From contig JACQXX010000003.1 in the NCBI GenBank assembly GCA_016208495.1, forward strand, positions 1 through 64,000: a DNA stretch of 64,000 bases, in the 5' to 3' direction. Every line of letters starts with the position of its first letter. Position 1 is the first letter of the stretch. The DNA is from Acidobacteriota bacterium. Its GTDB lineage: Bacteria > Acidobacteriota > Blastocatellia > Chloracidobacteriales > Chloracidobacteriaceae. Below the pieces are notes generated by a model that did no database searches, was not told the DNA's origin, and saw only the letters and a program-made list of their open reading frames with translations. Shown piece by piece: positions 1-64,000 of the stretch. The position numbers and the translations under genes are program-made.

Positions 1-657
1 GGAACGAATCAGGTCCGGGCTCCGCAGGGAGTAGCGGTGGATCAAAACGGCAACCTGTATGTCGCGGATACCGGCAACGGACGGGTGATGCGTTTTAACG
101 GAGGCACGCCCGGTGCCGGAGTAGTGATTGCGACGAACGGAACGGCGAGCGGTCAGGTGACGAGTCCACGCGGGTTGGCGGTCAATGAAGTGTTTACGCT
201 CTATGTCACGGACGAAAGCGCCAGCCGGATCATGCGCATCTCCAACGCGCACACGACGGTTTCGGGAACGAGTGGAACGATGCAGGCGACGCTGGGAACG
301 GCGCTCAACCGGGTGAAGAACCCGCAGGGAGTGGCGGTGGACGAAGCCGGCAACGTGTACGTGGCGGATACCGGAAACTCGCGAATCCTGCGCTGGGCCA
401 ACGGCAACCCGAATAATTCGACGGCGTTGGCGCTGTTGGGATCAGGATTGGGTCAGGTGAACAAAGCGGAAGGGGTGTCGGTCAATCAGTTCTTCAGCGG
501 GCCGTTCGCGAATCAATCGTTGCTGGTGGTGGGCGACACGCTCAATAACCGGGTGCAGTGTCGGCTGATTCCAACCGGAGGCTGGGCCTTGCTTGGCTCA
601 CCCAACGGAGTCGGCGGCGGAGTCGGACAGTTCCGGGCACCGAGCAAGGTTCGCTGA
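1..657 (+). CDS. NHL-repeat beta-propeller protein (5' end missing)
   Basis: The reading frame is open from base 1, so this is the C-terminal 218 residues of a longer protein. The visible part consists of NHL-type repeats with the hallmark 'PQGVAVDxxGNxYVADTGNxRV', seen clearly twice (residues ~8-30 and ~107-130) and in weaker copies between and after. NHL repeats fold into beta-propeller blades, usually in secreted or surface proteins that bind protein, sugar or RNA. The signal peptide and any extra domains lie outside the window. The TGA stop is followed immediately by an inverted-repeat element. Ligand and function cannot be stated. Confidence 0.85.
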   Translation, partial: GTNQVRAPQGVAVDQNGNLYVADTGNGRVMRFNGGTPGAGVVIATNGTASGQVTSPRGLAVNEVFTLYVTDESASRIMRISNAHTTVSGTSGTMQATLGTALNRVKNPQGVAVDEAGNVYVADTGNSRILRWANGNPNNSTALALLGSGLGQVNKAEGVSVNQFFSGPFANQSLLVVGDTLNNRVQCRLIPTGGWALLGSPNGVGGGVGQFRAPSKVR

Positions 658-1017
658 GTACAAGTCCCCATAAAAGGGGGATGAAATTCGACCACTCGCT
701 GGGGAAAAATTGGTTTTCGCCCGGATGGGCGGTGGAAAGTAGCCGGTGGCAAGTGTCGCTTTGGACACGCGGCCACCGGACGGAGTCGCCCGTGAGGTGC
801 GCGCCCGGATGGGCGCTGGAGGTGTGGTTCGGTCACGTTTCCCGTGGAGTTTCAGTCACTCGTTTACGATTTTGGTTCCAGCGCCCATCCGGGCGCGAAC
901 CTGTCCGGGCCTGGATTCCGGAGGGTGCGCCTCAAAGCAGGCTGCCCTCCGGCTACTGTCCACCGCCCATCCGGGCGAAAACCGAAATTCCATCCCTTAT
1001 TTATGAGGACTTGTACT
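657..1017. repeat. Nested inverted-repeat (MITE-like) element, about 360 bp
   Basis: The two ends are an 11-bp perfect inverted pair, AGTACAAGTCC (657-667) and GGACTTGTACT (1007-1017). Similarity continues inward with mismatches: TTTTCGCCCGGATGGGCGG near 715-733 is mirrored near 963-980, and AGTAGCCGG near 737-746 is mirrored near 949-957. An inner pair, CGCCCGGATGGGCGCTGGA (~804-822) and its complement (~879-897), repeats the same core. No open frame in it resembles a protein. The left end touches the stop codon of the NHL gene. It reads as a non-autonomous element or large foldback, and no clean target duplication is visible. Confidence 0.65.
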
Positions 1018-1038
1018 AAGGTGGTGAAAAAAGCTCCG

Positions 1039-1941
1039 TTAAGCCACCGCACTCCACAGCCATCCTTTGGGTTTGGGAGGCTTGGGAACATCCTGAGCAC
1101 ACCGAAATCCAAAAATAAATCCAATGCTGCCAGGTGGCATGCCCATGCGGTGGCTGATACGCAGGTAGTTTTTTTGTTCATTCCAGGAACCGCCTCGAAC
1201 CACCCTTCCTCGACCAAAATTTGGGCCAGGTGGGTTGATTTCAGGACTGACCCGGTAATATTGGGGATCATACCAGTCGGCGCACCACTCAGCCGCATTT
1301 CCAGCCATATCATACAAACCAAAGGGATTTGGGGGAAATGAGGTGATGACGACGGTTTGAATTCCTTCCAGTGGGTGCGACCGTTTATCGGGAACGTCCA
1401 GGTGACCAAAGTTGGCCTCCTGAGCGGTGACCTCCCTGGCTTCGCCGCCGCAGGCATACTGTGCCGAATCACGTCCTGCGCGGGCGGCATATTCCCATTC
1501 GGCTTCGGTTGGAAGTCGTTTTCCAATCCACCGGGCATAGGCGACGGCATCATTCCAGGTCACTGAAACCACCGGGTGACCTTCTCGACCTGGAGTCGCA
1601 TACCGATCCCAGCGTCCTTCGCTTTTGTATCCTGTAATTTCAACAAAATTGCGAAACTGCCGGTTGGTCACTTCCATTTGGTCAAGATAAAACGCATCGA
1701 GTTTGACCTGATGGATTGGAGCTTCGGCTGGGTCTCCGATGTGACTCCCCATTTGAAATGTGCCCGCTGGAATCAAAACCATACCAGGCGGTGCCGGGGG
1801 TGGGGAAAAAGGTGGGTCTGGCTCTTGATGGCACCCAGACGAAAAACTGAGCAGTATCGTCAGAAAAAGGAGGGGCCAAAATGGTTTGGGCGAACCACAG
1901 GTTCGCCCAGGAGGAAGATATTGGAGTTGGAACTTCGCCAT
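1039..1941 (-). CDS. SUMF1/FGE-sulfatase-domain lipoprotein
   Basis: 300 residues. The N-terminus has a hydrophobic stretch ending in LSFSSGC, a lipobox, so export and lipidation are predicted. After a proline-rich linker, the SUMF1/FGE fold runs from 'MVLIPAGTFQMGS' (~54) through 'LPTEAEWEYAARAG' (~142-155) to 'VVRGGSWN' and 'FGFRCAQD' near the end. This domain occurs in formylglycine-generating enzymes but also in many bacterial proteins that only bind or act as kinase-associated modules. The paired catalytic cysteines of true FGE, expected just after 'GGSW', are absent, so sulfatase maturation is unlikely. It lies 30 nt after deformylase on the same strand and may be co-transcribed. Confidence 0.85.
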   Translation of the reverse strand: MAKFQLQYLPPGRTCGSPKPFWPLLFLTILLSFSSGCHQEPDPPFSPPPAPPGMVLIPAGTFQMGSHIGDPAEAPIHQVKLDAFYLDQMEVTNRQFRNFVEITGYKSEGRWDRYATPGREGHPVVSVTWNDAVAYARWIGKRLPTEAEWEYAARAGRDSAQYACGGEAREVTAQEANFGHLDVPDKRSHPLEGIQTVVITSFPPNPFGLYDMAGNAAEWCADWYDPQYYRVSPEINPPGPNFGRGRVVRGGSWNEQKNYLRISHRMGMPPGSIGFIFGFRCAQDVPKPPKPKGWLWSAVA

Positions 1942-1971
1942 TGGTGTTTGGTAACTGGTAGCTGGTCCTTG

Positions 1972-2475
1972 TTAGAGGTAATTTTTCCGCCGAAAGACGT
2001 CATCCTTGAGTGATGAAACCCGGTCGAGGAAAAGAAGTCCGTTTAAATGGTCAATTTCGTGTTGGATCGCACGGGCTTCAAATCCTTCGGTTTCCAGGTT
2101 GTATTCTTTCCCAGTTGGATCGGTATACCGGAGCGCAATTTGAACCGAGCGCCGAACGTTCCCAGTAAAGTCCGGGATGCTCAAACACCCTTCACGCATC
2201 AATTCGCTGCCGTCTGAAGCAACAATTTCAGGGTTAATCATCACCATCAGGCCATGATTGGGGTGAGGTTTCCGGGAAACAGAAACATCAATGGCGACGA
2301 TTCGAAGGGGATTGTCTACCTGGGGGGCGGCCAGGCCAACGCATCCGCGAAAGGATTGCAGCGTTTCGACAAAATCCCTGATGAATTGATCAACTGCCGC
2401 ATCAATATTGGTCACCGGCTGGGATACGAGCTTGAGCCGGGGATCGGGAATCGTAAGGACATTCAGGATAGCCAT
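1972..2475 (-). CDS. def: Peptide deformylase
   Basis: 167 residues, the usual length. It removes the formyl group from the starting methionine of new proteins and is a metal (Fe/Zn) hydrolase in the cytoplasm. All three signature motifs are present: GCVGLAAPQ (~44-52), EGCLS (~95-99, metal-binding Cys) and QHEIDH (~138-143, two metal-binding His and the catalytic Glu). The ATG overlaps the TAA of the upstream ACT-domain gene by one base (TAATG), so the two genes are probably translationally coupled. No fmt gene is adjacent, although fmt often accompanies def. Confidence 0.97.
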   Translation of the reverse strand: MAILNVLTIPDPRLKLVSQPVTNIDAAVDQFIRDFVETLQSFRGCVGLAAPQVDNPLRIVAIDVSVSRKPHPNHGLMVMINPEIVASDGSELMREGCLSIPDFTGNVRRSVQIALRYTDPTGKEYNLETEGFEARAIQHEIDHLNGLLFLDRVSSLKDDVFRRKNYL

Positions 2476-3071
2476 TACAGTTCAGCTACCTCCACCGGGC
2501 GAACTCCAACCTGAACCCCTAATTCTTTCCCAATTCCTTCCAGTTCGAGGGTCAAATGTGATGGGTTGACCTCAGAGGGAACTTCGATTTCAAGCATCAT
2601 CACATAGGTCGGGGAATTGTCTTTCCGGATGACCCGTGTGTTCATATCCGTAATGTTGACATCACGATCCGCTAAATGCTGGGTGATTCGATAAATAATG
2701 CCCGGCTGGTCTGAGCCGTACACGGAAATCAAAAACGGCAGGGTATGCGCCGATCCTTGGGCTCGGATGAGTTCGGCGGCTTCAATCGGGCAAACCGAGA
2801 TGGATAAGCCCATCGGCGTTCCCGCATCGCGCAGGGCTGATTCCAGTCGGTCGCGATTTACGTCACTGTTGACCGTCAGCAACAAAATCATGGCAAATTC
2901 GCCGCCTAAGAGCGTGTGGCTTGAGTCTTCGATATTGCAGCCAAGTTCAAACAACACACGGGTGACTGCCGCAACAATGCCGGGTTGGTCTTTCCCAACT
3001 GCTGTCATGGCATAGTAGGTTTTGGTCGTTGCGTTTTTATCAATATCGGGGTGTGTTTCTGTCATTACCAT
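2475..3071 (-). CDS. Double ACT-domain regulatory protein, GcvR-like
   Basis: 198 residues with two tandem ACT domains. The first begins 'YYAMTAVGKDQPGIVAAVTRVL' (~19-40) and the second 'LPFLISVYGSDQPGIIYRITQHL' (~112-134). ACT domains bind amino acids or related ligands. This two-domain arrangement matches the GcvR family, which in Enterobacteria antagonises the glycine-cleavage activator GcvA. No gcv gene is in view, so the target is unknown. It probably forms an operon with def, sharing one base at the junction. Two starts two codons apart are possible (3071 or 3065). Confidence 0.8.
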   Translation of the reverse strand: MVMTETHPDIDKNATTKTYYAMTAVGKDQPGIVAAVTRVLFELGCNIEDSSHTLLGGEFAMILLLTVNSDVNRDRLESALRDAGTPMGLSISVCPIEAAELIRAQGSAHTLPFLISVYGSDQPGIIYRITQHLADRDVNITDMNTRVIRKDNSPTYVMMLEIEVPSEVNPSHLTLELEGIGKELGVQVGVRPVEVAEL

Positions 3072-3114
3072 AGAAATTTCCTATAAGAATTGAGGGCAAC
3101 AGGTCTTATACCAT

Positions 3115-3141
3115 TTAGGGTTCAGGGTTCAGGGTTCAAGG
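3115..3141. repeat. Heptamer tandem repeat, unit TTCAGGG
   Basis: About three consecutive, slightly imperfect copies of the 7-bp unit lie upstream of the ACT-domain gene. The complementary unit CCTGAAC forms the ten-copy array upstream of gltX at 58007. Confidence 0.7.
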
Positions 3142-3208
3142 GAAATACAATCTTTTCAATAATTTAGCCTCCCCCTAATCCGAGAGTTTCATTGCAAAAT
3201 GGTATTAA

Positions 3209-3240
3209 CTACTCGCTACTCGCTACTCACTACTCGCTCG
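3209..3240. repeat. Heptamer tandem repeat, unit CTACTCG
   Basis: Four copies, one with a single change, followed by a partial unit. The array ends one base before the stop codon of the minus-strand PD40 gene that starts at 4348. Confidence 0.8.
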
Positions 3241-3241
3241 T

Positions 3242-4348
3242 TTAGGGTTTCCAGTCAACTAAAAAGATGTTGGTGTCTCCCTGGGCCAGGCTGTTGCGGT
3301 TTGAAGCAAAGACCAGCTTTTTACCGTCTGGTGAAAACATGGGGAAGCCATCAAAGGTGTCGTTAAAAGTTACCCGTTCCAACCCGGTTCCATCAATGTT
3401 TATCACGTACAACTCAAAGTTGCGCCCCTTTGGGTCGTCCATATTCGATGAAAAAATGATCTGTTTGCTGTTTGGCAGAAAGAAGGGGGCAAAATTGGCT
3501 TTGCCGTTTCGGGTCAATTGACGTTGATTTTTCCCATCGGCATCCATCACGAAAATTTCAAGGGTGGTCGGACGGATCAAATGTTCCTTGAGGAGTGACT
3601 GATAATCTTTGAGGATGGCATCAGTTGCCGGTCGGTGGGCGCGATAGACAATTTTTTTGTTATCTGGCGAATAAAAGGCGCCGCCGTCATAGCCTGGGGT
3701 ATTGGTCAGTTGTTTGACATTTTTGCCATTGATATCCATCGAATACAGTTCCAAATCACCGGACCGATCAGAGGTAAAAATGATTTTCTTCCCATTGGGT
3801 GAAATGGTGGCTTCGGCGTCATAGCCAGGCGTCGTGGTCAATGGTTTGGGGTTGGATCCGTCCCGGTTGGCAATGAAGATGTCGTAATCTGGATAAAGTG
3901 CCCAGACATATCCCCGAGAAAAGTCCGGTTTGGGAGGACAGTCTTTGCTTCCAACATGGGTTGAGGAGTACAAAATCTGCTTCCCATTTTTCAAAAAGTA
4001 GGCGCAGGTACAGCGTCCATACCCGGTACTGACCAGTTTTAAATTCGAACCGTCCAGATTCATGGAATAGATCTGGTCACAGAGGTAGCCTTCACGGGTT
4101 GATTGAAAAATCAGTTGTTTTCCATCAAAGGAAAAATAAGCCTCGGCATTTTCACCACCGAACGTCAGTTGCTGGATGTCACCAAAATGTTTTTCGCGGG
4201 GATCAACTGGTGGCGGCTGATATTTTTCACGTGATTGGGGTTGGGGTTGAGGTGCTTTTTGCTGGGCCTGGGTACCTGGCGTCAGGTACAACCATGGCAA
4301 AGTCACACATGCCAAACAAGTTAGGAAAACAAGAGATGTTCTGACCAC
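3242..4348 (-). CDS. TolB-like PD40 beta-propeller protein, exported
   Basis: 368 residues. The N-terminus (LVFLTCLACVTLPWLYL... TQAQQ) looks like a signal peptide. The mature part starts with a proline/glutamine-rich stretch and then has about six PD40 (WD40-like) blades. Each carries the 'SPDGKKIxFxSxR' motif, seen near residues 69, 118, 183, 227, 292 and 343. Such propellers resemble the C-terminal domain of TolB, but the N-terminal TolB domain and tol-pal neighbours are missing. It is best described as a periplasmic or secreted propeller of unknown partner. The two CxC-type cysteine pairs near residues 111-113 are unusual for the fold. Confidence 0.82.
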   Translation of the reverse strand: MVRTSLVFLTCLACVTLPWLYLTPGTQAQQKAPQPQPQSREKYQPPPVDPREKHFGDIQQLTFGGENAEAYFSFDGKQLIFQSTREGYLCDQIYSMNLDGSNLKLVSTGYGRCTCAYFLKNGKQILYSSTHVGSKDCPPKPDFSRGYVWALYPDYDIFIANRDGSNPKPLTTTPGYDAEATISPNGKKIIFTSDRSGDLELYSMDINGKNVKQLTNTPGYDGGAFYSPDNKKIVYRAHRPATDAILKDYQSLLKEHLIRPTTLEIFVMDADGKNQRQLTRNGKANFAPFFLPNSKQIIFSSNMDDPKGRNFELYVINIDGTGLERVTFNDTFDGFPMFSPDGKKLVFASNRNSLAQGDTNIFLVDWKP

Positions 4349-4458
4349 AGGGTAAAAGCTCCTCGACGGAATGTAGAATTGAGAATGAAGAATTAGGAAG
4401 TAAGAAAGATGACCGCTGTCTTTAAAATTGATACCTGGAAAAAATCAATCGCCGAACA

Positions 4459-5388
4459 CTAAAGTTCCTCAACCAGTTGGCGCAATTCAGCCAGCGATGG
4501 AAGTGAGGTTCGCGCCCCAAGTTCACGGCATTTGAGCGCGGCAACCGCATTGGCAATCCGCATCGTGGTTTCAATTGGAAAGCCTTCAAGGATGCCATAC
4601 AAAAAGCCTCCGCGAAAAGCATCTCCGGCACCCGTCGTATCTTTACAGGTCACCCTGAAGGCAGGTGTATGCACCAGTCGGTTCTCAACCAGCGCCAGTG
4701 ACCCTTCCACTCCGAGCGTCATGGCGACAATCCGGCATCCAAACCGGTCATTCAACTGTCGTAAGGCTCGTTCCGGGTCGCTTTCGCCGGTAACCACAGT
4801 TGGAAAATCGGTTGAGGCGAGCAAATAGTCAACCAGGGGAAGCAACTCCTCCAGCCCTGGATAGAGTTCGTCAATGTCAATCGCCACTGGGATTTCGGCG
4901 GCACGCGCCCATCGGGCAGCCTGAATACTGGCGGCTACACTGTAACCGTCCAAATGCAGAATTCTGCCTGAGGTAATAATTTCTTCTGAGAGATCCGAAG
5001 GGGAAAAATTCAGCTTTTGATCGTGATGCCAGATGACCGTCCGCTCGCCGGTCTGGCCATCAATAATGATGTAGGCGATTTGGGTTTCCGCATCGGGCGC
5101 AACCAGAAGGGTCGTGGTATCAATGCCTTCCTGTTCAAGTGAAGCCCGTTGAAAGTCTCCGCTTTCATCGTTGCCAACTTTACCAAGATAACAGACGGAT
5201 TTTCCAAGTCGTTTCAACGCGGTTAACGCAGTTGCAACCTGACCTCCAGCGGAACGAATGTGTCCCCGGAGCGGGACTTTCGTGTTAAAAGCCGGATAGG
5301 TATCAACCACAATGAGGGTATCAACGGCATTGAGACCAAGACCAACAACATCGTAGGGGCATGACATGGGAAGAGGCGACTGGGACAA
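4459..5388 (-). CDS. PfkB-family sugar/nucleoside kinase
   Basis: 309 residues, normal for ribokinase-like enzymes. They transfer phosphate from ATP to a sugar, sugar phosphate or nucleoside in the cytoplasm. The N-terminal part has 'DVVGLGLNAVDTLIVVDTYP' and 'RSAGGQVATALTALKRLG' (~47-64, PfkB signature 1 region). The C-terminal signature 'DTTGAGDAFRGGF' (~249-261) holds the catalytic Asp and the anion hole. The substrate cannot be read from sequence. A second in-frame ATG lies seven codons in (MSCPYD). The gene stands alone between the PD40 and OmpA genes on the same strand. Confidence 0.9.
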   Translation of the reverse strand: MSQSPLPMSCPYDVVGLGLNAVDTLIVVDTYPAFNTKVPLRGHIRSAGGQVATALTALKRLGKSVCYLGKVGNDESGDFQRASLEQEGIDTTTLLVAPDAETQIAYIIIDGQTGERTVIWHHDQKLNFSPSDLSEEIITSGRILHLDGYSVAASIQAARWARAAEIPVAIDIDELYPGLEELLPLVDYLLASTDFPTVVTGESDPERALRQLNDRFGCRIVAMTLGVEGSLALVENRLVHTPAFRVTCKDTTGAGDAFRGGFLYGILEGFPIETTMRIANAVAALKCRELGARTSLPSLAELRQLVEEL

Positions 5389-5447
5389 CTGGTGGGAGTC
5401 AGAAAATGGTTTTCAGGGATTGAGAGGGTGGGTTCAGGGTTTGGCAT

Positions 5448-5495
5448 CTGGAGACTGGTGTTTAGAATGAAGAGATCCCAAGCACCAGTCTCCAG
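5448..5495. repeat. Stem-loop: 13-bp perfect inverted repeat
   Basis: CTGGAGACTGGTG (5448-5460) is mirrored perfectly by CACCAGTCTCCAG (5483-5495) with a 22-nt loop, in the gap between the OmpA and PfkB genes. No T-run follows on either strand, so it is not a standard intrinsic terminator. It may be an mRNA-stabilising hairpin or a small repeat remnant. Confidence 0.7.
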
Positions 5496-5511
5496 TTCCC
5501 AAAGCGTTCAA

Positions 5512-6219
5512 TTAGCCATTGCCACCAGATTTATTCACGACCTGATTTTCAAGCACGCGAACTTCGACCCGACGATTTTCCTGGAGTTCATCTTTGGTCC
5601 GGGCTTCATCGTCAATTTTACCAGCGCCAATGTAGGTCACTCGATACAGGTCAATTCCGTGGGCCCGGAACAGATAGCGTTTGACTTCATCAGCGCGATT
5701 TTCGGTCAATTTTTCATTGTACCGAATCCCGCCGCGGCGGTCGGCATAGCCAGCGATTTCAATCCGGGTGCCTTTGCGGCCTTTGACATATGAGGCAATC
5801 GCGTCGAGTTCCGCTTTGGCTTCGGGGCTAAGTTCAAACCGACCCGTTTTGAAATAAACTTTTGCCGTCCGAACCACGACAAAGTTATCAATGTTTTTGC
5901 TGGTTTCAACCAGGTCCGTGCGCACGGCAACTGCTTTGCGATCAGCTTCAACCGCTTTGCGGTCGGCTTCGGTTGCTTTTCGTTCAGCTTCTTCGGCTTT
6001 CACGCTAACGGTATCAATCCGGCGGCTCAACCGATCATCAACTTCCTTAATCGCCGATGAATTGCGACGGACGGATTCTTCGAGTTCTGCTGTCCGCCCT
6101 TCCAGCGGGGCAACACGTTCGTCAATGGTTTTCCGGACAAACTTCTTGGTGGCACAGGCTTGTCCAACAAACATAACAGACAAAGCCAGCAACGTTGCTG
6201 TGATAAAACGTTGGCTCAT
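5512..6219 (-). CDS. OmpA-family peptidoglycan-binding lipoprotein with coiled coil
   Basis: 235 residues. A signal peptide ending VGQAC gives a lipoprotein. Residues ~35-110 form a charged heptad-rich coiled coil, including the repeated 'EADRKAVEADRKAVAV'. The C-terminal OmpA-like domain (~118-225) has 'VYFKTGRFELSPEAKAELD', 'IEIAGYADRRGG' and 'ENRRVEVRV', matching the fold that binds diaminopimelate in peptidoglycan. It probably tethers the outer membrane to the wall, like Pal, but no tol genes are nearby. Confidence 0.9.
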   Translation of the reverse strand: MSQRFITATLLALSVMFVGQACATKKFVRKTIDERVAPLEGRTAELEESVRRNSSAIKEVDDRLSRRIDTVSVKAEEAERKATEADRKAVEADRKAVAVRTDLVETSKNIDNFVVVRTAKVYFKTGRFELSPEAKAELDAIASYVKGRKGTRIEIAGYADRRGGIRYNEKLTENRADEVKRYLFRAHGIDLYRVTYIGAGKIDDEARTKDELQENRRVEVRVLENQVVNKSGGNG

Positions 6220-6368
6220 GGGTTCTCCTCAAGTGGATAGATTGAAAAAGATGGTATCCCGCACATGTTGAATGAGCTTCAAATAGGGGAATCAAAAGGG
6301 AAAAGTGGAAAGTGCCGTCTTAAATATCAGATAGAGTCAGAAAGATCAATGCTTGGGGCAAAGGAAGG

Positions 6369-6396
6369 GATGAGGGATGAAGGATGAGGGATGAAA
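6369..6396. repeat. Heptamer tandem repeat, unit GGATGAR
   Basis: Four copies alternating GGATGAG and GGATGAA. The same array, in complement, occurs at 49924-49948 and 57171-57198. Confidence 0.85.
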
Positions 6397-6430
6397 GAAA
6401 ACCAATTCTTCACCCCAATGTCTTCAGCCC

Positions 6431-9376
6431 TTAGAAGGCTTGCCCAAAGCTGAAATGGATCTGAAGGCGTGAAAGTTTCTGGTTGGGAACCGCCACATAG
6501 CTTGGCGGATCCAGGTTGTACCCCAAATCTACCCGGATTGGACCCAATCCGGTTTTTAAGCGGATGCCAGTTCCAATTGTATTGGTAAACCCGCCCAGTC
6601 GGATATTGGACACTTTGTCAAAGACATTGCCGGTATCATAAAACGCGGCCCCGGTCAGAGCCCGAAAGATCGGGTACCGCAACTCGGCATTGAGCACAAC
6701 CACGGCGTTTCCGCCAATCGGTTGATCGGTAATTGGGTCACGTGGGCCGGCCTGTTCAAAATCAAGCCCGCGAATGGTGTTGGCCCCGCCGGTGAAAAAG
6801 CGTTCGCTGATGGGAAGATTGGTTGATTCTCCGTACGGTCGGGCCAATCCAATGCGGATACTGCTGGCAAACGTGACGGATGGAATTTTCGGAACAGCTC
6901 GAAATTGCTGATATTGTCCGAACAGGCGCAAATAGCGCTCAGTTCCACCAAGCTTGGTTGATGCCAGCGACAGGTCAATAATCGAAAACGATCCTTTGGT
7001 GGCATCCAGGGCTGAATCACGACTGTCGCGCAGGTACGTGCTCGAAATCCGCCCGAGTTTAACGGGGCGGTTGTTTCGATCAAGGTCATCTCCTGAAATT
7101 TCAAGGTCAAACGGGCGGACATCGTCAAACTGATATCTGAAGATCAATGAGGTCAGGTCATTGAGTTTTCGTTCGGTGCGGAGCTGAACCGATTTTCGCT
7201 CAATGCTGAAGCTGACTTCCTGGGCACGCTGAAACAAATAGGTGGTCAGAAACGGCCACTGTGATCCAAAGAAATGGGGAAACTGGTACGACACCTGGCC
7301 TAATTGTTCCCGCTGGCTCAACCGGAAAATCAAACTTGCGGTTTGCAGGCGACCCAGCAGATTGCGGTTGGCAATTTCAAAGGAAAAGCGTGGGGTGGCC
7401 TGACGTTGAACTTCCTGTTGTTCAATCCCGACGCTGTATGACAGCGTGTAGCGTTTTCCTTCAGCCACATCAATAAACACATCATACAGATCGCGATAGG
7501 GACCATCTGACCGGACCGGCTGGATACGGGTCACCACTTGATTAAACAGACCCGTGGCGTACAGATTTTGTTCAGTCTGGCTTAATTTGCTTTGCTGGAG
7601 CAGGTTTCCTTTTTGATACAGCAGGTATTTCTGAACAATATGTTTATGCGTTCGACCGCGAACTGTCACAAACACGTCATTGATAAAAATGCGTTTGCCT
7701 TCCTCGATTTGATAGGTGACTTTGGCTTCGTTGGGGGCATTGTCCGCAAATTCGATTTTGGGGGTAATCACTGCCCGGGCATAGCCGGCTTCTTCATACA
7801 GCCCATAGAGTTGGTTGATGTCCTGGTTGAGTCGTTCTTGCGAAAAGTAGTTATCATCCGGAGCGCGTTGGAGCAGTTCCATTTGTAACCGGTCTGAGGT
7901 AAAGGTGGTATTTCCAATAAAGGCCACCTCTTTGACCAGGGTGCGCTGGCCTTCATCAACCACAAAGGTCACTTCAAAATCAGGTTTGTCGGGCAGAATT
8001 CCCAGCCGCCGTTCAGTTACGCGCGCCTGTAAATATCCCAAATTCCGAAGTTTCCGCTCAATCAGCGTTGAATCAGTGGTGAGGCTTTCGAGGCTGGTTT
8101 TTCCACGTGACCGGGGAAGGATCCCGGCTGGCTGGGAGAGTAACTCCGGACCGATTTCAATCATCGTAAATTCATCGGTTCCAAGGAGTTTGATGACTTC
8201 GAGACGATACCGCCGGTCTTTTTCCACTGTATATACCACCTCTGCTTTTTCCTCAAAGACTGACTTGGTGTAATCAACCGCCGCAAAGAAGTACCCCTGG
8301 GTTTGTAAGTAGGTCAGCATTTTGCGCTTTCCATCTTCCAGCACAAAATCGTCAAGCCCGCCATACCGCAAAATTGGCAGAACCTTTTCCTGTTCCTTGC
8401 GCGACAGGTCATACCCTTCAATTTTGAGATCAACCAGGGGGCCGGAACCTACATTGACCGACACGGTTACAGCGTTGGTGCCTGGGTCATAATCGGCAAA
8501 AGGGAGCGATATTTGAGGGTTGAGGTAATTGGCATCCAGGTGCCACTGGCGGATTTTTTCAAGGTCTGATTGGACCAGATCAGTGGTGTAAGGGATTCCT
8601 GGTTTACTTTTCAGTTTTTCAGTCAGTTTTTTAAGCTCAACTTTGACATCCCCTTCGATTTGAAGGGGTTTTGCCAGCAGAGCCTGATCACCTTGAAGAA
8701 TACGATAGGTGATATCAACCCGGCCATCAACATCGGGACCGCTAATGGTCCAGTCAATTTTGGCCTGAAAAAACCCTTTTTCTTGAAAAACATTCAGCAC
8801 GGTTCGCTGACCATCTTCAACTGCCCGCTTTGAAAGTGGGGCATTGACATCGAGACCGACGAGTCGAGCCCGAAGTTCTTCAGGCGAGAAAAATTGATTT
8901 CCGTTGAAGAAAATGTCTTTGACCCGTTCCTGCCGGGTAATCACAAACCTGAGAACCACCGTGCCAGCAATATCTCCTTTGATCAAAAAAACCTGGGCAT
9001 TGGAGGCACGACCTGACTGGTGGATCCGGTGCAATGCCTGATGGATGATAACGGGAGAATATTCTTCACCAGCGCGAACATTGAGCAGGTCGCGCAATCC
9101 ATTGTCAGTCGCCGGTGACCCATTTGAAAATTGCACTTCCAGGTCAATTCGGGCGATGCGCTGACCTTCAAGGCTGCTCCCAGATCGAAGATTGGATTGG
9201 GATGCGAACGTAGAATCTTGGGAAATTTCGGCTGGTGGTGGCTGAAGCACCGAGTTTGGAATGGTGCTGCTGATATTTTGTCCCGCTACGGGCGCGGTCC
9301 ACCCACCCATCAAGGCCAATACAGAGGTACAGATCAACCTCATCAGATACCCGTTTTGAATCTGTTTCTGTCTCAT
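6431..9376 (-). CDS. tamA: Omp85 outer-membrane assembly protein, TamA/BamA type, with about 7 POTRA repeats
   Basis: 981 residues with an N-terminal signal region. Residues ~70-640 contain what I count as seven POTRA-like repeats, each ending in a 'V.Y.I.EG'-type strand and starting with a new 'hxxIxhxGN' strand. Repeats start near 73, 150, 232, 310, 388, 483 and 566. Enterobacterial TamA has three and BamA five. The C-terminal third is the 16-strand Omp85 barrel, with 'RFFTGGANTIRGLDFEQAGPRD' (the conserved RGF box here reads RGL) and a terminal phenylalanine. The TamB-like gene lies upstream on the same strand, so a TamA role in inserting outer-membrane proteins or moving lipid is favoured. 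BamA remains possible because the genome's other Omp85 genes are unseen. Confidence 0.88.
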   Translation of the reverse strand: MRQKQIQNGYLMRLICTSVLALMGGWTAPVAGQNISSTIPNSVLQPPPAEISQDSTFASQSNLRSGSSLEGQRIARIDLEVQFSNGSPATDNGLRDLLNVRAGEEYSPVIIHQALHRIHQSGRASNAQVFLIKGDIAGTVVLRFVITRQERVKDIFFNGNQFFSPEELRARLVGLDVNAPLSKRAVEDGQRTVLNVFQEKGFFQAKIDWTISGPDVDGRVDITYRILQGDQALLAKPLQIEGDVKVELKKLTEKLKSKPGIPYTTDLVQSDLEKIRQWHLDANYLNPQISLPFADYDPGTNAVTVSVNVGSGPLVDLKIEGYDLSRKEQEKVLPILRYGGLDDFVLEDGKRKMLTYLQTQGYFFAAVDYTKSVFEEKAEVVYTVEKDRRYRLEVIKLLGTDEFTMIEIGPELLSQPAGILPRSRGKTSLESLTTDSTLIERKLRNLGYLQARVTERRLGILPDKPDFEVTFVVDEGQRTLVKEVAFIGNTTFTSDRLQMELLQRAPDDNYFSQERLNQDINQLYGLYEEAGYARAVITPKIEFADNAPNEAKVTYQIEEGKRIFINDVFVTVRGRTHKHIVQKYLLYQKGNLLQQSKLSQTEQNLYATGLFNQVVTRIQPVRSDGPYRDLYDVFIDVAEGKRYTLSYSVGIEQQEVQRQATPRFSFEIANRNLLGRLQTASLIFRLSQREQLGQVSYQFPHFFGSQWPFLTTYLFQRAQEVSFSIERKSVQLRTERKLNDLTSLIFRYQFDDVRPFDLEISGDDLDRNNRPVKLGRISSTYLRDSRDSALDATKGSFSIIDLSLASTKLGGTERYLRLFGQYQQFRAVPKIPSVTFASSIRIGLARPYGESTNLPISERFFTGGANTIRGLDFEQAGPRDPITDQPIGGNAVVVLNAELRYPIFRALTGAAFYDTGNVFDKVSNIRLGGFTNTIGTGIRLKTGLGPIRVDLGYNLDPPSYVAVPNQKLSRLQIHFSFGQAF

Positions 9377-9427
9377 GAATGATTGCCCTGGCTCTGTGAA
9401 ATGAAGAATTGAGGATGAAGAAACCTT

Positions 9428-9469
9428 TTAGTGGTTAGTGGTTAGTGGTTAGTGGTTAGTGGTTAGTGG
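9428..9469. repeat. Heptamer tandem repeat, unit TTAGTGG
   Basis: Six perfect consecutive copies followed by a degenerate unit. It lies about 55 bp before the inverted-repeat element at 9525. Confidence 0.9.
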
Positions 9470-9524
9470 TGAGTGATTGGTTTTTGGTTCGTGGTTCTTG
9501 GAAGATATTGGTTCCAAAGTACTA

Positions 9525-9784
9525 ATGCCAGTTAAGAGTTGAAGCCGTTTTTGGCTCTCAGTCTACGAAGTAGACGCAGGCTTGTAGCCCAGGGTGAGTC
9601 TTCGAGCCCTGGGAACCTGGTCACTCCCCACCTTTTCCCCGACCGGCCAGCCGCCGCCTACGGCGGCGGCTGGCCGGGCGGGAGTTGGGAGGCAACGTTT
9701 TCCCAGGGTTAAAACCCTGGGCTACATGCCTTCCGCCCAGTTCCTGGGCTCAAATCCGCTCTTTTTTCAACTCTTAACTGGCAT
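9525..9784. mobile_element. MITE-like element with 19-bp terminal inverted repeats (family 1, copy A)
   Basis: The ends are perfect 19-bp inverted repeats: ATGCCAGTTAAGAGTTGAA at 9525-9543 and its complement at 9766-9784. Inside are further palindromes, including GCCGCCGCC...GGCGGCGGC at ~9649-9672 and 'CCCAGGGT...ACCCTGGG' modules. There is no coding frame. A second copy at 40989-41184 has the same ends. The right end abuts a CACTCAC heptamer array directly. It is probably mobilised by a transposase elsewhere. Confidence 0.8.
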
Positions 9785-9819
9785 CACTCACCACTCACCA
9801 CTCACCACTCACCACTCAC
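9785..9819. repeat. Heptamer tandem repeat, unit CACTCAC
   Basis: Five perfect copies begin at the first base after the inverted-repeat element and end 16 nt before the stop codon of the TamB-like gene. Confidence 0.9.
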
Positions 9820-9835
9820 CACTTTCTCAATTCTG

Positions 9836-12800
9836 TTAAAACCGTTTAGTAAACCGCACGTCCACCCCGAAATTCCCGCGTTGATCACGAATTCCGATGA
9901 CGGAGACGGTCGGTGAAAGCCGGTATTCAACCAGGATGATCTGTTCCTGGGTGGTGGCCAGGTTGGTTGAATAGGTAATGGAAAGGTCTTTGGTAATGCG
10001 TCGCCCAATCGTTACCCGTGCGGTTGGGTCGTTGCCGCGACCAACCAGCAAGGGGTCAATTTGGAAGCGGTTGATTCCAAAAATCTTATTGGTTCGTTCT
10101 TCGACCCGTTCTGAAAAGAGCTCGGCCACGAGGCTGGAGGCAGCACTCACTCCGGTTTGGGTCGTGGTGTACGGATCATTTTGAGATTGACCTGAGGGGG
10201 GAAGATTCCCCGTGGCGAGCAAGGTCACAATGCTACTCTGCGGAAGTGCCGGTTCCGACCGCAAAATAGATGAAAATTTATCGGGATTTCCAGTTGCTCC
10301 CACAATCACCCGATAATTCTGAAGCTCGGTTTCCGCCTGGATGTCAAAAAATACTTTCTCTGACCGGGCTTCGGGAAAGACGACAATGCCACGGGTGATT
10401 TGATACCGGTCATTGCGCAATTCAAGCTGGCCACGACTGATAATCACCCGTCCAATCAGGCGCGGATCCGTGCTCGACCCGCTCAACCGAAGCGATGCGG
10501 TTCCAACCATATCCGCCAGGTTATTGCGAACAAACAGCGAGTCCGGGGCTTCAAGCCGGACGTCGAGCCGAAGCTGGGATTGCGGGGAAACTGTTGATTG
10601 TAAATCGCTGCTGTTTGAAGTGCTGGCGGCAAGGGTGGATTGAAGCAAGGTAACCAGATCGGTTCGTTCGGTGTATTCAGCGCGTTTGACTTTGATGGTT
10701 CCCTGCAAAATCTGAAGTTTCAAATTTCCCTGATATACCAGATCACCATCCAGCAACGAGCGCACATTTTCCGGATAGTTCATCCGCACATTGTCAGCCC
10801 GCATCCCAAACCGCCAGCGCAGCCCAACCGGTTTGAGCGTATCAATCACCGCACCACCGGAGAGTTCGACCTTTCCGCCGCCAGCATCCGCCGTAAAGGT
10901 ATCAATCTGGGCCTGTTTATTGGTAAACAAAACGCGTCCGCCGCCATTTTCAAGCACCAGTGGGAAGTCTTTGACCTGCATGGCAAAGCGGTCAATGTCC
11001 GCCGTGCCGGTAATCCGGGGATCATCAAGCGTGCCTGAAACCGCCGCTTTCAATCGCGCCACGCCGCTGGTGTAGAGCGTGTTTTTCGTCACATTGCGCA
11101 AAAACTTGAGGTTGATGTCGCCATCCAGGCCAAGCGTGGTCTTGCCGGTGGCCCCGATGCGGCCAGTGACTGAAAGCCGGGTGTCTTCGCCTTTGAGCCG
11201 GAATTGTTGAAACTCGATTTCGCTGGCAGTGGCACTGACTTTGACCGGTCCTTCGTTGGTGATTTCATAGGAACTATCGGTGTCGTCCGTGGCGCGAACG
11301 CCAAAGCGAAGGTCGGAAAAATCACCGGCCAGCTTGACCTGTTCGGTGGTGAATTCCACGACTTCGATCCCGGATGCGTCGGGCGCCAGTTTATACAGAG
11401 GGCCGATCAACCGGATGGAGCCGGTGGCTTCGCCGTCAAAAGTGGGTGATGCCATGTCGAAGACCGCCAGAATTGGGGTCAACTGGGTTTGATTGAGGGT
11501 GAGAAGCACATCAATCGTGGGTTTAAATTCGCCAGTGTCTTCGGTGTCGAGGTTGAGCAGGATTTTCCCTTTGGCTTCATAGGGTTGATCGGCAAATCCT
11601 GAAGCCAGGGTTACGTCAATGGCGCCATTGCCTTCGCCTTCGAGGCGTGTGTTGAGATTGGAAATCGGTGCTTTGCCAACCTTCACCAGCGGGCTGGTCG
11701 CAAGCAAGGTAAAGCGGGGGGTGCCATTCAAAAGGTCCGAAAATTTGCCCTGGCTCTTCAAATCCAGATTGGCAATCCCCGTGACCGGATACCCTTTGGC
11801 TTTCAGTGGTTCGCCGAAATAAGACAAATCCAGGTCTTTGGCCTGGGCTTCAGCCGTGTATTGAGATTGCACGACGTCATAAACCCCGGTGGCGGAAAAG
11901 GCGCCAAAAGGAAGTTTGGACACAAACTGATCCAGCCGGTAGGCTTTTCCAGCTTCAAAGGAAACAAGCAATTTGGTTGATTCAAGCGTGCCGTAGGGCG
12001 ATGGAAGTTGATCGGCGGTGAGTTCACTTTTCCCACTGATGTCTTTCGGGAGTGACAATGCTCCATTTGGGGACCGGGTCAGAAACTCACCTTTGGCCAG
12101 TGCCAGGAGCGGTGGCAGGTTCAGGAGATTCATTGACCCTGAAATGCGGCCTTCCGAATCACTCAATGCCTGGGTGAGATCCATTTTCCCACCAACTTCG
12201 AGTGATCCAGGCGGATAAATTTGGGCCAGGATTTCACCAATCGGTTTGAGCCGAATCTGGTCAATTTTGACATTCAGATTGGTCTTCTGATTGCCGGAAA
12301 GACCGCCGACAATATCCACCATCACCGTGCCGCCCTGCGGTTGCTCAAGGAGCGCCTGGTTGACGGTCAGGGTTTGCGGAGTGGATTCAAACTCCGCCGA
12401 AACCTTGCCCACGACGGACCGTGCCACTCGAACTTCAGCCACGCTCACCGTCCCGGCCACGTTTGGTCCGGTTAACAAACCTGAAACCACGCCCGTAAAC
12501 TCACCGGCACCCCCCAGTCCAACGGCAACCTGCCCGGTCGAACCTGGGATTTGCGGTGTTTTGACGCCAAATCGTTCGGCCAGTTCCTGAGCCTCGGCCA
12601 GTTCAGGCGACTGAAAATGAACATCCAGTTTGGTCTGGCGATTCCACTGGTACATTCCTTTGACGTCCAGGGTACTGTCGCCCAGGTTGAGTGCCAGTTT
12701 CTGGATGTCCACACCGCCAGAGACCAATTTTGTGGAGAGATCACCTTGAAATGGAATCGGCTTTCGCCCCTGGGCGACCACTGGTGGGTTTGGATCAGAC

Positions 12801-14251
12801 GGAGGTGGTGGAGTGGTCGTTTCGGTTGAATCTGGGGCAGCGGGTTTGGGTTTGCTGATACTGGTTACTACTCCGGCCAGTTTGGCCTGGGCGGTTCCGG
12901 TTGCTTGCTGGACATTGAGTTCCGGCCAGGCCAGTTCAACCGTGCCGGTGGTTTTTCCGGTCATTGGAATCTGACGTAGGGCCGCCATGGCCAGCGCCGT
13001 TTGCAGGTCTATGTCGGAAAAGGTGAGTTTGGTGGTGCTTTGAGCGTTGACCGATGTGGCCTTGGCTGACAGCAACGTTCCCAAGGCAATATGTGACGTA
13101 CCCTGTAGTTTTCCACCGAGGATTTTGGCTTCAAAGGGTTCAATATCAACAAATTGGGGTGTCAGGTGAACTTTGGCCTGAAAATCTTTGAGTTCATAGC
13201 GATCATAGGTCACACCGCGAAACGCAATCTGGCTCCGCAGGTCGGGCAAAAACGCCTGGAGCGGGGAGGCAAAATCATAGGTCAGGCTCAAGGCGGTAAA
13301 CTTGGCACCATAGGTTGAGAGGTCCGTTTCCTTGAGATTGCCTTCGATCCGGTATGCGTTCTGATCCCCGATGATTTTGCCGGTCAACTGTGCCTGGCCG
13401 CCCAGCGGCGTCTGGTTCAGGAAATCGGCTGCAATCCGCGTAAGGTTGAGTTTGGAAAGCAGGCTCCCTTCATAGTTGAGTTTGGCGGGTGATGATGGGG
13501 TGGCGGGTCTTTCCCAGGTCACCAGGGTGCTCAGACTGGTGTCGCCATAGGGAGTTTTGATTTCAAGGGCTTTGATATCGGCTGTGCGTTCGTCCAGAAC
13601 AATCTGGGTGGACAGTTCAATCGCCTCGATTTTTTTGGTTTGCCAGTTGATCTGACTTTCTGAAAAGCCGACATCGAACTTCAGCGCCGGTGCCTGTGAC
13701 GTGACTGTAACCCGGAGGTTTTTGAGGCTGGTGTTGAGTTGATAGCGCTCCTCGTTGAAAAAAATCTCGCCGCCCGTGAGCGCCACAATCCCTGAAAGCA
13801 GTTGAGCTGGCGGCGTCGGCTGGGCCTGACCTTCACGTTTTGGGGTTTCCGGGATTTTGATCCGGGCCAGATTGAGATTTCCTTGCTCGTCAACTTTGAG
13901 TCGGACCACCGGGTGCTCGATTTTCAGATCCTGAAGTCGGATATCCTGTGTCCACAGATTGCGCAGCAGCAACTCGCAGGTAATTTGATCAACCGCCGTA
14001 AAGGGCTCGGTGTCGCCCGTGAGACGGAGCCGCATTCCTTTGACATCGGCTTTCAGAGCCAGCGGAGAAACGTCGAATGAATCAAATTCAGCTTCGATGC
14101 CATAGGTTTTAAGCTCCGCAACTACCTGAGTTTTCACCCAGTCATCAAACCCTGGACCCGTGAGCCAGGAGAAGAAAATGCCAGTTGCCGTAACCAAACC
14201 GATTCCAAGCAGTGCCAGGACTGCCAGAATGATTTTTCGTCTTTTTGTCAT
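9836..14251 (-). CDS. tamB: TamB-like translocation/assembly protein (DUF490)
   Basis: 1471 residues. An N-terminal anchor ('MTKRRKIILAVLALLGIGLVTATGIFF') precedes a very long beta-rich region of AsmA/TamB type, with repeated 'G.A.L.G....P.VTGT' elements. The C-terminal TamB (DUF490) domain is plain from 'DPRLIGRVIISRGQLELRNDRYQITRGIVVFPE' (about 1300) to 'GNFGVDVRFTKRF'. TamB bridges inner and outer membranes, working with TamA in outer-membrane protein insertion or phospholipid transport. The tamA-type gene is 459 bp downstream on the same strand. I chose the ATG at 14251 because the membrane anchor starts there; an in-frame ATG at 14296 would add 15 residues. A proline/threonine-rich linker lies near residue 475-500. 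Confidence 0.92.
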   Translation of the reverse strand: MTKRRKIILAVLALLGIGLVTATGIFFSWLTGPGFDDWVKTQVVAELKTYGIEAEFDSFDVSPLALKADVKGMRLRLTGDTEPFTAVDQITCELLLRNLWTQDIRLQDLKIEHPVVRLKVDEQGNLNLARIKIPETPKREGQAQPTPPAQLLSGIVALTGGEIFFNEERYQLNTSLKNLRVTVTSQAPALKFDVGFSESQINWQTKKIEAIELSTQIVLDERTADIKALEIKTPYGDTSLSTLVTWERPATPSSPAKLNYEGSLLSKLNLTRIAADFLNQTPLGGQAQLTGKIIGDQNAYRIEGNLKETDLSTYGAKFTALSLTYDFASPLQAFLPDLRSQIAFRGVTYDRYELKDFQAKVHLTPQFVDIEPFEAKILGGKLQGTSHIALGTLLSAKATSVNAQSTTKLTFSDIDLQTALAMAALRQIPMTGKTTGTVELAWPELNVQQATGTAQAKLAGVVTSISKPKPAAPDSTETTTPPPPSDPNPPVVAQGRKPIPFQGDLSTKLVSGGVDIQKLALNLGDSTLDVKGMYQWNRQTKLDVHFQSPELAEAQELAERFGVKTPQIPGSTGQVAVGLGGAGEFTGVVSGLLTGPNVAGTVSVAEVRVARSVVGKVSAEFESTPQTLTVNQALLEQPQGGTVMVDIVGGLSGNQKTNLNVKIDQIRLKPIGEILAQIYPPGSLEVGGKMDLTQALSDSEGRISGSMNLLNLPPLLALAKGEFLTRSPNGALSLPKDISGKSELTADQLPSPYGTLESTKLLVSFEAGKAYRLDQFVSKLPFGAFSATGVYDVVQSQYTAEAQAKDLDLSYFGEPLKAKGYPVTGIANLDLKSQGKFSDLLNGTPRFTLLATSPLVKVGKAPISNLNTRLEGEGNGAIDVTLASGFADQPYEAKGKILLNLDTEDTGEFKPTIDVLLTLNQTQLTPILAVFDMASPTFDGEATGSIRLIGPLYKLAPDASGIEVVEFTTEQVKLAGDFSDLRFGVRATDDTDSSYEITNEGPVKVSATASEIEFQQFRLKGEDTRLSVTGRIGATGKTTLGLDGDINLKFLRNVTKNTLYTSGVARLKAAVSGTLDDPRITGTADIDRFAMQVKDFPLVLENGGGRVLFTNKQAQIDTFTADAGGGKVELSGGAVIDTLKPVGLRWRFGMRADNVRMNYPENVRSLLDGDLVYQGNLKLQILQGTIKVKRAEYTERTDLVTLLQSTLAASTSNSSDLQSTVSPQSQLRLDVRLEAPDSLFVRNNLADMVGTASLRLSGSSTDPRLIGRVIISRGQLELRNDRYQITRGIVVFPEARSEKVFFDIQAETELQNYRVIVGATGNPDKFSSILRSEPALPQSSIVTLLATGNLPPSGQSQNDPYTTTQTGVSAASSLVAELFSERVEERTNKIFGINRFQIDPLLVGRGNDPTARVTIGRRITKDLSITYSTNLATTQEQIILVEYRLSPTVSVIGIRDQRGNFGVDVRFTKRF

Positions 14252-14622
14252 AAAGCTGATGGTGGAAAAAGAAAGGCGAATTGATGGACCGCACAAGTCT
14301 GTTGAACCTGAGGGACTCTGCGTTGTCTCGCACGTGTGACGGATGCCAGTTAGTTGGTGCTCATTGCCTGGTGGTTTGTGACTGGGAACTCATACGAAGT
14401 GATGAAAAATCAATAGTTTCCAGAGATTTATCACGTACCTGTCAGCCCTCAAGTCCCAAGTCCTCAACCCCCAAGCCCTCAGCCCCCAACCGTCGAATGT
14501 TGAATCGTTATTGACAGTAAGACAACCCAAAGGTTTCAATTAGAGCCTATACTACTGGCGTTCACAGAGCCATTCAAGTTTCGAATCACTCCAGGTCAAT
14601 CTTAAGAACCAGTCAGCCCAGG
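14252..14622. other. Intergenic region between divergent genes
   Basis: No gene is seen. Degenerate heptamer repeats (CCCTCAA / CCCCCAA type) lie near 14444-14500. Promoters for the two divergent genes should be here, but I could not identify a convincing -35/-10 pair. Confidence 0.5.
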
Positions 14623-14733
14623 TTGAAGCAGTCCTTCCGGATGCACAACTTGACGCACAACTTACCAGGGCGGGAAGGACGTTGCCTGTGTCCCCGGTTG
14701 ATATTCCGGCACGCGACAACCAGTGTGATTTTC

Positions 14734-15390
14734 ATGAAGTTTGGCAGCATCATTCAGAAAAAGCAGCAGTTACAGGTAATAAATCGGTTCAGACATGTGA
14801 GAAAATATCTCTTTCTGGCTGGAGTGATCTGGGTTGGGTTGGGGCTGGTCGGCGGGAATTGTGTGGTCCAGGCCAATTCACTGACGTGGCACCGCAAGTT
14901 GAACAACATAAAAAAATGGGTGCGGTTTGACTTCCAATCCCGACAGCGGGAACCAAAAAATTACCCAAGTCAATTTGAACTCGAAGCCCAAACACGGGCT
15001 GGAATTAAAGCCGAAGAACAATTTCAAAAAGAGTTTCGCAAAACCTACACTGAAATGGAAGAAGCCGTGAAACTCTTTTCCGTCCGGTGGGATGGATCAT
15101 CAAGCCCTTTACCCGCAACGCTTTCTGGGGAAGATCAAAAAAACCTCAAGAAAATCGAGAAACTGGCTCGCAAGCTTTCGGAGGGACAAGGCGGAGACGA
15201 CGATGAAATCTGGCTGAAAGACCTTCCCACTGCATTTCTGGATCGAGTCAAAAAATTGAACGAATTGACCGCTGAATTGAAAACAGAGATCGAAAAAACG
15301 TCCCGCTTCACCATCTCAATCAAAATAATCTCAAAATCCGAACAAATTCGAGCCCTCGCCAAAGCATTGGGAAAAGGGAAACAGGCATAA
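14734..15390 (+). CDS. Exported protein of unknown function, helical
   Basis: 218 residues from the ATG at 14734. The frame is open to an ATG at 14623, but that extra part has no protein-like character. Residues ~24-48 (YLFLAGVIWVGLGLVGGNCVVQA) look like a signal peptide, giving a mature protein of about 170 residues. It is rich in Lys/Glu with long predicted helices and probable coiled coil (for example 'KKIEKLARKLSEG', 'RVKKLNELTAELKTEIEK'). I recognise no family. The TAA stop is the exact left boundary of the transposon-like element that follows. Confidence 0.6.
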   Translation: MKFGSIIQKKQQLQVINRFRHVRKYLFLAGVIWVGLGLVGGNCVVQANSLTWHRKLNNIKKWVRFDFQSRQREPKNYPSQFELEAQTRAGIKAEEQFQKEFRKTYTEMEEAVKLFSVRWDGSSSPLPATLSGEDQKNLKKIEKLARKLSEGQGGDDDEIWLKDLPTAFLDRVKKLNELTAELKTEIEKTSRFTISIKIISKSEQIRALAKALGKGKQA

Positions 15391-15692
15391 GAGACTGTTT
15401 GGAAATTCAGTTTTCAACCTGCGAAGCGGGTGAAGGCTCGTCGCCCAGGGTGAGTCTTCGAACCCTGGGACCACGTGCCATTTCGAATTGAGCCTCCGAA
15501 GGAGGCGCCGGCAGTCTTTGATCACAGTTGCCAACACCCGCTTCGCGGGTTTGAACCGGGAGAGGCTCGGTTCCCCGGACTCCGCTTCGCTCCATCCGGG
15601 GCTACGAGCCAGCCACCCGCTTCGCGGGTTCAAGAACAATTTTCTTTCAAATCAATACCTTACGGAAATTCCAAGAATTTCCAAACAGCTTC
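15391..15692. mobile_element. MITE-like element, GAGACTG family, copy A (302 bp)
   Basis: Terminal inverted repeats start GAGACTGTTTGGAAATT at 15391 and end with AATTTCCAAACAG-CTTC at 15692. The trinucleotide TAA lies on both sides (15388-15390 and 15693-15695), fitting a 3-bp TNA target duplication. Inside are 'GCGAAGCGGGT' palindromes and a 'CCAGGGTGAGTCTTCGAACCC' module. Copy B at 52036-52338 is nearly the same length in opposite orientation. The left TAA is also the stop codon of the preceding gene. Confidence 0.85.
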
Positions 15693-15710
15693 TAAGGCAT
15701 TGGGCTGGAA

Positions 15711-16637
15711 ATGTGTATGTCACCAAAAATTCGACTTCTGTATCCACTTCTGTTGTGTCTGGGATTGATTACCGGGGGAGTTTCCGCCCAACTGCCCCAA
15801 AAAGCCCACGAAGAGGAACCGCTCCGAATTACCACTGATCTGGTTTTGCTCAATGTCACCGTCACTGATGCCAGTGGAAATTATGCCGGTGGACTCAAAG
15901 AAGAGGATTTTTTGCTTTTTGATGAAGGCAAACCGGTTCATCTGGAACACTTTAGTACCGAAGTGACTCCGTTTGCCGCCGCAATTTTGATTGATGCGAG
16001 TGGCAGCATGGAGGGCAAGCTTCCACGAGCCAGAGTGGCCGCCGCTCATTTTCAAGACCGAACCCGCCCTTCCGACGTGGTGTGCATTTATAGTTTTAAT
16101 TCCAAAGTTGAGTGCCTTCAGGAATTTACGCCAGGGCGTGATGTGTCGCCTCGACTGTGGGACCTTGAAGCCGAAGGCATGACCAAAGTTTATGACTGCC
16201 TTGAAGCCAGCTTGACTGAACTTGGAAAACGTGACGAAAAGCGCCGGGCTGTGGTTTTACTTTCTGATGGAGAAGATACCCAAAGCCGGGTTTCAGCCAA
16301 AAAAGTGATTCAACAGGCCCTCCAGACGGATGCCACCGTGTACAGTGTGGATTTGATTGATCCAACCAAAATTGCCTCCAATCCTGCCCAAATGCAGGCT
16401 ATTGGATTTTTAAAGGAAATCGCGGAAAAGAGTGGTGGTCGCTATTTGAAATCGGCAGGCGTAACCCAACTGGATTCCAGGTTTGAAGAAATTGTCAACG
16501 AACTCCGCCAGCAATACACACTTGGATTTTATGCACCGGAAGGGCAAAAAGCTGGCCAATTTCGCAAGCTTGAGGTCAAAATCAAACATTCTGGCTTCAC
16601 CTGTCGCACCCGCCAGGGGTATGTTGTGACAAAGTGA
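15711..16637 (+). CDS. VWFA-domain protein, acidobacterial type
   Basis: 308 residues. A signal peptide (LLYPLLLCLGLITGGVSAQ) indicates export. A short N-terminal domain ('ITTDLVLLNVTVTDASGNYAGGLKEEDFLLFDEGKPV') precedes a von Willebrand factor A domain with the MIDAS metal site DASGS (~95-99), 'MTKVYDCL' and 'RRAVVLLSDGEDTQS' (~180-194). The 'QYTLGFYAPEG' C-terminal strand is typical of the VWFA-related proteins expanded in Acidobacteriota. VWFA domains mediate metal-dependent protein binding; the partner is unknown. An in-frame ATG two codons later is equally likely. The last codons (GTG ACA AAG TGA) already belong to the octamer repeat that follows. Confidence 0.9.
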   Translation: MCMSPKIRLLYPLLLCLGLITGGVSAQLPQKAHEEEPLRITTDLVLLNVTVTDASGNYAGGLKEEDFLLFDEGKPVHLEHFSTEVTPFAAAILIDASGSMEGKLPRARVAAAHFQDRTRPSDVVCIYSFNSKVECLQEFTPGRDVSPRLWDLEAEGMTKVYDCLEASLTELGKRDEKRRAVVLLSDGEDTQSRVSAKKVIQQALQTDATVYSVDLIDPTKIASNPAQMQAIGFLKEIAEKSGGRYLKSAGVTQLDSRFEEIVNELRQQYTLGFYAPEGQKAGQFRKLEVKIKHSGFTCRTRQGYVVTK

Positions 16638-16774
16638 CACCGTGACAGGGTGACGAGGTGACAAGGTGACAAGGTGACAAAATGACAGGGTGACAGGGTG
16701 ACAGGGTGACAGGGTGACAGGGTGACAGGGTGACAAGGTGACAAAATGACAGGATGACAGGGTGAGAGGGTGAC
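16626..16774. repeat. Octamer tandem array, unit GTGACAGG/GTGACAAG
   Basis: About 18 copies with an 8-bp period. The first units contain the final codons and TGA stop of the VWFA gene. The same array follows the gene ending at 21606. Confidence 0.92.
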
Positions 16775-16816
16775 TTCGCTACTTCACTATTTCGCTATTT
16801 CGCTATTTCGCTATTC
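16775..16816. repeat. Octamer tandem array, unit ATTTCGCT
   Basis: About five copies with an 8-bp period, directly adjoining the GTGACAGG array and ending 3 nt before the ATG of the GT9 gene. It must occupy the ribosome-binding region, and no Shine-Dalgarno sequence is visible there. Confidence 0.85.
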
Positions 16817-16819
16817 ACA

Positions 16820-17884
16820 ATGAACAGTTTATCTTCTAATTCACGGATTGAACCGGCGCAATTTCAGAATATTGTGGTGTTTGACACCGGGTCACTGGCT
16901 GATGTGGTGGAGAGCCTTCCAGCGGTGAAAGCCTTGCGCCAGCATTTTTCACGATCAAATTTAACCGTTGTGGCCGGAACGGTTCAGGGCGAAGTCCTCA
17001 AGTTTGCGGAGTGTGCTGACAAGATCATTGTTCAGGACCACTATGAGCTGGTCAAAGGCGATAAAGTGACGGCTGGCTGGAACCTGATTTCGGCAGGTGC
17101 GAAGCTTGGCGTAGGGAAGTATGACCTGGCGATTGATCTCAACGAGTTTTCGGAATCGGGGGTGCTGGCCTGGTTATCGAGGGCGACCAATCGAATCGGT
17201 ATCAGACACCAGAGCAAACTGGCGAACTGGATGTTTAATATCCGCAACCCACGTGTCAGTCGGCAACCACGCAAAGTTGATCAATATGCCGAAGCGGTCG
17301 AAGCGATTGGTGTTCAGGTGCTTGATCGCACGATTCGCCTCACGATTACCAGCAAATTTGATGCGGCCATTCAAAAACGGCTGGAGCGTTCAGCCTGGAA
17401 CCCAGGAGAATTATTGGTTGGCCTGTGTCCTGAAACCAGTGGCAATCAAGAATCCTGGCCGGCAACCCGCTTTGCTGAAGTGGCCGGTTTGCTGGTCAAC
17501 CACTACAACGCCCGAATTGCGCTGCTTGGAGATGCCAAAAACAGTCCGGTTATCAAAACCATCACCACGGCGTTGCGCGATCAGTATGCGCATGAGGGGG
17601 TGATCCTGGCGGGGATTCCCGTCGCCGAGCGGATTGCCGGGTTGGCCTGTTGTTCGTTGATGGTCACGGCTGAAACCGGCTGGGCCAGGCTTTCGGCTGC
17701 GGTTGATACACCAACAGTTTTATTGACTGACAACCAGGATGAAATCTTTGATCAAGGTGCGATGCGCCAGCGCCATCAGTTCCTGTATCAATCCCAGCTT
17801 GAGGCAATTACCGCTGATCAGGTTTTTGACGTGATGTGCGGGATGCTCCGTACCAGCCGAACTGGCGCGCTCTTTGACCGATGA
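16820..17884 (+). CDS. Glycosyltransferase family 9 (heptosyltransferase-like)
   Basis: 354 residues. The N-terminal Rossmann-like half begins 'NIVVFDTGSLADVVESLPAVKALRQHF' (~18-44), the standard GT9 opening. The C-terminal half has 'GLCPETSGNQESWPATRFAEVAGLL' (~202-226), the region binding the nucleotide sugar, followed by 'AETGWARLSAAVDTPTVLL'. GT9 enzymes transfer ADP-heptose or similar sugars to the lipopolysaccharide core at the inner-membrane face. The sugar is not determinable. The ATG sits immediately after an ATTTCGCT array. It converges with lgt, with only 15 nt between the stops. Confidence 0.88.
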   Translation: MNSLSSNSRIEPAQFQNIVVFDTGSLADVVESLPAVKALRQHFSRSNLTVVAGTVQGEVLKFAECADKIIVQDHYELVKGDKVTAGWNLISAGAKLGVGKYDLAIDLNEFSESGVLAWLSRATNRIGIRHQSKLANWMFNIRNPRVSRQPRKVDQYAEAVEAIGVQVLDRTIRLTITSKFDAAIQKRLERSAWNPGELLVGLCPETSGNQESWPATRFAEVAGLLVNHYNARIALLGDAKNSPVIKTITTALRDQYAHEGVILAGIPVAERIAGLACCSLMVTAETGWARLSAAVDTPTVLLTDNQDEIFDQGAMRQRHQFLYQSQLEAITADQVFDVMCGMLRTSRTGALFDR

Positions 17885-17889
17885 TGGAT

Positions 17890-17935
17890 TGGTTACTCGC
17901 TACTTCGCGATTTCGCTACTCGCTACTTCGCTCTT
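17890..17935. repeat. Degenerate tandem array overlapping the 3' end of lgt
   Basis: Imperfect 7-8 bp units (CTACTCG, CTACTTCG, ATTTCGCT). It encodes the last residues of Lgt (SEVASSEIAK) and supplies its TAG stop. Confidence 0.75.
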
Positions 17936-18757
17936 TGCGCTGGTTCGGTGGCGCAGAAACCAGAGACTCAACCCCGAAAGCACCACAAACAGCAATGCAA
18001 TCAGTTGCGAGGTGGAGAGTTCAACCGGCATTCCCTGGGATTGTGCTCCAAAGAGAGACACGGCGCCTCGCGGGTCATCCCGGAAAAACTCGATGGTAAA
18101 TCGAATCGCGGCATAACAAAAGAAATAGGCCAGGATGATTTGTCCGTCAAAGGACCGTCGTTTCCGCAACAACAACAACCCCAGACAGAGTGCCAGGGTG
18201 CTGATTGATTCATAGAGTTGCGTTGGGTGGAGGGCACAATCAATGGGGACGCCGGTCAGTTCGTGGGCGCGCGCTGAAAAGTGAACACCGACCCAGCTCG
18301 TGGTACATTTTCCCCAGCAACAGCCAGCCGCAAAGCAGCCCAATCGTCCAAAGAATTGTCCCAGGGCAATGCCGGGCGCACAGGCATCAGCGGTTTTCCA
18401 CCAGGGGAGTTTATAGTGGCGCATCAGAAAAATGCTGGCGACACTGGCACCGATCAATCCGCCGTAAAAAACGCCCCCCGAGCGGAGAAACTCAATTGAG
18501 AACAGCGATTTCAGGTTGAGCCGGTATTGTTCCCATTCAGTAATCACCAGCAATAGTCGCGAGCCGACCAGGGAAGCAATCAGCATATAGAGGCACAAAT
18601 CATAAATCGTGCCCCGGTCAAGTCCGTCTTTTTCGGCCAGTTTGGCGGTCAGCAGGACACCGGCCAGAAAAGCAATGGCAATGAAAACGCCATAAGTATT
18701 GATTGTAAAATTGGAGCCGAATTGAATAAGTTCAGGAAACATGGGAGGAACTTTCAC
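17900..18757 (-). CDS. lgt: Prolipoprotein diacylglyceryl transferase
   Basis: 285 residues, about seven membrane segments. Lgt transfers diacylglycerol from phosphatidylglycerol to the lipobox cysteine of prelipoproteins, the first step of lipoprotein maturation in the inner membrane. Diagnostic motifs are 'RSGGVFYGGLIGA' (~91-103), the Lgt signature 'GRLGCFAAGCCWG' (~137-149), 'HPTQLYES' (~176-183) and 'RFTIEFFRDDPRG'. Several lipoproteins in this window would be its substrates. The C-terminal ~10 residues are encoded by a tandem repeat and are probably dispensable. Confidence 0.97.
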   Translation of the reverse strand: MKVPPMFPELIQFGSNFTINTYGVFIAIAFLAGVLLTAKLAEKDGLDRGTIYDLCLYMLIASLVGSRLLLVITEWEQYRLNLKSLFSIEFLRSGGVFYGGLIGASVASIFLMRHYKLPWWKTADACAPGIALGQFFGRLGCFAAGCCWGKCTTSWVGVHFSARAHELTGVPIDCALHPTQLYESISTLALCLGLLLLRKRRSFDGQIILAYFFCYAAIRFTIEFFRDDPRGAVSLFGAQSQGMPVELSTSQLIALLFVVLSGLSLWFLRHRTSAKSEVASSEIAK

Positions 18758-18989
18758 TTTTTGTCAGATTTCAGAGGGATCTCCAGCCAGCAAAGCTGAC
18801 AGATCAACAAAAATCTGCAAGAAGAATGGCAAAAAAACATCAAATGGGGTACTTTCAAGCTGACTGTGCACGCTACCACAAGCCTTTTTCAAAGCACAAA
18901 TTCCTTTCCTGCGGTAAATGGAAAAGACAGCTTTCCAGAAATATTTCCAAAAAAGTTCGGACACTGCGACAACAAACAAGGAACAGTCT

Positions 18990-19724
18990 ATGTCTGTGAC
19001 GAGTTCGCACCGACCGTTGATTGGTATTTCAACCCGGTTAAATCCAACTGAAGACACAAATTACCTGCGTCAAACCTATGGTCGAGCAGTTTTTTCAGCC
19101 GGGGGACTCCCGGTGCTCATCCCGCTGATCCCGGATGCCCTGTATATCAATGCGGTGGTTCTCCGGCTGGATGGGGTTGTGTTGCCTGGCAGCAACAGTG
19201 ATATTGACCCGTACCGCTACGGTCAGGCGCCTCATGTCAATTTGGGAGAAGTCTTTCCGGAACGGGATGAAGTGGATCAGTTGCTGCTGGCCGCGGCTGA
19301 GTCCCAACGTCTGCCAGTGTTGGCCATTTGTTACGGTATGCAGGCGCTGAATGTCTACCGGGGCGGCACCCTGTTACAAGACCTGCCATCCCAGGTGGAG
19401 AATGTGATCCAGCACAATCAGCGTGGAACCTATACCCGCGTCGCCCATGGCATTCAAATCAAGCAGGACAGTATTTTGGCCCGGCTGGCAGGCGGGACCA
19501 CCATCCGGGTGAACAGTCACCACCACCAGGGGGTGGATGAAGTCGGGCTGGATTTGGAACCAATTGCCTGGTCAGCGGATGGGGTCACTGAGGCCGTGAT
19601 CAATACCCGCCCAGGGCACTTTATGTTAGGAGTTGAGTGGCATCCGGAAGTTCACTGGGAAGCGGATTCCTTTTCCCAGGCGATTTTTAAAATGTTCATA
19701 GCTGAAGCAGCGATCCGGGGATGA
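18990..19724 (+). CDS. Gamma-glutamyl-GABA hydrolase-like class I glutamine amidotransferase (peptidase C26)
   Basis: 244 residues. The catalytic nucleophile lies in 'VLAICYGMQALN' (Cys ~108) and the His/Glu pair in 'LGVEWHPEVHW' (~218-228), a complete class I GATase triad. Overall it matches PuuD-type hydrolases, which release glutamate from gamma-glutamyl compounds; the substrate is not shown by sequence. I chose the ATG at 18990, preceded by AAGGA (18979-18983) at good spacing; the frame stays open to 18918. The stop overlaps the start of the next gene by four bases (ATGA), which implies coupled translation with a sensor-kinase hybrid. Confidence 0.88.
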   Translation: MSVTSSHRPLIGISTRLNPTEDTNYLRQTYGRAVFSAGGLPVLIPLIPDALYINAVVLRLDGVVLPGSNSDIDPYRYGQAPHVNLGEVFPERDEVDQLLLAAAESQRLPVLAICYGMQALNVYRGGTLLQDLPSQVENVIQHNQRGTYTRVAHGIQIKQDSILARLAGGTTIRVNSHHHQGVDEVGLDLEPIAWSADGVTEAVINTRPGHFMLGVEWHPEVHWEADSFSQAIFKMFIAEAAIRG

Positions 19725-20878
19725 GGAGCGACGAAAAAGCCGTGACCAAACAACGAAGAATCCTGGTGATTGATGACGAAGACCTGATTCGCAAATTAAT
19801 TATTGAAATTATTGAACTGGAAGGGTTTGAAGCCATTGGTGCTGAACATGGCCTGCAGGGGGTTGAGTTTGCCAAAACCTACCGCCCGGATTTGATCATT
19901 TGTGACGTGACGATGCCTTTCCTGGATGGGCTCGGGACACTGGCTGCTTTGCGTAAAGATCCGCAAACCGCATCCATTCCCTTTATTTTTCTAACCGCCA
20001 AAGTTGATCATTCAGATATTCGACAGGGAATGAATCTGGGGGCGGATGATTATTTACCCAAGCCGGTTGGACGCAATGAACTCATTACCGCCGTCCGGGC
20101 CCAGTTTCAGAAACATAGCTGGATGCGCGACCAGTATGAAAAGAAAATGGAGGAGTTGCGCCGCAATATCAGCAGTTCGCTTCCGCACGAATTACGCACG
20201 CCGCTGAACGGAATTTTAGGTATGTCGGAACTGTTGATGGATGCCCATGACACCTTTACCCGCGAAGAAACCCTGGAGATGGTGCGTGATATCCATATCT
20301 CAGCCAAACGACTGCACCGGCTGGTCGAGAATTTCTGGTTATATGCCAAACTTGAAACGCTGAGTACTGATCCTGGTCACCTGGAAGTCATCCGCAAGCA
20401 GGCACAAACCTTTTCCGTCAAAGCCATTATTGAGAGAGTGGCGGCGACCAAAGCCCGCGATTTTCATCGAACCCCGGACCTGCAGGTTACGGTGGCGGAA
20501 GAGGCCGTCAAAATATCAGATTCCCACCTGGCAAAAGTCGTCGAAGAACTCCTCGAAAACGCCTTTAAGTATTCTTTGCTTGGAACGCCAGTGATTGTGA
20601 CCGGAACGAGCGGCCCGGATACTTACCTTCTTACCGTAACTGAACATGGCCGCGGAATGACTGCTGACCAGATTGCCGATATCGGAGCCTATATGCAATT
20701 TGAGCGAACCATCTATGAACAGCAGGGCGCTGGATTAGGGCTGGCCATTGTGCAACGGATCATTGAAATCAATGAAGGCAGTCTCCAGATTGAGAGCATC
20801 CCAAATCAACAAACAAAGATTGAAGTTGAACTCCCCAAACTCCAACTGACGTTTCCCAATACCATTGAGTATGTGTGA
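19721..20878 (+). CDS. Receiver-histidine kinase hybrid (REC-HisKA-HATPase)
   Basis: 385 residues, no membrane segment, so cytoplasmic. The receiver domain is N-terminal: 'ILVIDDED' (~14-21), phospho-acceptor Asp in 'LIICDVTMPFLDG' (~60), 'FLTAK' and 'KPVG'. The kinase part follows: His in 'SLPHELRTPLNGILG' (~155), N box 'VVEELLENAFKYS' (~268-280), the degenerate G1 'TEHGRGMTADQ' and G2 'GAGLGLAIVQ' (~333-342). A kinase fused behind a receiver usually acts as a phosphorelay node driven by another kinase. It overlaps the glutamine amidotransferase gene by four bases. A GTG at 19742 is an alternative start. Confidence 0.9.
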   Translation: MRSDEKAVTKQRRILVIDDEDLIRKLIIEIIELEGFEAIGAEHGLQGVEFAKTYRPDLIICDVTMPFLDGLGTLAALRKDPQTASIPFIFLTAKVDHSDIRQGMNLGADDYLPKPVGRNELITAVRAQFQKHSWMRDQYEKKMEELRRNISSSLPHELRTPLNGILGMSELLMDAHDTFTREETLEMVRDIHISAKRLHRLVENFWLYAKLETLSTDPGHLEVIRKQAQTFSVKAIIERVAATKARDFHRTPDLQVTVAEEAVKISDSHLAKVVEELLENAFKYSLLGTPVIVTGTSGPDTYLLTVTEHGRGMTADQIADIGAYMQFERTIYEQQGAGLGLAIVQRIIEINEGSLQIESIPNQQTKIEVELPKLQLTFPNTIEYV

Positions 20879-20879
20879 T

Positions 20880-20952
20880 TACTGAGCGAAATAGCGAAGT
20901 CGTGAATAGAGAAGCGAGTGAAATCGTGAATCGTGAAGTAGCGAAGTCGTCA
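20880..20952. repeat. Degenerate tandem array (GAAGTAGC / GAAATAGC type)
   Basis: Imperfect 7-9 bp units such as GCGAAATA, GCGAAGTC and GTGAATC directly after the kinase stop. They are the complement of the CTACTTCG-type units seen near 17890 and 40650. Confidence 0.6.
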
Positions 20953-21030
20953 AAGACAAAGAATTTAGAGGTGGACGGAACCCAATCTGAAATGTAACGC
21001 TGATCTCCTGCGCCCCTTCGCTCAAAAACA

Positions 21031-21606
21031 ATGAAAGTCAATGAATCGGAATTACCAGTCTGGAGTCAATTGCCTGAGCGAGTGCAAACTCATTTCACAT
21101 TCGCCAATATTTCCCAACCAGTCTTTGATTCCCAACTCAACCGAAGGCGGGCTGACTGCCTGAATTTTTATGCGGCGCTGGCGGTTCACGGATTATGGGA
21201 ATGCCTGTTCATAGAGACCCCAACCCGCGAAGTTGGGTTAAATTCGATCTTGTTCCGTCCACAACCAGATACTGACACGCTGCTCAATCGGATCAAGTCC
21301 AATCCAGCCTTTACCAATTTAAAAACAACCATCCGCGGACGCATCAATAGCCTGTTTCACCCGGAAGAGTTCAACTACTCGGAAAATACCCACTGGAGAG
21401 CGTCGCTCCATTTCACGTTCAATGTCGAGGGGCTGGCGTTTGTCCACTTTGACTACTACAACGCGCATGCCGCCTCAGTCTGGCCAGTTATTGGTCATGC
21501 CGGGTTTGAATATCCACTCAAATTTGTGATGTCGGAATTTTCGACGGCCAAAGACATCCAGCTCTGCTTGAATCAACGCTTTGGGCGAAATGTCTGGCAA
21601 CCCTGA
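21031..21606 (+). CDS. Protein of unknown function
   Basis: 191 residues, no signal peptide or membrane segment, rich in aromatic residues (for example 'WRASLHFTFNVEGLAFVHFDYYNAHAASVWPVIGHAGFEYPLKF'). I recognise no family. It is flanked by repeats on both sides and followed by a good intrinsic terminator, which supports it as a single-gene transcription unit. The TGA stop forms the first unit of the octamer array. Confidence 0.65.
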   Translation: MKVNESELPVWSQLPERVQTHFTFANISQPVFDSQLNRRRADCLNFYAALAVHGLWECLFIETPTREVGLNSILFRPQPDTDTLLNRIKSNPAFTNLKTTIRGRINSLFHPEEFNYSENTHWRASLHFTFNVEGLAFVHFDYYNAHAASVWPVIGHAGFEYPLKFVMSEFSTAKDIQLCLNQRFGRNVWQP

Positions 21607-21689
21607 CAAAGACAAGGTGACAGGGTGACAAGGTGACAAGGTGAGTGGGTGACAAGGTGACAAGGTGACAGGGTGACAGGGTGAGTGGG
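21604..21689. repeat. Octamer tandem array, unit GTGACAAG/GTGACAGG
   Basis: About ten units at 8-bp period with two GTGAGTGG variants. It starts in the stop codon of the preceding gene and uses the same unit as 16626-16774. Confidence 0.9.
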
Positions 21690-21695
21690 GGATGG

Positions 21696-21729
21696 AAGGG
21701 CGCTGTTGCTTTGAACCGCGCCCTTTTTT
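21696..21729 (+). terminator. Intrinsic terminator
   Basis: An AAGGGCGC/GCGCCCTT stem (21696-21703 with 21718-21725), loop 14 nt, leads into a T-run to 21729. It serves the 21031-21606 gene and ends at the stop codon of convergent thiL. Confidence 0.8.
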
Positions 21730-22748
21730 CAGCGGAAATGATCATATCCTTTGATTTCAAGGGGATGAATCCCGGTCAAGGTCTCAATCTGCAATCCTTC
21801 CTGAACTGACTGAATCTCGCCGATACAGGTCAACGGGATTGGCTCACCCGCATCGGCCAGGACGGTCTGAAGTTGTGTCACGGCGGCCCGGTTCTGAGGC
21901 GAAACAGTGAACAACAATTCATAATCTTCGCCGCCATGCAGCGCTAATTGAAGCGGAGACTGACGGTTGCGGGAGGCGACAACCTGAGCTGCCGTGGAAA
22001 TCGGAATGGAATCCGCTTGAAGTCGGGCACCGACACCGCTTTTTTCACACAGTCGGGCCAGATCAATTGAAAGACCGTCGCTGATGTCCATCATTGCTGT
22101 AACCAGATGCCGGTGGGCCAGGAAGCGGCCCAGCTTCAACCTGGGTTGTGGTTGCAGATGGGATCGAATCGCCGATTGAATTGAAATCTGGGTATTGTGG
22201 AGCGATCCGGTCGAGGCTTGATTTTGCAAAACGGCCAGCCCGGCGGCTGAATCTCCTAATTCACCACTGACATAGATCAGATCCCCAACCTGAGCCCCAG
22301 CGCGCTGAACGGCTTCAGCGCGATGTACTTCGCCAAGAATTGTGACGTCAATGAAAATCCGCTCTGGGGCATGTGAGGTGTCTCCGCCGATCAAAACCAC
22401 GTTGTGCTGGTCAGCCAGGGCCAGTATTCCAGCCAGGATTTGTTCGGCAAACCAATCCTCACAATCCGCTGGAAGGCCAAGGGTCAACAGGAAGTAGCGT
22501 GGAGTCGCCCCCATCGCGGCAATGTCGCTCAGATTCACCGCCAGGGCTTTGTGCCCGAGTGCCTGCGGGGGGAAGTACCGCCGGCGAAAGTGAACATCTT
22601 CCACGATGACATCAGAGGCAATGACCAGACAGGTATCGGCTTTGGGAATGATCAAGGCGGCATCATCGCCGATACCAACCAGCACGTCAGGGCTTGTCCG
22701 ACGGGCGCGTTGTTCAAGCAGCCGAATAAATTCGCGTTCTCCTCGCAT
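21729..22748 (-). CDS. thiL: Thiamine-monophosphate kinase
   Basis: 339 residues. ThiL phosphorylates thiamine monophosphate with ATP to make thiamine diphosphate, the last step of the pathway. Recognisable motifs are 'GIGDDAALI' (~25-33), 'LAVNLSDIAAMGATPRYFLLTLGLP' (~69-93), 'LIGGDTSHA', 'MMDISDGLSIDLARLC' (~223-238), 'LHGGEDYELLFTV' (~270-282) and the C-terminal 'GYDHF'. All Mg/ATP-binding aspartates are present. No other thi gene is in view. The CPBP protease gene ends upstream on the same strand, 43 nt away. Confidence 0.96.
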   Translation of the reverse strand: MRGEREFIRLLEQRARRTSPDVLVGIGDDAALIIPKADTCLVIASDVIVEDVHFRRRYFPPQALGHKALAVNLSDIAAMGATPRYFLLTLGLPADCEDWFAEQILAGILALADQHNVVLIGGDTSHAPERIFIDVTILGEVHRAEAVQRAGAQVGDLIYVSGELGDSAAGLAVLQNQASTGSLHNTQISIQSAIRSHLQPQPRLKLGRFLAHRHLVTAMMDISDGLSIDLARLCEKSGVGARLQADSIPISTAAQVVASRNRQSPLQLALHGGEDYELLFTVSPQNRAAVTQLQTVLADAGEPIPLTCIGEIQSVQEGLQIETLTGIHPLEIKGYDHFR

Positions 22749-22791
22749 GGGGCTTGGGGTCCTTTTTGGTTTTATTTTCTACAGTCCACGC

Positions 22792-23703
22792 TTATGAAGG
22801 TGATGGGTGGGCTGGGGGATCAACTGGTTTTAACCGGAAAGCCATCCAGAATGTGGCCAAGCATAACCCAAAGGTGCAGAGGATGCCACCTTCGGGGCCA
22901 TAGCTGCCGCCCGTGAGCCATTGAGGTGACAGTGGTTGCGTGGCCAGAACGGTGGTTGAAATCAAATGGTCAAGGCCGCTGACGGAGATGCCCCATAGCC
23001 AGACGGTGGCGAAGTTCCATCCCAGGTGTAATCCGGTCGCCAGCCAGAGACTTGGGCGTTTGAGTCGAGCCACCCCGAGCCAGATTCCAGCCAGAAATGT
23101 GTTGAGAAGTGCCAGCGAGGTTGAGTGCGGATTGGCAATATGAATCAGGGCAAACAGGCCGGAAGTGACCAGTAAGGTATTGAGAGGATTGGTGTTTTCC
23201 TTCAGGGTTTGAAAGGCAAAGCCACGTAACAGGACTTCTTCAAAGGCGGCGGCCACCAGAAACAGGGCAAGCCCCTGGATGAGTGCCAGCCCGAGCGGGA
23301 TGAGTGAAACGGTCACAACCTGGAGTGTGGCTTTTTGGACAATGACGGTGAGCCCTAAAACCAGGGAAAGCAAGCCGATTCCAGCCAGTGATCCTCCCAC
23401 TATGTCCATCCACCAGCCTTGGGAAAGTGAGTACCCACAGCGGGTGAACTGGATCTGGGGAAACAGGTTCCGGCAAAAAAGGGTTGCGGCCAAAGCGGCC
23501 AGCAACATTCCGATTTTATTCAACGTGAGGGCTACCCATCGGGATTGAAGCTGGGCGGGAAGGAGCGTGGTTCCCAAGGTCGCGAATGGGACAGCAATAA
23601 ACCAGGCCACAATCAGAAAAACCATAAAAAAAATGGTTACTTGCCAGCCGCTTCGCAGTTCTCCAGTGTCGGGGTGGATAAAAAGGTTTATGATTACATT
23701 CAT
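22792..23703 (-). CDS. CPBP-family intramembrane metalloprotease (CAAX/Abi type)
   Basis: 303 residues with about eight hydrophobic segments. The membrane-embedded active site is visible: 'FEEVLLRGFAF' (EExxxR, ~156-166), 'ALIHIANPHS' (~187) and 'TGLHLGWNFA' (~225-234, HxxxN/D type). CPBP proteins are glutamic/metallo proteases related to eukaryotic Rce1, and some act in bacteriocin immunity or protein processing. The substrate is unknown. It probably shares a transcript with thiL. Confidence 0.88.
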   Translation of the reverse strand: MNVIINLFIHPDTGELRSGWQVTIFFMVFLIVAWFIAVPFATLGTTLLPAQLQSRWVALTLNKIGMLLAALAATLFCRNLFPQIQFTRCGYSLSQGWWMDIVGGSLAGIGLLSLVLGLTVIVQKATLQVVTVSLIPLGLALIQGLALFLVAAAFEEVLLRGFAFQTLKENTNPLNTLLVTSGLFALIHIANPHSTSLALLNTFLAGIWLGVARLKRPSLWLATGLHLGWNFATVWLWGISVSGLDHLISTTVLATQPLSPQWLTGGSYGPEGGILCTFGLCLATFWMAFRLKPVDPPAHPSPS

Positions 23704-23870
23704 TCGGTAATTTCCTAGCCTTCATGCTCATTTTAAAGAAGTTTCGTCAATCGAACTTCATCAGTCGTCAAATCTACTACTGCTCATTGATATGGTTCCG
23801 TAATAAAAGTTTTGTAATCTGTCCAGAGAGAACAAAATACATTTTGATAAATACCGTAAGATCCTAACAT

Positions 23871-23891
23871 CTGACTACTGACCACTGACTC
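23871..23891. repeat. Heptamer repeat, unit CTGACTA
   Basis: Three units (CTGACTA, CTGACCA, CTGACTC) 16 nt before the start of the NtrY-like gene. The same unit forms the long array at 61598. Confidence 0.7.
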
Positions 23892-23907
23892 TTTCAATAA
23901 ACCAACG

Positions 23908-26277
23908 ATGACCGATTCCACGCCATCAGGACCAATCAGCGTCACCAACCTTTCAGATGCCGAACATCGGTTGCGCAACTATCGCCGGCGGCAAACGCGC
24001 ATTTTGATTTTGTCAATTGTCACCCTGATGTTTTTAGGGGTGTTGATTGCCCAGGGGTCGCTTGATTTATTAAACCTGATCAGCCCCAGCACACCGGTGG
24101 CCACATTTATTTTATATGGCCTCTCGATGTTGAATTTTATGGCCTCGATGCTGTTGCTGTTTGTGCTCAGCCGCAACATTCTGAAGTTGATCCAAGAGCG
24201 CCGTCAAAGAAAACTGGGGTCAAAATTTAAATCACAAATGGTGCTTGGGTCACTGGCGATTTCGATTTTGCCGGTGGTTATGTTGTTTTTCTTTGCCTAT
24301 AGCCTGGTCAACCGGAGCCTGGAAAAATGGTTTAATATTCCAGCCCAGCGATTTGAAGAAGATGTGGCGTTTATCCAGGACCAGATGTACTCCCAGGAGA
24401 TGAAAGCGCTGTCGGAAACTGGTCGGTCCATGATTCGGCTGTTGAAAATGAGACAACTCGCAACCATGCCCGCGACTGACACCGTTCCATCGCGTCTGGA
24501 TTTGGATGCAACCGGACGTGAAATGTTTAAGGCTGAATTTCGCAGTCATGAGTTGTACCGGTTGTTCATCCTCGACAGTGACGGGAAACAGGTGCTGGAA
24601 TTGGGCGATGGGTTCTTTGACGGGTTATCAAATGTCCAGCAGGCCAAATCAGTCATCGTCAGTAATGACCCGCACAGCTCGATTTTCGTGACCGGAGATA
24701 ACCGGATGTTTGTGTTGGTTGGATTGCCGATTCGGGCGGGAGTGGTCGCCGGGACTGGAAAAAAGACGGCGCCGCAAACCGGTATGCGTCAGGCAAAACA
24801 GGTTGGAGGGTTGTTTTTGATTCGCCAGCTTCCACAATCATTGATTCGCCGATTTGACCAGCTTTCAAATGAGGCCAGGAATCGGGCCGATTTAACCATT
24901 CAAAACCGTCGCATGCGGTTTACTTATTTGTATATTCTAGGATTTGTCACATTGCTGCTGGTTTTTGGAACCACCTGGATCGCATTGTATATTGCGCGGG
25001 GGATTACGGTCCCGATTCAGGCGCTGGCTGAAGGGACGCATCACGTTGCCCAGGGGAACTTTGATTATGTGGTGGATGTTGCGGCTGATAACGAGCTGGC
25101 GGTGCTGGTTAATTCCTTTAATGATATGGCCAGTCAGTTACGCACCAACCGTCATCAACTTGAAGCCACTGCTACCCAGCTCCGGACCATGAATCGAGCC
25201 CTCGAAGAACGAAAGCAATATATCGAAACCATTTTGCAAAGTTTGTTTACCGGCGTGGTTTCACTAGACGCTGAACAGCGGGTGACGACCATCAATCAGG
25301 CTGGAATTGAGTTGCTTGGCCTGGATCAGTCATCAATTGGGTTGCCGATTGAACAGGCTGTGCCATCCGCCAACCGGACTGAGTTTCAACGGGTTTTGCG
25401 CCGAACACGCCGACTTGGACAGTCCACAGTGGAAGTTGAACTCAAAATCCGGGATCAAAAACCCTTGCACGTCGCCGTTTCGGGGACCGCACTTCGCGAT
25501 GAAAAGGGGAAATACAAGGGCGCAGTGCTCATGATTGAAGACCTGTCTCCGCTGATACAGGCCCAGCAAAGTGCAATCTGGAGCGAAGTTGCCCGCCGAA
25601 TGGCCCACGAAATCAAAAACCCGCTGACGCCGATTCAACTCTGCGCTGAGCGCATCAGCCGCAATATTGACCGCCATGGAGTTGAGTCCGAACGGGTCCA
25701 TCAGACAATCCATGAGTGCACGGCAACCATCAGCCGGGAAGTCGCCACGCTGAAACGCATGGTTGATGAATTTTCACGGTTTGCCAAATTGCCGGATGCC
25801 CAGCCCGAACCTTCATCGCTCAACAAGGTCGTTCAAGAAGCCGTCCGGCTCTATGATGACCGACTGGATGATATTGAACTGGAAACCCGCCTGGATGAAT
25901 CCTTGCCGATCTTGAACATTGATCGAGAACAGTTTAAGCGAACCCTGGTCAATTTGATTGATAATGCACGCCACGCGATTGAAGCGGCTTCCGACCGGTC
26001 AGGGAATTTTGAATTCGGTGACAAGCGGATCCTGCTGGCCACGGAATACCGTCCAGATCAAGACCTTGTCCGACTTTCAGTGAGCGATACCGGGCAGGGT
26101 ATCTCCGCTGATGACCGGGAGCGCCTGTTTCAGCCATACTTCTCAACTCGTAAACGGGGAACAGGGCTCGGGTTAGCCATTGTGAGCCACATTGTGACCG
26201 ATCATAATGGACGGATTCTGGTTGAGGAAAATCAACCCCACGGTGCTCGATTTATCATCGAATTGCCGGTTTCCTGA
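23908..26277 (+). CDS. NtrY-like membrane sensor histidine kinase
   Basis: 789 residues. There are three membrane segments near the N-terminus (~31-53, ~65-88, ~112-134), an extracytoplasmic region of about 190 residues, and another membrane segment at ~340-362. It continues with a HAMP linker (~365-420), a PAS domain (~440-550), HisKA with 'RRMAHEIKNPLTPIQLCAERI' (His ~570), N box 'NLIDNARHAIEA', G1 'SDTGQGIS' and G2 'GTGLGLAIVSH'. This is the NtrY architecture, which senses an unknown envelope signal and phosphorylates an NtrX-type sigma54 activator. No NtrX-like regulator is adjacent. Confidence 0.92.
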   Translation: MTDSTPSGPISVTNLSDAEHRLRNYRRRQTRILILSIVTLMFLGVLIAQGSLDLLNLISPSTPVATFILYGLSMLNFMASMLLLFVLSRNILKLIQERRQRKLGSKFKSQMVLGSLAISILPVVMLFFFAYSLVNRSLEKWFNIPAQRFEEDVAFIQDQMYSQEMKALSETGRSMIRLLKMRQLATMPATDTVPSRLDLDATGREMFKAEFRSHELYRLFILDSDGKQVLELGDGFFDGLSNVQQAKSVIVSNDPHSSIFVTGDNRMFVLVGLPIRAGVVAGTGKKTAPQTGMRQAKQVGGLFLIRQLPQSLIRRFDQLSNEARNRADLTIQNRRMRFTYLYILGFVTLLLVFGTTWIALYIARGITVPIQALAEGTHHVAQGNFDYVVDVAADNELAVLVNSFNDMASQLRTNRHQLEATATQLRTMNRALEERKQYIETILQSLFTGVVSLDAEQRVTTINQAGIELLGLDQSSIGLPIEQAVPSANRTEFQRVLRRTRRLGQSTVEVELKIRDQKPLHVAVSGTALRDEKGKYKGAVLMIEDLSPLIQAQQSAIWSEVARRMAHEIKNPLTPIQLCAERISRNIDRHGVESERVHQTIHECTATISREVATLKRMVDEFSRFAKLPDAQPEPSSLNKVVQEAVRLYDDRLDDIELETRLDESLPILNIDREQFKRTLVNLIDNARHAIEAASDRSGNFEFGDKRILLATEYRPDQDLVRLSVSDTGQGISADDRERLFQPYFSTRKRGTGLGLAIVSHIVTDHNGRILVEENQPHGARFIIELPVS

Positions 26278-26344
26278 AACCGGGTTGCGGCAATCCGCTA
26301 TTTCAGCCCAACCCAATCAACTCCATTTTGGAAAGGACCTTTTT

Positions 26345-26773
26345 GTGAAAATTGAACTGCGTGTCATGTGTTTTTTCGGTGTTATGGTTTTGCTGGCCGC
26401 TGGAACAGGTTGCCAGGACAGTGCCCCGCAAGTTGTTGTCCCCGCGGCGAATCGGGCGGCTCGGGATGGTGCGGCAAAATCCCAAATGCGAACGATTTAT
26501 CGAGCCGAAGAAGCCTTTAAAGCCAGAACCGGACGCTATGGCTCCATGGCTGAACTGGTTGAGGGGGGAGAGTTAAACACCGACCCAGAAAATGAGCGAC
26601 TTTATAAATACACGCTCACGGCTTCGGAACACACCTTTGAATGTGTTGGCATGCCAGTGGTGTATAACACCAATGGCACCATTTCGTACTACATTGACCA
26701 AACCGGGCAATTGCGCGGTGCTGATCATAAGGGACAACCAGCTTCGTCGAGTGATCCCGTCATTGTCCAATAA
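26345..26773 (+). CDS. Small pilin-like lipoprotein
   Basis: 142 residues from a GTG at 26345, preceded by AAAGGA at 26333-26338. The longer open frame from 26207 runs back into the kinase gene and is unlikely. The signal peptide ends at lipobox LAAGTGC. The mature part reads 'AKSQMRTIYRAEEAFKARTGRYGSMAELVEGGELN', which closely resembles the alpha1-beta region of type IV pilin/GspG-like proteins, but the pilin methylation site is replaced by a lipobox. It follows the NtrY gene on the same strand by 67 nt. Function is unknown. Confidence 0.75.
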   Translation: MKIELRVMCFFGVMVLLAAGTGCQDSAPQVVVPAANRAARDGAAKSQMRTIYRAEEAFKARTGRYGSMAELVEGGELNTDPENERLYKYTLTASEHTFECVGMPVVYNTNGTISYYIDQTGQLRGADHKGQPASSSDPVIVQ

Positions 26774-27167
26774 ATATGGGAAGATCTTCCTCGAACTTGT
26801 AAATGATGGTTCAGCGCAGAAAAACCAAGTGAAATCCCAGAAAATTACATTGCTGGCAAAAAGTTGCGTGTGCTAGATTGAGGGGTGATTCTTAGTCATC
26901 TAGTTCTGAGAATTTACACAAATTATCATCCTTTTTTCAGCATTCTTCGCACGGCAAACAACACCTTCAACTTTCATAAGATTTGACGGCGACGATCTGG
27001 ATCAGAACGCAAGGATCACTTCGAACGTGAACCTGCGCGACCCCAGGTTTTGAGGCAATGGTTTGGCACAAGTTCCATTGTCGGCATCTTTCGCGGTGCA
27101 TTCGTTTGACGACCCGCACTCATTTCGGAAGGATGATCTGGATTTCTGATCCAATATCGGAGGAGAC
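26774..27167. other. Intergenic region upstream of the FecR-domain gene
   Basis: No gene is seen in 394 nt. A weak promoter-like pair, TTGCTG (26850-26855) and TAGATT (26874-26879) with an 18-nt spacer, could serve the FecR gene. GGAGG (27159-27163) is its ribosome-binding site. Confidence 0.4.
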
Positions 27168-28409
27168 GTGAACAGATCAGGTGATGATTCCCGCATTCGT
27201 CGGGAGTATTTTGATTGGTATGTCATTTCAAAGAAAACCCTGTACATGATTGGGGCAGGATTGATCCTGATTTTGATCATAATTGGTATTGCTCTTTACC
27301 GATATTTCAATCCTCCAGGTCCTGTAGACCCAGATGTAGTTATCAATGAAGAAATCCGCCTCGTTCAAACCAGTGGCAATGTAACCATTTACCGGGCCAA
27401 TAATGGCAACGTTGAACTGGCAGTCCCTGGTATGTCGCTCTATGAAGGCGACCGGATCCAGACCGGGTCTGGTTCCACTGCCTCACTCCAATTTATTGAC
27501 GGCAGCACCCTCCGCATCAAAGAAAACTCCACCGTTGTCGTGAAGCAAAATAGCAGGGAGGTCAAAACCGAAAAAACCCAGGTTGAAAGCAATGTGGCGT
27601 TTGGTACGGTGAATATGTCGAATCCGGCGTCAGCCCCAGCCTCCGGAAGTGTCAATAACGTGACGGCTCCTGGCGTATCCGTTTCGTTCCAAAGTGGAAC
27701 TCAGGGGACAATTAACTATGACGGTCAGACCACGAAAGTGGTATCGGAAAAAGGCAATTTGAATGTGGTGACCGATGCCGGGACCGCACAGGTCATCTCT
27801 GAAAACCGGGGGAGTGAGTTTAAGGACGGCGCCAAAGTCAATGATATTGCCTATTTACCAAGTCCGAAGCTGAGATCTCCTGAAAATTCTGAACTGCGGA
27901 GTTTTAACCGGGGAACATCACCTGAAATTCTATTTACCTGGAGTCCGGTTCCAGGGGCTGTCAGTTATAATTTCCAGATTGCAACTTCAAATTCCTTTGT
28001 CAAGAGCACCATCATTGCCGAGCGGAACCAGCGTGGTACCTCAACCAGCAATGTCTTTCGACCATATGATGGAAACTACTACTGGCGGGTTCAGGGCGTG
28101 GAAGGCAACGGCAAAGAGGGAATCTGGTCCAATGAACAGCGCTTGCAAATCGTGATTCGGGCAAGCGGTGGCAAGGATACGCCCATTTATCTCCCCAGAC
28201 CAACTTATCGTGAAATTGGGCGAGGGATTTATGAAGTGACCGGTGAAACCGAACCTGGGGTTCAGTTGCGAATCAACGGCAAAAACGTCCCGGTTGGCCC
28301 GGATGGAAAATATATGGCCAACGTGGATTTAAACGGAAATCAATCCGTCATGTTTGTGGCACAGGATTCACAGGGACGAACTCGAACCGAAAATTATCCA
28401 CCTCGGTAA
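27168..28409 (+). CDS. FecR-domain protein with membrane anchor
   Basis: 413 residues from a GTG preceded by GGAGG. One membrane segment at ~26-45 follows a short cytoplasmic part. The FecR domain spans ~65-140 ('GMSLYEGDRIQTGSGSTASLQFIDGSTLRIKENSTVVV'). A Ser/Asn-rich linker is followed by a fibronectin-III-like region (~240-330, 'ILFTWSPVPGAVSYNFQIATS... NYYWRVQG') and a final Big/carboxypeptidase-regulatory-like beta domain ('YEVTGETEPGVQLRINGKNVPVGPDGKY'). In classic FecR proteins this domain relays signals to an ECF sigma factor; here no sigma factor is nearby, so a structural or surface role is more likely. The TAA stop lies inside the target duplication of the next element. Confidence 0.86.
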   Translation: MNRSGDDSRIRREYFDWYVISKKTLYMIGAGLILILIIIGIALYRYFNPPGPVDPDVVINEEIRLVQTSGNVTIYRANNGNVELAVPGMSLYEGDRIQTGSGSTASLQFIDGSTLRIKENSTVVVKQNSREVKTEKTQVESNVAFGTVNMSNPASAPASGSVNNVTAPGVSVSFQSGTQGTINYDGQTTKVVSEKGNLNVVTDAGTAQVISENRGSEFKDGAKVNDIAYLPSPKLRSPENSELRSFNRGTSPEILFTWSPVPGAVSYNFQIATSNSFVKSTIIAERNQRGTSTSNVFRPYDGNYYWRVQGVEGNGKEGIWSNEQRLQIVIRASGGKDTPIYLPRPTYREIGRGIYEVTGETEPGVQLRINGKNVPVGPDGKYMANVDLNGNQSVMFVAQDSQGRTRTENYPPR

Positions 28410-28411
28410 CC

Positions 28412-28621
28412 CATGAGCGCCAGGATAAGGAAGTTTGAGCCTGTGCGAGACAAGGAGACAAGGAGGCGGGGAGACACGGATGACAATTCACCAGGTTTGT
28501 CAGGTTGAATCAGTTTCGATTGAGAGCGGGCGAAGGCGACCAGTTGTTTTTTCTCCCTGTCTCCCTGTTTCCCGGTCCCTTTGTCCAGATTGGGTTCTGT
28601 TTCCTTATCCTGGCGCGTATG
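28412..28621. mobile_element. MITE-like element with 11-bp target duplication (family 3, copy A)
   Basis: The 210-bp element has about 21-bp terminal inverted repeats whose core GCGCCAGGATAAGGAA is perfect (starts ~28417; complement ends ~28616). CCTCGGTAACC occurs directly at both sides (28401-28411 and 28622-28632), a perfect 11-bp target duplication. The interior is rich in GAGACAAGGAGAC and its complement and has no coding frame. The second copy at 50257-50442 has the same ends and an 11-bp duplication with one mismatch. Confidence 0.9.
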
Positions 28622-28632
28622 CCTCGGTAACC

Positions 28633-29020
28633 TGACTCCAGATCCAGAATCAAGCCGGAGTGCGTGCTTCGGGTTCTTGCTCAAATTTTCAAAATTTTAT
28701 ACCAGGCAAGACTCCCACCTTGCCTGGTTCCTTCAATACATCAACTTCTGGTTCCATACTGTTTTCAACGTTTTGTCAAAAACTGAGTAGACACACGCGT
28801 GGAAACTGAGTACTGTCACATGTTTCGCGGAACCTGGTTGATTGTTGCTTCGGACAACCTGATGTCGCTGGTTTATGGTGAAAAGAGACCGTTTCACCCC
28901 TGTGACTGGAACTCACCACCAACAGTTTCACTCTAAGGGAACCATTGATCGCGGGTCCTGATTTCAAATCGCCAACTGTATCATCTCCCCCTCATTTCAT
29001 TTTGGTTGATAAAGACTGCA
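28633..29020. other. Intergenic region upstream of the GGDEF gene
   Basis: No gene is seen in 388 nt. Composition is ordinary and I could not assign a promoter with confidence. Confidence 0.4.
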
Positions 29021-30454
29021 ATGCGCGTGGCCGTGGTGTACCTGGAAAAAATCCCTGAAGTTCTCTTGCGGGTCCTTGGCCATACCACGTCTATTGAAAC
29101 GGCATTGTTTACCGGCAAGCGAAACGACGAGGATTTCCTCAGTTTGTGGCATCCCGAAGTGATTTTGTATGAGCTGGAAGATGAAGCCAGCGAACAATTA
29201 TCACGCCGAATGCTGACTCACGCCCGGCATGCGGTGGCCGGAATCCCAGCCTTCTCCTTCTCGTCCACGGCCAGCGCCGATATGTGCGACCTCTCAGCCG
29301 AGATTGGGTTTATCAACCATCTGGAAGCCCTCCGATTGACTCCACGAGAACTCGAATTGCACCTGCAGTATGGTCTGCGTCTGTCGCGACTCCCCCATAG
29401 CCCGGTTCCGACGGCAACGGGAAAAGGAGGGTTTGACAAAGCATTTGAGGCCGTGACTTCGTTTCACTCGTCACTGGATCAGGCAAAAGTCGTGGAATCC
29501 GCTATGTTGCATTTGCCAAGGCTGGTTCCCGCCGATACCTGGGCGCTCTATCTCAGCACCGAATCTGGTGAACATTTGAATCTGGTGGCGGCGGTGAATG
29601 CTTCAGGCCGGGCCATTGTCAAAAGTGTTTCAATGGCCGATGAGGAAAGCCCGCTGGTCCAAACGGTTCGCGAGGGGAAATCAATGTTTGCCATTTTTCC
29701 CGCCGCCGGTGAGAGCCACGCTGATCCAGTGGTTACCTATTCGCTCAATGCACTGAGTGACAAACACGAAACCCAATTGCTCCTGCCATTGCTGACCAAT
29801 AGCAATCTGTGTGGTGTGATGATGGCTTCGTTGGAAGCCGGTACGCGCACATTTACCGCGGAAAATCTGGATATTGCTGAACGGGTCACCGCCTCGCTGG
29901 CCATTGCCTTGGGAAATGCCATGAGTTTTACCAAAGCGGAAAGCATGTGCCAGTTGGATGACTTGACAAGCCTGTATAATGCCAGGTTTTTCTATCAGGC
30001 ATTGGACACCGAACTGAAACGGTCTCGTCGCTATGGGCTTCACCTGGCCGTGATCTTTTTAGATTTGGATGGGTTCAAGGGGATCAATGATCAATTTGGC
30101 CATCTGGTCGGAAGCAGTACGCTGGTTGAAGTTGGTCAGTTGATTTACCGGGCCGTGCGCGAAACAGACGTTGTCGCTCGTTATGGCGGAGATGAATTTG
30201 TGATTGTGCTGCCGGAAACCAATGCGGCCCAGGCATTTATTATTGCCGAACGAATCCGGGCCCGCATCGAAGCGTCCAATTTCCAAAAGGCACGAGGCTT
30301 AAATGTTCATTTAACCTGTTCCCTTGGGATCTCGGCGTTTCCTGAACATGGCGTTGTGGCTGAAGATCTGGTCAAATGGGCCGATCAGGCCATGTACAAC
30401 GCCAAACAGGGCACGAAAAACCAGGTTGTTGTGGTCAATCTGCAAGGGGCTTAG
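29021..30454 (+). CDS. GAF-GGDEF diguanylate cyclase
   Basis: 477 residues from the ATG at 29021 (a TTG five codons earlier is less likely). Residues ~1-125 form an unassigned N-terminal domain that resembles a degenerate receiver ('RVAVVYLEKIPEVLLRVLG'). A GAF sensor domain covers ~150-305. The C-terminal cyclase has 'LTSLYNARFF', 'DLDGFKGINDQFGH' and the active site 'RYGGDEFVIVLPET' (~387-400). An intact inhibitory site RETD lies five residues before GGDEF. It makes cyclic-di-GMP in the cytoplasm and should be product-inhibited. The stop codon is the first unit of a heptamer array. Confidence 0.9.
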   Translation: MRVAVVYLEKIPEVLLRVLGHTTSIETALFTGKRNDEDFLSLWHPEVILYELEDEASEQLSRRMLTHARHAVAGIPAFSFSSTASADMCDLSAEIGFINHLEALRLTPRELELHLQYGLRLSRLPHSPVPTATGKGGFDKAFEAVTSFHSSLDQAKVVESAMLHLPRLVPADTWALYLSTESGEHLNLVAAVNASGRAIVKSVSMADEESPLVQTVREGKSMFAIFPAAGESHADPVVTYSLNALSDKHETQLLLPLLTNSNLCGVMMASLEAGTRTFTAENLDIAERVTASLAIALGNAMSFTKAESMCQLDDLTSLYNARFFYQALDTELKRSRRYGLHLAVIFLDLDGFKGINDQFGHLVGSSTLVEVGQLIYRAVRETDVVARYGGDEFVIVLPETNAAQAFIIAERIRARIEASNFQKARGLNVHLTCSLGISAFPEHGVVAEDLVKWADQAMYNAKQGTKNQVVVVNLQGA

Positions 30455-30492
30455 TGGTTGGGGCTTGGGGCTTGGGGCTTAGGGCCTGGGGT
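30451..30492. repeat. Heptamer tandem repeat, unit TTGGGGC
   Basis: Six 7-bp units (TTAGTGG, three TTGGGGC, TTAGGGC, CTGGGGT). The first unit contains the TAG stop of the cyclase gene. Confidence 0.85.
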
Positions 30493-30678
30493 TTAGGAAC
30501 AGATACTTTCCAAAAACCAGGAACGAAGAACCAGGAACGAAAAACCAGGAGAACCAAAAATCCTTTGATATTCAACTATTTAACCAGAGAATCTCCAAAA
30601 CGGGGTTCCCGATTGACGAATTTTTGATAGATTGGTGAGTTAACAATTCCTTCTTGAAAGGCTGCTGTACGATACTCC

Positions 30679-31731
30679 ATGAAACTTCGCTCCCTGTTTA
30701 ACTTCTTCTCAAATGACCTTGCGATTGATCTGGGCACCGCAAATACCCTGGTGTATGCCAAGGGACGCGGGATTGTGGTCAGTGAACCATCCATCGTCGC
30801 CATCAACAAAATCACCAACAAAGTTGAAGCGGTTGGCAAAGAGGCTAAGGAAATGCTTGGCCGAACGCCTGGAAACATTGTGGCTATTCGTCCAATGAAA
30901 GATGGTGTGATTGCTGACTTTGAAGTCACTGAAAAAATGCTTCAGCACTTTATTAAGAAAGCCCACAACGGGAAGTCGTGGGTCAGTCCGCGGGTTGTCA
31001 TCGGAGTTCCGGGGGAAATCACGCAAGTCGAACGCCGGGCTGTGATTGATGCCGCCAATCGGGCACGCGCCGCCGAGGTCTACCTGGTGGAAGAAGCCAT
31101 GGCCGCCGCCATTGGAGCTGGACTGCCCATCACCGAACCCTATGGGAATATGATCGTGGACATTGGCGGCGGAACGACCGATATCGCGGTGATCTCCCTG
31201 TCTGGCATTGTGTATTCGCGAGCGGTTCGAGTGGCCGGAAATGAGTTGGATGAGGCCATTTCACAGTACATCAAACGCAAATATAACTTGCTGATTGGGG
31301 AACGCACCGCCGAGCAAATCAAGATTGAGCTTGGGTCTGCCCACTTGTTGGATGAACCGCTGACCATGGAAATCAGAGGCCGGGACTTGATCGAAGGAAT
31401 CCCGAAGACGGTTACGATTTCGGACGAAGAAGTCCGCGAGGCCATGGCCGACCCGGTGGCAACTATTGTCAATGCCGTTCGGGTGGCGCTTGAGCGAACT
31501 CCGCCTGAACTCTCAGCCGATATTGCCGACCGTGGCATCGTTCTCACTGGTGGTGGGGCACTGCTCAAGGGATTGGATAAATTGTTGATGAAAGAAACCC
31601 GTGTCCCCGTAACCCTGGCTGAGAACCCGTTGTCCTCAGTCGTGTTAGGCACCGGGAAAATGCTTGGTGACTTTGAGTTGTTAAAACGTGTCAGCCTCGA
31701 AAGTGGGTACGGATACAATAATCAAAACTAA
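30679..31731 (+). CDS. mreB: Rod shape-determining actin homologue MreB
   Basis: 350 residues. MreB polymerises under the inner membrane and guides the elongasome that makes side-wall peptidoglycan. Actin-fold motifs are all present: phosphate 1 '[18 protein letters not shown]' (~13-30), '[17 protein letters not shown]' (~161-177), and the adenosine region '[17 protein letters not shown]' (~289-305). It is the first gene of the mre-mrd shape cluster. Confidence 0.98.
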
Positions 31732-31865
31732 TGTGGGTGATGCGAGGCTGGTTGTCACCTGGATCCAGGATTTTCCACGGTGGGTGGATCGCTGGGTAAA
31801 GGTCCCAAAGGCAATTCGCGTGAGCAACCAGTTCCCACACCACTCCGGCTCAGGGGTAACTACGG

Positions 31866-32726
31866 GTGAAGTCTGATTCATCGTTACGTCCAACCATCAT
31901 TGCCGTCATTTTGCTGGTCGGTCAGTTTTTACTGATGACGATCAATGCGCAGGCCCGGATTACCAAGCAATCCCTTCCGCGCACCCTCATCTTGACCGCC
32001 ACCTATCCCATCCAGAAAGGATTGGCGGTCGTCACCACCTCCGTGGGCCATGTCTGGAAGGGCTACGTTAGTTTGTGGCGGGCGGCTGAGGAAAATCAGA
32101 ACTTGCGTCGGGAACTCTCGCAACTCAAACGGGAACGGACCGAATTGCAGGAAACAATCGCCAGCCACAAACGCCTCCAGGATTTGCTCAAATTAAAGGA
32201 AAGCTTTCAAAGTCCAACCATTGCGGCCAATGTCATTGGTCGGGATGGGAGTCCCTGGTACAAGCAGGTCATTATTGATCAAGGGACACTGGCCGGGGTC
32301 CACCTCAATCATATTGTCATCACGCCAGATGGGGTTGTGGGACGGGTTGTGAGCGTCGGACCTTCCTCGGCCATGGTTTTGATGATCACTCACGGTGATG
32401 CCGGCGTGGGCGCCATGCTGGCTGAATCGCGAACCAACGGAGAATTGCGTGGCCGAAACGAGTTGGTGTGCCAGCTCGACAGTATCAGCGGCCTGACCCA
32501 GGTCCGGGTTGGCGAGGCAGTCCTGACGACCGGGCTCGATGGGTTTTATCCAAAAGGGTTGTTATTGGGATATGTGACCCAGGTCCAGCTTGGGTCGGGG
32601 GCTGGTCTCCATCAGATTTCCGTTCGCCCGGCGGCTCAGCTTGACCGGTTGGAAGAGGTTCTGGTGTTGTTGAGCCGGGCCTCGGATGTTCAAATGACCG
32701 AATCGGTAAAGAAAGAAAAAGAATAA
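31866..32726 (+). CDS. mreC: Rod shape-determining protein MreC
   Basis: 286 residues from a GTG. One N-terminal membrane segment (~9-27) is followed by a coiled coil (~75-118, 'AAEENQNLRRELSQLKRERTELQETIASHKRL') and the two-part beta domain ('IIDQGTLAGVHLNHIVITPDGVVGRVVSVGPSSAMVLMITH'). MreC is the periplasmic scaffold linking MreB/MreD to the penicillin-binding proteins. The gap to mreB is 134 nt. Confidence 0.95.
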   Translation: MKSDSSLRPTIIAVILLVGQFLLMTINAQARITKQSLPRTLILTATYPIQKGLAVVTTSVGHVWKGYVSLWRAAEENQNLRRELSQLKRERTELQETIASHKRLQDLLKLKESFQSPTIAANVIGRDGSPWYKQVIIDQGTLAGVHLNHIVITPDGVVGRVVSVGPSSAMVLMITHGDAGVGAMLAESRTNGELRGRNELVCQLDSISGLTQVRVGEAVLTTGLDGFYPKGLLLGYVTQVQLGSGAGLHQISVRPAAQLDRLEEVLVLLSRASDVQMTESVKKEKE

Positions 32727-32853
32727 GTGATACCATTTTGGAATGAACCCTCTGTATGAGGGGAAGTCTAAATGATTGAAACCCCTGTATTTCCCAGCAA
32801 CCCAGCAACCCTGAACCATAAATTGAGAAAAACAGTCTTCACCCTTTTTATTT

Positions 32854-33387
32854 GTGCCAACTCTTCGAATCATTTTTGTCATTTTCATCATTACTGCTCT
32901 CCAAACGGCGCTCCCCCGATATTGGCCGGGGTTCAGTTATCTTGATTTGCCTTTAATTTTAACGGTTCATTTGGGATTGCAGCGGAACGCGAGCCAGGCC
33001 ATCTGGTTTGGGGCGATTGCCGGGTTGTGCCAGGACATTTCACTGTCTTCCCGATTACTTGGATTATGCGGCTTTTCAAAAACCGCGATTGGCTACAGCC
33101 TCTGGTTTTTTGGAAATCGCTTTCGGTTGGATGGGGCGCTGCTCCGAATTTTTATTTTGCTGGCATCCTCCGCCGCCAATACCTTGATGTTTGTGGCACT
33201 TCATTTTTTCTTTGCGGCGGCTCCAGAAGGAATGAATATTCGCGGAGCCATGAAAATCGGAGGACTGCAGCTTGTGGGAAACCTGCTCGTTTCGCTGCTG
33301 TTGTTCCCAATTTTTGACAAATTCTTTCACGAAGATCCCTATGATCCAACCCGGGCCCCTGAAGTGGGCCGGCGGAAACTGAATTAG
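32854..33387 (+). CDS. mreD: Rod shape-determining protein MreD
   Basis: 177 residues from a GTG, with about five membrane segments and the MreD-typical 'WFGAIAGLCQDISLSSRLLGLCGFSKTAIGY' (~52-82). It is an integral partner of MreC in the elongasome. Sequence conservation in this family is low, so the call rests on topology, the motif and its place between mreC and mrdA. Confidence 0.92.
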   Translation: MPTLRIIFVIFIITALQTALPRYWPGFSYLDLPLILTVHLGLQRNASQAIWFGAIAGLCQDISLSSRLLGLCGFSKTAIGYSLWFFGNRFRLDGALLRIFILLASSAANTLMFVALHFFFAAAPEGMNIRGAMKIGGLQLVGNLLVSLLLFPIFDKFFHEDPYDPTRAPEVGRRKLN

Positions 33388-33586
33388 CCAGTGTTGAGGT
33401 GAAGAAAAAGTCTGTCCACCCATCTGTTCTGACTCGACTGTTTCTTCTTTTTGCTGGGTGAATAAGGAAACTTTCCTAGATTCAAATGAAAAAAAAGGGC
33501 AAACTATTTATCCAGCTTGTGGCTTCGCACGCGGTTCAATCTCAGAATCACAACCTCGAATTCTTACCCCCTCGTGTTGTTGCATT

Positions 33587-35620
33587 ATGCCATTGAAATC
33601 TCTCGATTCCGACGGGTCGCATCCCTATAACCTCCACTTCCGGTTCCTGATTCTGCAATATTGCATCGTCATTGCCTTCGGCGTACTGGCGCTGCGGTTC
33701 TGGAACATGCAGGTGGTTCAGCATGAAAACTATGTCCGACAGGCTGAAAACAACCGGTTACGGGACGTTCCGATTCCGGCGCCGCGGGGCAACATTCTGG
33801 ATCGCAATGGCCGGATTCTGGTTGATAGTCGCCCGACATTTAATTTGATGATCAATCGGGAAGATATCGGTGAACAGGAAGCCACCATTCGCATGCTGGT
33901 TGAAGAATTCGGGGTTGATCGTGAGTATGTGCTCCAGCAGCTTCAGTCACAGGCTGCTAAATCCCGACCAATTGAAGTCAAAATTGATATTACCGATGCC
34001 GACCGGGCCCGAGCTGCTGCGTTGTCCTATGAATACCCCGAACTGACCGTGGAATTGCACCCCCAACGCAAATACCCCCTGGGTGATATCGGGTCGCATA
34101 TTTTGGGCTATGTGCATGAAATCAGTCCTTCCCAATTGAAGCCACCATTGCGGGCCGAATATGAAAACTGTAAACCGGGCGATAAAGTCGGACAGGCCGG
34201 ACTGGAAAAATCTTATAACCAGGTCTTGATGGGGAAGGAAGGCTATCGCCGGGTGATTGTGGACAGCCGGGGCCGATTTGTGAGCGAACTGGAGCAGGTG
34301 CCCCCGTCACCGGGCCAGGATGTGGTCACCACGATTGACCTGGACCTGCAGTTGATGGCGGAGCAGGTCCTGCGTGAACGGGGGTTGGACGGCATTATCA
34401 TTGTCATGGACCCACGCAATGGGGAAATCCTGGCCATGGCTTCGTTCCCAGGGTATGACCCCAATCTGTTTTCCTCCGGGATTTCAAAAGTGGATTATGC
34501 CAAACTGGCTCAGGATCCGCATAAACCGCTCCGGAACCGTGCCATTCAAGATATTTATCCCCCTGGATCAACCTGGAAGCTGATTATGTCTGTGGCGGGG
34601 ATGAAATCGGGTGTGTTGGATCCAAACAACACGTATGTGTGCGGTGGCGGTATCACCGTTGGTAATAAGTTTACCCGCTGTATGGGCGCCCACGGTGCAC
34701 CAAAGATTGACTATGCCCTGACCAAGTCGTGCGATGGATTCTTTTATCGCCTTGGAATCAAGCTAGGACTTGAAAACCTTCAAAAATGGGCCACCGAAAT
34801 GGGGTGTGGCCAATATACGGGCATTGATTTGCCAAATGAGTTTAAGGGATACATTCCAAGTCTGGAGTTGAAAGCGGCAACCGTCCGGCGTTCTTTCCCC
34901 AACCCGACCGCCAGGGAGTTTGAGTGGCGGGACATAGATTCGGTGTATGCCTCTATCGGACAGGCCATGGTCCGACCCACGCCGCTCCAAATGCTGCGGG
35001 CGGCGGCGGGGATTTCCCAACGTGGAACCTTTCACACGCCGCATTTATTGCTCGAAGCCAGACCTACCAAAGATTATCCCGCCCGATTTTTCGCGGACAA
35101 AACCCATAAAATTGAAATGCCTCCCGAAAACTGGGAAGCGATTATCAAAGGCATGTGGGGAGCGGTCAATTCTGGCGGCACCGCGACTGGTTCCGCGATT
35201 ACTGAGTTTCCGGGTTGGGAAATGTGTGGAAAAACCGGCACGGCTCAGGTGGTAAGTAAAATCAAGACCGAAAAGCTGGAGGAAAAAGACCACTCGTGGT
35301 TTGTTGCCTTTGGCCCGCGTGAAAATGCTGAAATCGCGGGAATTTCGCTCGTTGAACACGGCGGGTTTGGGGCAAAGGCTTCGGCCCCAAATGTGAAGGC
35401 CGTCTTTGAAACCTATTTGAAGAAAAAGAACGGCTTACCGATTGAGGTGTCGCTGGAGACAGTTCAGGAAGCGGCAAAGAAGGCCGAACAGTTCCGCAAG
35501 GAGTGGCACAACGCTATTGCCCGCCGACAACAACGTGCTGAGACCCGACAAACGAAACCGGCAACAACGCCCAAGCCGGCAACAACGCCCAAACCGGCGG
35601 CTACAACTCCGGTTCAATGA
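33587..35620 (+). CDS. mrdA: Penicillin-binding protein 2 (elongasome transpeptidase)
   Basis: 677 residues from the ATG at 33587; an upstream extension to 33458 looks non-coding. There is an N-terminal membrane anchor (~19-40), a dimerisation/pedestal domain starting 'RDVPIPAPRGNILDRNGRILVDSRP' and a transpeptidase domain. The catalytic serine is in 'PPGSTWKL' (SxxK), the second motif reads 'SCD' where SxN is usual, and the third is 'GKTGTAQ'. It cross-links side-wall peptidoglycan with RodA. The C-terminal tail is a Lys/Thr/Pro repeat (TTPKPA). The cluster order mreB-C-D-mrdA-rodA is standard. Confidence 0.96.
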   Translation: MPLKSLDSDGSHPYNLHFRFLILQYCIVIAFGVLALRFWNMQVVQHENYVRQAENNRLRDVPIPAPRGNILDRNGRILVDSRPTFNLMINREDIGEQEATIRMLVEEFGVDREYVLQQLQSQAAKSRPIEVKIDITDADRARAAALSYEYPELTVELHPQRKYPLGDIGSHILGYVHEISPSQLKPPLRAEYENCKPGDKVGQAGLEKSYNQVLMGKEGYRRVIVDSRGRFVSELEQVPPSPGQDVVTTIDLDLQLMAEQVLRERGLDGIIIVMDPRNGEILAMASFPGYDPNLFSSGISKVDYAKLAQDPHKPLRNRAIQDIYPPGSTWKLIMSVAGMKSGVLDPNNTYVCGGGITVGNKFTRCMGAHGAPKIDYALTKSCDGFFYRLGIKLGLENLQKWATEMGCGQYTGIDLPNEFKGYIPSLELKAATVRRSFPNPTAREFEWRDIDSVYASIGQAMVRPTPLQMLRAAAGISQRGTFHTPHLLLEARPTKDYPARFFADKTHKIEMPPENWEAIIKGMWGAVNSGGTATGSAITEFPGWEMCGKTGTAQVVSKIKTEKLEEKDHSWFVAFGPRENAEIAGISLVEHGGFGAKASAPNVKAVFETYLKKKNGLPIEVSLETVQEAAKKAEQFRKEWHNAIARRQQRAETRQTKPATTPKPATTPKPAATTPVQ

Positions 35621-35653
35621 ACCACTTTTCCTGACCAGGCGGTGATCCACCCT

Positions 35654-36775
35654 ATGATGACACGTGATATTCGAGATTTTGACTGGCCGTTGTTGATTGC
35701 CGCCCTGGTGTTGTGTGGCATGGGGATTACCGGCATTTACAGTGCCCAACCGGAAGGGAATTTCTGGTTTAAGCAACTGGTGACGGTCGGGATTGGGCTG
35801 GTGGTCATGTTTGTTTTGTCACAGATCAATTTTCAGCGGTTGTTTGATGTGGTGCCTTATTTTTACGCCGCAACCATGATCCTGCTGGTCCTGGTTCTGA
35901 TGATTGGCACCAAAATCAACGGTCAGCGGTGCTGGATCAGTTTGGGGGCGTTCGGGACCTTGCAGCCATCGGAGTTTGCCAAGCTGGGGACAATTATGAT
36001 GGTTGCCCGGATTTTGCACCCCTTGCAACGACGGGCAGTGACGATGGATTTTGCACTCAAAGCCTGTGCGGCAGTGGCTTTGCCCGTCGGGCTGATTATG
36101 CTGGAGCCGGATACCGGCACCGCGCTGACGTTTTTCCCGGTGCTGATTGCGATGTTGTTTGTCAGCGGGTTGAATCGGCGCTTTATTGTGGTGACGCTGA
36201 TTCTGACCTTAATCATCGCCCCGTTTGGTTTCAAATATGTGATTGAACCCCGGTTGAAGCAGTATCAACGGGATCGGATCAACGTTGCGGTGAATGCGAT
36301 GTTTGCACCGGAAAAACTCCAGGGCCGGGAAATTCGAGAAGGGTATGGATACCAAACCCTGCAATCCATGATTGCGGTTGGATCCGGCGGCGCCACCGGA
36401 AAGGGAATTACCAAAGGAACTCAGAGCCAGGGCGGATTCGTCCCGGAAAAACGTACCGACTTTATTGCCGCGGTTTTGGCTGAGGAACTTGGGTTTGCTG
36501 GAAGCATCTTCATGCTTGCGCTTTTGCTGTTCATCATAATACACTCGGCTCGCACCGCCGAACGCGCACGCGATCGGTTTGGCTTGCTGATACTCACCGG
36601 ATTCGTCACGTTGCTTTCATTTCACGCGGTCATCAATATCGGCATGGTTGTTGGTTTGGTCCCGATTATGGGGATTCCGCTTCCATTGTTGAGCTATGGC
36701 GGAACCTCGCTGCTGATGACGTTTATGTGTCTTGGCATCGTTGCCAATGTGTATCAGCAGCGGTTTGTCAATTAG
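35654..36775 (+). CDS. rodA: Peptidoglycan glycosyltransferase RodA (SEDS family)
   Basis: 373 residues with about ten membrane segments. RodA polymerises lipid II into glycan strands for elongation, paired with PBP2. SEDS motifs seen are 'GIYSAQPEGNFWFKQ', 'KINGQRCWISLGAFGTLQPSEFAKLGTIMM' (~85-114), 'LEPDTGTAL' (~152-160, essential Asp), 'GKGITKGTQSQGGFVPEKRTDFIAAVLAEELG' and 'GIPLPLLSYGGTSLL' near the C-terminus. Two adjacent ATGs (35654, 35657) and a GTG at 35642 are possible starts. Confidence 0.96.
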   Translation: MMTRDIRDFDWPLLIAALVLCGMGITGIYSAQPEGNFWFKQLVTVGIGLVVMFVLSQINFQRLFDVVPYFYAATMILLVLVLMIGTKINGQRCWISLGAFGTLQPSEFAKLGTIMMVARILHPLQRRAVTMDFALKACAAVALPVGLIMLEPDTGTALTFFPVLIAMLFVSGLNRRFIVVTLILTLIIAPFGFKYVIEPRLKQYQRDRINVAVNAMFAPEKLQGREIREGYGYQTLQSMIAVGSGGATGKGITKGTQSQGGFVPEKRTDFIAAVLAEELGFAGSIFMLALLLFIIIHSARTAERARDRFGLLILTGFVTLLSFHAVINIGMVVGLVPIMGIPLPLLSYGGTSLLMTFMCLGIVANVYQQRFVN

Positions 36776-37716
36776 TCAAGAACCTGAGACGCTGAACCCA
36801 TCATGCAATCTTGCCGGATGGATCTGTCCCTGGCGTTTGGAGTGCGGGAAGGTTGTTCTGATCGCCGTTTGAGCAAACTCCAGTGCGGAAAATTCATTCT
36901 GGCCAAGGGGCTGGTGTCAGTGTTGACGAATCCATGGCGAAATTGAATGGTGAACGTCAGGTAGGTGTACAACTTTCTTTCCAACTTTTTGTGTTGAGGC
37001 TTGGTTTCGGTAAGAAAGAAGTCTGTTTGCGAAAAACAGAGGCTGAAACAGGAGCCAGCAACGACGTTTGACATAGCTCGTTTTAACTCTGCTGCCGCTT
37101 TCTGGCAGTAGACTGAAACAACTTTGGGATTGGTTTTCATCCAGAAATAAGGTGTGGTATCTGACTGTCTCTTGTTTTGAACCAGGAATCAGTCTTATCT
37201 TCTAAAATTCTGCTCGTTTTCTGAAGAAATGTTGCTTGAAACAGGAAAAATCACCATTCGGTGAGAGAAAACACAGGATTTGCCAGTCTGAGAGAAGACA
37301 CTGCGCTTCAGGTATCTTGACGCAAGTCCGGCTTGCGCTCTCAGCGGCACACCGGTTGTTCACCCTTCTTCTGATCGGTCTCCGTTCCATACCCCGAGCT
37401 GATTTGACAAGTGTTGGTGCCAGTGCTCCCTTCGGCAACTTGATTGGGACATCCTTTGGGCACATTTCGGTGTGTCCGGTCATCACCCAATGCGTGGTTA
37501 TCTCAGACCCGTTGCGCTTTATCGGGTACGAGTTTGACCATTGGGCGGCGAGAGAGAGTCGCAATCAATCTTCCTCTTGATCTCATCCTGCTTCCTTTTA
37601 CCAGTTTCTCCTCCAAGCCACACACATTGAAACAATCCATATTCGTTGTCAGGGTGTAGTCCCCAGCGCGCAAGTTACCTGACAAAAGAGTGATTTTGTA
37701 GGGCTTAGAGGAAACT
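36776..37716. other. Long non-coding stretch upstream of RNase E/G gene
   Basis: 941 nt without a convincing gene on either strand; the open frames of up to 122 codons have no protein-like character. A short stem CGCAAG-TCCGG-CTTGCG lies near 37321-37337. TTGACA occurs at 37069-37074 and near 37404, but without a good -10 at 17 nt. Part of it may be a long 5' leader of the RNase gene. Confidence 0.45.
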
Positions 37717-40620
37717 ATGAATAAAGAAATGATTATCAGTGCAAGCGCCCACGAAAAGCGCGTGGCCATTCTGGAAAACGGAGTGGTGATGGAATTTTAC
37801 GTTGAGCGCATTGATGAAACGCAGGCTGTGGTCGGAAATGTCTATAAAGGACGTGTGGTGAAGGTCCTGCCAGGCATGCAATCCGCCTTTGTGGATATCG
37901 GTCTGGAACGGGATGCGTTTCTCTATGTTTCGGACTTCTTTGAAGAAGAAGGCAATGATGAATATGACACGGAATCTGTCTCAAACGAAGGTCAGGCCCG
38001 TGGGAAAGGCCGAGAAGGACGGGAGGCGCCACGTCAACCGGATCGGGATCTGTCAGGCCGTCACAAACGGGATCGTGATCCCCGTCCTCTGGTGACCGAA
38101 CCTGCCGAAAGTACCGTAAAGGCCAAACCCGCAATCGAAGACCAGGTCGAGTTTGACAGCCGTTTGCTCCCACCAGACCTGGATGTGGACGATTCCTTAT
38201 CTGAAATTGCGATTATGACGGATGGGTTGGATTTAAGCGTCAGCCCGGAAGCCTCGGTTGTCGAACTTGATCCTGAGGAAATGCAGGCCGTGCTCGAAGC
38301 CGAAAGCGAAGTTCAGCTTGAGCGGGTCGAAATTCACCCAGTTGAGGATGAAGAACCGGTTGTCGCCGAACCAGTCGAGTCAACCGAACCTGATCTAGAT
38401 CTGGCGCTGGCCTTGTCTGATGGATTCCAGTTTGAACGGGTCACTGACCACGATATGCCTCAGGTGGAACCAGAGCCCCCAGCCACCCAACCCGAAGCCG
38501 ATGTCCAGGCTGAAGCCGCTGAAGCCCCCACGGAAGTCGCTGTCGTGGCTGAAGTTGAACCGCTGGTCGTTGAAGCCGAGACCAGGCCCCAGGGGCGCCG
38601 GCGGGGACGCAAAAAAGCGGAACCTGTAAAAGTCGAACCACCCCCAGTTGAAATTCCGGTCCAGGCTGAACCGACTCCGGTTGAACCTGCTGGAAAGAAA
38701 AAGCCGGCACGCGGCGGACGCAAGAAAGCCACTCCACCTCCAGCTCCAGCCGTGGCCTTTGAACGCATTCTGGATGACGATGTGCTCTCCGACGCGGGTG
38801 ATTTACTCAAAGAAGCGATTGTTCAGCATAAAATCCTGGAGCAAACCCGACAGGATGAGTATGAAATCGCGGCGACTCCCACTGCGGAGGACGGCGCCCA
38901 GCCAGCGATGGAGGCAACGCCAGTTGCTCCTGAAATTGCTCAACCAGCTCCAGTCCGGGTCGCGGATGAAGAACCCGTCGAGCCAGCCGTGGCGCAAGGG
39001 GAACCGGAAGCTGATCTGACCGATACGGAAGCCAGTGTCGGCAAACGGTCGCGTAACTCTGAATTTGCTTCGCGTCGTGGCCGTCGTGGTCGTCGTCGTG
39101 GCCGGCCAGCCAATGGTGGCGGGGCCGCCCAGTCGGATGAGGATACCGGTGAAACGACGCTGGCCGATTCAGATGTGGCCGCGCTGCTCGGAGATGAAGC
39201 TGAGGCTGATGGCGGGGACTCAGAGACTCCGGAAATGAAAGCCAAAGATGACAGTCTCGGGGATGATTCCCTGGTGCCGCCCCAGCCCCCGGTTGCCGCG
39301 CTGCCGGCTCGCCGTGAATCACGAGACCTTCCTCCCCCCCGTGACACTCGAACCAAGAGCGAAGCCCGTCCCCCCCGTGAATTTCGCGGTCGGGCGCCTG
39401 GAATTACCGATCTCCTTCGAGAAGGTCAGGAAATTCTGGTTCAAATTGCGAAAGAGCCGATTGGCACCAAAGGTGCCCGCATTACTTCGTATGTGGCGTT
39501 GCCTGGGCGATATCTGGTGTATATGCCGACCGTGGCCCACATTGGGGTTTCACGCAAAATTCCTTCAGACCAGGAACGCACCCGGTTGAAACGAACCATG
39601 ATCAACTTGCGGGACCGCGAACAGATTCCAGGTGGCTTTATTGTTCGCACTGCCTGTGAGGGACACACCGAGGAAGAACTGCGCGAAGACATGATGTATT
39701 TGTTTCGCACCTGGCAGGATATGCGCAAACGATCTGAGCATTCCAAGCCTGGGACGGTCGTCTATCGTGAACTCGATCTGGTCCAGCGGCTCTTGCGGGA
39801 TCACCTCTCCAATGAATTCTCGGTCATTCGGGTTGATAATGAAGAAGAATATGCCCGGGTGGTTGACTTCATCAGTCGCTTCCAACCCAAATTGCTTGAT
39901 CGAGTCAAACTCTATACCCGGAAACGTCAGATTTTTGAGGAATATGGAGTTCAATCAGAACTCGATGCGGCCTTGAAACCCAGGGTATGGCTCAAGTCGG
40001 GCGGGTTTATCGTGATCAACCAGACCGAAGCGCTGGTGGCGATTGATGTCAATACCGGGAAATTTGTCGGACGCTCAAACCGGTTGGAAGACACGATTGT
40101 CAAAACCAACCTCGAAGCGGCGGTTGAAATCGTGCGCCAGATTCGCCTGCGTGATCTGGGCGGAATCATTGTGCTTGATTTCATTGATATGGAAGAGCGC
40201 AAAAATCGCCAAAAAGTGATGCAGGTGTTGGAGCAGGAAATCAAATCTGACCGGTCGCCTTCCAAAATTCTGCAATTTAACGATTTTGGTCTGGTGGCGA
40301 TTACGCGCAAGCGGGTTCGACAGAGTCTGGAACGGATTTTGTGTGAACCTTGCCCCTATTGCACCGGGGCGGGAATCGTCAAATCAGCCGAGACGGTATG
40401 TTATGAGATTCTGGCTGAATCCAGGCGGATGGCGTCGGATATGGAAGGTGAAACCCGAAGCCGGGAAGTCACGTTGCGGATCAACCCCTCCGTTGCCAAG
40501 GCATTGCGGAATGAACAAAAGCAGGTGTGGGGAGAAATCGAAGACTATCTGGGCTGCTCGGTTTCCTTGCAATCAGACCCCAATATCCACCAGGAACACT
40601 ATGACTTTGCGTTTCTGTAA
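37717..40620 (+). CDS. rng: Ribonuclease E/G with giant insertion in the S1 domain
   Basis: 967 residues, about twice the RNase G core. It starts normally: 'AILENGVVMEFYVERIDETQAVVGNVYKGRVVKVLPGMQSAFVDIGLERDAFLYVSDF' (~19-76). The S1 fold is then interrupted by about 490 residues of low-complexity sequence rich in Glu/Pro/Ala, with basic patches such as 'SRRGRRGRRRGRP' (~448-460). The core resumes at 'ITDLLREGQEILVQIAKEPIGTKGARIT' (~565). Catalytic metal residues lie in 'VAIDVNTGKFVG' and 'GGIIVLDFIDM', and the Zn-link is 'CPYCTGAGIV'. It cleaves single-stranded RNA and matures rRNA. There is no C-terminal scaffold, so the insertion may fill that role. RBS GAGGAAAC precedes the ATG. Confidence 0.93.
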   Translation: MNKEMIISASAHEKRVAILENGVVMEFYVERIDETQAVVGNVYKGRVVKVLPGMQSAFVDIGLERDAFLYVSDFFEEEGNDEYDTESVSNEGQARGKGREGREAPRQPDRDLSGRHKRDRDPRPLVTEPAESTVKAKPAIEDQVEFDSRLLPPDLDVDDSLSEIAIMTDGLDLSVSPEASVVELDPEEMQAVLEAESEVQLERVEIHPVEDEEPVVAEPVESTEPDLDLALALSDGFQFERVTDHDMPQVEPEPPATQPEADVQAEAAEAPTEVAVVAEVEPLVVEAETRPQGRRRGRKKAEPVKVEPPPVEIPVQAEPTPVEPAGKKKPARGGRKKATPPPAPAVAFERILDDDVLSDAGDLLKEAIVQHKILEQTRQDEYEIAATPTAEDGAQPAMEATPVAPEIAQPAPVRVADEEPVEPAVAQGEPEADLTDTEASVGKRSRNSEFASRRGRRGRRRGRPANGGGAAQSDEDTGETTLADSDVAALLGDEAEADGGDSETPEMKAKDDSLGDDSLVPPQPPVAALPARRESRDLPPPRDTRTKSEARPPREFRGRAPGITDLLREGQEILVQIAKEPIGTKGARITSYVALPGRYLVYMPTVAHIGVSRKIPSDQERTRLKRTMINLRDREQIPGGFIVRTACEGHTEEELREDMMYLFRTWQDMRKRSEHSKPGTVVYRELDLVQRLLRDHLSNEFSVIRVDNEEEYARVVDFISRFQPKLLDRVKLYTRKRQIFEEYGVQSELDAALKPRVWLKSGGFIVINQTEALVAIDVNTGKFVGRSNRLEDTIVKTNLEAAVEIVRQIRLRDLGGIIVLDFIDMEERKNRQKVMQVLEQEIKSDRSPSKILQFNDFGLVAITRKRVRQSLERILCEPCPYCTGAGIVKSAETVCYEILAESRRMASDMEGETRSREVTLRINPSVAKALRNEQKQVWGEIEDYLGCSVSLQSDPNIHQEHYDFAFL

Positions 40621-40703
40621 ACCGAGACAGTGATCTTGAGCAACACGGCAAGAGAGCGAAGTGTGAAGTAGTGAAGTCACGAAGTAGCAACCGCTTACAG
40701 AGG

Positions 40704-40751
40704 ATTTCACTATTTCACTATTTCACTATTTCACTATTTCGCTATTTTGCC
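40704..40751. repeat. Octamer tandem array, unit ATTTCACT
   Basis: Four ATTTCACT, one ATTTCGCT and one ATTTTGCC unit at 8-bp period. It is related to the ATTTCGCT array at 16775-16816. Confidence 0.88.
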
Positions 40752-40973
40752 ATTGCGCTACTTTGCCACGTGACTCTCTCACCAAAATCCTTGCCAGTGT
40801 GAGTACACGCAAATTTTAATTCTGAAAAGTAATCGCCAGCTCTTTCCCCGTCTGTTTAGTTCCCGCAAGTTCCCACTGCCTGTCACTTCGGCTGTCCCCA
40901 GAGTATAGACCAATTTGTAAGGGAATCCTTGTATTAGAAAACAGTCAAATGATTCAACTAAATAAACTTAGTG

Positions 40974-40988
40974 AACCACTGACTACTG
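40974..40988. repeat. Heptamer repeat (CCACTGA, CTACTG) abutting element
   Basis: Two 7-bp units of the CTACTGA type end directly at the left boundary of the inverted-repeat element at 40989. Confidence 0.55.
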
Positions 40989-41184
40989 ATGCCAGTGAAG
41001 AGTTGAAAAAATGAGCGGATTTGAACCCGCGAAGCGGGTGACAGGCTCGTAGCCCAGGGTGCAACCCTGGGAAAAGGTGGGGACTGACCCGAATTCCCAG
41101 GGCTCGAAGACTCGCCCTGGGCTACGAGCCGGCGCCCAGTTCCTGGGCTGAGAACCAAAAACGGATTCAACTCTTCACTGGCAT
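40989..41184. mobile_element. MITE-like element with 19-bp terminal inverted repeats (family 1, copy B)
   Basis: 196 bp. The ends are ATGCCAGTGAAGAGTTGAA (40989-41007) and its perfect complement (41166-41184). Compared with copy A at 9525, the base changed in one arm (T to G) is matched by the complementary change in the other. The interior shares the 'CGTAGCCCAGGGT...CCCAGGGCTCGAAGACTC' and 'GCCCAGTTCCTGGGCT' modules. The right end is followed at once by three TCCTGAC/TCCTGAC-type heptamers (41185-41205). Confidence 0.82.
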
Positions 41185-41337
41185 TCCTGACTCCTGACTC
41201 CTGACGACAAACTGGAATTATTCATCGGTTTCAATTTGGACAAATTCTGAGCTGGGAATAGACAATTGAGGGTCGGTTGAAAGAGAATGGAAAGGAAAGC
41301 CAGCAACCGGGTTTGTGATCAAGGGCGGAAGCTTCAT

Positions 41338-43140
41338 ATGCGGATCTGCATAGAATGTGGATATGTCGGGAATACCTCAGGTGATGTGCGGTGCAACCAG
41401 TGCGGGGTTGAGTTAACCAGTCTTTCCGATTTGGAAAGCGGGGAAATTCAAGTCATTGGGTCGCCACGGCTGGCGGTGGGTGCCATCCTGGCCAATCGGT
41501 ATCGCATTCTTGAAGTGGTACACCTTCCTCACCGGGCGGTGTATTACCACGGTCAATTGATTGATTCGCCTTCTGCCACCCTGTGCTGGATCACTGAAAT
41601 GAAGTCGCAGCATCCACACCCGCTTTCAAATTTTGATTTATCGGCTTCAATCCAGGTTTCGTTTTCCGAGCGAAATCCGTTAGGCATCACCGCGCTCTTT
41701 CTCAAAAACACGACCATGGCTGGATTGCCCAAGTTTCTCGATTGTTTCGAGGAGGACACCTGGGCCTATCTGGTGGTTGAAAAACCTGATGCCAAACCAC
41801 TGAGTCTCATCGGGCAGGTCACCGAAGGGGACGCCCATCGAATCGGAGGACAGGTCTGTCGGATTCTTACGCTGATTCATCGGGTTGGGTTGATCCACAA
41901 TGGAATTGAAACCAACAGTCTCTGGCTGGACAGTCAAGGGCAGGTCTGGTTAATGTGTTTTGATCGGATGCGCCCACGTGGGTTGTTTGATCCAATCTTT
42001 CCCTTGACCCCGATTGAAGGCTACTCTCCCCCGGAGTACATCTGGTTAACGGCCAATGTCCAGCTTGATGCCCGGATTGATGTCTATAGCCTTGGGTGTG
42101 TGCTGTATTTTTTGTTGACTGGGCATTCATTTTCGTCACGTCCCTCGTCATTGCATTTGCGTCGGGGTCTGGGGACCTATCCGGAACTGCTCCTCTCGCC
42201 AGCCTTTGAACGAATCTTGCTCCGAACCCTGGCGCTCAATCCCCAGCATCGCTTTACCTCGGTGGTCGAACTGGCGGCCACCCTCGTCAGTCTGGCCTAC
42301 CTTGCCCAGCCCCAGGCTGGATCCTACACCGATGTGGGACGGCATCGGGAACTGAATGAAGACAGCATTCTGATCCTGGATTTACAGCAATATTTTGAAT
42401 CAAGCCTGGCGCACGTTGGCCTGTATGTGGTTTCAGATGGAATGGGAGGCGAGGCTGCCGGCGAAGTTGCCAGCCGGATCACGGTGCGGGCCATCGCGGA
42501 GTGGATTACGGAGCGATTGATCACCATGAATTTGAGATCAACCCATGGCAGTCGCCTCATGCAATCAACGGAAAGTGGAGATATTCTCTATATCAGCGAA
42601 ACGGGCACCAATGCCCGGTCCAAGCAGTTGCTGACCAGTGCAATTCTGCACGCAAATCGTGAAATCCTTGATTATGCAGGGTTTAACCCGGCATCTGAAG
42701 GGATGGGCGCCACCGTGACCGCCGCGTTGCTGATCGGAAATATGTTGACGGTTGGGCAGGTTGGCGACAGTCGGTGTTATGTGTGGAGTCATGGCCGACT
42801 GGAATTGATCACCGAAGACCACTCTCTGGTTGAGCGCATGGTTCGTCGCGGGGAATTAACCCCGGATGAAGCCCGGCATCACCCGCACCGCAACATTATT
42901 TATCGGTCGGTGGGCAGTTCGGATGAAATCGAAGTTGATATTGTCACCCGTCGGCTCCAAGCGAACGATACCGTGCTCTTATGCAGCGATGGGTTGACCA
43001 ACATGCTGGATGATGAACTGATCGGAGAGATTTTAGCTCGGGGTGTGGATCCCTGGAGCATCTCAAAAGAACTGGTCATTGCCGCCAATGCCTGTGGCGG
43101 GGAAGACAATATTTCGGCGGTCGTGATTCGAATTCTGTAG
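41338..43140 (+). CDS. Zinc-ribbon pseudokinase fused to PP2C-type Ser/Thr phosphatase
   Basis: 600 residues. A four-Cys zinc ribbon comes first ('CIECGYVGNTSGDVRCNQCG', ~4-23). A protein-kinase-like domain follows (~48-335), with kinase landmarks 'RYRILEV', 'YSPPEYIW' and 'DVYSLGCVLYFLLTGHSF' but none of the catalytic residues. The glycine loop reads VHLPHR, the VAIK lysine position reads WITEM, the HRD loop reads HNGIETNSL, and DFG reads CFDR. The C-terminal PP2C domain (~340-600) looks intact: 'RELNEDS', 'VVSDGMGGEAAGE', 'QVGDSRCYVW', 'LLCSDGLTNML' and 'GGEDNISAVVI'. The likely role is dephosphorylation of Ser/Thr phosphoproteins under control of the dead kinase domain. An upstream ATG at 41287 would add 17 residues. 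Confidence 0.88.
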   Translation: MRICIECGYVGNTSGDVRCNQCGVELTSLSDLESGEIQVIGSPRLAVGAILANRYRILEVVHLPHRAVYYHGQLIDSPSATLCWITEMKSQHPHPLSNFDLSASIQVSFSERNPLGITALFLKNTTMAGLPKFLDCFEEDTWAYLVVEKPDAKPLSLIGQVTEGDAHRIGGQVCRILTLIHRVGLIHNGIETNSLWLDSQGQVWLMCFDRMRPRGLFDPIFPLTPIEGYSPPEYIWLTANVQLDARIDVYSLGCVLYFLLTGHSFSSRPSSLHLRRGLGTYPELLLSPAFERILLRTLALNPQHRFTSVVELAATLVSLAYLAQPQAGSYTDVGRHRELNEDSILILDLQQYFESSLAHVGLYVVSDGMGGEAAGEVASRITVRAIAEWITERLITMNLRSTHGSRLMQSTESGDILYISETGTNARSKQLLTSAILHANREILDYAGFNPASEGMGATVTAALLIGNMLTVGQVGDSRCYVWSHGRLELITEDHSLVERMVRRGELTPDEARHHPHRNIIYRSVGSSDEIEVDIVTRRLQANDTVLLCSDGLTNMLDDELIGEILARGVDPWSISKELVIAANACGGEDNISAVVIRIL

Positions 43141-43483
43141 CCAGGGTACCTGAAAATCTGAAAACGGAAGGGGATTGGCGCTCCTGTTGGGAGAATACCC
43201 TTGAAAACAAATCCCCATCCCTCTTGCCTGAGACGGGTTTTGGAATATAATTCAAAACCAATCAACACTTTCACAACGCATCAGCAACACACAATCTATT
43301 GCAAATAAGCTGTTTTGACGCAGAGACTGTCCCTGGCACATTCGTTTCTAGTCGGTAAGCTGAGTTGAGTGCCACAAGGAAACGTGTGATGTCCCAAGGA
43401 ACAGCCGCTGGTTTCTGAGATTCTGACTTCTTTAGCCCGGGCCCTCACGCCTGACACAAATTTTGAAAGGCAGGTATGTACTG
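43141..43483. other. Intergenic region within the signalling cluster
   Basis: No gene is seen in 343 nt. GAAAGGCAGG (43465-43474) just upstream of the next ATG is a plausible ribosome-binding site. TTGACG at about 43316 could be a -35 element but lacks a good -10. Separate transcription of the FHA gene is possible. Confidence 0.4.
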
Positions 43484-44344
43484 ATGATTCGATGCAGTTA
43501 TTGTGGTACCGACAACTTAGATGGTTCTGAATACTGCGACGAGTGTGGGAATAAGCTCAACATTCAGGCTTCAGCTTCAACGTTGCATATTGACCCCAGC
43601 CCGGCGCCAGGTGCCCCGGTTGGATATGGCGCACCCGGGATGATGCCTGTTCCCCCATCAGCACCTTCACCCGCGCTGCAGTCACCAGTCGTCGCGCCGT
43701 TACCCGCCGCACCCCTGTACCCGATGCCTCCCGCCAGTGCGCCGCCAGTGATGCCGCCAACTCCCGCGCTTTCGCCGCCGCCGCCACCGATTCCGCCGAT
43801 GCCCCCCAAAGCCTTAACGCCGCCGCCGCCAGCCATGCCGGCGCCGAGTCCAATCGGGCAGCCCCCGATGCCTCCGGCTTTTTCAAGTGCGCCACCGCCG
43901 ATGCCCCCGGCGCCGTCAGCCGTTCCTCTCCCGCCACTTGACCATGGGGCGCCCCCACCAACATTTATCCCTGGTGGGGGGGCTGCATCAAGTTCTCCCT
44001 CAGGCAAAACACCAGGGCGTGCCAAATTGATCATTCAGCGGGGCGGCACCATCGGCAAAGAATTTATGTTGACCGATACTGAATCCAATATTGGTCGCTG
44101 GGATGCCGATGGCGGGATTTTCCCGGATGTTGACCTGGATCAGGACGACCCGGAAGCCAAGGTTTCTCGCCGGCATGCCCGAATCGTTCACCAGAGCGGG
44201 CAGTATTTGCTTGAAGATTTAGGCAGTACGAATGGCACCTTCATCAACCGTGGACGTCGGCTTTTACCTGGAAGTCGCCATGCGTTGAGCAATGGGGATG
44301 AGATTATTGTCGGGAAGACATTTTTAAAATTTGTGGTTGAATAG
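43484..44344 (+). CDS. Zinc-ribbon, proline-rich, FHA-domain protein
   Basis: 286 residues from the ATG at 43484 (a TTG seven codons earlier is possible). A four-Cys zinc ribbon 'CSYCGTDNLDGSEYCDECG' (~4-22) leads into about 150 residues of Pro/Ala-rich linker. The C-terminal FHA domain (~187-286) has the phosphothreonine-binding residues: 'NIGR', 'VSRRHARIV' and 'DLGSTNGTFIN'. FHA domains read phosphothreonine marks, so this should be a target or adaptor of the kinase encoded next. Its FHA domain is a close relative of that kinase's own FHA domain, including 'FPDVDL.. DPE.KVSRRHAR'. Confidence 0.88.
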   Translation: MIRCSYCGTDNLDGSEYCDECGNKLNIQASASTLHIDPSPAPGAPVGYGAPGMMPVPPSAPSPALQSPVVAPLPAAPLYPMPPASAPPVMPPTPALSPPPPPIPPMPPKALTPPPPAMPAPSPIGQPPMPPAFSSAPPPMPPAPSAVPLPPLDHGAPPPTFIPGGGAASSSPSGKTPGRAKLIIQRGGTIGKEFMLTDTESNIGRWDADGGIFPDVDLDQDDPEAKVSRRHARIVHQSGQYLLEDLGSTNGTFINRGRRLLPGSRHALSNGDEIIVGKTFLKFVVE

Positions 44345-44483
44345 TGCGCCAGCGGAGAAAATTTGTGATTTCTTCGGTGGGGCCTGGTTGCCACGGGTGA
44401 CCCTGGCCCGCAGCCGCGGGGAATGGGTCACCACACCGGCATCATCGCCTGCCATTTGAATCGGTTCGCCTGGTGGTTTTGGA

Positions 44484-45878
44484 ATGAGCATACCAAACAG
44501 AAAATCACCCAATGCACAACTCGAACCAGGAACATTGCTTTCCGACCGCTACCAGATTGTAAAACGGGTTGGCGGCGGCGGGATGGGGAGCGTCTACCTG
44601 GCCTATGATACTCGCCTTGGGAACAAACCCAGGGCGGTCAAAGAGATGGTGGAGTTGTTTGTTGATGAAACCCAGCGACGGAAAGCAGTTGATGATTTTA
44701 AACGAGAAGCCCAGTTGCTGGCGAGTCTGGATCATCCGTCAATTCCGACGATCTTTGATTATTTCATCTCAGCCGATGGTCGCTATTATCTGGTGATGAA
44801 GTATATCGGGGGAGGGGATTTACAGGGCCAGCTCAAAAAAAGGGGTGGGGTGATCGAAGAGCGGTCCGTGACCGAATGGGGCATCCAAATTTGTGATGTA
44901 CTGCATTATTTGCACAGCCAAAACCCTCCGATTATCTACCGAGACTTAAAACCAGCCAACCTGATGCTGGATGATGCCATTACCCCGTCCCGAATTATGC
45001 TGGTGGATTTCGGAATTGCCCGGTTTGTGGCTCCGACTCAAAAAGGGGTGACGGCCATCGGAACCATGGGGTATGCCCCTCCAGAGTTGTTTTCGGGAAA
45101 TGTTGAACCCCGGTCGGATATCTATTCACTTGGGGCGACGATGTTTCATCTGGTGACCGGGGTGGACCCACAAGACAACCCGTTGCTCATCTTTGATTTC
45201 ACAAAAAACCAGCGCCCCCGTCAGCTTCGTCCGGCGCTCACCTCTGAAATGGACAATCTCCTGGCCCGCATGGTTGAACACCGACCGGAACGGCGGTTTT
45301 CCTCAGCGATGGAACTCAGGTATGCCCTGGATGAGCATTTACGCCGGCTCAGTCAGTTGCCACCCCCGCCACCACCCGTGAACCTTGATGGCGGAGTTGT
45401 CCGGCAGACCGGACGTGGGTTGGGGAACGCACCTCCCGTCGAACAGGTGTTTTGCGGGAATTGTGGCCAACGGATTGCCGGTGATGACCATTTTTGCCCG
45501 CATTGTGGTACCCGGCAACCCATTGCTTCACCCCAACCTCGAATTATCCCACGACTGGTTCTCATGGCTGAGGCTGATGTGGTGACCACAACGGCGTTTC
45601 CACTCGAAAAAGACACCAATCTCATTGGTCGCAACGATCCGCACACGGGGGTTTTTCCTGAAGTTGATTTGACGTCATTTGACCCTGAAACCAAGGTTTC
45701 CCGCCGACATGCCAGAGTCTACCGTGAGGGTGGGGTTTTTCTGGTTGAAGATCTTTCAAGTGTGAATGGAACCTTCGTCAACGATAATATTCGGCTTTAT
45801 CCAAAACAGCCGCGGGCCCTCCAGGAAGGGGATAAATTGCGGCTTGGTGAGACAACTCTCAAGTTTGTCCTTGGGTAG
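44484..45878 (+). CDS. Ser/Thr protein kinase with zinc ribbon and C-terminal FHA domain
   Basis: 464 residues, no membrane segment. The kinase domain (~22-290) is complete: glycine loop 'VGGGGMGSVYLA', lysine in 'RAVKEM', HRD loop 'YRDLKPANLML', 'LVDFGIARF', 'GYAPPEL' and 'DIYSLGATMFHLVTG'. A proline-rich hinge (~296-303) leads to a zinc ribbon 'CGNCGQRIAGDDHFCPHCG' (~329-347) and an FHA domain (~365-464; 'LIGRND', 'VSRRHARVY', 'SVNGTFVN'). It phosphorylates Ser/Thr in the cytoplasm and can bind its own or partner phosphothreonines. It lies 139 nt after the zinc-ribbon FHA gene and is the intact counterpart of the pseudokinase encoded at 41338. Confidence 0.94.
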   Translation: MSIPNRKSPNAQLEPGTLLSDRYQIVKRVGGGGMGSVYLAYDTRLGNKPRAVKEMVELFVDETQRRKAVDDFKREAQLLASLDHPSIPTIFDYFISADGRYYLVMKYIGGGDLQGQLKKRGGVIEERSVTEWGIQICDVLHYLHSQNPPIIYRDLKPANLMLDDAITPSRIMLVDFGIARFVAPTQKGVTAIGTMGYAPPELFSGNVEPRSDIYSLGATMFHLVTGVDPQDNPLLIFDFTKNQRPRQLRPALTSEMDNLLARMVEHRPERRFSSAMELRYALDEHLRRLSQLPPPPPPVNLDGGVVRQTGRGLGNAPPVEQVFCGNCGQRIAGDDHFCPHCGTRQPIASPQPRIIPRLVLMAEADVVTTTAFPLEKDTNLIGRNDPHTGVFPEVDLTSFDPETKVSRRHARVYREGGVFLVEDLSSVNGTFVNDNIRLYPKQPRALQEGDKLRLGETTLKFVLG

Positions 45879-46048
45879 TGGCCTGTTACACTAATTGGCG
45901 ACTCTGCTTTCCTGCCAGTGACTGGGCGATTGCCTGCTTGATATGGTCGCTTTGGGACCCAGGTTGGTGGAAACAAACCCTGAGCTGGGGTTTGGTGTCA
46001 GCCCCACCACCAAACAGGAGTTGCAAACCAATTGAACGAGAGTTGAGC

Positions 46049-46867
46049 ATGCGTTGTCGCAATTGCAATCAGGAACTTGCACGGTCTGGAAAGTTTTGTC
46101 GGTTTTGCGGTTCGCCGCAACCGGCATCAGAGAGTGCTGGGGCACCACTTCGAAATTCAGCCGGCTCCGTTCAAGTGACGAAAACGCTGGGGTCTCCTCC
46201 CCGACTGGCTGTGGCCCCACCGGCTGGTTCTGCCTTACCTGCCAAAGGGAGTGGGGGCGCCAGTCCAGTCACTGAAGGACCAGCCCAGGAGTGGAAATAC
46301 CAGTCACTGAGTAATCTGCCGCTGCCAGCCCTGGCTCCCCCCGAATCGGAGGGTACCGGTGGCGAGCGCAAAAGTGAAGACCCATTGATGCTTAGCGTGC
46401 GGCCTGAAGACTTTTCACTGGCGCCACCCACCAATGTGTTGATTGGGCCTTTTCAACAGGCTGGGTTTGGGCTTCGATTTGGTGCCGGCATGTTTGATTT
46501 TTCGCTGTATATGCTGTGGTTTTTGGTGTGGTGGCCAATTGCTGCTCTGTTGGCCAAACAAAACCCGGCAATTTCCTATTCACTTCAGGGGTTGGGATAC
46601 TGGGTGTTTGGGATTCTTGTGATTGCCAATCACCTGTTGCTTCCGGCTCGCCAGGGACAAACCCTTGGAAAATGGCTGGTTGGGATTCGGATTATCCAGA
46701 CCAGTTTTGCTCCGGTTTCAGTGATGCATATTCTCAAACGCCATCTCATTGGCTACCCACTGTCCCTGATTTTTGGTCTCGGTTTTCTGTGGATGTTGTG
46801 GGATCGTCGGCAACAGGGATGGCACGACAAGCTTGCGCACACGCTGGTTGTTCGGTTAGATGTATAG
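46049..46867 (+). CDS. Zinc-ribbon RDD-family membrane protein
   Basis: 272 residues from the ATG at 46049. The frame is open from a GTG overlapping the kinase stop, but that 57-residue extension does not look native. The N-terminus is a zinc ribbon 'CRNCNQELARSGKFCRFCG' (~3-21), followed by about 110 residues of Pro/Gly-rich linker. The RDD domain (~135-272) has about three membrane segments with 'GLRFGAGMFDFSLY', 'GQTLGKWLVGIRI' and 'GWHDKLAHTLVV'. RDD proteins are small membrane proteins, some involved in ion transport. In this cluster it could be the membrane anchor or output of the kinase system. Confidence 0.8.
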   Translation: MRCRNCNQELARSGKFCRFCGSPQPASESAGAPLRNSAGSVQVTKTLGSPPRLAVAPPAGSALPAKGSGGASPVTEGPAQEWKYQSLSNLPLPALAPPESEGTGGERKSEDPLMLSVRPEDFSLAPPTNVLIGPFQQAGFGLRFGAGMFDFSLYMLWFLVWWPIAALLAKQNPAISYSLQGLGYWVFGILVIANHLLLPARQGQTLGKWLVGIRIIQTSFAPVSVMHILKRHLIGYPLSLIFGLGFLWMLWDRRQQGWHDKLAHTLVVRLDV

Positions 46868-46878
46868 CCGCCTGCACA

Positions 46879-46950
46879 AAATTATGAATTATGAATCAGC
46901 CTACCCTGGTCTCCATCAGGTATGAATCTCATAATTTATAATTCATAACT
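46879..46950. repeat. AT-rich inverted heptamer repeats
   Basis: ATTATGA-ATTATGA (about 46882-46896) is mirrored by ATAATTT-ATAATTC (about 46931-46944), giving an imperfect hairpin after the RDD gene. Confidence 0.5.
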
Positions 46951-47158
46951 GGTTTCCCCTCGCATCCATCGTTCTTGTGATTCCACAGTTCCTTGTGGAT
47001 CAATCACCAGTCAATGCCCATAACCCCGCTTTTGACAGCTTGAACGGCACCTTCCTGGTGGAATGCGGTGTCGTCCCAAATCTGTTCCAGCAGTCTTGTT
47101 TACCGTCACGTACCACTCCCCAAATTCTCTGGTTGTCACGTTAAGGGCCGATTTGGAT

Positions 47159-48895
47159 ATGCCACTTTTATTTGTCCAGCAAGCCAATGGAATGAATTAT
47201 GAAGTTGCCGTGCAGAAAGTGCGCACCACGATTGGGCGTTCTTCGCGCAATGATATTTGCTTGAATGATCCATTTGCTTCGCGCGTTCATGCCGAAGTTC
47301 GTCGGGAAAACGAGAGCTTTTTCATTACTGATATGGGAAGTGCCAACGGGACCTACCATAATGGAATTCGAATGTCTGGAACGTTGCCGCTTCTGATCGG
47401 AGATATCATTCGAATTGGGGAAACACAGATTCACTTTCGTGAGTCGGACTCAACCGGGTCCTACAGTGCCAATATTCTGCTTTCAGATGCCGATTGGACA
47501 ACGGCCCCCGAAGCGACAATCATGGGGCGGAGCGGCGCCAACAAGAAAGACAGCTTGTTGACATCGGTGATTAGCGAAATGGCGGGCCGGGACAGGCTCA
47601 GTGACAAAACCGGAATTCTGACACCTCAACTCGGAGTGCTCGACAAGCAGCGCGATTTGCTGGCAGTGGTCAGCAAAGTGGTTGAAACGTTGCTCTCAGA
47701 ACGGTCACTGGACGAAACCCTCAAGTTGATTTTGGATCTGGTCTTTGATGCTGTGGCTGCTGAGCGAGGGTACATCTTTCTCACCAGTCCAACCGGTGAA
47801 TTGTTGCTTAAAGCCGCCCGGACAAAGACTGGAAATACTGACCAACTGGTCAATGAGGAAGTAAAAATCAGTCGGTCAATTATTGACACGGTACTCAGCG
47901 AATGTACCTCGGTGTTAACCTCAGATGCTCAGCAGGATCCACGGTTTTCACAGCGAAATTCGATTATGCTCAGTAACATCCGGTCAATTATGGCGGTTCC
48001 GCTTGCGCATACCGGCGATGAAGTGTTGGGGATGATTTATGTGGATTCGCATTACGGAACCAGCCGGTTTAGCCAGGAAGATCTGGGCGTTATCACCACG
48101 ATTGCCCGCGTGTCAGCCATTAAGATTGATAATGTCCGGTTGATGGAAGAACAACTGGAAAAACGGCGGATTGACGAAGAGTTAAAGGTGGCCAGTGAAA
48201 TCCAGTTGAGTTTGCATCCAGCCCGCCAGCCCAAAATTGATGGCTATGACGTGATGGGCATCAGCTTCCCGTGCCGTGAAATTGGTGGCGATTACTATGA
48301 TTTTATTCAATGTCGTGACCGAAACTGGATTGTTGCGGTGGGAGATGTCTCCGGAAAGGGAATTGGTGCGGCATTAATGATGTCAAGCCTGCACGCTTCA
48401 CTCCGGGCTCAGGCCCAGACCGGACGCCCGGTGGAAGATATTGTGTCGGAGGTCAACGCCTACATCACGGAAAATTCACCGGAAAACAAGTTCCTGACCC
48501 TGTTTTGTGGTGAACTGTGCCCACCGACCGGCACCATGACCTATGCCAGTGCCGGGCACAATGCCGCGCTCCTGGTTCGTGCGGACAAGTCGGTTGAAGA
48601 ACTCGGTGCCACAGGGCTCCCGGCTGGGATTACGGTTGATTTTCCCTATGAATCCGAACAGATTGTGATTGATCCAGGGGATATTTTGGTGATTTACAGT
48701 GACGGAGTGACCGAAGGCGTCAATGAACACGATGAATTGTTTGGTGAGCAACGGCTGATAGAAGTGATTCGACGCCATAATCACGCCAATGCTTCCCAGC
48801 TTCGTGACCGGATTGATGAAGCACTCAGCCATTTTGTCGGCAAAGAACCCCAGGCTGATGACATGACACTGGTGGTTCTGAAACGACTCAGGTAA
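47159..48895 (+). CDS. FHA-GAF-SpoIIE-type protein phosphatase (RsbU-like)
   Basis: 578 residues from the ATG at 47159; the frame is open to 47063. The N-terminal FHA domain (~1-95) has 'TTIGRSSRNDI', 'ASRVHAEV' and 'MGSANGTYHNG'. A GAF domain covers ~185-350. The C-terminal PP2C/SpoIIE phosphatase (~385-578) keeps its metal sites: 'GGDYYDF', 'VGDVSGKGIGAALMM', 'SDGVTEGVN' and 'QADDMTLVVL'. Such enzymes dephosphorylate anti-anti-sigma factors in partner-switching pathways. The FHA domain suggests recruitment to phosphothreonine proteins made by the neighbouring kinase. No anti-sigma or STAS gene is adjacent. Confidence 0.92.
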   Translation: MPLLFVQQANGMNYEVAVQKVRTTIGRSSRNDICLNDPFASRVHAEVRRENESFFITDMGSANGTYHNGIRMSGTLPLLIGDIIRIGETQIHFRESDSTGSYSANILLSDADWTTAPEATIMGRSGANKKDSLLTSVISEMAGRDRLSDKTGILTPQLGVLDKQRDLLAVVSKVVETLLSERSLDETLKLILDLVFDAVAAERGYIFLTSPTGELLLKAARTKTGNTDQLVNEEVKISRSIIDTVLSECTSVLTSDAQQDPRFSQRNSIMLSNIRSIMAVPLAHTGDEVLGMIYVDSHYGTSRFSQEDLGVITTIARVSAIKIDNVRLMEEQLEKRRIDEELKVASEIQLSLHPARQPKIDGYDVMGISFPCREIGGDYYDFIQCRDRNWIVAVGDVSGKGIGAALMMSSLHASLRAQAQTGRPVEDIVSEVNAYITENSPENKFLTLFCGELCPPTGTMTYASAGHNAALLVRADKSVEELGATGLPAGITVDFPYESEQIVIDPGDILVIYSDGVTEGVNEHDELFGEQRLIEVIRRHNHANASQLRDRIDEALSHFVGKEPQADDMTLVVLKRLR

Positions 48896-48910
48896 ACGGA
48901 GGATTGAGGC

Positions 48911-49882
48911 TTGGAAGATAAACTTGTCAATGATGACTATGATAGTCCCTGGAAAGAAGCCCTGGATGAATATTTTAAGGACTTCCTGGAGCTGTTGTTT
49001 CCGATGGTTCACGATGGGATAAATTGGGACATTGCTCCTCAACCACGCGACAAAGAATTCCAGAAAGTGACGGCTACCGCCAAACTGGGGCGACAAATTG
49101 CCGATAAACTCAAAGAAGTCCAAACCCACGAAGGTGAAACCCGGTGGGTGCTGATCCATGTCGAGGTTCAAGGCCAGTGGGAAGCTGATTTTCCCAGGCG
49201 GATCTTTCGGTTTGACGCCCGGCTGTTTGACGAATTTGAAAAACACATTGTGAGCCTGGTCGTGCTGGGAGACCCAAACCCGGACTGGGTGCCAAAAGCC
49301 TTTGGATGGTCTTTTTGGGGCTATGAAATGGGAGTTCGGTTTCCCATTGTGAAATTGATCAATCTGAATATTGAGGGCCTGGAGCAGAGCCAGAACCGGT
49401 TTGCTCCAATTGTGTTGGCCCACCTCAAAACGATGACCACCAAACACGAACCCCAAACCCGGCGTGAATGGAAGTTTCGGATTGTTCGGTCACTCTATGA
49501 AAAAGGGTATGCGGCGGAGGATGTGCGAAAACTCTTTCGGCTGATAGACTGGTTTATGTATTTGCCACAGGATTTGGAGCAAGGATTTCAGAAGGACCTG
49601 GAAGAATATGAGGAGGAACATCATATGCCTTATGTGACGACTATCGAACGTATGGCCGAAGCCCGAGGAAAAGCCGAAGGAAAAGCCGAAGGACGAGTCG
49701 AGTCAAAAATTGAAATGATTCTACTGACGCTCAAGGCACGCTTTGGCGAAATTTCTCCTGCCGTCATCAAAAAGATCCAGACAATTCAAAATGACGATCT
49801 CTTAAACACCCATCAGTTAAATGCCATTATGGCTCAAAGTCTGGAGGATTTTGTGGTTAAGTTGGAGACTTCGGTTGAGTGA
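48911..49882 (+). CDS. Rpn/PD-(D/E)XK nuclease-family protein (transposase-like)
   Basis: 323 residues from a TTG with an ideal GGAGG (48898-48902) eight nt upstream, 15 nt after the phosphatase gene. The N-terminal domain (~20-140) has 'INWDIAPQPRDKEF' and 'RWVLIHVEVQGQWEADFPRRIFRFDARLFDEF', matching the E-x-Q variant of the PD-(D/E)XK core in the Rpn/YhgA-like families found in Acidobacteria and cyanobacteria. A charged repeat 'EARGKAEGKAEGRVESK' (~252-268) precedes a helical C-terminus. Rpn proteins promote RecA-independent recombination in E. coli, but most relatives are uncharacterised. Read-through from the signalling operon is likely. Confidence 0.78.
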   Translation: MEDKLVNDDYDSPWKEALDEYFKDFLELLFPMVHDGINWDIAPQPRDKEFQKVTATAKLGRQIADKLKEVQTHEGETRWVLIHVEVQGQWEADFPRRIFRFDARLFDEFEKHIVSLVVLGDPNPDWVPKAFGWSFWGYEMGVRFPIVKLINLNIEGLEQSQNRFAPIVLAHLKTMTTKHEPQTRREWKFRIVRSLYEKGYAAEDVRKLFRLIDWFMYLPQDLEQGFQKDLEEYEEEHHMPYVTTIERMAEARGKAEGKAEGRVESKIEMILLTLKARFGEISPAVIKKIQTIQNDDLLNTHQLNAIMAQSLEDFVVKLETSVE

Positions 49883-49923
49883 CTGGTGACTGGCACCAAG
49901 CCCTAAGCCCTGAGCCCTTTCTT

Positions 49924-49948
49924 CATCCCTCATCCTTCATCCCTCATC
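49924..49948. repeat. Heptamer tandem repeat, unit CATCCYT
   Basis: Three and a half copies alternating CATCCCT and CATCCTT. Same unit as 57171-57198, and in complement 6369-6396. Confidence 0.85.
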
Positions 49949-50037
49949 TCTTCAATTGCCCCAAGGGAGCGTTAAAAAATAAGTTCCTGGGGCGCGTTCT
50001 GCCACGTCCAGGTTTTGGTCTTGCACCGCGAAGCGTT

Positions 50038-50177
50038 GCCGTTCGGATAGCCGGTCGGTTGGCCGCTTTGGGCCTACCACCGGATCCAACGGCCACCCCT
50101 GTTGTTCCTCGCTTCGCCCGGGCCCCTGCGGGGCGCGGGCGAAGCGAGGAGCCGCAACCACCGGCTATCCGAACGGC
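50038..50177. repeat. Nested palindrome (18-bp outer, 14-bp inner perfect arms)
   Basis: Outer arms GCCGTTCGGATAGCCGGT (50038-50055) and its perfect complement (50160-50177). Inner arms CCTCGCTTCGCCCG (50107-50120) and its complement (50136-50149). The whole can fold into a branched GC-rich hairpin. It may be a fourth small element family. Confidence 0.8.
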
Positions 50178-50256
50178 AGCCTTTCAGGATGCTCAATCCA
50201 AATGCCTGATTCCCAAAAGAAAACGGGAAGTTGATTTTTTACAGTCCCTAAGCCCC

Positions 50257-50442
50257 CATAAGCGCCAGGATAAGGAAATGAGAGCCTGTTTGAGACAAGG
50301 AGCTGGGGAGACAGGGAGACAAGGAGACAAGGAGATCCTCCGACTGACGTTGAGAGCGGGAGAATATTTTTTCTCCTTGTCCCCTTTGTCCGCTTGTCCC
50401 CTTGTCCAGATCGGGCTCTGTTTCCTTATCCTGGCGCTTATG
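50257..50442. mobile_element. MITE-like element (family 3, copy B)
   Basis: 186 bp with perfect 21-bp terminal inverted repeats (50257-50277 and 50422-50442; core GCGCCAGGATAAGGAA). It is flanked by CCCTAAGCCCC (50246-50256) and CCCCAAGCCCC (50443-50453), an 11-bp duplication with one mismatch. The ends match copy A at 28412. Confidence 0.88.
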
Positions 50443-50459
50443 CCCCAAGCCCCAACATA

Positions 50460-51377
50460 TTACCAGCCAGTTGCAAATAACCGCATCGCGCCCTTCATCC
50501 CACATTTCTGATAGGTGTTATAGGCTTTTGCCGCCCGGCTTCGAATCGCCTCACCTGATTCAGTTGCAATCCATCCATCAATCCCAGCTTTCAATACATA
50601 GGCTTCGGGTGCCATCAGTCCAGTTGTCCACAGGAGTGGCTGGGCACCGGTTTGTTTCAACGGGTCTGAAAAATACTTCTGACTGATACAGGCCAGAATG
50701 ATCACCTCCCGTTTTGACTGGTCCTGGCGCTGAGGAATCGCATCAAGTTGAAAATCCATCAGGCCATCGTGGCCAACATAGGCCAGCAAGTGGGACGAGC
50801 CTCCGGCATAAACTGGTGACGACCCACCAGGAATAGCAATCGTCTCTGTCCCACCTCCTGCCGCAAAGCGCAAAAGATCAAGCGTACACTGTTTGATTTC
50901 GCGGCCTTGATAGGCATCTGCAACCAGGAACACTGGTTTCGTCCGATGCTGAAAAATCACCCGCTCAAGCACACCGGGTTTCGGCGTCTGAATTTCGGAA
51001 ACCACCTTCCATTCCTGGGCTCTCTTCAAATGGGTTTTGACCCCAAATTCACAGCCCCAGTACAAATTATGTGGTGGATCGTCGCCATTTCCGATTCTGG
51101 CAGGAACGGGAACAATTCCTTGATACTGGTTATCGCACAGTGCAACCAGAACGTGGATCACACGACCTGGATTTAAATGTTGCTGGCTGGGAGGTTCAAC
51201 GGTTTGGGGAGCTGACACCACAGGAGGAAGGGAAGGATGTTGTGATTGATCATTGGTAGAGGCTCGACATCCAGCAAACATTGCAACCAAGATCAACGCC
51301 ATGGTTCTGGATTTCAAACCGAATACTGAAATTTGTGTAAATGGAAACACAACAAACATGGGTACGGTTCGTTTCAC
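50460..51377 (-). CDS. Lipoprotein of unknown function with possible clan-CD cysteine-peptidase motifs
   Basis: 305 residues. A hydrophobic stretch ending 'LVAMFAGC' is a lipobox (Cys ~37). After a Ser/Pro-rich linker, a conserved-looking domain begins 'VIHVLVALCDNQYQGIVPVPARIGNGDDPPHNLYWG' (~73-108). Later 'HLLAYVGHDGLMDF' (~197-210) and 'REVIILACISQKYF' (~225-238) resemble the His-Gly and Ala-Cys blocks of caspase-like (clan CD) folds, although the His is followed by Asp-Gly. I do not recognise the family with confidence. An internal ATG (51302) sits just before the lipobox but would leave no basic n-region. Confidence 0.7.
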   Translation of the reverse strand: MKRTVPMFVVFPFTQISVFGLKSRTMALILVAMFAGCRASTNDQSQHPSLPPVVSAPQTVEPPSQQHLNPGRVIHVLVALCDNQYQGIVPVPARIGNGDDPPHNLYWGCEFGVKTHLKRAQEWKVVSEIQTPKPGVLERVIFQHRTKPVFLVADAYQGREIKQCTLDLLRFAAGGGTETIAIPGGSSPVYAGGSSHLLAYVGHDGLMDFQLDAIPQRQDQSKREVIILACISQKYFSDPLKQTGAQPLLWTTGLMAPEAYVLKAGIDGWIATESGEAIRSRAAKAYNTYQKCGMKGAMRLFATGW

Positions 51378-51390
51378 CTATGCCCCAAAG

Positions 51391-51909
51391 TTAAACTTCA
51401 TCAAAGATTTCAAACTTAGGGATTTTTCTTTTTAAGAGATCAAGTAACTCGGAAACTTGGTTAGGATTTGCTAATGATGTGATTGGTATCCAGTTACAGA
51501 GGTTTGGACCTTGAAAGAGAAGAAATCCATCTTTGAACTGAACCACCTTTGAGAACACTCCCCAGTGAAGGGTACTGTTCTGTATTTCAGACCAACCATG
51601 AAAACCATCTTCAGAAAATTCGATGGTCAAACGATCATTGCGATATGGAGAAGAAACAAATCTCCACCGAATAATCTTTTCTTCAATCAACCTCTGAAAA
51701 GAGGCAAGGAAGAGAAATGGCAATAAAACAATACAAAGTTGGGGCTTACCCAGACGAAAAAACATGATTGATGGAAAAGCTAAAATTAATAAAAACAAAA
51801 GAGATATCAAAAAAGAGGTTTTTATACCCAATATTCGCTTCTGTTGACGATATCTTCGGTTGGCCTCAATCAGAAAATCATCTGAAAAAGTAAATGATGC
51901 TTTGATCAT
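51391..51909 (-). CDS. YcxB-like membrane protein
   Basis: 172 residues with two hydrophobic segments (~29-51 and ~55-72). The C-terminal half ('LTIEFSEDGFHGWSEIQNSTLHWGVFSKVVQFKDGFLLFQGPNLCNWIPITSL') has the pattern of the YcxB-like domain: dG, then W..., then KV, a D-G-F-L-L strand and IP. Function is unknown in the family. Base composition is visibly more AT-rich than the neighbours, with runs such as AAAATTAATAAAAACAAAAG, which could mean recent transfer. It lies 13 nt before the lipoprotein gene on the same strand, so the two may be co-transcribed. Confidence 0.7.
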   Translation of the reverse strand: MIKASFTFSDDFLIEANRRYRQQKRILGIKTSFLISLLFLLILAFPSIMFFRLGKPQLCIVLLPFLFLASFQRLIEEKIIRWRFVSSPYRNDRLTIEFSEDGFHGWSEIQNSTLHWGVFSKVVQFKDGFLLFQGPNLCNWIPITSLANPNQVSELLDLLKRKIPKFEIFDEV

Positions 51910-52035
51910 TAAACACCTCCTTTCACTCAGCTAACAGTAAAACACAGTTTTTTGATTCCAAAGAGACTTTTGGAGAAGATTGGGTGAAGGGAAAAAGAAA
52001 AACGTAGGTTTAGTTTCTCTCTTTCTACCCTCTAA
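51910..52035. other. Upstream region of the YcxB-like gene
   Basis: AT-rich spacer. AAAGGAGG at about 51916-51923 (complement) is the Shine-Dalgarno sequence of the YcxB-like gene. It ends at the TAA flanking the next element. Confidence 0.5.
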
Positions 52036-52338
52036 GAGATTGTTTGGAAATTCTTGGAATCTCCGTAAGGTATTGATTTAAAAGAAAATTGTTCTTGAAC
52101 CCGCGAAGCGGGTGGCTGGCTCGTAGCCCCGGATGGAGCGCAGCGGAGTCCGGGGAACCGAGCCCCTCCTGGTTCAAACCTGCGAAGCGGGTGTCGGCCA
52201 GCGTGTCGAAGACTGCCGGCGCCCCCTTCGGAGGCTCAATTCGGAACGTCATGTGGTCCCAGGGTTCGAAGACTCACCCTGGGCTACGAGCCTTCCACCC
52301 GCTTCGCAGGTTCAAACACTGAATTTCCAAACAGTCTC
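52036..52338. mobile_element. MITE-like element, GAGACTG family, copy B (303 bp)
   Basis: Left end GAGATTGTTTGGAAATTC at 52036 and right end GAATTTCCAAACAGTCTC to 52338, flanked by TAA at 52033-52035 and 52339-52341. The interior matches copy A (15391-15692) in reverse orientation, including the GCGAAGCGGGT palindromes and the 'CCAGGGTTCGAAGACTCACCC' module. Confidence 0.87.
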
Positions 52339-52341
52339 TAA

Positions 52342-52556
52342 GAGACTGTTTGGAAATTCGGGGTTCGATTTCGCTGCCGAGCCGGGATGTGCGTTGAGCC
52401 CAGTCCTTCAGGGCTGGAAACCATCCAAATCGCCGCACCTTGCCCCTCATTCATCCTCACCCTCAGGTTCCCGGCCCTGAAGGACCGGTCTCAACTCAAC
52501 CATTCCTCCGGAACGAAAACCCGTGCCCTGGCTTTGGTGAATTTCCAAACAGTCTC
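52342..52556. mobile_element. MITE-like element, GAGACTG family, copy C (215 bp)
   Basis: It shares the TAA at 52339-52341 with copy B and ends before TAA at 52557-52559. Its ends GAGACTGTTTGGAAATTC / GAATTTCCAAACAGTCTC are perfect. The interior differs entirely from copies A and B (a CCTTCAGGG...CCCTGAAGG palindrome), so only the ends are conserved. Confidence 0.85.
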
Positions 52557-52567
52557 TAATCTTCAAT

Positions 52568-55189
52568 CTAAACCATTCTTCCAACCACAGAGCTAGCCGC
52601 ATTCAGTGCTTCAGGAAGTTTTGAAGCATCGCGTCCGCCAGCTTCGGCCAGGTCGGGTTTACCGCCACCGCCACCACCGACAATCGCGGCCAGCTCTTTG
52701 ACGATTTTGCCGGCTTGCAGGCGTTTGGTCAGGTCATCAGCCACCCGGACCAGCAGGGCAACTTTGTCGCCTTCCCGTTTGCCGAGCACCACAACACCCT
52801 GACCAAGTTTTTGAACCAGCGAGTCTGCCAGGCTGCGCATGCCGGATTTGTCGAGGTCTTCGACTTCGTGGGAGAGGACCTTGATACCACCGACTTCGCG
52901 CGCCTCAGCCAGTGCGTTGACGGCGCTCAGGTTGGCGAGTTTGAGTTTGAGTGATTCGATTTCACGTTCTGCCGTTCGAAGCGACACTTGCAGTTTCTCA
53001 ACCTGGGCGGGAATTTCGGTCGTGGCCGATTTCAGTGTTCCGGCGACCTGATCAAGCACAGCTTCTTCCTGTTGATACCGGGCAAATGCCGCCTCACCGG
53101 TGACGGCAATCATCCGGCGGGTGCCAGAAGCAATGGATGCGTCACTCACGATTTTGAGCAGTCCGATATCGCCGGTGGCATTGACGTGCGTTCCGCCACA
53201 GAGTTCTTTCGAGAACCCTGGGACTTCGACCACTCGCACCCGGCTGCCATATTTTTCGCCAAACAGGGCCATGGCGCCGCCTTCGATGGCTGCATCGAGG
53301 TCCATTTCGATTTTCGAGACCCCGGTATTGCGTCGGATTTCATTGTTGACCAGTCGCTCAATTTCAGTGATTTCTTCCTGGGTGAGTGGTGCAAAATGGG
53401 TGAAATCAAACCGGAGCCGGTCTGGCGCGACTTCGCTTCCAGCCTGTTTGACGTGCGGCCCAAGCACTTCCTTCAACGCCGCGTGCAACAGGTGCGTTGC
53501 CGAGTGGTTGAGGACGATTCGCTGGCGCCGCTGCGCGTCAACCGTGGCCGAAACCAGGTCTCCGACTTTGAACTCACCGGTTTCAATCGTGACTTTATGC
53601 GCCGTCAGGCCCGAAACTGGGGCGTAGGTATTACTGACCCGAGCCGTTGCCGAAATGCTTTCAATCAATCCGGTATCGCCAACCTGACCGCCAGACTCGG
53701 CGTAAAACGGCGTCCGTTCAAGGATGATTTCGCCAGTTTCGCCTGCCTTCAAAACGTCAACCACCTGGTCTTCGCGAATCAATCCCCGGATTTTGGTTTC
53801 CGCCAGCGCTGTGCCTTCATAGCCAGTAAAGACCGTTGGAATGCCATTGTGGACTGATTGATAGACTTCTTTGACCTGGGCCAGGACACCTTTCCAGCTC
53901 TCGCGGTCGGCTTTTTTTCGGCCTTCCAGAATGGCTTCATATTCTTCGACATCAACCGTCATCTTGTTTTGTTCGGCAATGAAGACGGTCATATCAATTG
54001 GCAGGCCGTAGGTGTCATAGAGTGTGAAGGCGTCCTGGCCAGAGACAACCCCATTTTCACTCCGCGCAAAGATTTCATTCAGCTTTTTCGTGCCGTTGTT
54101 CAGGGTTGAGCTAAATAGTTTCTCTTCGGTCAGGGTTGCGCGTTCAACTTCATTGGCCTGCGTTCTTAATTCAGGGAAGGCGCCGGCCATGTGGTCAATC
54201 ACAAAGTTGGTGACCTTGTAGAGAAACAAATCTTCCATCCCGAGCCGCCGTCCGTGCCAGATGGCTCGACGCATAATTTTGCGGAGCACATAGTTGCGGC
54301 CCTTATTCCCAGGATAAATTCCGTCAGCCAGTGCAAAGGCTGTGGTTCGGGCATGATCAGAAATCACCCGCATTGATACATGGTCGTCTTCCATGTCATA
54401 GGCATAGTCTTTTCCCGCCAGGCTGGCAATGAAATCAATAATGGGTCGAATCAGGTCGGTTTCGTAGTTGGATGGCTTGCCCTGGATGACGGCTGCCACC
54501 CGTTCCAACCCGGCACCAGTATCAACCGATGGTTTCGGCAGCGGGGTCAGGGTTCCATCGGCTGACCGTTCATACTGCATAAAGACCAGATTCCAGATTT
54601 CCATGGTGGTGTCGCCGTGGCCGTTGACATATTCCGGCAAATTGTCAGCCATATCTTCACCCTGGAAATAGTGAATTTCCGAGCAGGGGCCACAGGGCCC
54701 GATGTCGCCCATTTGCCAGAAGTTATCTTTTTTCCCAAATCGCAAAATTCGATTTGTCGGCGCGCCGACTTTGCGCCAGAGTTCAATCGCTTCGTCGTCA
54801 TCTTCATACACGGTGAACCACAGCCGTTCGAGCGGGAGGCCAAATTCCTTCAGGAGCAGGTCCCAGGCAAAGACGATGGCTTCTTCTTTGAAATAATCGC
54901 CAAAGGAGAAATTTCCCAGCATTTCAAAAAAGGTATGGTGACGGGCGGTTTTTCCGACTTCTTCCAGGTCGTTATGTTTGCCACCGGCTCGAATACACTT
55001 TTGGGAGGTTGTCGCGCGGGAATAGTCACGCGTTTCACGGCCAGTGAAGACATCTTTAAACTGATTCATCCCGGCGTTGGTGAAAAGGAGTGTGTCGTCG
55101 GGCGGCATCAGCGAAGAGCTTTTCACAATCCGGTGGCCATGTTTGGCAAAGTAATCCAGAAATTTTTGGCGAATTTCGTGTCCTGTCAT
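52568..55189 (-). CDS. alaS: Alanine--tRNA ligase
   Basis: 873 residues, full length. It charges tRNA-Ala and edits mischarged Ser/Gly. The catalytic domain starts 'RQKFLDYFAKHGHRIVKSSSLMPPDDTLLFTNAGMNQFKDVF' and has 'GGKHNDLEEVGKTARHHTFFEMLGNFSFGDYFKEEAI' (~70-106). The editing domain has 'LNHSATHLLHAAL' (~563-575) and 'ELCGGTHVNATGDIG' (~667-681). The C-Ala domain ends with the glycine-rich 'VGGGGGGKPDLAEAGG' (~840-855). All four zinc/editing residues of the HxxxH and CxxxH motifs are present. The gene is transcribed alone, away from the SPFH gene's 3' end. Confidence 0.98.
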   Translation of the reverse strand: MTGHEIRQKFLDYFAKHGHRIVKSSSLMPPDDTLLFTNAGMNQFKDVFTGRETRDYSRATTSQKCIRAGGKHNDLEEVGKTARHHTFFEMLGNFSFGDYFKEEAIVFAWDLLLKEFGLPLERLWFTVYEDDDEAIELWRKVGAPTNRILRFGKKDNFWQMGDIGPCGPCSEIHYFQGEDMADNLPEYVNGHGDTTMEIWNLVFMQYERSADGTLTPLPKPSVDTGAGLERVAAVIQGKPSNYETDLIRPIIDFIASLAGKDYAYDMEDDHVSMRVISDHARTTAFALADGIYPGNKGRNYVLRKIMRRAIWHGRRLGMEDLFLYKVTNFVIDHMAGAFPELRTQANEVERATLTEEKLFSSTLNNGTKKLNEIFARSENGVVSGQDAFTLYDTYGLPIDMTVFIAEQNKMTVDVEEYEAILEGRKKADRESWKGVLAQVKEVYQSVHNGIPTVFTGYEGTALAETKIRGLIREDQVVDVLKAGETGEIILERTPFYAESGGQVGDTGLIESISATARVSNTYAPVSGLTAHKVTIETGEFKVGDLVSATVDAQRRQRIVLNHSATHLLHAALKEVLGPHVKQAGSEVAPDRLRFDFTHFAPLTQEEITEIERLVNNEIRRNTGVSKIEMDLDAAIEGGAMALFGEKYGSRVRVVEVPGFSKELCGGTHVNATGDIGLLKIVSDASIASGTRRMIAVTGEAAFARYQQEEAVLDQVAGTLKSATTEIPAQVEKLQVSLRTAEREIESLKLKLANLSAVNALAEAREVGGIKVLSHEVEDLDKSGMRSLADSLVQKLGQGVVVLGKREGDKVALLVRVADDLTKRLQAGKIVKELAAIVGGGGGGKPDLAEAGGRDASKLPEALNAASSVVGRMV

Positions 55190-55267
55190 TTGAGTTCCTG
55201 AGAAAAGGGTTAAGGTGAAATAGTTCGGTACAGTGACTGCCCGTGGATAACAAGGACTGAAAGGACT

Positions 55268-55318
55268 GAAAGGACAAAAAAGAAGGAATGAATCGAGTCC
55301 CGTCTTTTTTGTCCTTTC
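55268..55318. repeat. 16-bp perfect inverted repeat, terminator-like
   Basis: GAAAGGACAAAAAAGA (55268-55283) is mirrored by TCTTTTTTGTCCTTTC (55303-55318) in the gap between alaS and the SPFH gene. A 9-bp GGACTGAAA repeat precedes it. The T-rich arm lies within the stem, so termination is possible but not classic. Confidence 0.65.
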
Positions 55319-55354
55319 CGCACCAACTGCACCGGAGCGTGTTCAGCAAGGTTG

Positions 55355-56380
55355 TCAAATTTCTTCCAAGATTTTATTGCGGCGGGTTTGATACTCGTCT
55401 TCAGTGATCAAGCCCTTGTTCTTTAAGTTGAGCAGTTTTTCCAGTCGGGCTTCAATGTCATCTACTGGTGCTGCTGCGCCCGGCGGTGGCTGCTGCGGGT
55501 AGCCCGGTGGTGGTGGATACCCTGGCGGTGGATAGCCTGGGTACTGAGGTGGTGGTGGTGCCATACGACCAGCCATGGCCTGCCCCATCCCAATGCCCAT
55601 GCCAAGTCCAAGCCCTTCGCCAGCACCGCCAGGATTGTTGGCGGCATCGCGCAGGGCCTGGGCGGTCTGGAATTGCATATAGGCGTTCATATCACCCAGG
55701 GCGCGCATTCCGGCGCCTTCGTCAATTCGTTTTTGGACTTCTTCGGGCAGGGTAATCGCCCCAACGGTCAAATCAACCAGTTCCATGCCTTGCTTGGCAA
55801 AGTCATCGGCGGCGCGGCCTTTGGTGCCGGCGGCGATTTCGTTGTAGAGCGAGGCCAGTTTAAAGACCGAATTGAAATTTTCACCAAGCAAATCAGACAA
55901 CTGCTGGACGATCAGGTCGCGCAGGAAGTCTTCAACCTGTTCCGTTGTAACCCGGCCACGGGTGCCAACCACCGTGGCTGAAAACAGTTGTGGATCAACC
56001 ACGCGGAGCGAGTATTTCCCAAACGCCCGCAGGTTAATCGGTCCAAGCTGTGGATCCTGGAGCAAAATTGGGGCTTTCGTCCCCCACTTCAAATCCTGGA
56101 ACGTCTGACGCCCAATAAACAAGACCGAAGCCTGAAACGGGGAATTGCCGCCAAAAAAGAGCCCTGGAAGTGACGAAATCAGCGGCAGATTCATCGTTGA
56201 TAGGGTGTGTCTTCCTGGTCCAAAGGTATCGAGTGCCCGACCATCCCGAAAAAAGACGGCTGTCTGATTTTCCTGGACAATCAATTGCGATCCCCAGGTG
56301 ATGTTGGTTGAACCTTGTGGTGGATACCGGTGCACCAGCGCGCGGCCTGAATTGTCGAAAAACTGAATTACTTCTGGCAT
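55355..56380 (-). CDS. SPFH/Band-7 domain protein with C-terminal SHOCT motif
   Basis: 341 residues from the ATG at 56380, which has AGGTG seven nt upstream; a GTG at 56389 is less likely. The N-terminal ~210 residues are an SPFH domain of the 'virion core/YdjI' type ('[36 protein letters not shown]', '[14 protein letters not shown]'). A Gly-rich segment and a Pro/Tyr-rich linker ('[16 protein letters not shown]', ~276-291) follow. The C-terminus '[33 protein letters not shown]' is a SHOCT oligomerisation motif. Such proteins form membrane-associated scaffolds without enzymatic activity. The gene for a helical protein lies 73 nt upstream on the same strand and is probably its partner. Confidence 0.88.
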
Positions 56381-56453
56381 GTGAATCACCTTGTTGAATG
56401 AAGAATTGTCCGTACCACCCTGCGTCAGCGGGTGGCAATTCGGTCAGCTTTCC

Positions 56454-56960
56454 TTAGACTGTGTTGATCTTATTGTAGCGTTCGGTGAATTTGGCATCGA
56501 GCGCGTCAATATTTTTCTCAAGCGCGGCGGCGGCGGCTTTCAACGTGGCGGCTTCACCCGCCTGGGCCGCCACCACATTGGCGTCTGCCTCGATAATTTC
56601 CGCCAGATCCAGCAAGGTCAGGTCAAACTGGTAGATTTGATCAAGTTCAAAATCGTCAATTTTCACTGCATCAAAGAATCCAGAATAGCCATAGGTCGCA
56701 AACCGAATCCGATTTTCCATTTTGTCGAGCTTTTTCAAAATTCGATCCAGCGGGCCAACTTCAAACAGCCGGCCATTATCGCTCAAGTCCCGCAACACAT
56801 TGTTGGGAATGGTTTTAATATGGCGCAACCGGTCAGCCACCTGTTCGCGCAGTACTTTGTCAATTTCACGCCGGCGGTCACGATCCAGATAATCTCCCAG
56901 ACCAGGGATTTTATCGGCCAATCGTTCAAGCCAGTTTTTTCGGCTGTTGACGTTAAACAT
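56454..56960 (-). CDS. Helical protein of unknown function paired with SPFH gene
   Basis: 168 residues, no signal peptide or membrane segment. The N-terminus is strongly charged ('YLDRDRRREIDKVLREQVADRLRHIK', ~24-49). The middle has 'RIRFATYGYSGFFDAVKIDDFELDQIYQFDLTLLD' (~84-118), and the C-terminal ~45 residues are an Ala/Glu coiled coil. I recognise no named family. Position and strand suggest it is co-expressed with the SPFH protein. Confidence 0.75.
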   Translation of the reverse strand: MFNVNSRKNWLERLADKIPGLGDYLDRDRRREIDKVLREQVADRLRHIKTIPNNVLRDLSDNGRLFEVGPLDRILKKLDKMENRIRFATYGYSGFFDAVKIDDFELDQIYQFDLTLLDLAEIIEADANVVAAQAGEAATLKAAAAALEKNIDALDAKFTERYNKINTV

Positions 56961-57170
56961 CAGCAGGTCTCCTGTTTGGAATAGAATGAAGAATGAAGAA
57001 TTTGAGAATGAAGAATAAAGAATTGGGAATGAACCCTCTCGTTTTCTTTAGCCCCGAGCTTGCGAGTTTTCAGCCCCAAGCCCTGAGCCCTAAAATCAGG
57101 GCTGAAGACATCGGGCTGAAGAAACCGGACTTGGGGCTGAAGACGTTGGGTTGAAGAATTGGTTTCATTT

Positions 57171-57198
57171 CATCCCTCATCCTTCATCCCTCATCCTT
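57171..57198. repeat. Heptamer tandem repeat, unit CATCCYT
   Basis: Four copies alternating CATCCCT and CATCCTT, between the unknown helical gene and the GNAT gene. Degenerate GAATGAA heptamers (56984-57030) and AGCCCCA heptamers (57073-57091) occupy the rest of this gap. Confidence 0.85.
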
Positions 57199-57224
57199 TC
57201 AATCGCCCTGAGCCCGATGTCTTT

Positions 57225-57731
57225 TCAGTCTCTGGGTTCAACAAAAGCAGTTTGAATCAATTTGATCATTTTGAGGCCATCTTCACCATTGGCGTAATAA
57301 CGGGGTTTGGCCTCAGCAATGGTGTAGCCTAGAGTACAATAAAGTCGGTACGCTGTCAGATTTGAAACCCGGACTTCAAGGTACACCAGATGTGCTCCCT
57401 GGAACGCAAAACCAAGTTCAGCTTGCTGAATCAGCCATCGTCCATAGCCCTGGCAACGCGCCTCGGGAGCAACGCCAACCGCCACGATATGACCGCCAAC
57501 CGGAGCGCCATAGGTCGGAGTCCGGTCAACCAGGCCCAGTAAAAACCCTTTCATCTCGCCGCAATGATCAACCACTTTAAAAGAAACCGAGTCTGAACTC
57601 GACAACAGCATGCGGATGGTGCTCAAGTCATAGGCTTCGCCATCTTCAAAACAGCGCTGATCAAGTGCCCAGCAGGCATACAGATCACACAATGTCATTG
57701 GAAAAATTGCGGGTTGTAAGGCTGCAACCAT
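57225..57731 (-). CDS. GNAT-family N-acetyltransferase (RimI-like)
   Basis: 168 residues from the ATG at 57731; the open frame continues to 57914 but crosses a dehydrogenase remnant on the other strand and is not native. The GNAT fold is clear: 'GGHIVAVGVAPEARCQGYGRWLIQQAE' (~78-104; acetyl-CoA loop QGYGRW), then 'LVYLEVRVSNLTAYRLYCTLGYTIAEAKPRYYANGEDGLKMIK'. This ending is typical of RimI, which acetylates the N-terminus of ribosomal protein S18, but other substrates are possible. Confidence 0.85.
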   Translation of the reverse strand: MVAALQPAIFPMTLCDLYACWALDQRCFEDGEAYDLSTIRMLLSSSDSVSFKVVDHCGEMKGFLLGLVDRTPTYGAPVGGHIVAVGVAPEARCQGYGRWLIQQAELGFAFQGAHLVYLEVRVSNLTAYRLYCTLGYTIAEAKPRYYANGEDGLKMIKLIQTAFVEPRD

Positions 57732-57774
57732 AACAAATGTGATGGGGAAATAGTTGAAAAATGGGTTGGCGTGA

Positions 57775-57924
57775 AAGACTGAAAATCCTGCATCTCCCGA
57801 GCACGCGGCTTTCGGCGTTTTGGGCGCCATCGCGTTGCAAGGAGTTCGGCTTTCAAAAGCCGCTCTGGGAGAAACCGTCCTCGTGATCGGGCTCGGGCTG
57901 ATCGGCCAGATCACCTTTTCAACA
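57775..57924 (+). pseudogene. Remnant of a zinc-binding/bi-domain dehydrogenase
   Basis: About 50 codons read 'NPASPEHAAFGVLGAIALQG' followed by 'VRLSKAALGETVLVIGLGLIGQ'. This is the nucleotide-binding entry of alcohol-dehydrogenase-like proteins, closest in feel to the bi-domain oxidoreductases of polysaccharide clusters. The frame is stopped by TGA at 57772, and similarity ends after 'GQIT', so both sides are lost. It lies just upstream of the gltX heptamer array. Decay or a captured fragment is inferred. Confidence 0.7.
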
Positions 57925-58006
57925 CAGGTTCAGGCCGTAAACGATCTGTCTCAATTCAACCGCCGCTACGGCGGCGAAAACTCTGTAACCAATTATTCTT
58001 CGAAAT

Positions 58007-58078
58007 CCTGAACCCTGAACCCTGAACCCTGAACCCTGAACCCTGAACCCTGAACCCTGAACCCTGAACCCTGAACCC
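58007..58078. repeat. Heptamer tandem array, unit CCTGAAC (about ten copies)
   Basis: Ten perfect 7-bp units ending only a few bases before the first ATG of gltX. Any promoter or leader of gltX must include or span it. The complementary unit TTCAGGG recurs at 3115. Confidence 0.95.
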
Positions 58079-58093
58079 CAAATGGTATTTCCT

Positions 58094-59575
58094 ATGACCA
58101 CATCACCTGTTCGAGTCCGCTTTGCCCCTTCGCCGACTGGATATCTCCACATTGGTGGAGCGCGAACCGCACTCTTTAACTGGCTCTTTGCCCGCAAATT
58201 TGGCGGGACGTTTATTTTGCGAATTGAAGACACCGACCTCGAACGATCAACCCCGGACGCCATCGAAGCCATTTTTGATGGATTAAACTGGCTGGGGCTG
58301 CAGTGGGATGAAGGTCCGTTCTACCAGACGCAAAGCCTTGAGAATCATCGCGTAGCAGCGCAAACCCTGGTAGCGTCCGGGCATGCCTACAAGTCGTATG
58401 AAACCAAGGACGAACTCGATGCCATGCGCAAGGCCGCCGAAGAAGCCAAAGTCGCTTTTAAATACAATGGCGCCCACCGCGAATTGACCCCCGAGCAACA
58501 GGCCGCGTTCGAAGCCGAAGGCCGGCCCTTTGTGATTCGGTTCAAAGTCCCGCAGGATGGCGGGGCCGTGGCGTTTGAAGATCTTGTCTACGGCAGACAG
58601 GAAAAACACCATGCTGACATCGAAGACTTTGTGATTATGCGGTCTGACGGAACACCGCTCTATCTGCTCAGCAATATGGTTGATGATGCTGACCAGGGCG
58701 TGACGCATGTCATTCGTGGCCAGGATGGGCTGTCAAATACACCGAAACAGGTGCTGCTCTATCAGGCGCTTGGCAAACCAGTGCCGAAATTTGCCCATCT
58801 CCCGCTCATTTTGGATCCCAAACGGGCCAAAATCGGGAAGCGCAAACACGGCAACGTGGTGACGGTGCGCTATTACCAGGAACGCGGGTTCATTCCGGAT
58901 GCCTTTTTGAATTTTCTGGCGCTTCTGGGCTGGTCAACGGGTGATGACCGCGAAATTCTGTCGCTCGATGACATGCGCGAGATGTTTACCTTCGAACGCG
59001 TCAGCCATACGAATGCTGTTTTTAATCTCAATACCACCGACCCACGGATTGGCACCGATCCGAAAGCCTTGTGGATGAATGCCGAATACATCAAAACCTG
59101 GCCGCTTGAAAAATTGCTTCCGCTGGTGCGTGAACAACTTGAAAAAGCCGGGTTGTGGCAGGACAGCTATGCCGGAGACCAGGCAGAATGGTTTGCCAAA
59201 ACGGTTGACCTGCTGCGGGCCCGCTTCCGGGTGCTGACCGATTTTGTGACGCTTGGCAAACCGTATTTTGCTGATGAATTTGAATTTGACCCAGATGCCG
59301 TCAAGAAAAACCTCAAAGATGCTGCACTCAAAGAATTGCTGCCTGGGCTGGCTGACACATTCGAGACCTTGACTGAATTTTCGCACGGCACGGTTGAAGC
59401 CGCGCTTCGGGCCTTTGCCGAAGAAAAAGGTGTCAAAGCCGGACTGCTCATCAACGGTTCACGAACCGCAGTTTCCGGTCAATCGGTTGGTCCAAGCCTG
59501 TTTGAACTGCTGGTGACCGTTGGTCAGGAACGAACCTGTCGGCGATTAAGAGCGATTGTGGATCAGATTGCCTGA
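58094..59575 (+). CDS. gltX: Glutamate--tRNA ligase
   Basis: 493 residues from the ATG at 58094; an in-frame ATG at 58082 is possible and neither has a clear Shine-Dalgarno. It attaches Glu to tRNA-Glu. The Rossmann core starts 'VRVRFAPSPTGYLHIGGARTALFNWLFARKFGGTFILRIEDTD' (HIGH motif as HIGG). The second signature reads 'AKIGKRKHG' (~237-245), where KMSKR/KLSKR is usual. The rest, including 'LNFLALLGWSTGDDRE' and the C-terminal anticodon-binding helices, is normal. A strong terminator follows the stop. Confidence 0.97.
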   Translation: MTTSPVRVRFAPSPTGYLHIGGARTALFNWLFARKFGGTFILRIEDTDLERSTPDAIEAIFDGLNWLGLQWDEGPFYQTQSLENHRVAAQTLVASGHAYKSYETKDELDAMRKAAEEAKVAFKYNGAHRELTPEQQAAFEAEGRPFVIRFKVPQDGGAVAFEDLVYGRQEKHHADIEDFVIMRSDGTPLYLLSNMVDDADQGVTHVIRGQDGLSNTPKQVLLYQALGKPVPKFAHLPLILDPKRAKIGKRKHGNVVTVRYYQERGFIPDAFLNFLALLGWSTGDDREILSLDDMREMFTFERVSHTNAVFNLNTTDPRIGTDPKALWMNAEYIKTWPLEKLLPLVREQLEKAGLWQDSYAGDQAEWFAKTVDLLRARFRVLTDFVTLGKPYFADEFEFDPDAVKKNLKDAALKELLPGLADTFETLTEFSHGTVEAALRAFAEEKGVKAGLLINGSRTAVSGQSVGPSLFELLVTVGQERTCRRLRAIVDQIA

Positions 59576-59601
59576 GCGAAAAAGGATAGAAGATAAACTG
59601 G

Positions 59602-59643
59602 TCGCGTGGCCACTTTGCAAAGGTGGCCACGCGATATTTTTTT
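59602..59643 (+). terminator. Intrinsic terminator of gltX
   Basis: A perfect 12-bp stem TCGCGTGGCCAC/GTGGCCACGCGA (59602-59613 with 59623-59634) is followed by TA and seven T (59637-59643), 26 nt after the gltX stop. Confidence 0.95.
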
Positions 59644-59753
59644 GGAGTCCACAGGGCAAATCCATTGCAAATTCAAGCACAACCAGCCAGAGTTTAAGCC
59701 ACGGTTCATCAAAGAATCCCAGGCCATTTCTCTTTCGGAAACCCCAAAAATCT

Positions 59754-61295
59754 ATGCTGAAAAACAAACTGGTGATCTGGTTCGCCACCGGGTGGTGGTT
59801 GTGTGTCATGGTGGCTGGGAATTACGTGACTGCTCAGGAATCACAGGCTTTACCAGAGCGTGAAAATCAGGTGCCACAAGCCTGGGTGGATCATCAACTG
59901 CGACCATTTCGCAAACTTGGGCCACTCCAACCGCCTGGAGTCTTTCCTTCTGTTTTTGAACGCTGGCGGATTTCGCCGCAACCCCAAATCAGGGCTGAAC
60001 TCACGTCGCCTGTTCGAGTGAGCCAAAATCTGGTGCCGTCAGACCGTGGTTCACAAGCTGAAACCCAGGCGGAACCACACCTGGCGGTCAACCCAATCAA
60101 TCCAACCAATCTGGTTGCCAGCTATCAGGACAGCCGGTTTGCCAATGGTGGCGCCGTGGCGTTGACCTATGCGACCAGTTTTGATGGTGGTCAGACATGG
60201 GTGGAAAGTGTGGTGCCCGCATTAAGTCGGGTCAATGGCGGACCGTGGGATCGAGCCAGTGACCCGTGGGTGGCATTTGGATCTGATAATCGTGTATATC
60301 TGGTCAGTTTGGTATTTCAAGAGCGGTCTCCAGAGAATGCCCTTGCTGTGAGCGCTTCGACTGATGGCGGGTTAACCTGGGGAAATCCCGTCACCGTGGT
60401 GCAGTCCATTGATGACTTTAATGACAAGGAAACCATTACTGTTGACACCAGCCCAGCCAGTCCATTTCGAGGAACTGTTTATGTCACCTGGGATGCCAAT
60501 GTGTTTGGTTCTGACGGAACCACGATTCGCCAGGAACTGGTTCTATCTCGTTCGACCGATGAGGGCCGAACCTGGAGCGACCCAATCAAGATTCGGCGTA
60601 AAGGGGCCAATGTTGGTGTGATTCCCAGAGTTGGACCAGATGGAAGCCTGTATACCGTGTGGGCGGGCGGCTCGATTCAGGGGAACCGGATCTGGCTTTT
60701 TTTCTCAAAGAGTATGGACGGCGGGCGAACCTGGTCGAAACCTAAAAAATTGCAGGAAATTACCAATCGAGGTATTGCTGGTGCCCGCACAGGCGAGTTC
60801 TTACCATCTTTCGATGTAGACCCGACCTCAGGAGAATTGTTTATTGGGTGGCAGGATGCCCGCTGGACCGGCGTTGATCAGGCCACGATCATTACCTCTC
60901 GCGATAAAGGCGAGACCTGGACCCTGCCCCGACGAGTCAGTGCTGTCACCGATGACGCTCCCTGTTTTACGGTTTCAGTCGCAACCAGCCCCACTGGTGA
61001 AGTTGCCGTAAGCTATTACAGCTTTGCCAATGATCCGGAACGACGCTTTTTGACTGACCTGTTTCTTCAGGTTTCAACCGATGGCGGAAAGACGTTTGGG
61101 GCGCCACAACAAGTAACCCCAGCTTCGTTTGATTTGCGATTTGCCGCCCAGGCACGAGGGTTCTTTCTTGGAGATTACATAGGTCTGGCTGGATCAAGTG
61201 CCGGCTTTCACTTGCTGTGGGTTGGGACTGACCTGCCATCAGCCGTTGACAACTTTCGCCGTCAGCCAGATGTGTTTTTTGCCACGGTTCCATAA
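59754..61295 (+). CDS. Secreted sialidase-fold (BNR/Asp-box) protein
   Basis: 513 residues from the ATG at 59754. The open frame continues upstream through the gltX terminator, which excludes earlier starts. A signal peptide covers ~1-28 (LVIWFATGWWLCVMVAGNYVTAQ). At least six Asp-box motifs of form S-x-D-x-G-x-T-W are visible: 'SFDGGQTW', 'STDGGLTW', 'STDEGRTW', 'SMDGGRTW', 'SRDKGETW' and 'STDGGKTF', giving a six-bladed sialidase-like propeller. Exo-sialidase activity would need an arginine triad and a FRIP motif, which I cannot confirm, so glycan binding or another hydrolase role is as likely. Confidence 0.85.
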   Translation: MLKNKLVIWFATGWWLCVMVAGNYVTAQESQALPERENQVPQAWVDHQLRPFRKLGPLQPPGVFPSVFERWRISPQPQIRAELTSPVRVSQNLVPSDRGSQAETQAEPHLAVNPINPTNLVASYQDSRFANGGAVALTYATSFDGGQTWVESVVPALSRVNGGPWDRASDPWVAFGSDNRVYLVSLVFQERSPENALAVSASTDGGLTWGNPVTVVQSIDDFNDKETITVDTSPASPFRGTVYVTWDANVFGSDGTTIRQELVLSRSTDEGRTWSDPIKIRRKGANVGVIPRVGPDGSLYTVWAGGSIQGNRIWLFFSKSMDGGRTWSKPKKLQEITNRGIAGARTGEFLPSFDVDPTSGELFIGWQDARWTGVDQATIITSRDKGETWTLPRRVSAVTDDAPCFTVSVATSPTGEVAVSYYSFANDPERRFLTDLFLQVSTDGGKTFGAPQQVTPASFDLRFAAQARGFFLGDYIGLAGSSAGFHLLWVGTDLPSAVDNFRRQPDVFFATVP

Positions 61296-61378
61296 ACCTG
61301 TACTGACCGCACAATTTCAGAAGAAGAAACCACGAAATACACGAACTACACGAAAAAAGACCTTCTTGCTTCAGGGAA

Positions 61379-61409
61379 GAAAAAAAGGCGTCACCACACT
61401 GGTGACGCC
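61379..61409 (-). terminator. Intrinsic terminator, minus strand
   Basis: A perfect 10-bp stem GGCGTCACCA/TGGTGACGCC (61387-61396 with 61400-61409), three-base loop. On the minus strand it is followed by eight T (complement of the A-run 61379-61386). It would end transcripts from the nucleotidyltransferase gene about 265 nt upstream on that strand. Confidence 0.85.
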
Positions 61410-61597
61410 CGAAAACCTGACACCATGACACCGTGACAGGTAAGACAAATTTGCTGGTCGTCAGTCATTGATAAGTCAGTAGTCAGTAGATAAAACCTGG
61501 GTTGTTGAATCCGTGGAATTCTTGAAAAGAATTGTTCGTAACTGATTCAAATAGAACCAAATCCGCTTGACAGAGAACTCAATTCCCCAATACTCAG

Positions 61598-61670
61598 CTA
61601 CTGACTACTGACTACTGACTACTGACTACTGACTACTGACTACTGACTACTGACTACTGACTACTGACTA
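61598..61670. repeat. Heptamer tandem array, unit CTACTGA (about ten copies)
   Basis: A perfect 7-bp period over 73 bp, ending 3 nt from the stop codon of the nucleotidyltransferase gene. Complementary TCAGTAG-type units occur at about 61462-61490. The rest of the 61296-61673 gap holds only the minus-strand terminator and short degenerate repeats. Confidence 0.95.
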
Positions 61671-61673
61671 CCA

Positions 61674-62186
61674 TTATTCACCAAGTGCCTCATTGATAAG
61701 TGCTTCAAAGGCTGGCACAAGATCGCTGGCGTATTGTTTGAGATAGTCCCGCACCCGTCCTTCATCAGCTCCAGCTTTCAGAAGTTCAATCACGTCAACC
61801 AGATCTTTGCGCCGTCTGGCAGTAAGTTTCATATAAATCAGCACTTCAATCGGAACAACCGCCAATCCTTCGCTCATGGGAGGGTGATCCAATACGGCTT
61901 CCAGTTGGTGTCCAAGCGAAGTCGGTGAAAGATAGTCAATCCGAATGCCCCCTACTTCAATCGGAACACCAGCTTTGAAGGCAACCAGTATCCCCTGATG
62001 GTCAAAAGCTTCTTCTCCAACCAGAAAATCAACATCAGTTGTGGCTCGAATATATCCGTGAGCCCCAACGGCAAGCCCGCCTGCCAGTGCGTGACGAATG
62101 CCAAGATAATTCAACTGGGCCGATGTCTTGAGGGCTGCTTCACGAACCTGGGGCGATACAAAGCGAAATACATCTTTAAGGTCCAT
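61674..62186 (-). CDS. Nucleotidyltransferase-fold protein
   Basis: 170 residues from the ATG at 62186; an in-frame ATG at 62231 would add 15 residues. The polymerase-beta-like nucleotidyltransferase core is visible: 'RHALAGGLAVGAHGYIRATTDVDFLVG' (~32-58), with the GG motif and the paired Asp (DVD). A third acidic position, 'IRIDYLSP', follows. The C-terminal part is helical. Relatives include AbiEii-like and MNT-type proteins, some of which act as toxin or antitoxin halves, but no HEPN or AbiEi partner is adjacent. The activity is not established. Confidence 0.78.
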   Translation of the reverse strand: MDLKDVFRFVSPQVREAALKTSAQLNYLGIRHALAGGLAVGAHGYIRATTDVDFLVGEEAFDHQGILVAFKAGVPIEVGGIRIDYLSPTSLGHQLEAVLDHPPMSEGLAVVPIEVLIYMKLTARRRKDLVDVIELLKAGADEGRVRDYLKQYASDLVPAFEALINEALGE

Positions 62187-62316
62187 AAGGTGTATTGGGC
62201 GACGGGAAATTTGAGCGTAGGAGAGATGCATAGCTCAATATAGCCTTCTTTCCACTGAATTTGAATGAGGGAAAAGTATAGCGCTCCCAGGAATTCTTTA
62301 CCTGAAAAGCCATCCT

Positions 62317-64000
62317 TCACCAAATTTCACATCCTTCACCGCGAACCATCGGTTGATTGGCCTGGCATCCAAATGCTTTGGCAAAGGCTGGCATGTTGGA
62401 AAGTGGGCCATTGATGCGGAATTTGGCGGGTGGGTGTTCGTCAGTGCTGACTTGCAACCGGAGGAATTCCGGACGGGAATTGGCTCGCCAAACCTGAGCC
62501 CATCCGAGGAAAAACCGTTGTTCGGGGGTAAATCCATCAATGTCTTTGGGGCGTGGTTTGCCAGCCAGTGACTTCTGGAAAGCGTTATAAGCCAGATTCA
62601 GCCCACCCAGGTCGGCAATACTTTCGCCGAGTACCAGTTGGCCATTTACATTCACGCCTTTTTCGACTTCATAAGTTGAGAATTGCTTTTCAATGCACCC
62701 GGCACGGGCCACAAAGCTGGTTTCGTCAGCTTTGGTCCACCAGTCTTTCAGATTGCCTTCTTTGTCAAACTGACGTCCAGAGTCATCAAACCCGTGAATG
62801 ATTTCGTGTCCAATCACGGCGCCGATTCCTCCGTAATTGATTGCATCATCGGCATTTGCGTCAAAGAACGGTGGCTGCAGAATCCCGGCCATGAACACAA
62901 TTTCGTTGAAGAGTGGGTTGTAATAGGCGTTGACTTCCTGTGGTGGTGAAAACCATTCGGTTTTATCAATCGGTTTGCCGATTTTGGCCAGATCCCGTTT
63001 GTATTCAAATTGATTGGCCGCCATCACGTTGGCCGCATAGGAGTTGCGGGTAATGGTGAGGGAAGAGAAATCACGCCATTTGTCAGGGTATCCAATTTTC
63101 GGAGTAATTGTGGCAAGTTTTTCCTGGGCTTGCTTCTTAGTCTCCGGGCTCATCCAGCTCAACGTATCAATCCGGTCGCTCAAGGCACCTGAGATATTTT
63201 TCAGGATTTCCCTGACTCGCTTTTTGGATTCCGCACTGAAGTGTTTCCGAACAAATTCCTGACCGACCGCTTCACCAAGATACTTGTGGGTCGCACTGAC
63301 GATTTTGATCCAGCGGGGTTGCTGTTCTTTGGCACCGCTCAGGTATTTGCTGTTGAACTCAAAATTCTGGTCCACAAATTTGGCCGACAGGTACGCTGCT
63401 GTGCTGTCAACCAGTTGCCACCGAAGATAGGTCTTCCAGTCATTGATGGAAATGTCGGTCATAAAGCCGTTGACCGCTTTCATAAATTCCGGCTGCGCGA
63501 CATTGACCTGGGTGAACTTGGGCGGGTTGACGACCTGGAAAAAGTGCGTCCATTTGATTGATGGCGTGAGTTTTTGGAATTCTTCCTGGGTCATCAGGTG
63601 ATAGACCGCGTTCGGGTCACGCAATTGCACTGGCGTCATGGATTTTTCGGCCAGTTTGGTTTCAATTGCCAGGATGGTTTTGGCTTTTTCGGTGGTGGAT
63701 GCCGGGTCTTCACCGATCAATTCCAGCATTTTGGCGACGTGTTTGACATACTCTTCGCGGGTTTTGACCGATTTTTCGTCGGTTTTGATGTAGTACTCCC
63801 GATTTGGCAGTCCCAATCCGCTTTGATTCACGCCAGCAATGACCTTGCTGCTGTCCTTGAGGTCTACGTCTGAGCCGAATTTAAAGGGTGTGGTCACTCC
63901 AATCGTCTGAAAGTGGGCAAAGGTTGTGAGCAACTCATCAGCATTGCGAATTCCATCAATTCGCTTTAATTCTGGCTGGAGCGGCTTGATGCCGGCGGCC
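62317..64000 (-). CDS. M13-family (neprilysin-like) metallopeptidase, N-terminus beyond window
   Basis: The frame is open to the window edge, so the visible ~560 residues lack the N-terminus and signal peptide. Diagnostic motifs: 'NAYYNPLFNEIVFMAGILQPPFF' (substrate-binding NAxY), 'VIGHEIIHGFDDSGRQFD' (HExxH zinc site), 'GESIADLGGLNLAY' (third zinc ligand Glu and stabilising Asp), and the terminal 'GEGCEIW' matching the CxxW end of the family. M13 enzymes are secreted or membrane-bound zinc endopeptidases that cleave short peptides. All catalytic residues visible here are intact. Confidence 0.95.
   Translation of the reverse strand, partial: AAGIKPLQPELKRIDGIRNADELLTTFAHFQTIGVTTPFKFGSDVDLKDSSKVIAGVNQSGLGLPNREYYIKTDEKSVKTREEYVKHVAKMLELIGEDPASTTEKAKTILAIETKLAEKSMTPVQLRDPNAVYHLMTQEEFQKLTPSIKWTHFFQVVNPPKFTQVNVAQPEFMKAVNGFMTDISINDWKTYLRWQLVDSTAAYLSAKFVDQNFEFNSKYLSGAKEQQPRWIKIVSATHKYLGEAVGQEFVRKHFSAESKKRVREILKNISGALSDRIDTLSWMSPETKKQAQEKLATITPKIGYPDKWRDFSSLTITRNSYAANVMAANQFEYKRDLAKIGKPIDKTEWFSPPQEVNAYYNPLFNEIVFMAGILQPPFFDANADDAINYGGIGAVIGHEIIHGFDDSGRQFDKEGNLKDWWTKADETSFVARAGCIEKQFSTYEVEKGVNVNGQLVLGESIADLGGLNLAYNAFQKSLAGKPRPKDIDGFTPEQRFFLGWAQVWRANSRPEFLRLQVSTDEHPPAKFRINGPLSNMPAFAKAFGCQANQPMVRGEGCEIW

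Follow-up and report, generated by a model that had tools for sequence, protein, structure and literature searches.

The window, a stretch of 64,000 nucleotides from an Acidobacteriota bacterium of the class Blastocatellia, carries five neighbouring genes on the same strand, here termed A to E, at positions 41338-48895. The open reading frames were found at this place, and alignments of orthologues give the likely gene starts, which are the first coordinates of the gene lines below. For E, the frame is open from 47063, and 47159 is the start common to its orthologues.

41338..43140, + strand: gene A, 600 aa; ribbon, pseudokinase (residues about 45-325), intact PP2C (about 325-600)
41347..41403, + strand: zinc ribbon of A, C4-x2-C-x11-C-x2-C22; C4, C7, C19 and C22 invariant in 14 Blastocatellia orthologues
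43484..44344, + strand: gene B, 286 aa; zinc ribbon, long proline-rich linker, FHA
43493..43546, + strand: zinc ribbon of B, CSYCGTDNLDGSEYCDEC; 40 Blastocatellia copies compared
44484..45878, + strand: gene C, 464 aa; Ser/Thr kinase, zinc ribbon, FHA
45453..45506, + strand: zinc ribbon of C, between kinase and FHA; C324, C327, C338 and C341 invariant in 21 orthologues
46049..46867, + strand: gene D; zinc ribbon and RDD-family integral membrane domain (RDD 81.2 bits)
46055..46108, + strand: zinc ribbon of D, C-x2-C-x10-C-x2-C, from the sequence; weak Zn_Ribbon_1 score of 15-16 bits
47159..48895, + strand: gene E, FHA-GAF-SpoIIE, an RsbU-type PPM phosphatase with no ribbon, from Pfam and an alignment with invariant M33

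The initial annotation had described a kinase, two phosphatases, three FHA readers and a membrane protein, and Pfam backs each domain. Gene A (ribbon-pseudokinase-PP2C) matched Pkinase at 42.6 bits and PP2C_2 at 42.4; B (ribbon-linker-FHA) matched FHA at 59.1 and Zn_Ribbon_1 at 26.0; C (kinase-ribbon-FHA) matched Pkinase at 144.9, FHA at 53.5 and Zn_Ribbon_1 at 25.9; D is a ribbon-RDD membrane protein; and E (FHA-GAF-SpoIIE) matched SpoIIE at 173.9, FHA at 70.4 and GAF at 55.7. A C-x2-C...C-x2-C ribbon had been claimed for four of the five genes, and it was found in A, B, C and D and not in E. The ribbon of A scored merely 12.8 bits with Pfam, yet its four cysteines are invariant in 14/14 orthologues.

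Loss of the shared neighbourhood in relatives, or of the ribbons in orthologues, had been named beforehand as what would refute a linked system, and the neighbourhood held. The order A-B-C-D-E is colinear in seven genomes from three families, with differing flanks, and C lies directly after B in 41/41 judgeable loci out of the 43 Blastocatellia loci carrying B, with intergenic gaps as short as 2-23 bp. A match to B at E <= 1e-20 was present in 159/162 Blastocatellia genomes; in a sample of the phylum searched at E <= 1e-45, all 32 matches fell within Blastocatellia and none in the 265 other Acidobacteriota. Ribbons were likewise conserved in every orthologue of A (14/14), in all 40 readable Blastocatellia copies of B and in all 38 complete copies of C, but in only 9/36 copies of D, and E never has one. 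Because most copies of D have lost the ribbon, and E and the Cyanobacteriota A lack one, the ribbon belongs to the writer/reader core and does not mark all partners alike. The two members of that core, the kinase C and the reader B, are kept together with their zinc-ribbon tags across Blastocatellia. Across the 8.4 Mb genome, Zn_Ribbon_1 gave 49 matches at E <= 1, and the cassette holds three of these within 2.7 kb; since order and ribbons are also conserved in distant genomes, this clustering goes beyond chance.

The initial annotation had overlooked a second kinase-fold domain, in A, that has lost its catalytic residues; C is the active-type kinase. The kinase domain of A has lost the b3-Lys, the HRD-Asp/Asn and the DFG, and all five PP2C motifs are intact, a combination of pseudokinase and intact PP2C found in 27 orthologues of A. 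The catalytic Lys, HRD-Asp and DFG-Asp are absent in 14/14 Blastocatellia copies, which by sequence would class the domain as a bacterial Ser/Thr pseudokinase. Cyanobacteriota copies mostly keep the Lys, and all have HxD; the DFG and the catalytic Asn are lost. Because the full-length AF2 model of A reached a pTM of 0.51 and its structure matches were taken up by the PP2C domain, a separate model was made of the kinase part. This model aligned to PknB over 244 residues (Z 25.0, rmsd 3.0), and the kinase fold is predicted to be complete. The AF2 model of A matched the PP2C phosphatase tPphA with a Z of 34.6, and A scored 238.5 bits against the NCBIfam Stp1/IreP model (NF033484), above its cut-off of 230. 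In most of the class the cassette lacks gene A, which in one family (f9) occurs on its own.

In C, the catalytic residues K53, D154, N159 and D175 are conserved across orthologues, and nearly all copies share the activation loop GVTA(I/V)GTMGYAPPE, a plausible phosphothreonine site. Kinase, PP2C and FHA readers also share one locus in the mycobacterial PknB-PstP-FhaA/FhaB/GarA set, and the nearest folds to those of A are bacterial PP2C, PstP among them, for the phosphatase part and PknB for the pseudokinase part. The cassette differs in having no PASTA domain and a different locus, and PstP has no ribbon-pseudokinase. Directly upstream of the cassette in the window lie MreB, MreC, MreD, PBP2, RodA and Rng, as they do in one related genome (G009), which would suit a role in cell-wall and cell-shape control comparable to that of the mycobacterial RodA-PknB-PstP-FhaA/FhaB locus. 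However, C scored 188.7 against the PASTA kinase model (PknB/Stk1, NF033483), through its kinase part only, against a cut-off of 450 that includes the PASTA repeats, and B fell below the curated cut-offs for FhaB (52.7 vs 125) and GarA-OdhI (58.8 vs 200); we consider this explanation very improbable. As a general feature the cell-shape link was rejected, the mre/pbp2/rodA/rng genes flanking no other locus tested (flanks of about 2-10 kb), as was membership in the mycobacterial FHA families, whose curated FhaB and OdhI cut-offs were missed.

An antiphage defence system built on a kinase is scarcely credible. C gave strong matches to the PADLOC kinase models PD-T4-6 and mad6, but these models match kinase domains in general, C scored 138.9 against a MAD6 cut-off of 460, and conservation in a fixed order throughout the class is unlike a defence island. 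The type VI PpkA-PppA-Fha/TagH system follows the same kinase, PP2C and FHA logic. Neither the cassette nor the scanned neighbours showed a secretion gene, in agreement with the initial annotation, and the type VI FHA model TagH (TIGR03354, cut-off 120) was rejected with scores of 45.6 for B, 42.7 for C and 38.4 for E.

Among solved structures, ArnA of the Sulfolobus archaellum regulatory network (PDB 5a8i, 8s05) was the best match to B in the ribbon as well as in the FHA part; like B, it consists of a ribbon, a disordered proline-rich linker and an FHA domain. ArnA belongs to a kinase/phosphatase network, as we propose for B, and its ribbon is a docking module: the ribbon alone binds unphosphorylated ArnB, and the FHA domain binds phospho-ArnB (PMC12852372). 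The two systems differ in that the Arn phosphatase is a PP2A and that of the cassette a PP2C; pseudokinase-PP2C, RDD and SpoIIE genes occur in the cassette and are not described with ArnA in the literature examined. ArnB is a vWA (Sec23/24-like) protein, and no ArnB-type vWA domain was found among the five cassette proteins.

The ribbons had been suggested to be an assembly tag or a metal/redox sensor. The first of these has a precedent in ArnA (PMC12852372), although the ribbon is not uniform across the five proteins, and we favour it over the second because the closest solved relative of B uses its ribbon for docking. In the 40 Blastocatellia copies of B, the four Cys, Asp16 and Gly19 of the 22-residue ribbon are conserved in 100%, and Asn8, Ser12, Glu17 and Leu22 in 97%; mean pairwise identity is 66% for the ribbon, 17% for the linker and 74% for the FHA domain. 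Sensing of metal or thiol redox state, switching kinase and phosphatase together, therefore seems quite unlikely: non-Cys residues nearly as conserved as the cysteines in B indicate a surface for binding, the cassette showed no gene for redox or metal functions, and the idea rested solely on the presence of Cys. A precedent does exist in the cyanobacterial kinase SpkB, which like C carries a Cys motif on a Ser/Thr kinase and whose Cys-rich N-terminus is a reported target of thioredoxin-mediated redox change (PMC10651672, citing Mata-Cabana 2012). The SpkB motif is N-terminal, and the ribbon of C lies between kinase and FHA.

It may also be that kinase, PP2C and FHA genes sit together for the usual reasons and that the ribbons do no linking, serving as generic caps for folding or stability. 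Ribbons per se are not rare, with at least 25 distinct ribbon proteins in the same genome; N-terminal ribbons are widespread there, many on small membrane proteins, and D, E and the Cyanobacteriota A do without one. Against this, the non-Cys residues of the B ribbon are kept across the class while the linker drifts, the middle ribbon of C is never lost, and a ribbon-linker-membrane protein from the same genome that was used as a control (L007) was present in just 2/158 class genomes. The control speaks to retention only, its poor conservation having precluded a residue-by-residue comparison of ribbons. We regard generic caps as somewhat unlikely.

At a probability of about 55%, we read the five genes as one phospho-signalling module in which C and B are the core, A is a dedicated eraser, D anchors the set to the membrane and E is the output phosphatase. 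C would phosphorylate threonines of its own and of its partners, and the FHA domains of B, C and E would read them. The zinc ribbons of A, B, C and, in this genome, D may act as docking modules that hold the partners loosely before phosphorylation, and FHA-phosphothreonine binding would then turn the loose complex into a tight one, as in ArnA-ArnB. The pseudokinase of A could place its PP2C, predicted to be active, on the kinase complex for reset, and D would provide membrane placement. E, recruited through its own FHA domain and gated by its GAF domain, might relay the signal by removing phosphate from a STAS-type anti-anti-sigma factor encoded elsewhere in the genome. GAF-SpoIIE is shared with the RsbU/SpoIIE partner-switching phosphatases, to which E adds an FHA domain and a location in a kinase cassette. 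Next to E, neither a STAS nor an anti-sigma gene was found; a search for SpoIIE targets gave 10 matches to RsbW-like ATPase domains elsewhere in the genome.

Several observations speak against a single module: ribbons occur in many unrelated proteins of the genome, D has mostly lost its own, E and the Cyanobacteriota A have none, most of the class has the cassette without A, and a counterpart of ArnB, the known ribbon partner, is absent.

The cassette appears to be a genuine signalling module of the kinase-FHA-PP2C kind that has apparently not been described before. Our literature search found no description of an A-E cassette, and a 2025 review of bacterial pseudokinase families mentions neither PP2C nor Acidobacteria. 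If the proposed reading is true, nearly every Blastocatellia genome searched, in a class of soil and hot-spring bacteria that are abundant and little understood, would hold a core signalling hub that has apparently gone undescribed. The cassette would be a test case for how dephosphorylation is steered when a dead kinase is fused to the phosphatase, and for whether small zinc ribbons serve as assembly modules in bacterial phospho-signalling, like that of ArnA in archaea.

A kinase/pseudokinase-PP2C pair related to C and A recurs in 17 Cyanobacteriota genomes, often with a ribbon-FHA protein; C adjoins A in 16/17, B is adjacent in 8, and A has no ribbon. The cyanobacterial PRK14559 (NF011149) resembles the cassette in having a ribbon, a middle region and a PP2C beside an FHA-carrying kinase. 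Ribbon-PP2C lay beside FHA-kinase in 9/12 such loci, with ribbon-FHA nearby in two of the 12. A scored 111.4 bits against the PRK14559 model, far under the cut-off of 374, and the neighbouring kinase has its FHA first, the reverse of C. No homology between the PRK14559 middle region and the A pseudokinase was detected, hhalign aligning the ribbon only. A broader proposal, which we hold to be speculative and on balance unlikely, is that the ribbons are interchangeable docking tags that define a bacterial signalling class without a name so far, in which writer, dead-kinase-guided eraser and reader would assemble through them before FHA-phosphothreonine locking, and that this arrangement is old enough to be common to Blastocatellia and Cyanobacteriota and, as far as the reader goes, to archaeal ArnA. 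FraH of Anabaena is probably a ribbon-FHA protein too. Its gene is reported to be needed for membrane reorganisation.

The five genes lie on the plus strand at 41338-48895 of the window, on contig C3 of an 8.4-Mb genome (G000), which is placed in the class Blastocatellia on the basis of the named relatives matched by B. Their Pfam domains are as follows.

41338-43140, plus strand: gene A, Pkinase and PP2C
43484-44344, plus strand: gene B, zinc ribbon and FHA
44484-45878, plus strand: gene C, Pkinase, zinc ribbon and FHA
46049-46867, plus strand: gene D, RDD membrane domain
47159-48895, plus strand: gene E, FHA, GAF and SpoIIE

A, B, C and D each carry a C-x2-C...C-x2-C ribbon, and E does not. 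The initial annotation's account of the set (one kinase, two phosphatases, three FHA readers and a membrane protein) holds overall except for the kinase count, as there are two kinase-fold domains and that of A is dead. MreB, MreC, MreD, PBP2, RodA and RNase G (Rng) are encoded immediately upstream (30679-40620), an arrangement shared with G009, a related genome, and with none of the other loci compared. Two stretches 5' of A (40690-40750 and 41020-41130) hold short tandem repeats of 'ttcactatt' and a palindrome-like element (cccagggctcgaag...gccctgggctacgagcc), and an AT-rich inverted repeat (aattatgaattatgaat ... ataatttataattcat) separates D from E (46880-46960). The gene directly 3' of E (48911-49882) has a sub-threshold DUF4351 match alone and resembles a mobile Rpn/PDDEXK-type protein.

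Searching 162 genomes of the class with A returned 14 full-length orthologues. The order A-B-C-D-E is kept in seven of these 14 genomes, from three families (the window's own, G009, G010, G011, G012, G013 and G154; in G011 it was followed up to the contig end), and the flanking genes differ among the seven. In family f9, A is found on its own. Matches to B at E ≤ 1e-20 were found in 159 of the 162 genomes; the weakest of them may include FHA proteins of other kinds, and nearly all fall below 1e-45. At E ≤ 1e-45 in a sample of the phylum, all 32 matches were from Blastocatellia, with none in the 265 genomes from outside that class. Named genomes scanned with B yielded 46 loci, 43 of Blastocatellia type, and C directly followed B on the same strand in 41/41 loci where the contig permits judging. 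Together with the seven colinear genomes, this strongly supports the proposal that the genes are conserved together. D and E usually come after B-C in the Blastocatellia loci, and Chloracidobacterium (L094, L095) keeps B-C-E alone. Intergenic gaps as small as 2-23 bp (L087) are consistent with an operon.

All 14 Blastocatellia A orthologues have lost the β3 lysine, the Asp and Asn of the HRD motif and the Asp of DFG, with HNG/YNG and F-D-R or F-N-Q replacing the kinase motifs. Predicted alone (pTM 0.84), the kinase domain matches PknB (Z 25.0, rmsd 3.0 Å, 244 residues), indicating a complete fold. The same 14 proteins retain every one of the five PP2C motifs; structurally, the phosphatase half resembles solved PP2C enzymes of bacteria (Z 34.6), and A passes the curated Stp1/IreP cut-off (238.5 vs 230). 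We infer that this half is an active phosphatase.

The annotation also expected the ribbons to be conserved in orthologues. This is true of A (four cysteines invariant in 14/14), B (40/40 readable Blastocatellia copies) and C (middle ribbon in 38/38 complete copies, a second in 28) but not of D (9/36) or E (0/35). Within the B ribbon, Asp16 and Gly19 are 100% conserved and Asn8, Ser12, Glu17 and Leu22 97%; mean pairwise identity is 66% for the ribbon, against 17% for the linker and 74% for the FHA domain. Ribbons number in the dozens in G000, where many belong to small membrane proteins, and a control ribbon protein was found in only 2/158 class genomes. The ribbon is therefore a common domain that is unusually well retained in the cassette. 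The signalling repertoire of G000 is itself very large, with about 120 matches to kinase domains and about 35 to FHA domains.

Among solved structures, archaeal ArnA matches the B profile best, and its ribbon and FHA both align. The ArnA ribbon alone binds unphosphorylated ArnB via a hydrophobic surface, and phosphorylation of ArnB moves binding to the FHA domain (PMC12852372). The suggestion that the ribbon is an assembly tag thus has an experimental precedent by analogy, with a different partner. The Arn system itself was ruled out because ArnB is absent among the five proteins (Pfam). From the ArnA precedent we propose, with moderate confidence, that ribbons dock partners and that FHA-phosphothreonine binding would then lock the complex. 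Judging by domain families, the pseudokinase of A may guide its PP2C and E may relay the signal to a sigma-factor switch; RsbW-like ATPase domains are present elsewhere in G000, and no sigma-switch partner gene adjoins E. The cassette would work like known kinase-FHA-PP2C sets, and its proteins matched no curated definition of mycobacterial or type VI readers or kinases. No paper describing it was found in literature that covered few subscription journals. We call it a variation on kinase-FHA-PP2C signalling, apparently undescribed.

The order C-A-B occurs in 3/46 loci of the B scan (L120, from a MAG named 'Cyanobacteria bacterium RYN_339', L122 and L123). An A-type pseudokinase-PP2C is found in 17/244 Cyanobacteriota genomes, with C adjoining A in at least 16 of the 17 and B adjacent in 8. 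Cyanobacteriota A (13 orthologues) is without the ribbon; the lysine is kept in most and the HxD aspartate is kept, with DFG and the catalytic Asn lost. C there has a ribbon at each end of the kinase, and at L120:3674-6259 this unit is joined to a sensor domain of the periplasmic amino-acid-binding type (Peripla_BP_6). In ordinary cyanobacteria, members of the ribbon-PP2C family NF011149 have an FHA-kinase next to them in 9/12 loci (L248-L254, L257, L259), with a ribbon-FHA gene near the pair in 2/12. An hhalign comparison with A matched the ribbon and gave no match between the middle region of NF011149 and the pseudokinase. The NF011149 gene carries a double ribbon and the pair is conserved; no description of its function was found.

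Several lineages have an additional TPR protein gene between D and E, with its own ribbon in 3/4 examples. The copies at L064:3932-5161, L100:10626-12326 and L103:11244-12920 have a zinc ribbon and TPR repeats along with a probable membrane-spanning segment; that of L065 is without the ribbon. A possible extra cassette member follows E at L100:14209-15438, encoding a PrsW intramembrane protease with zinc ribbons and FHA (Pfam, L100 only). By ribbons and FHA similarity, L090, L092 and L126 hold a probable counterpart.
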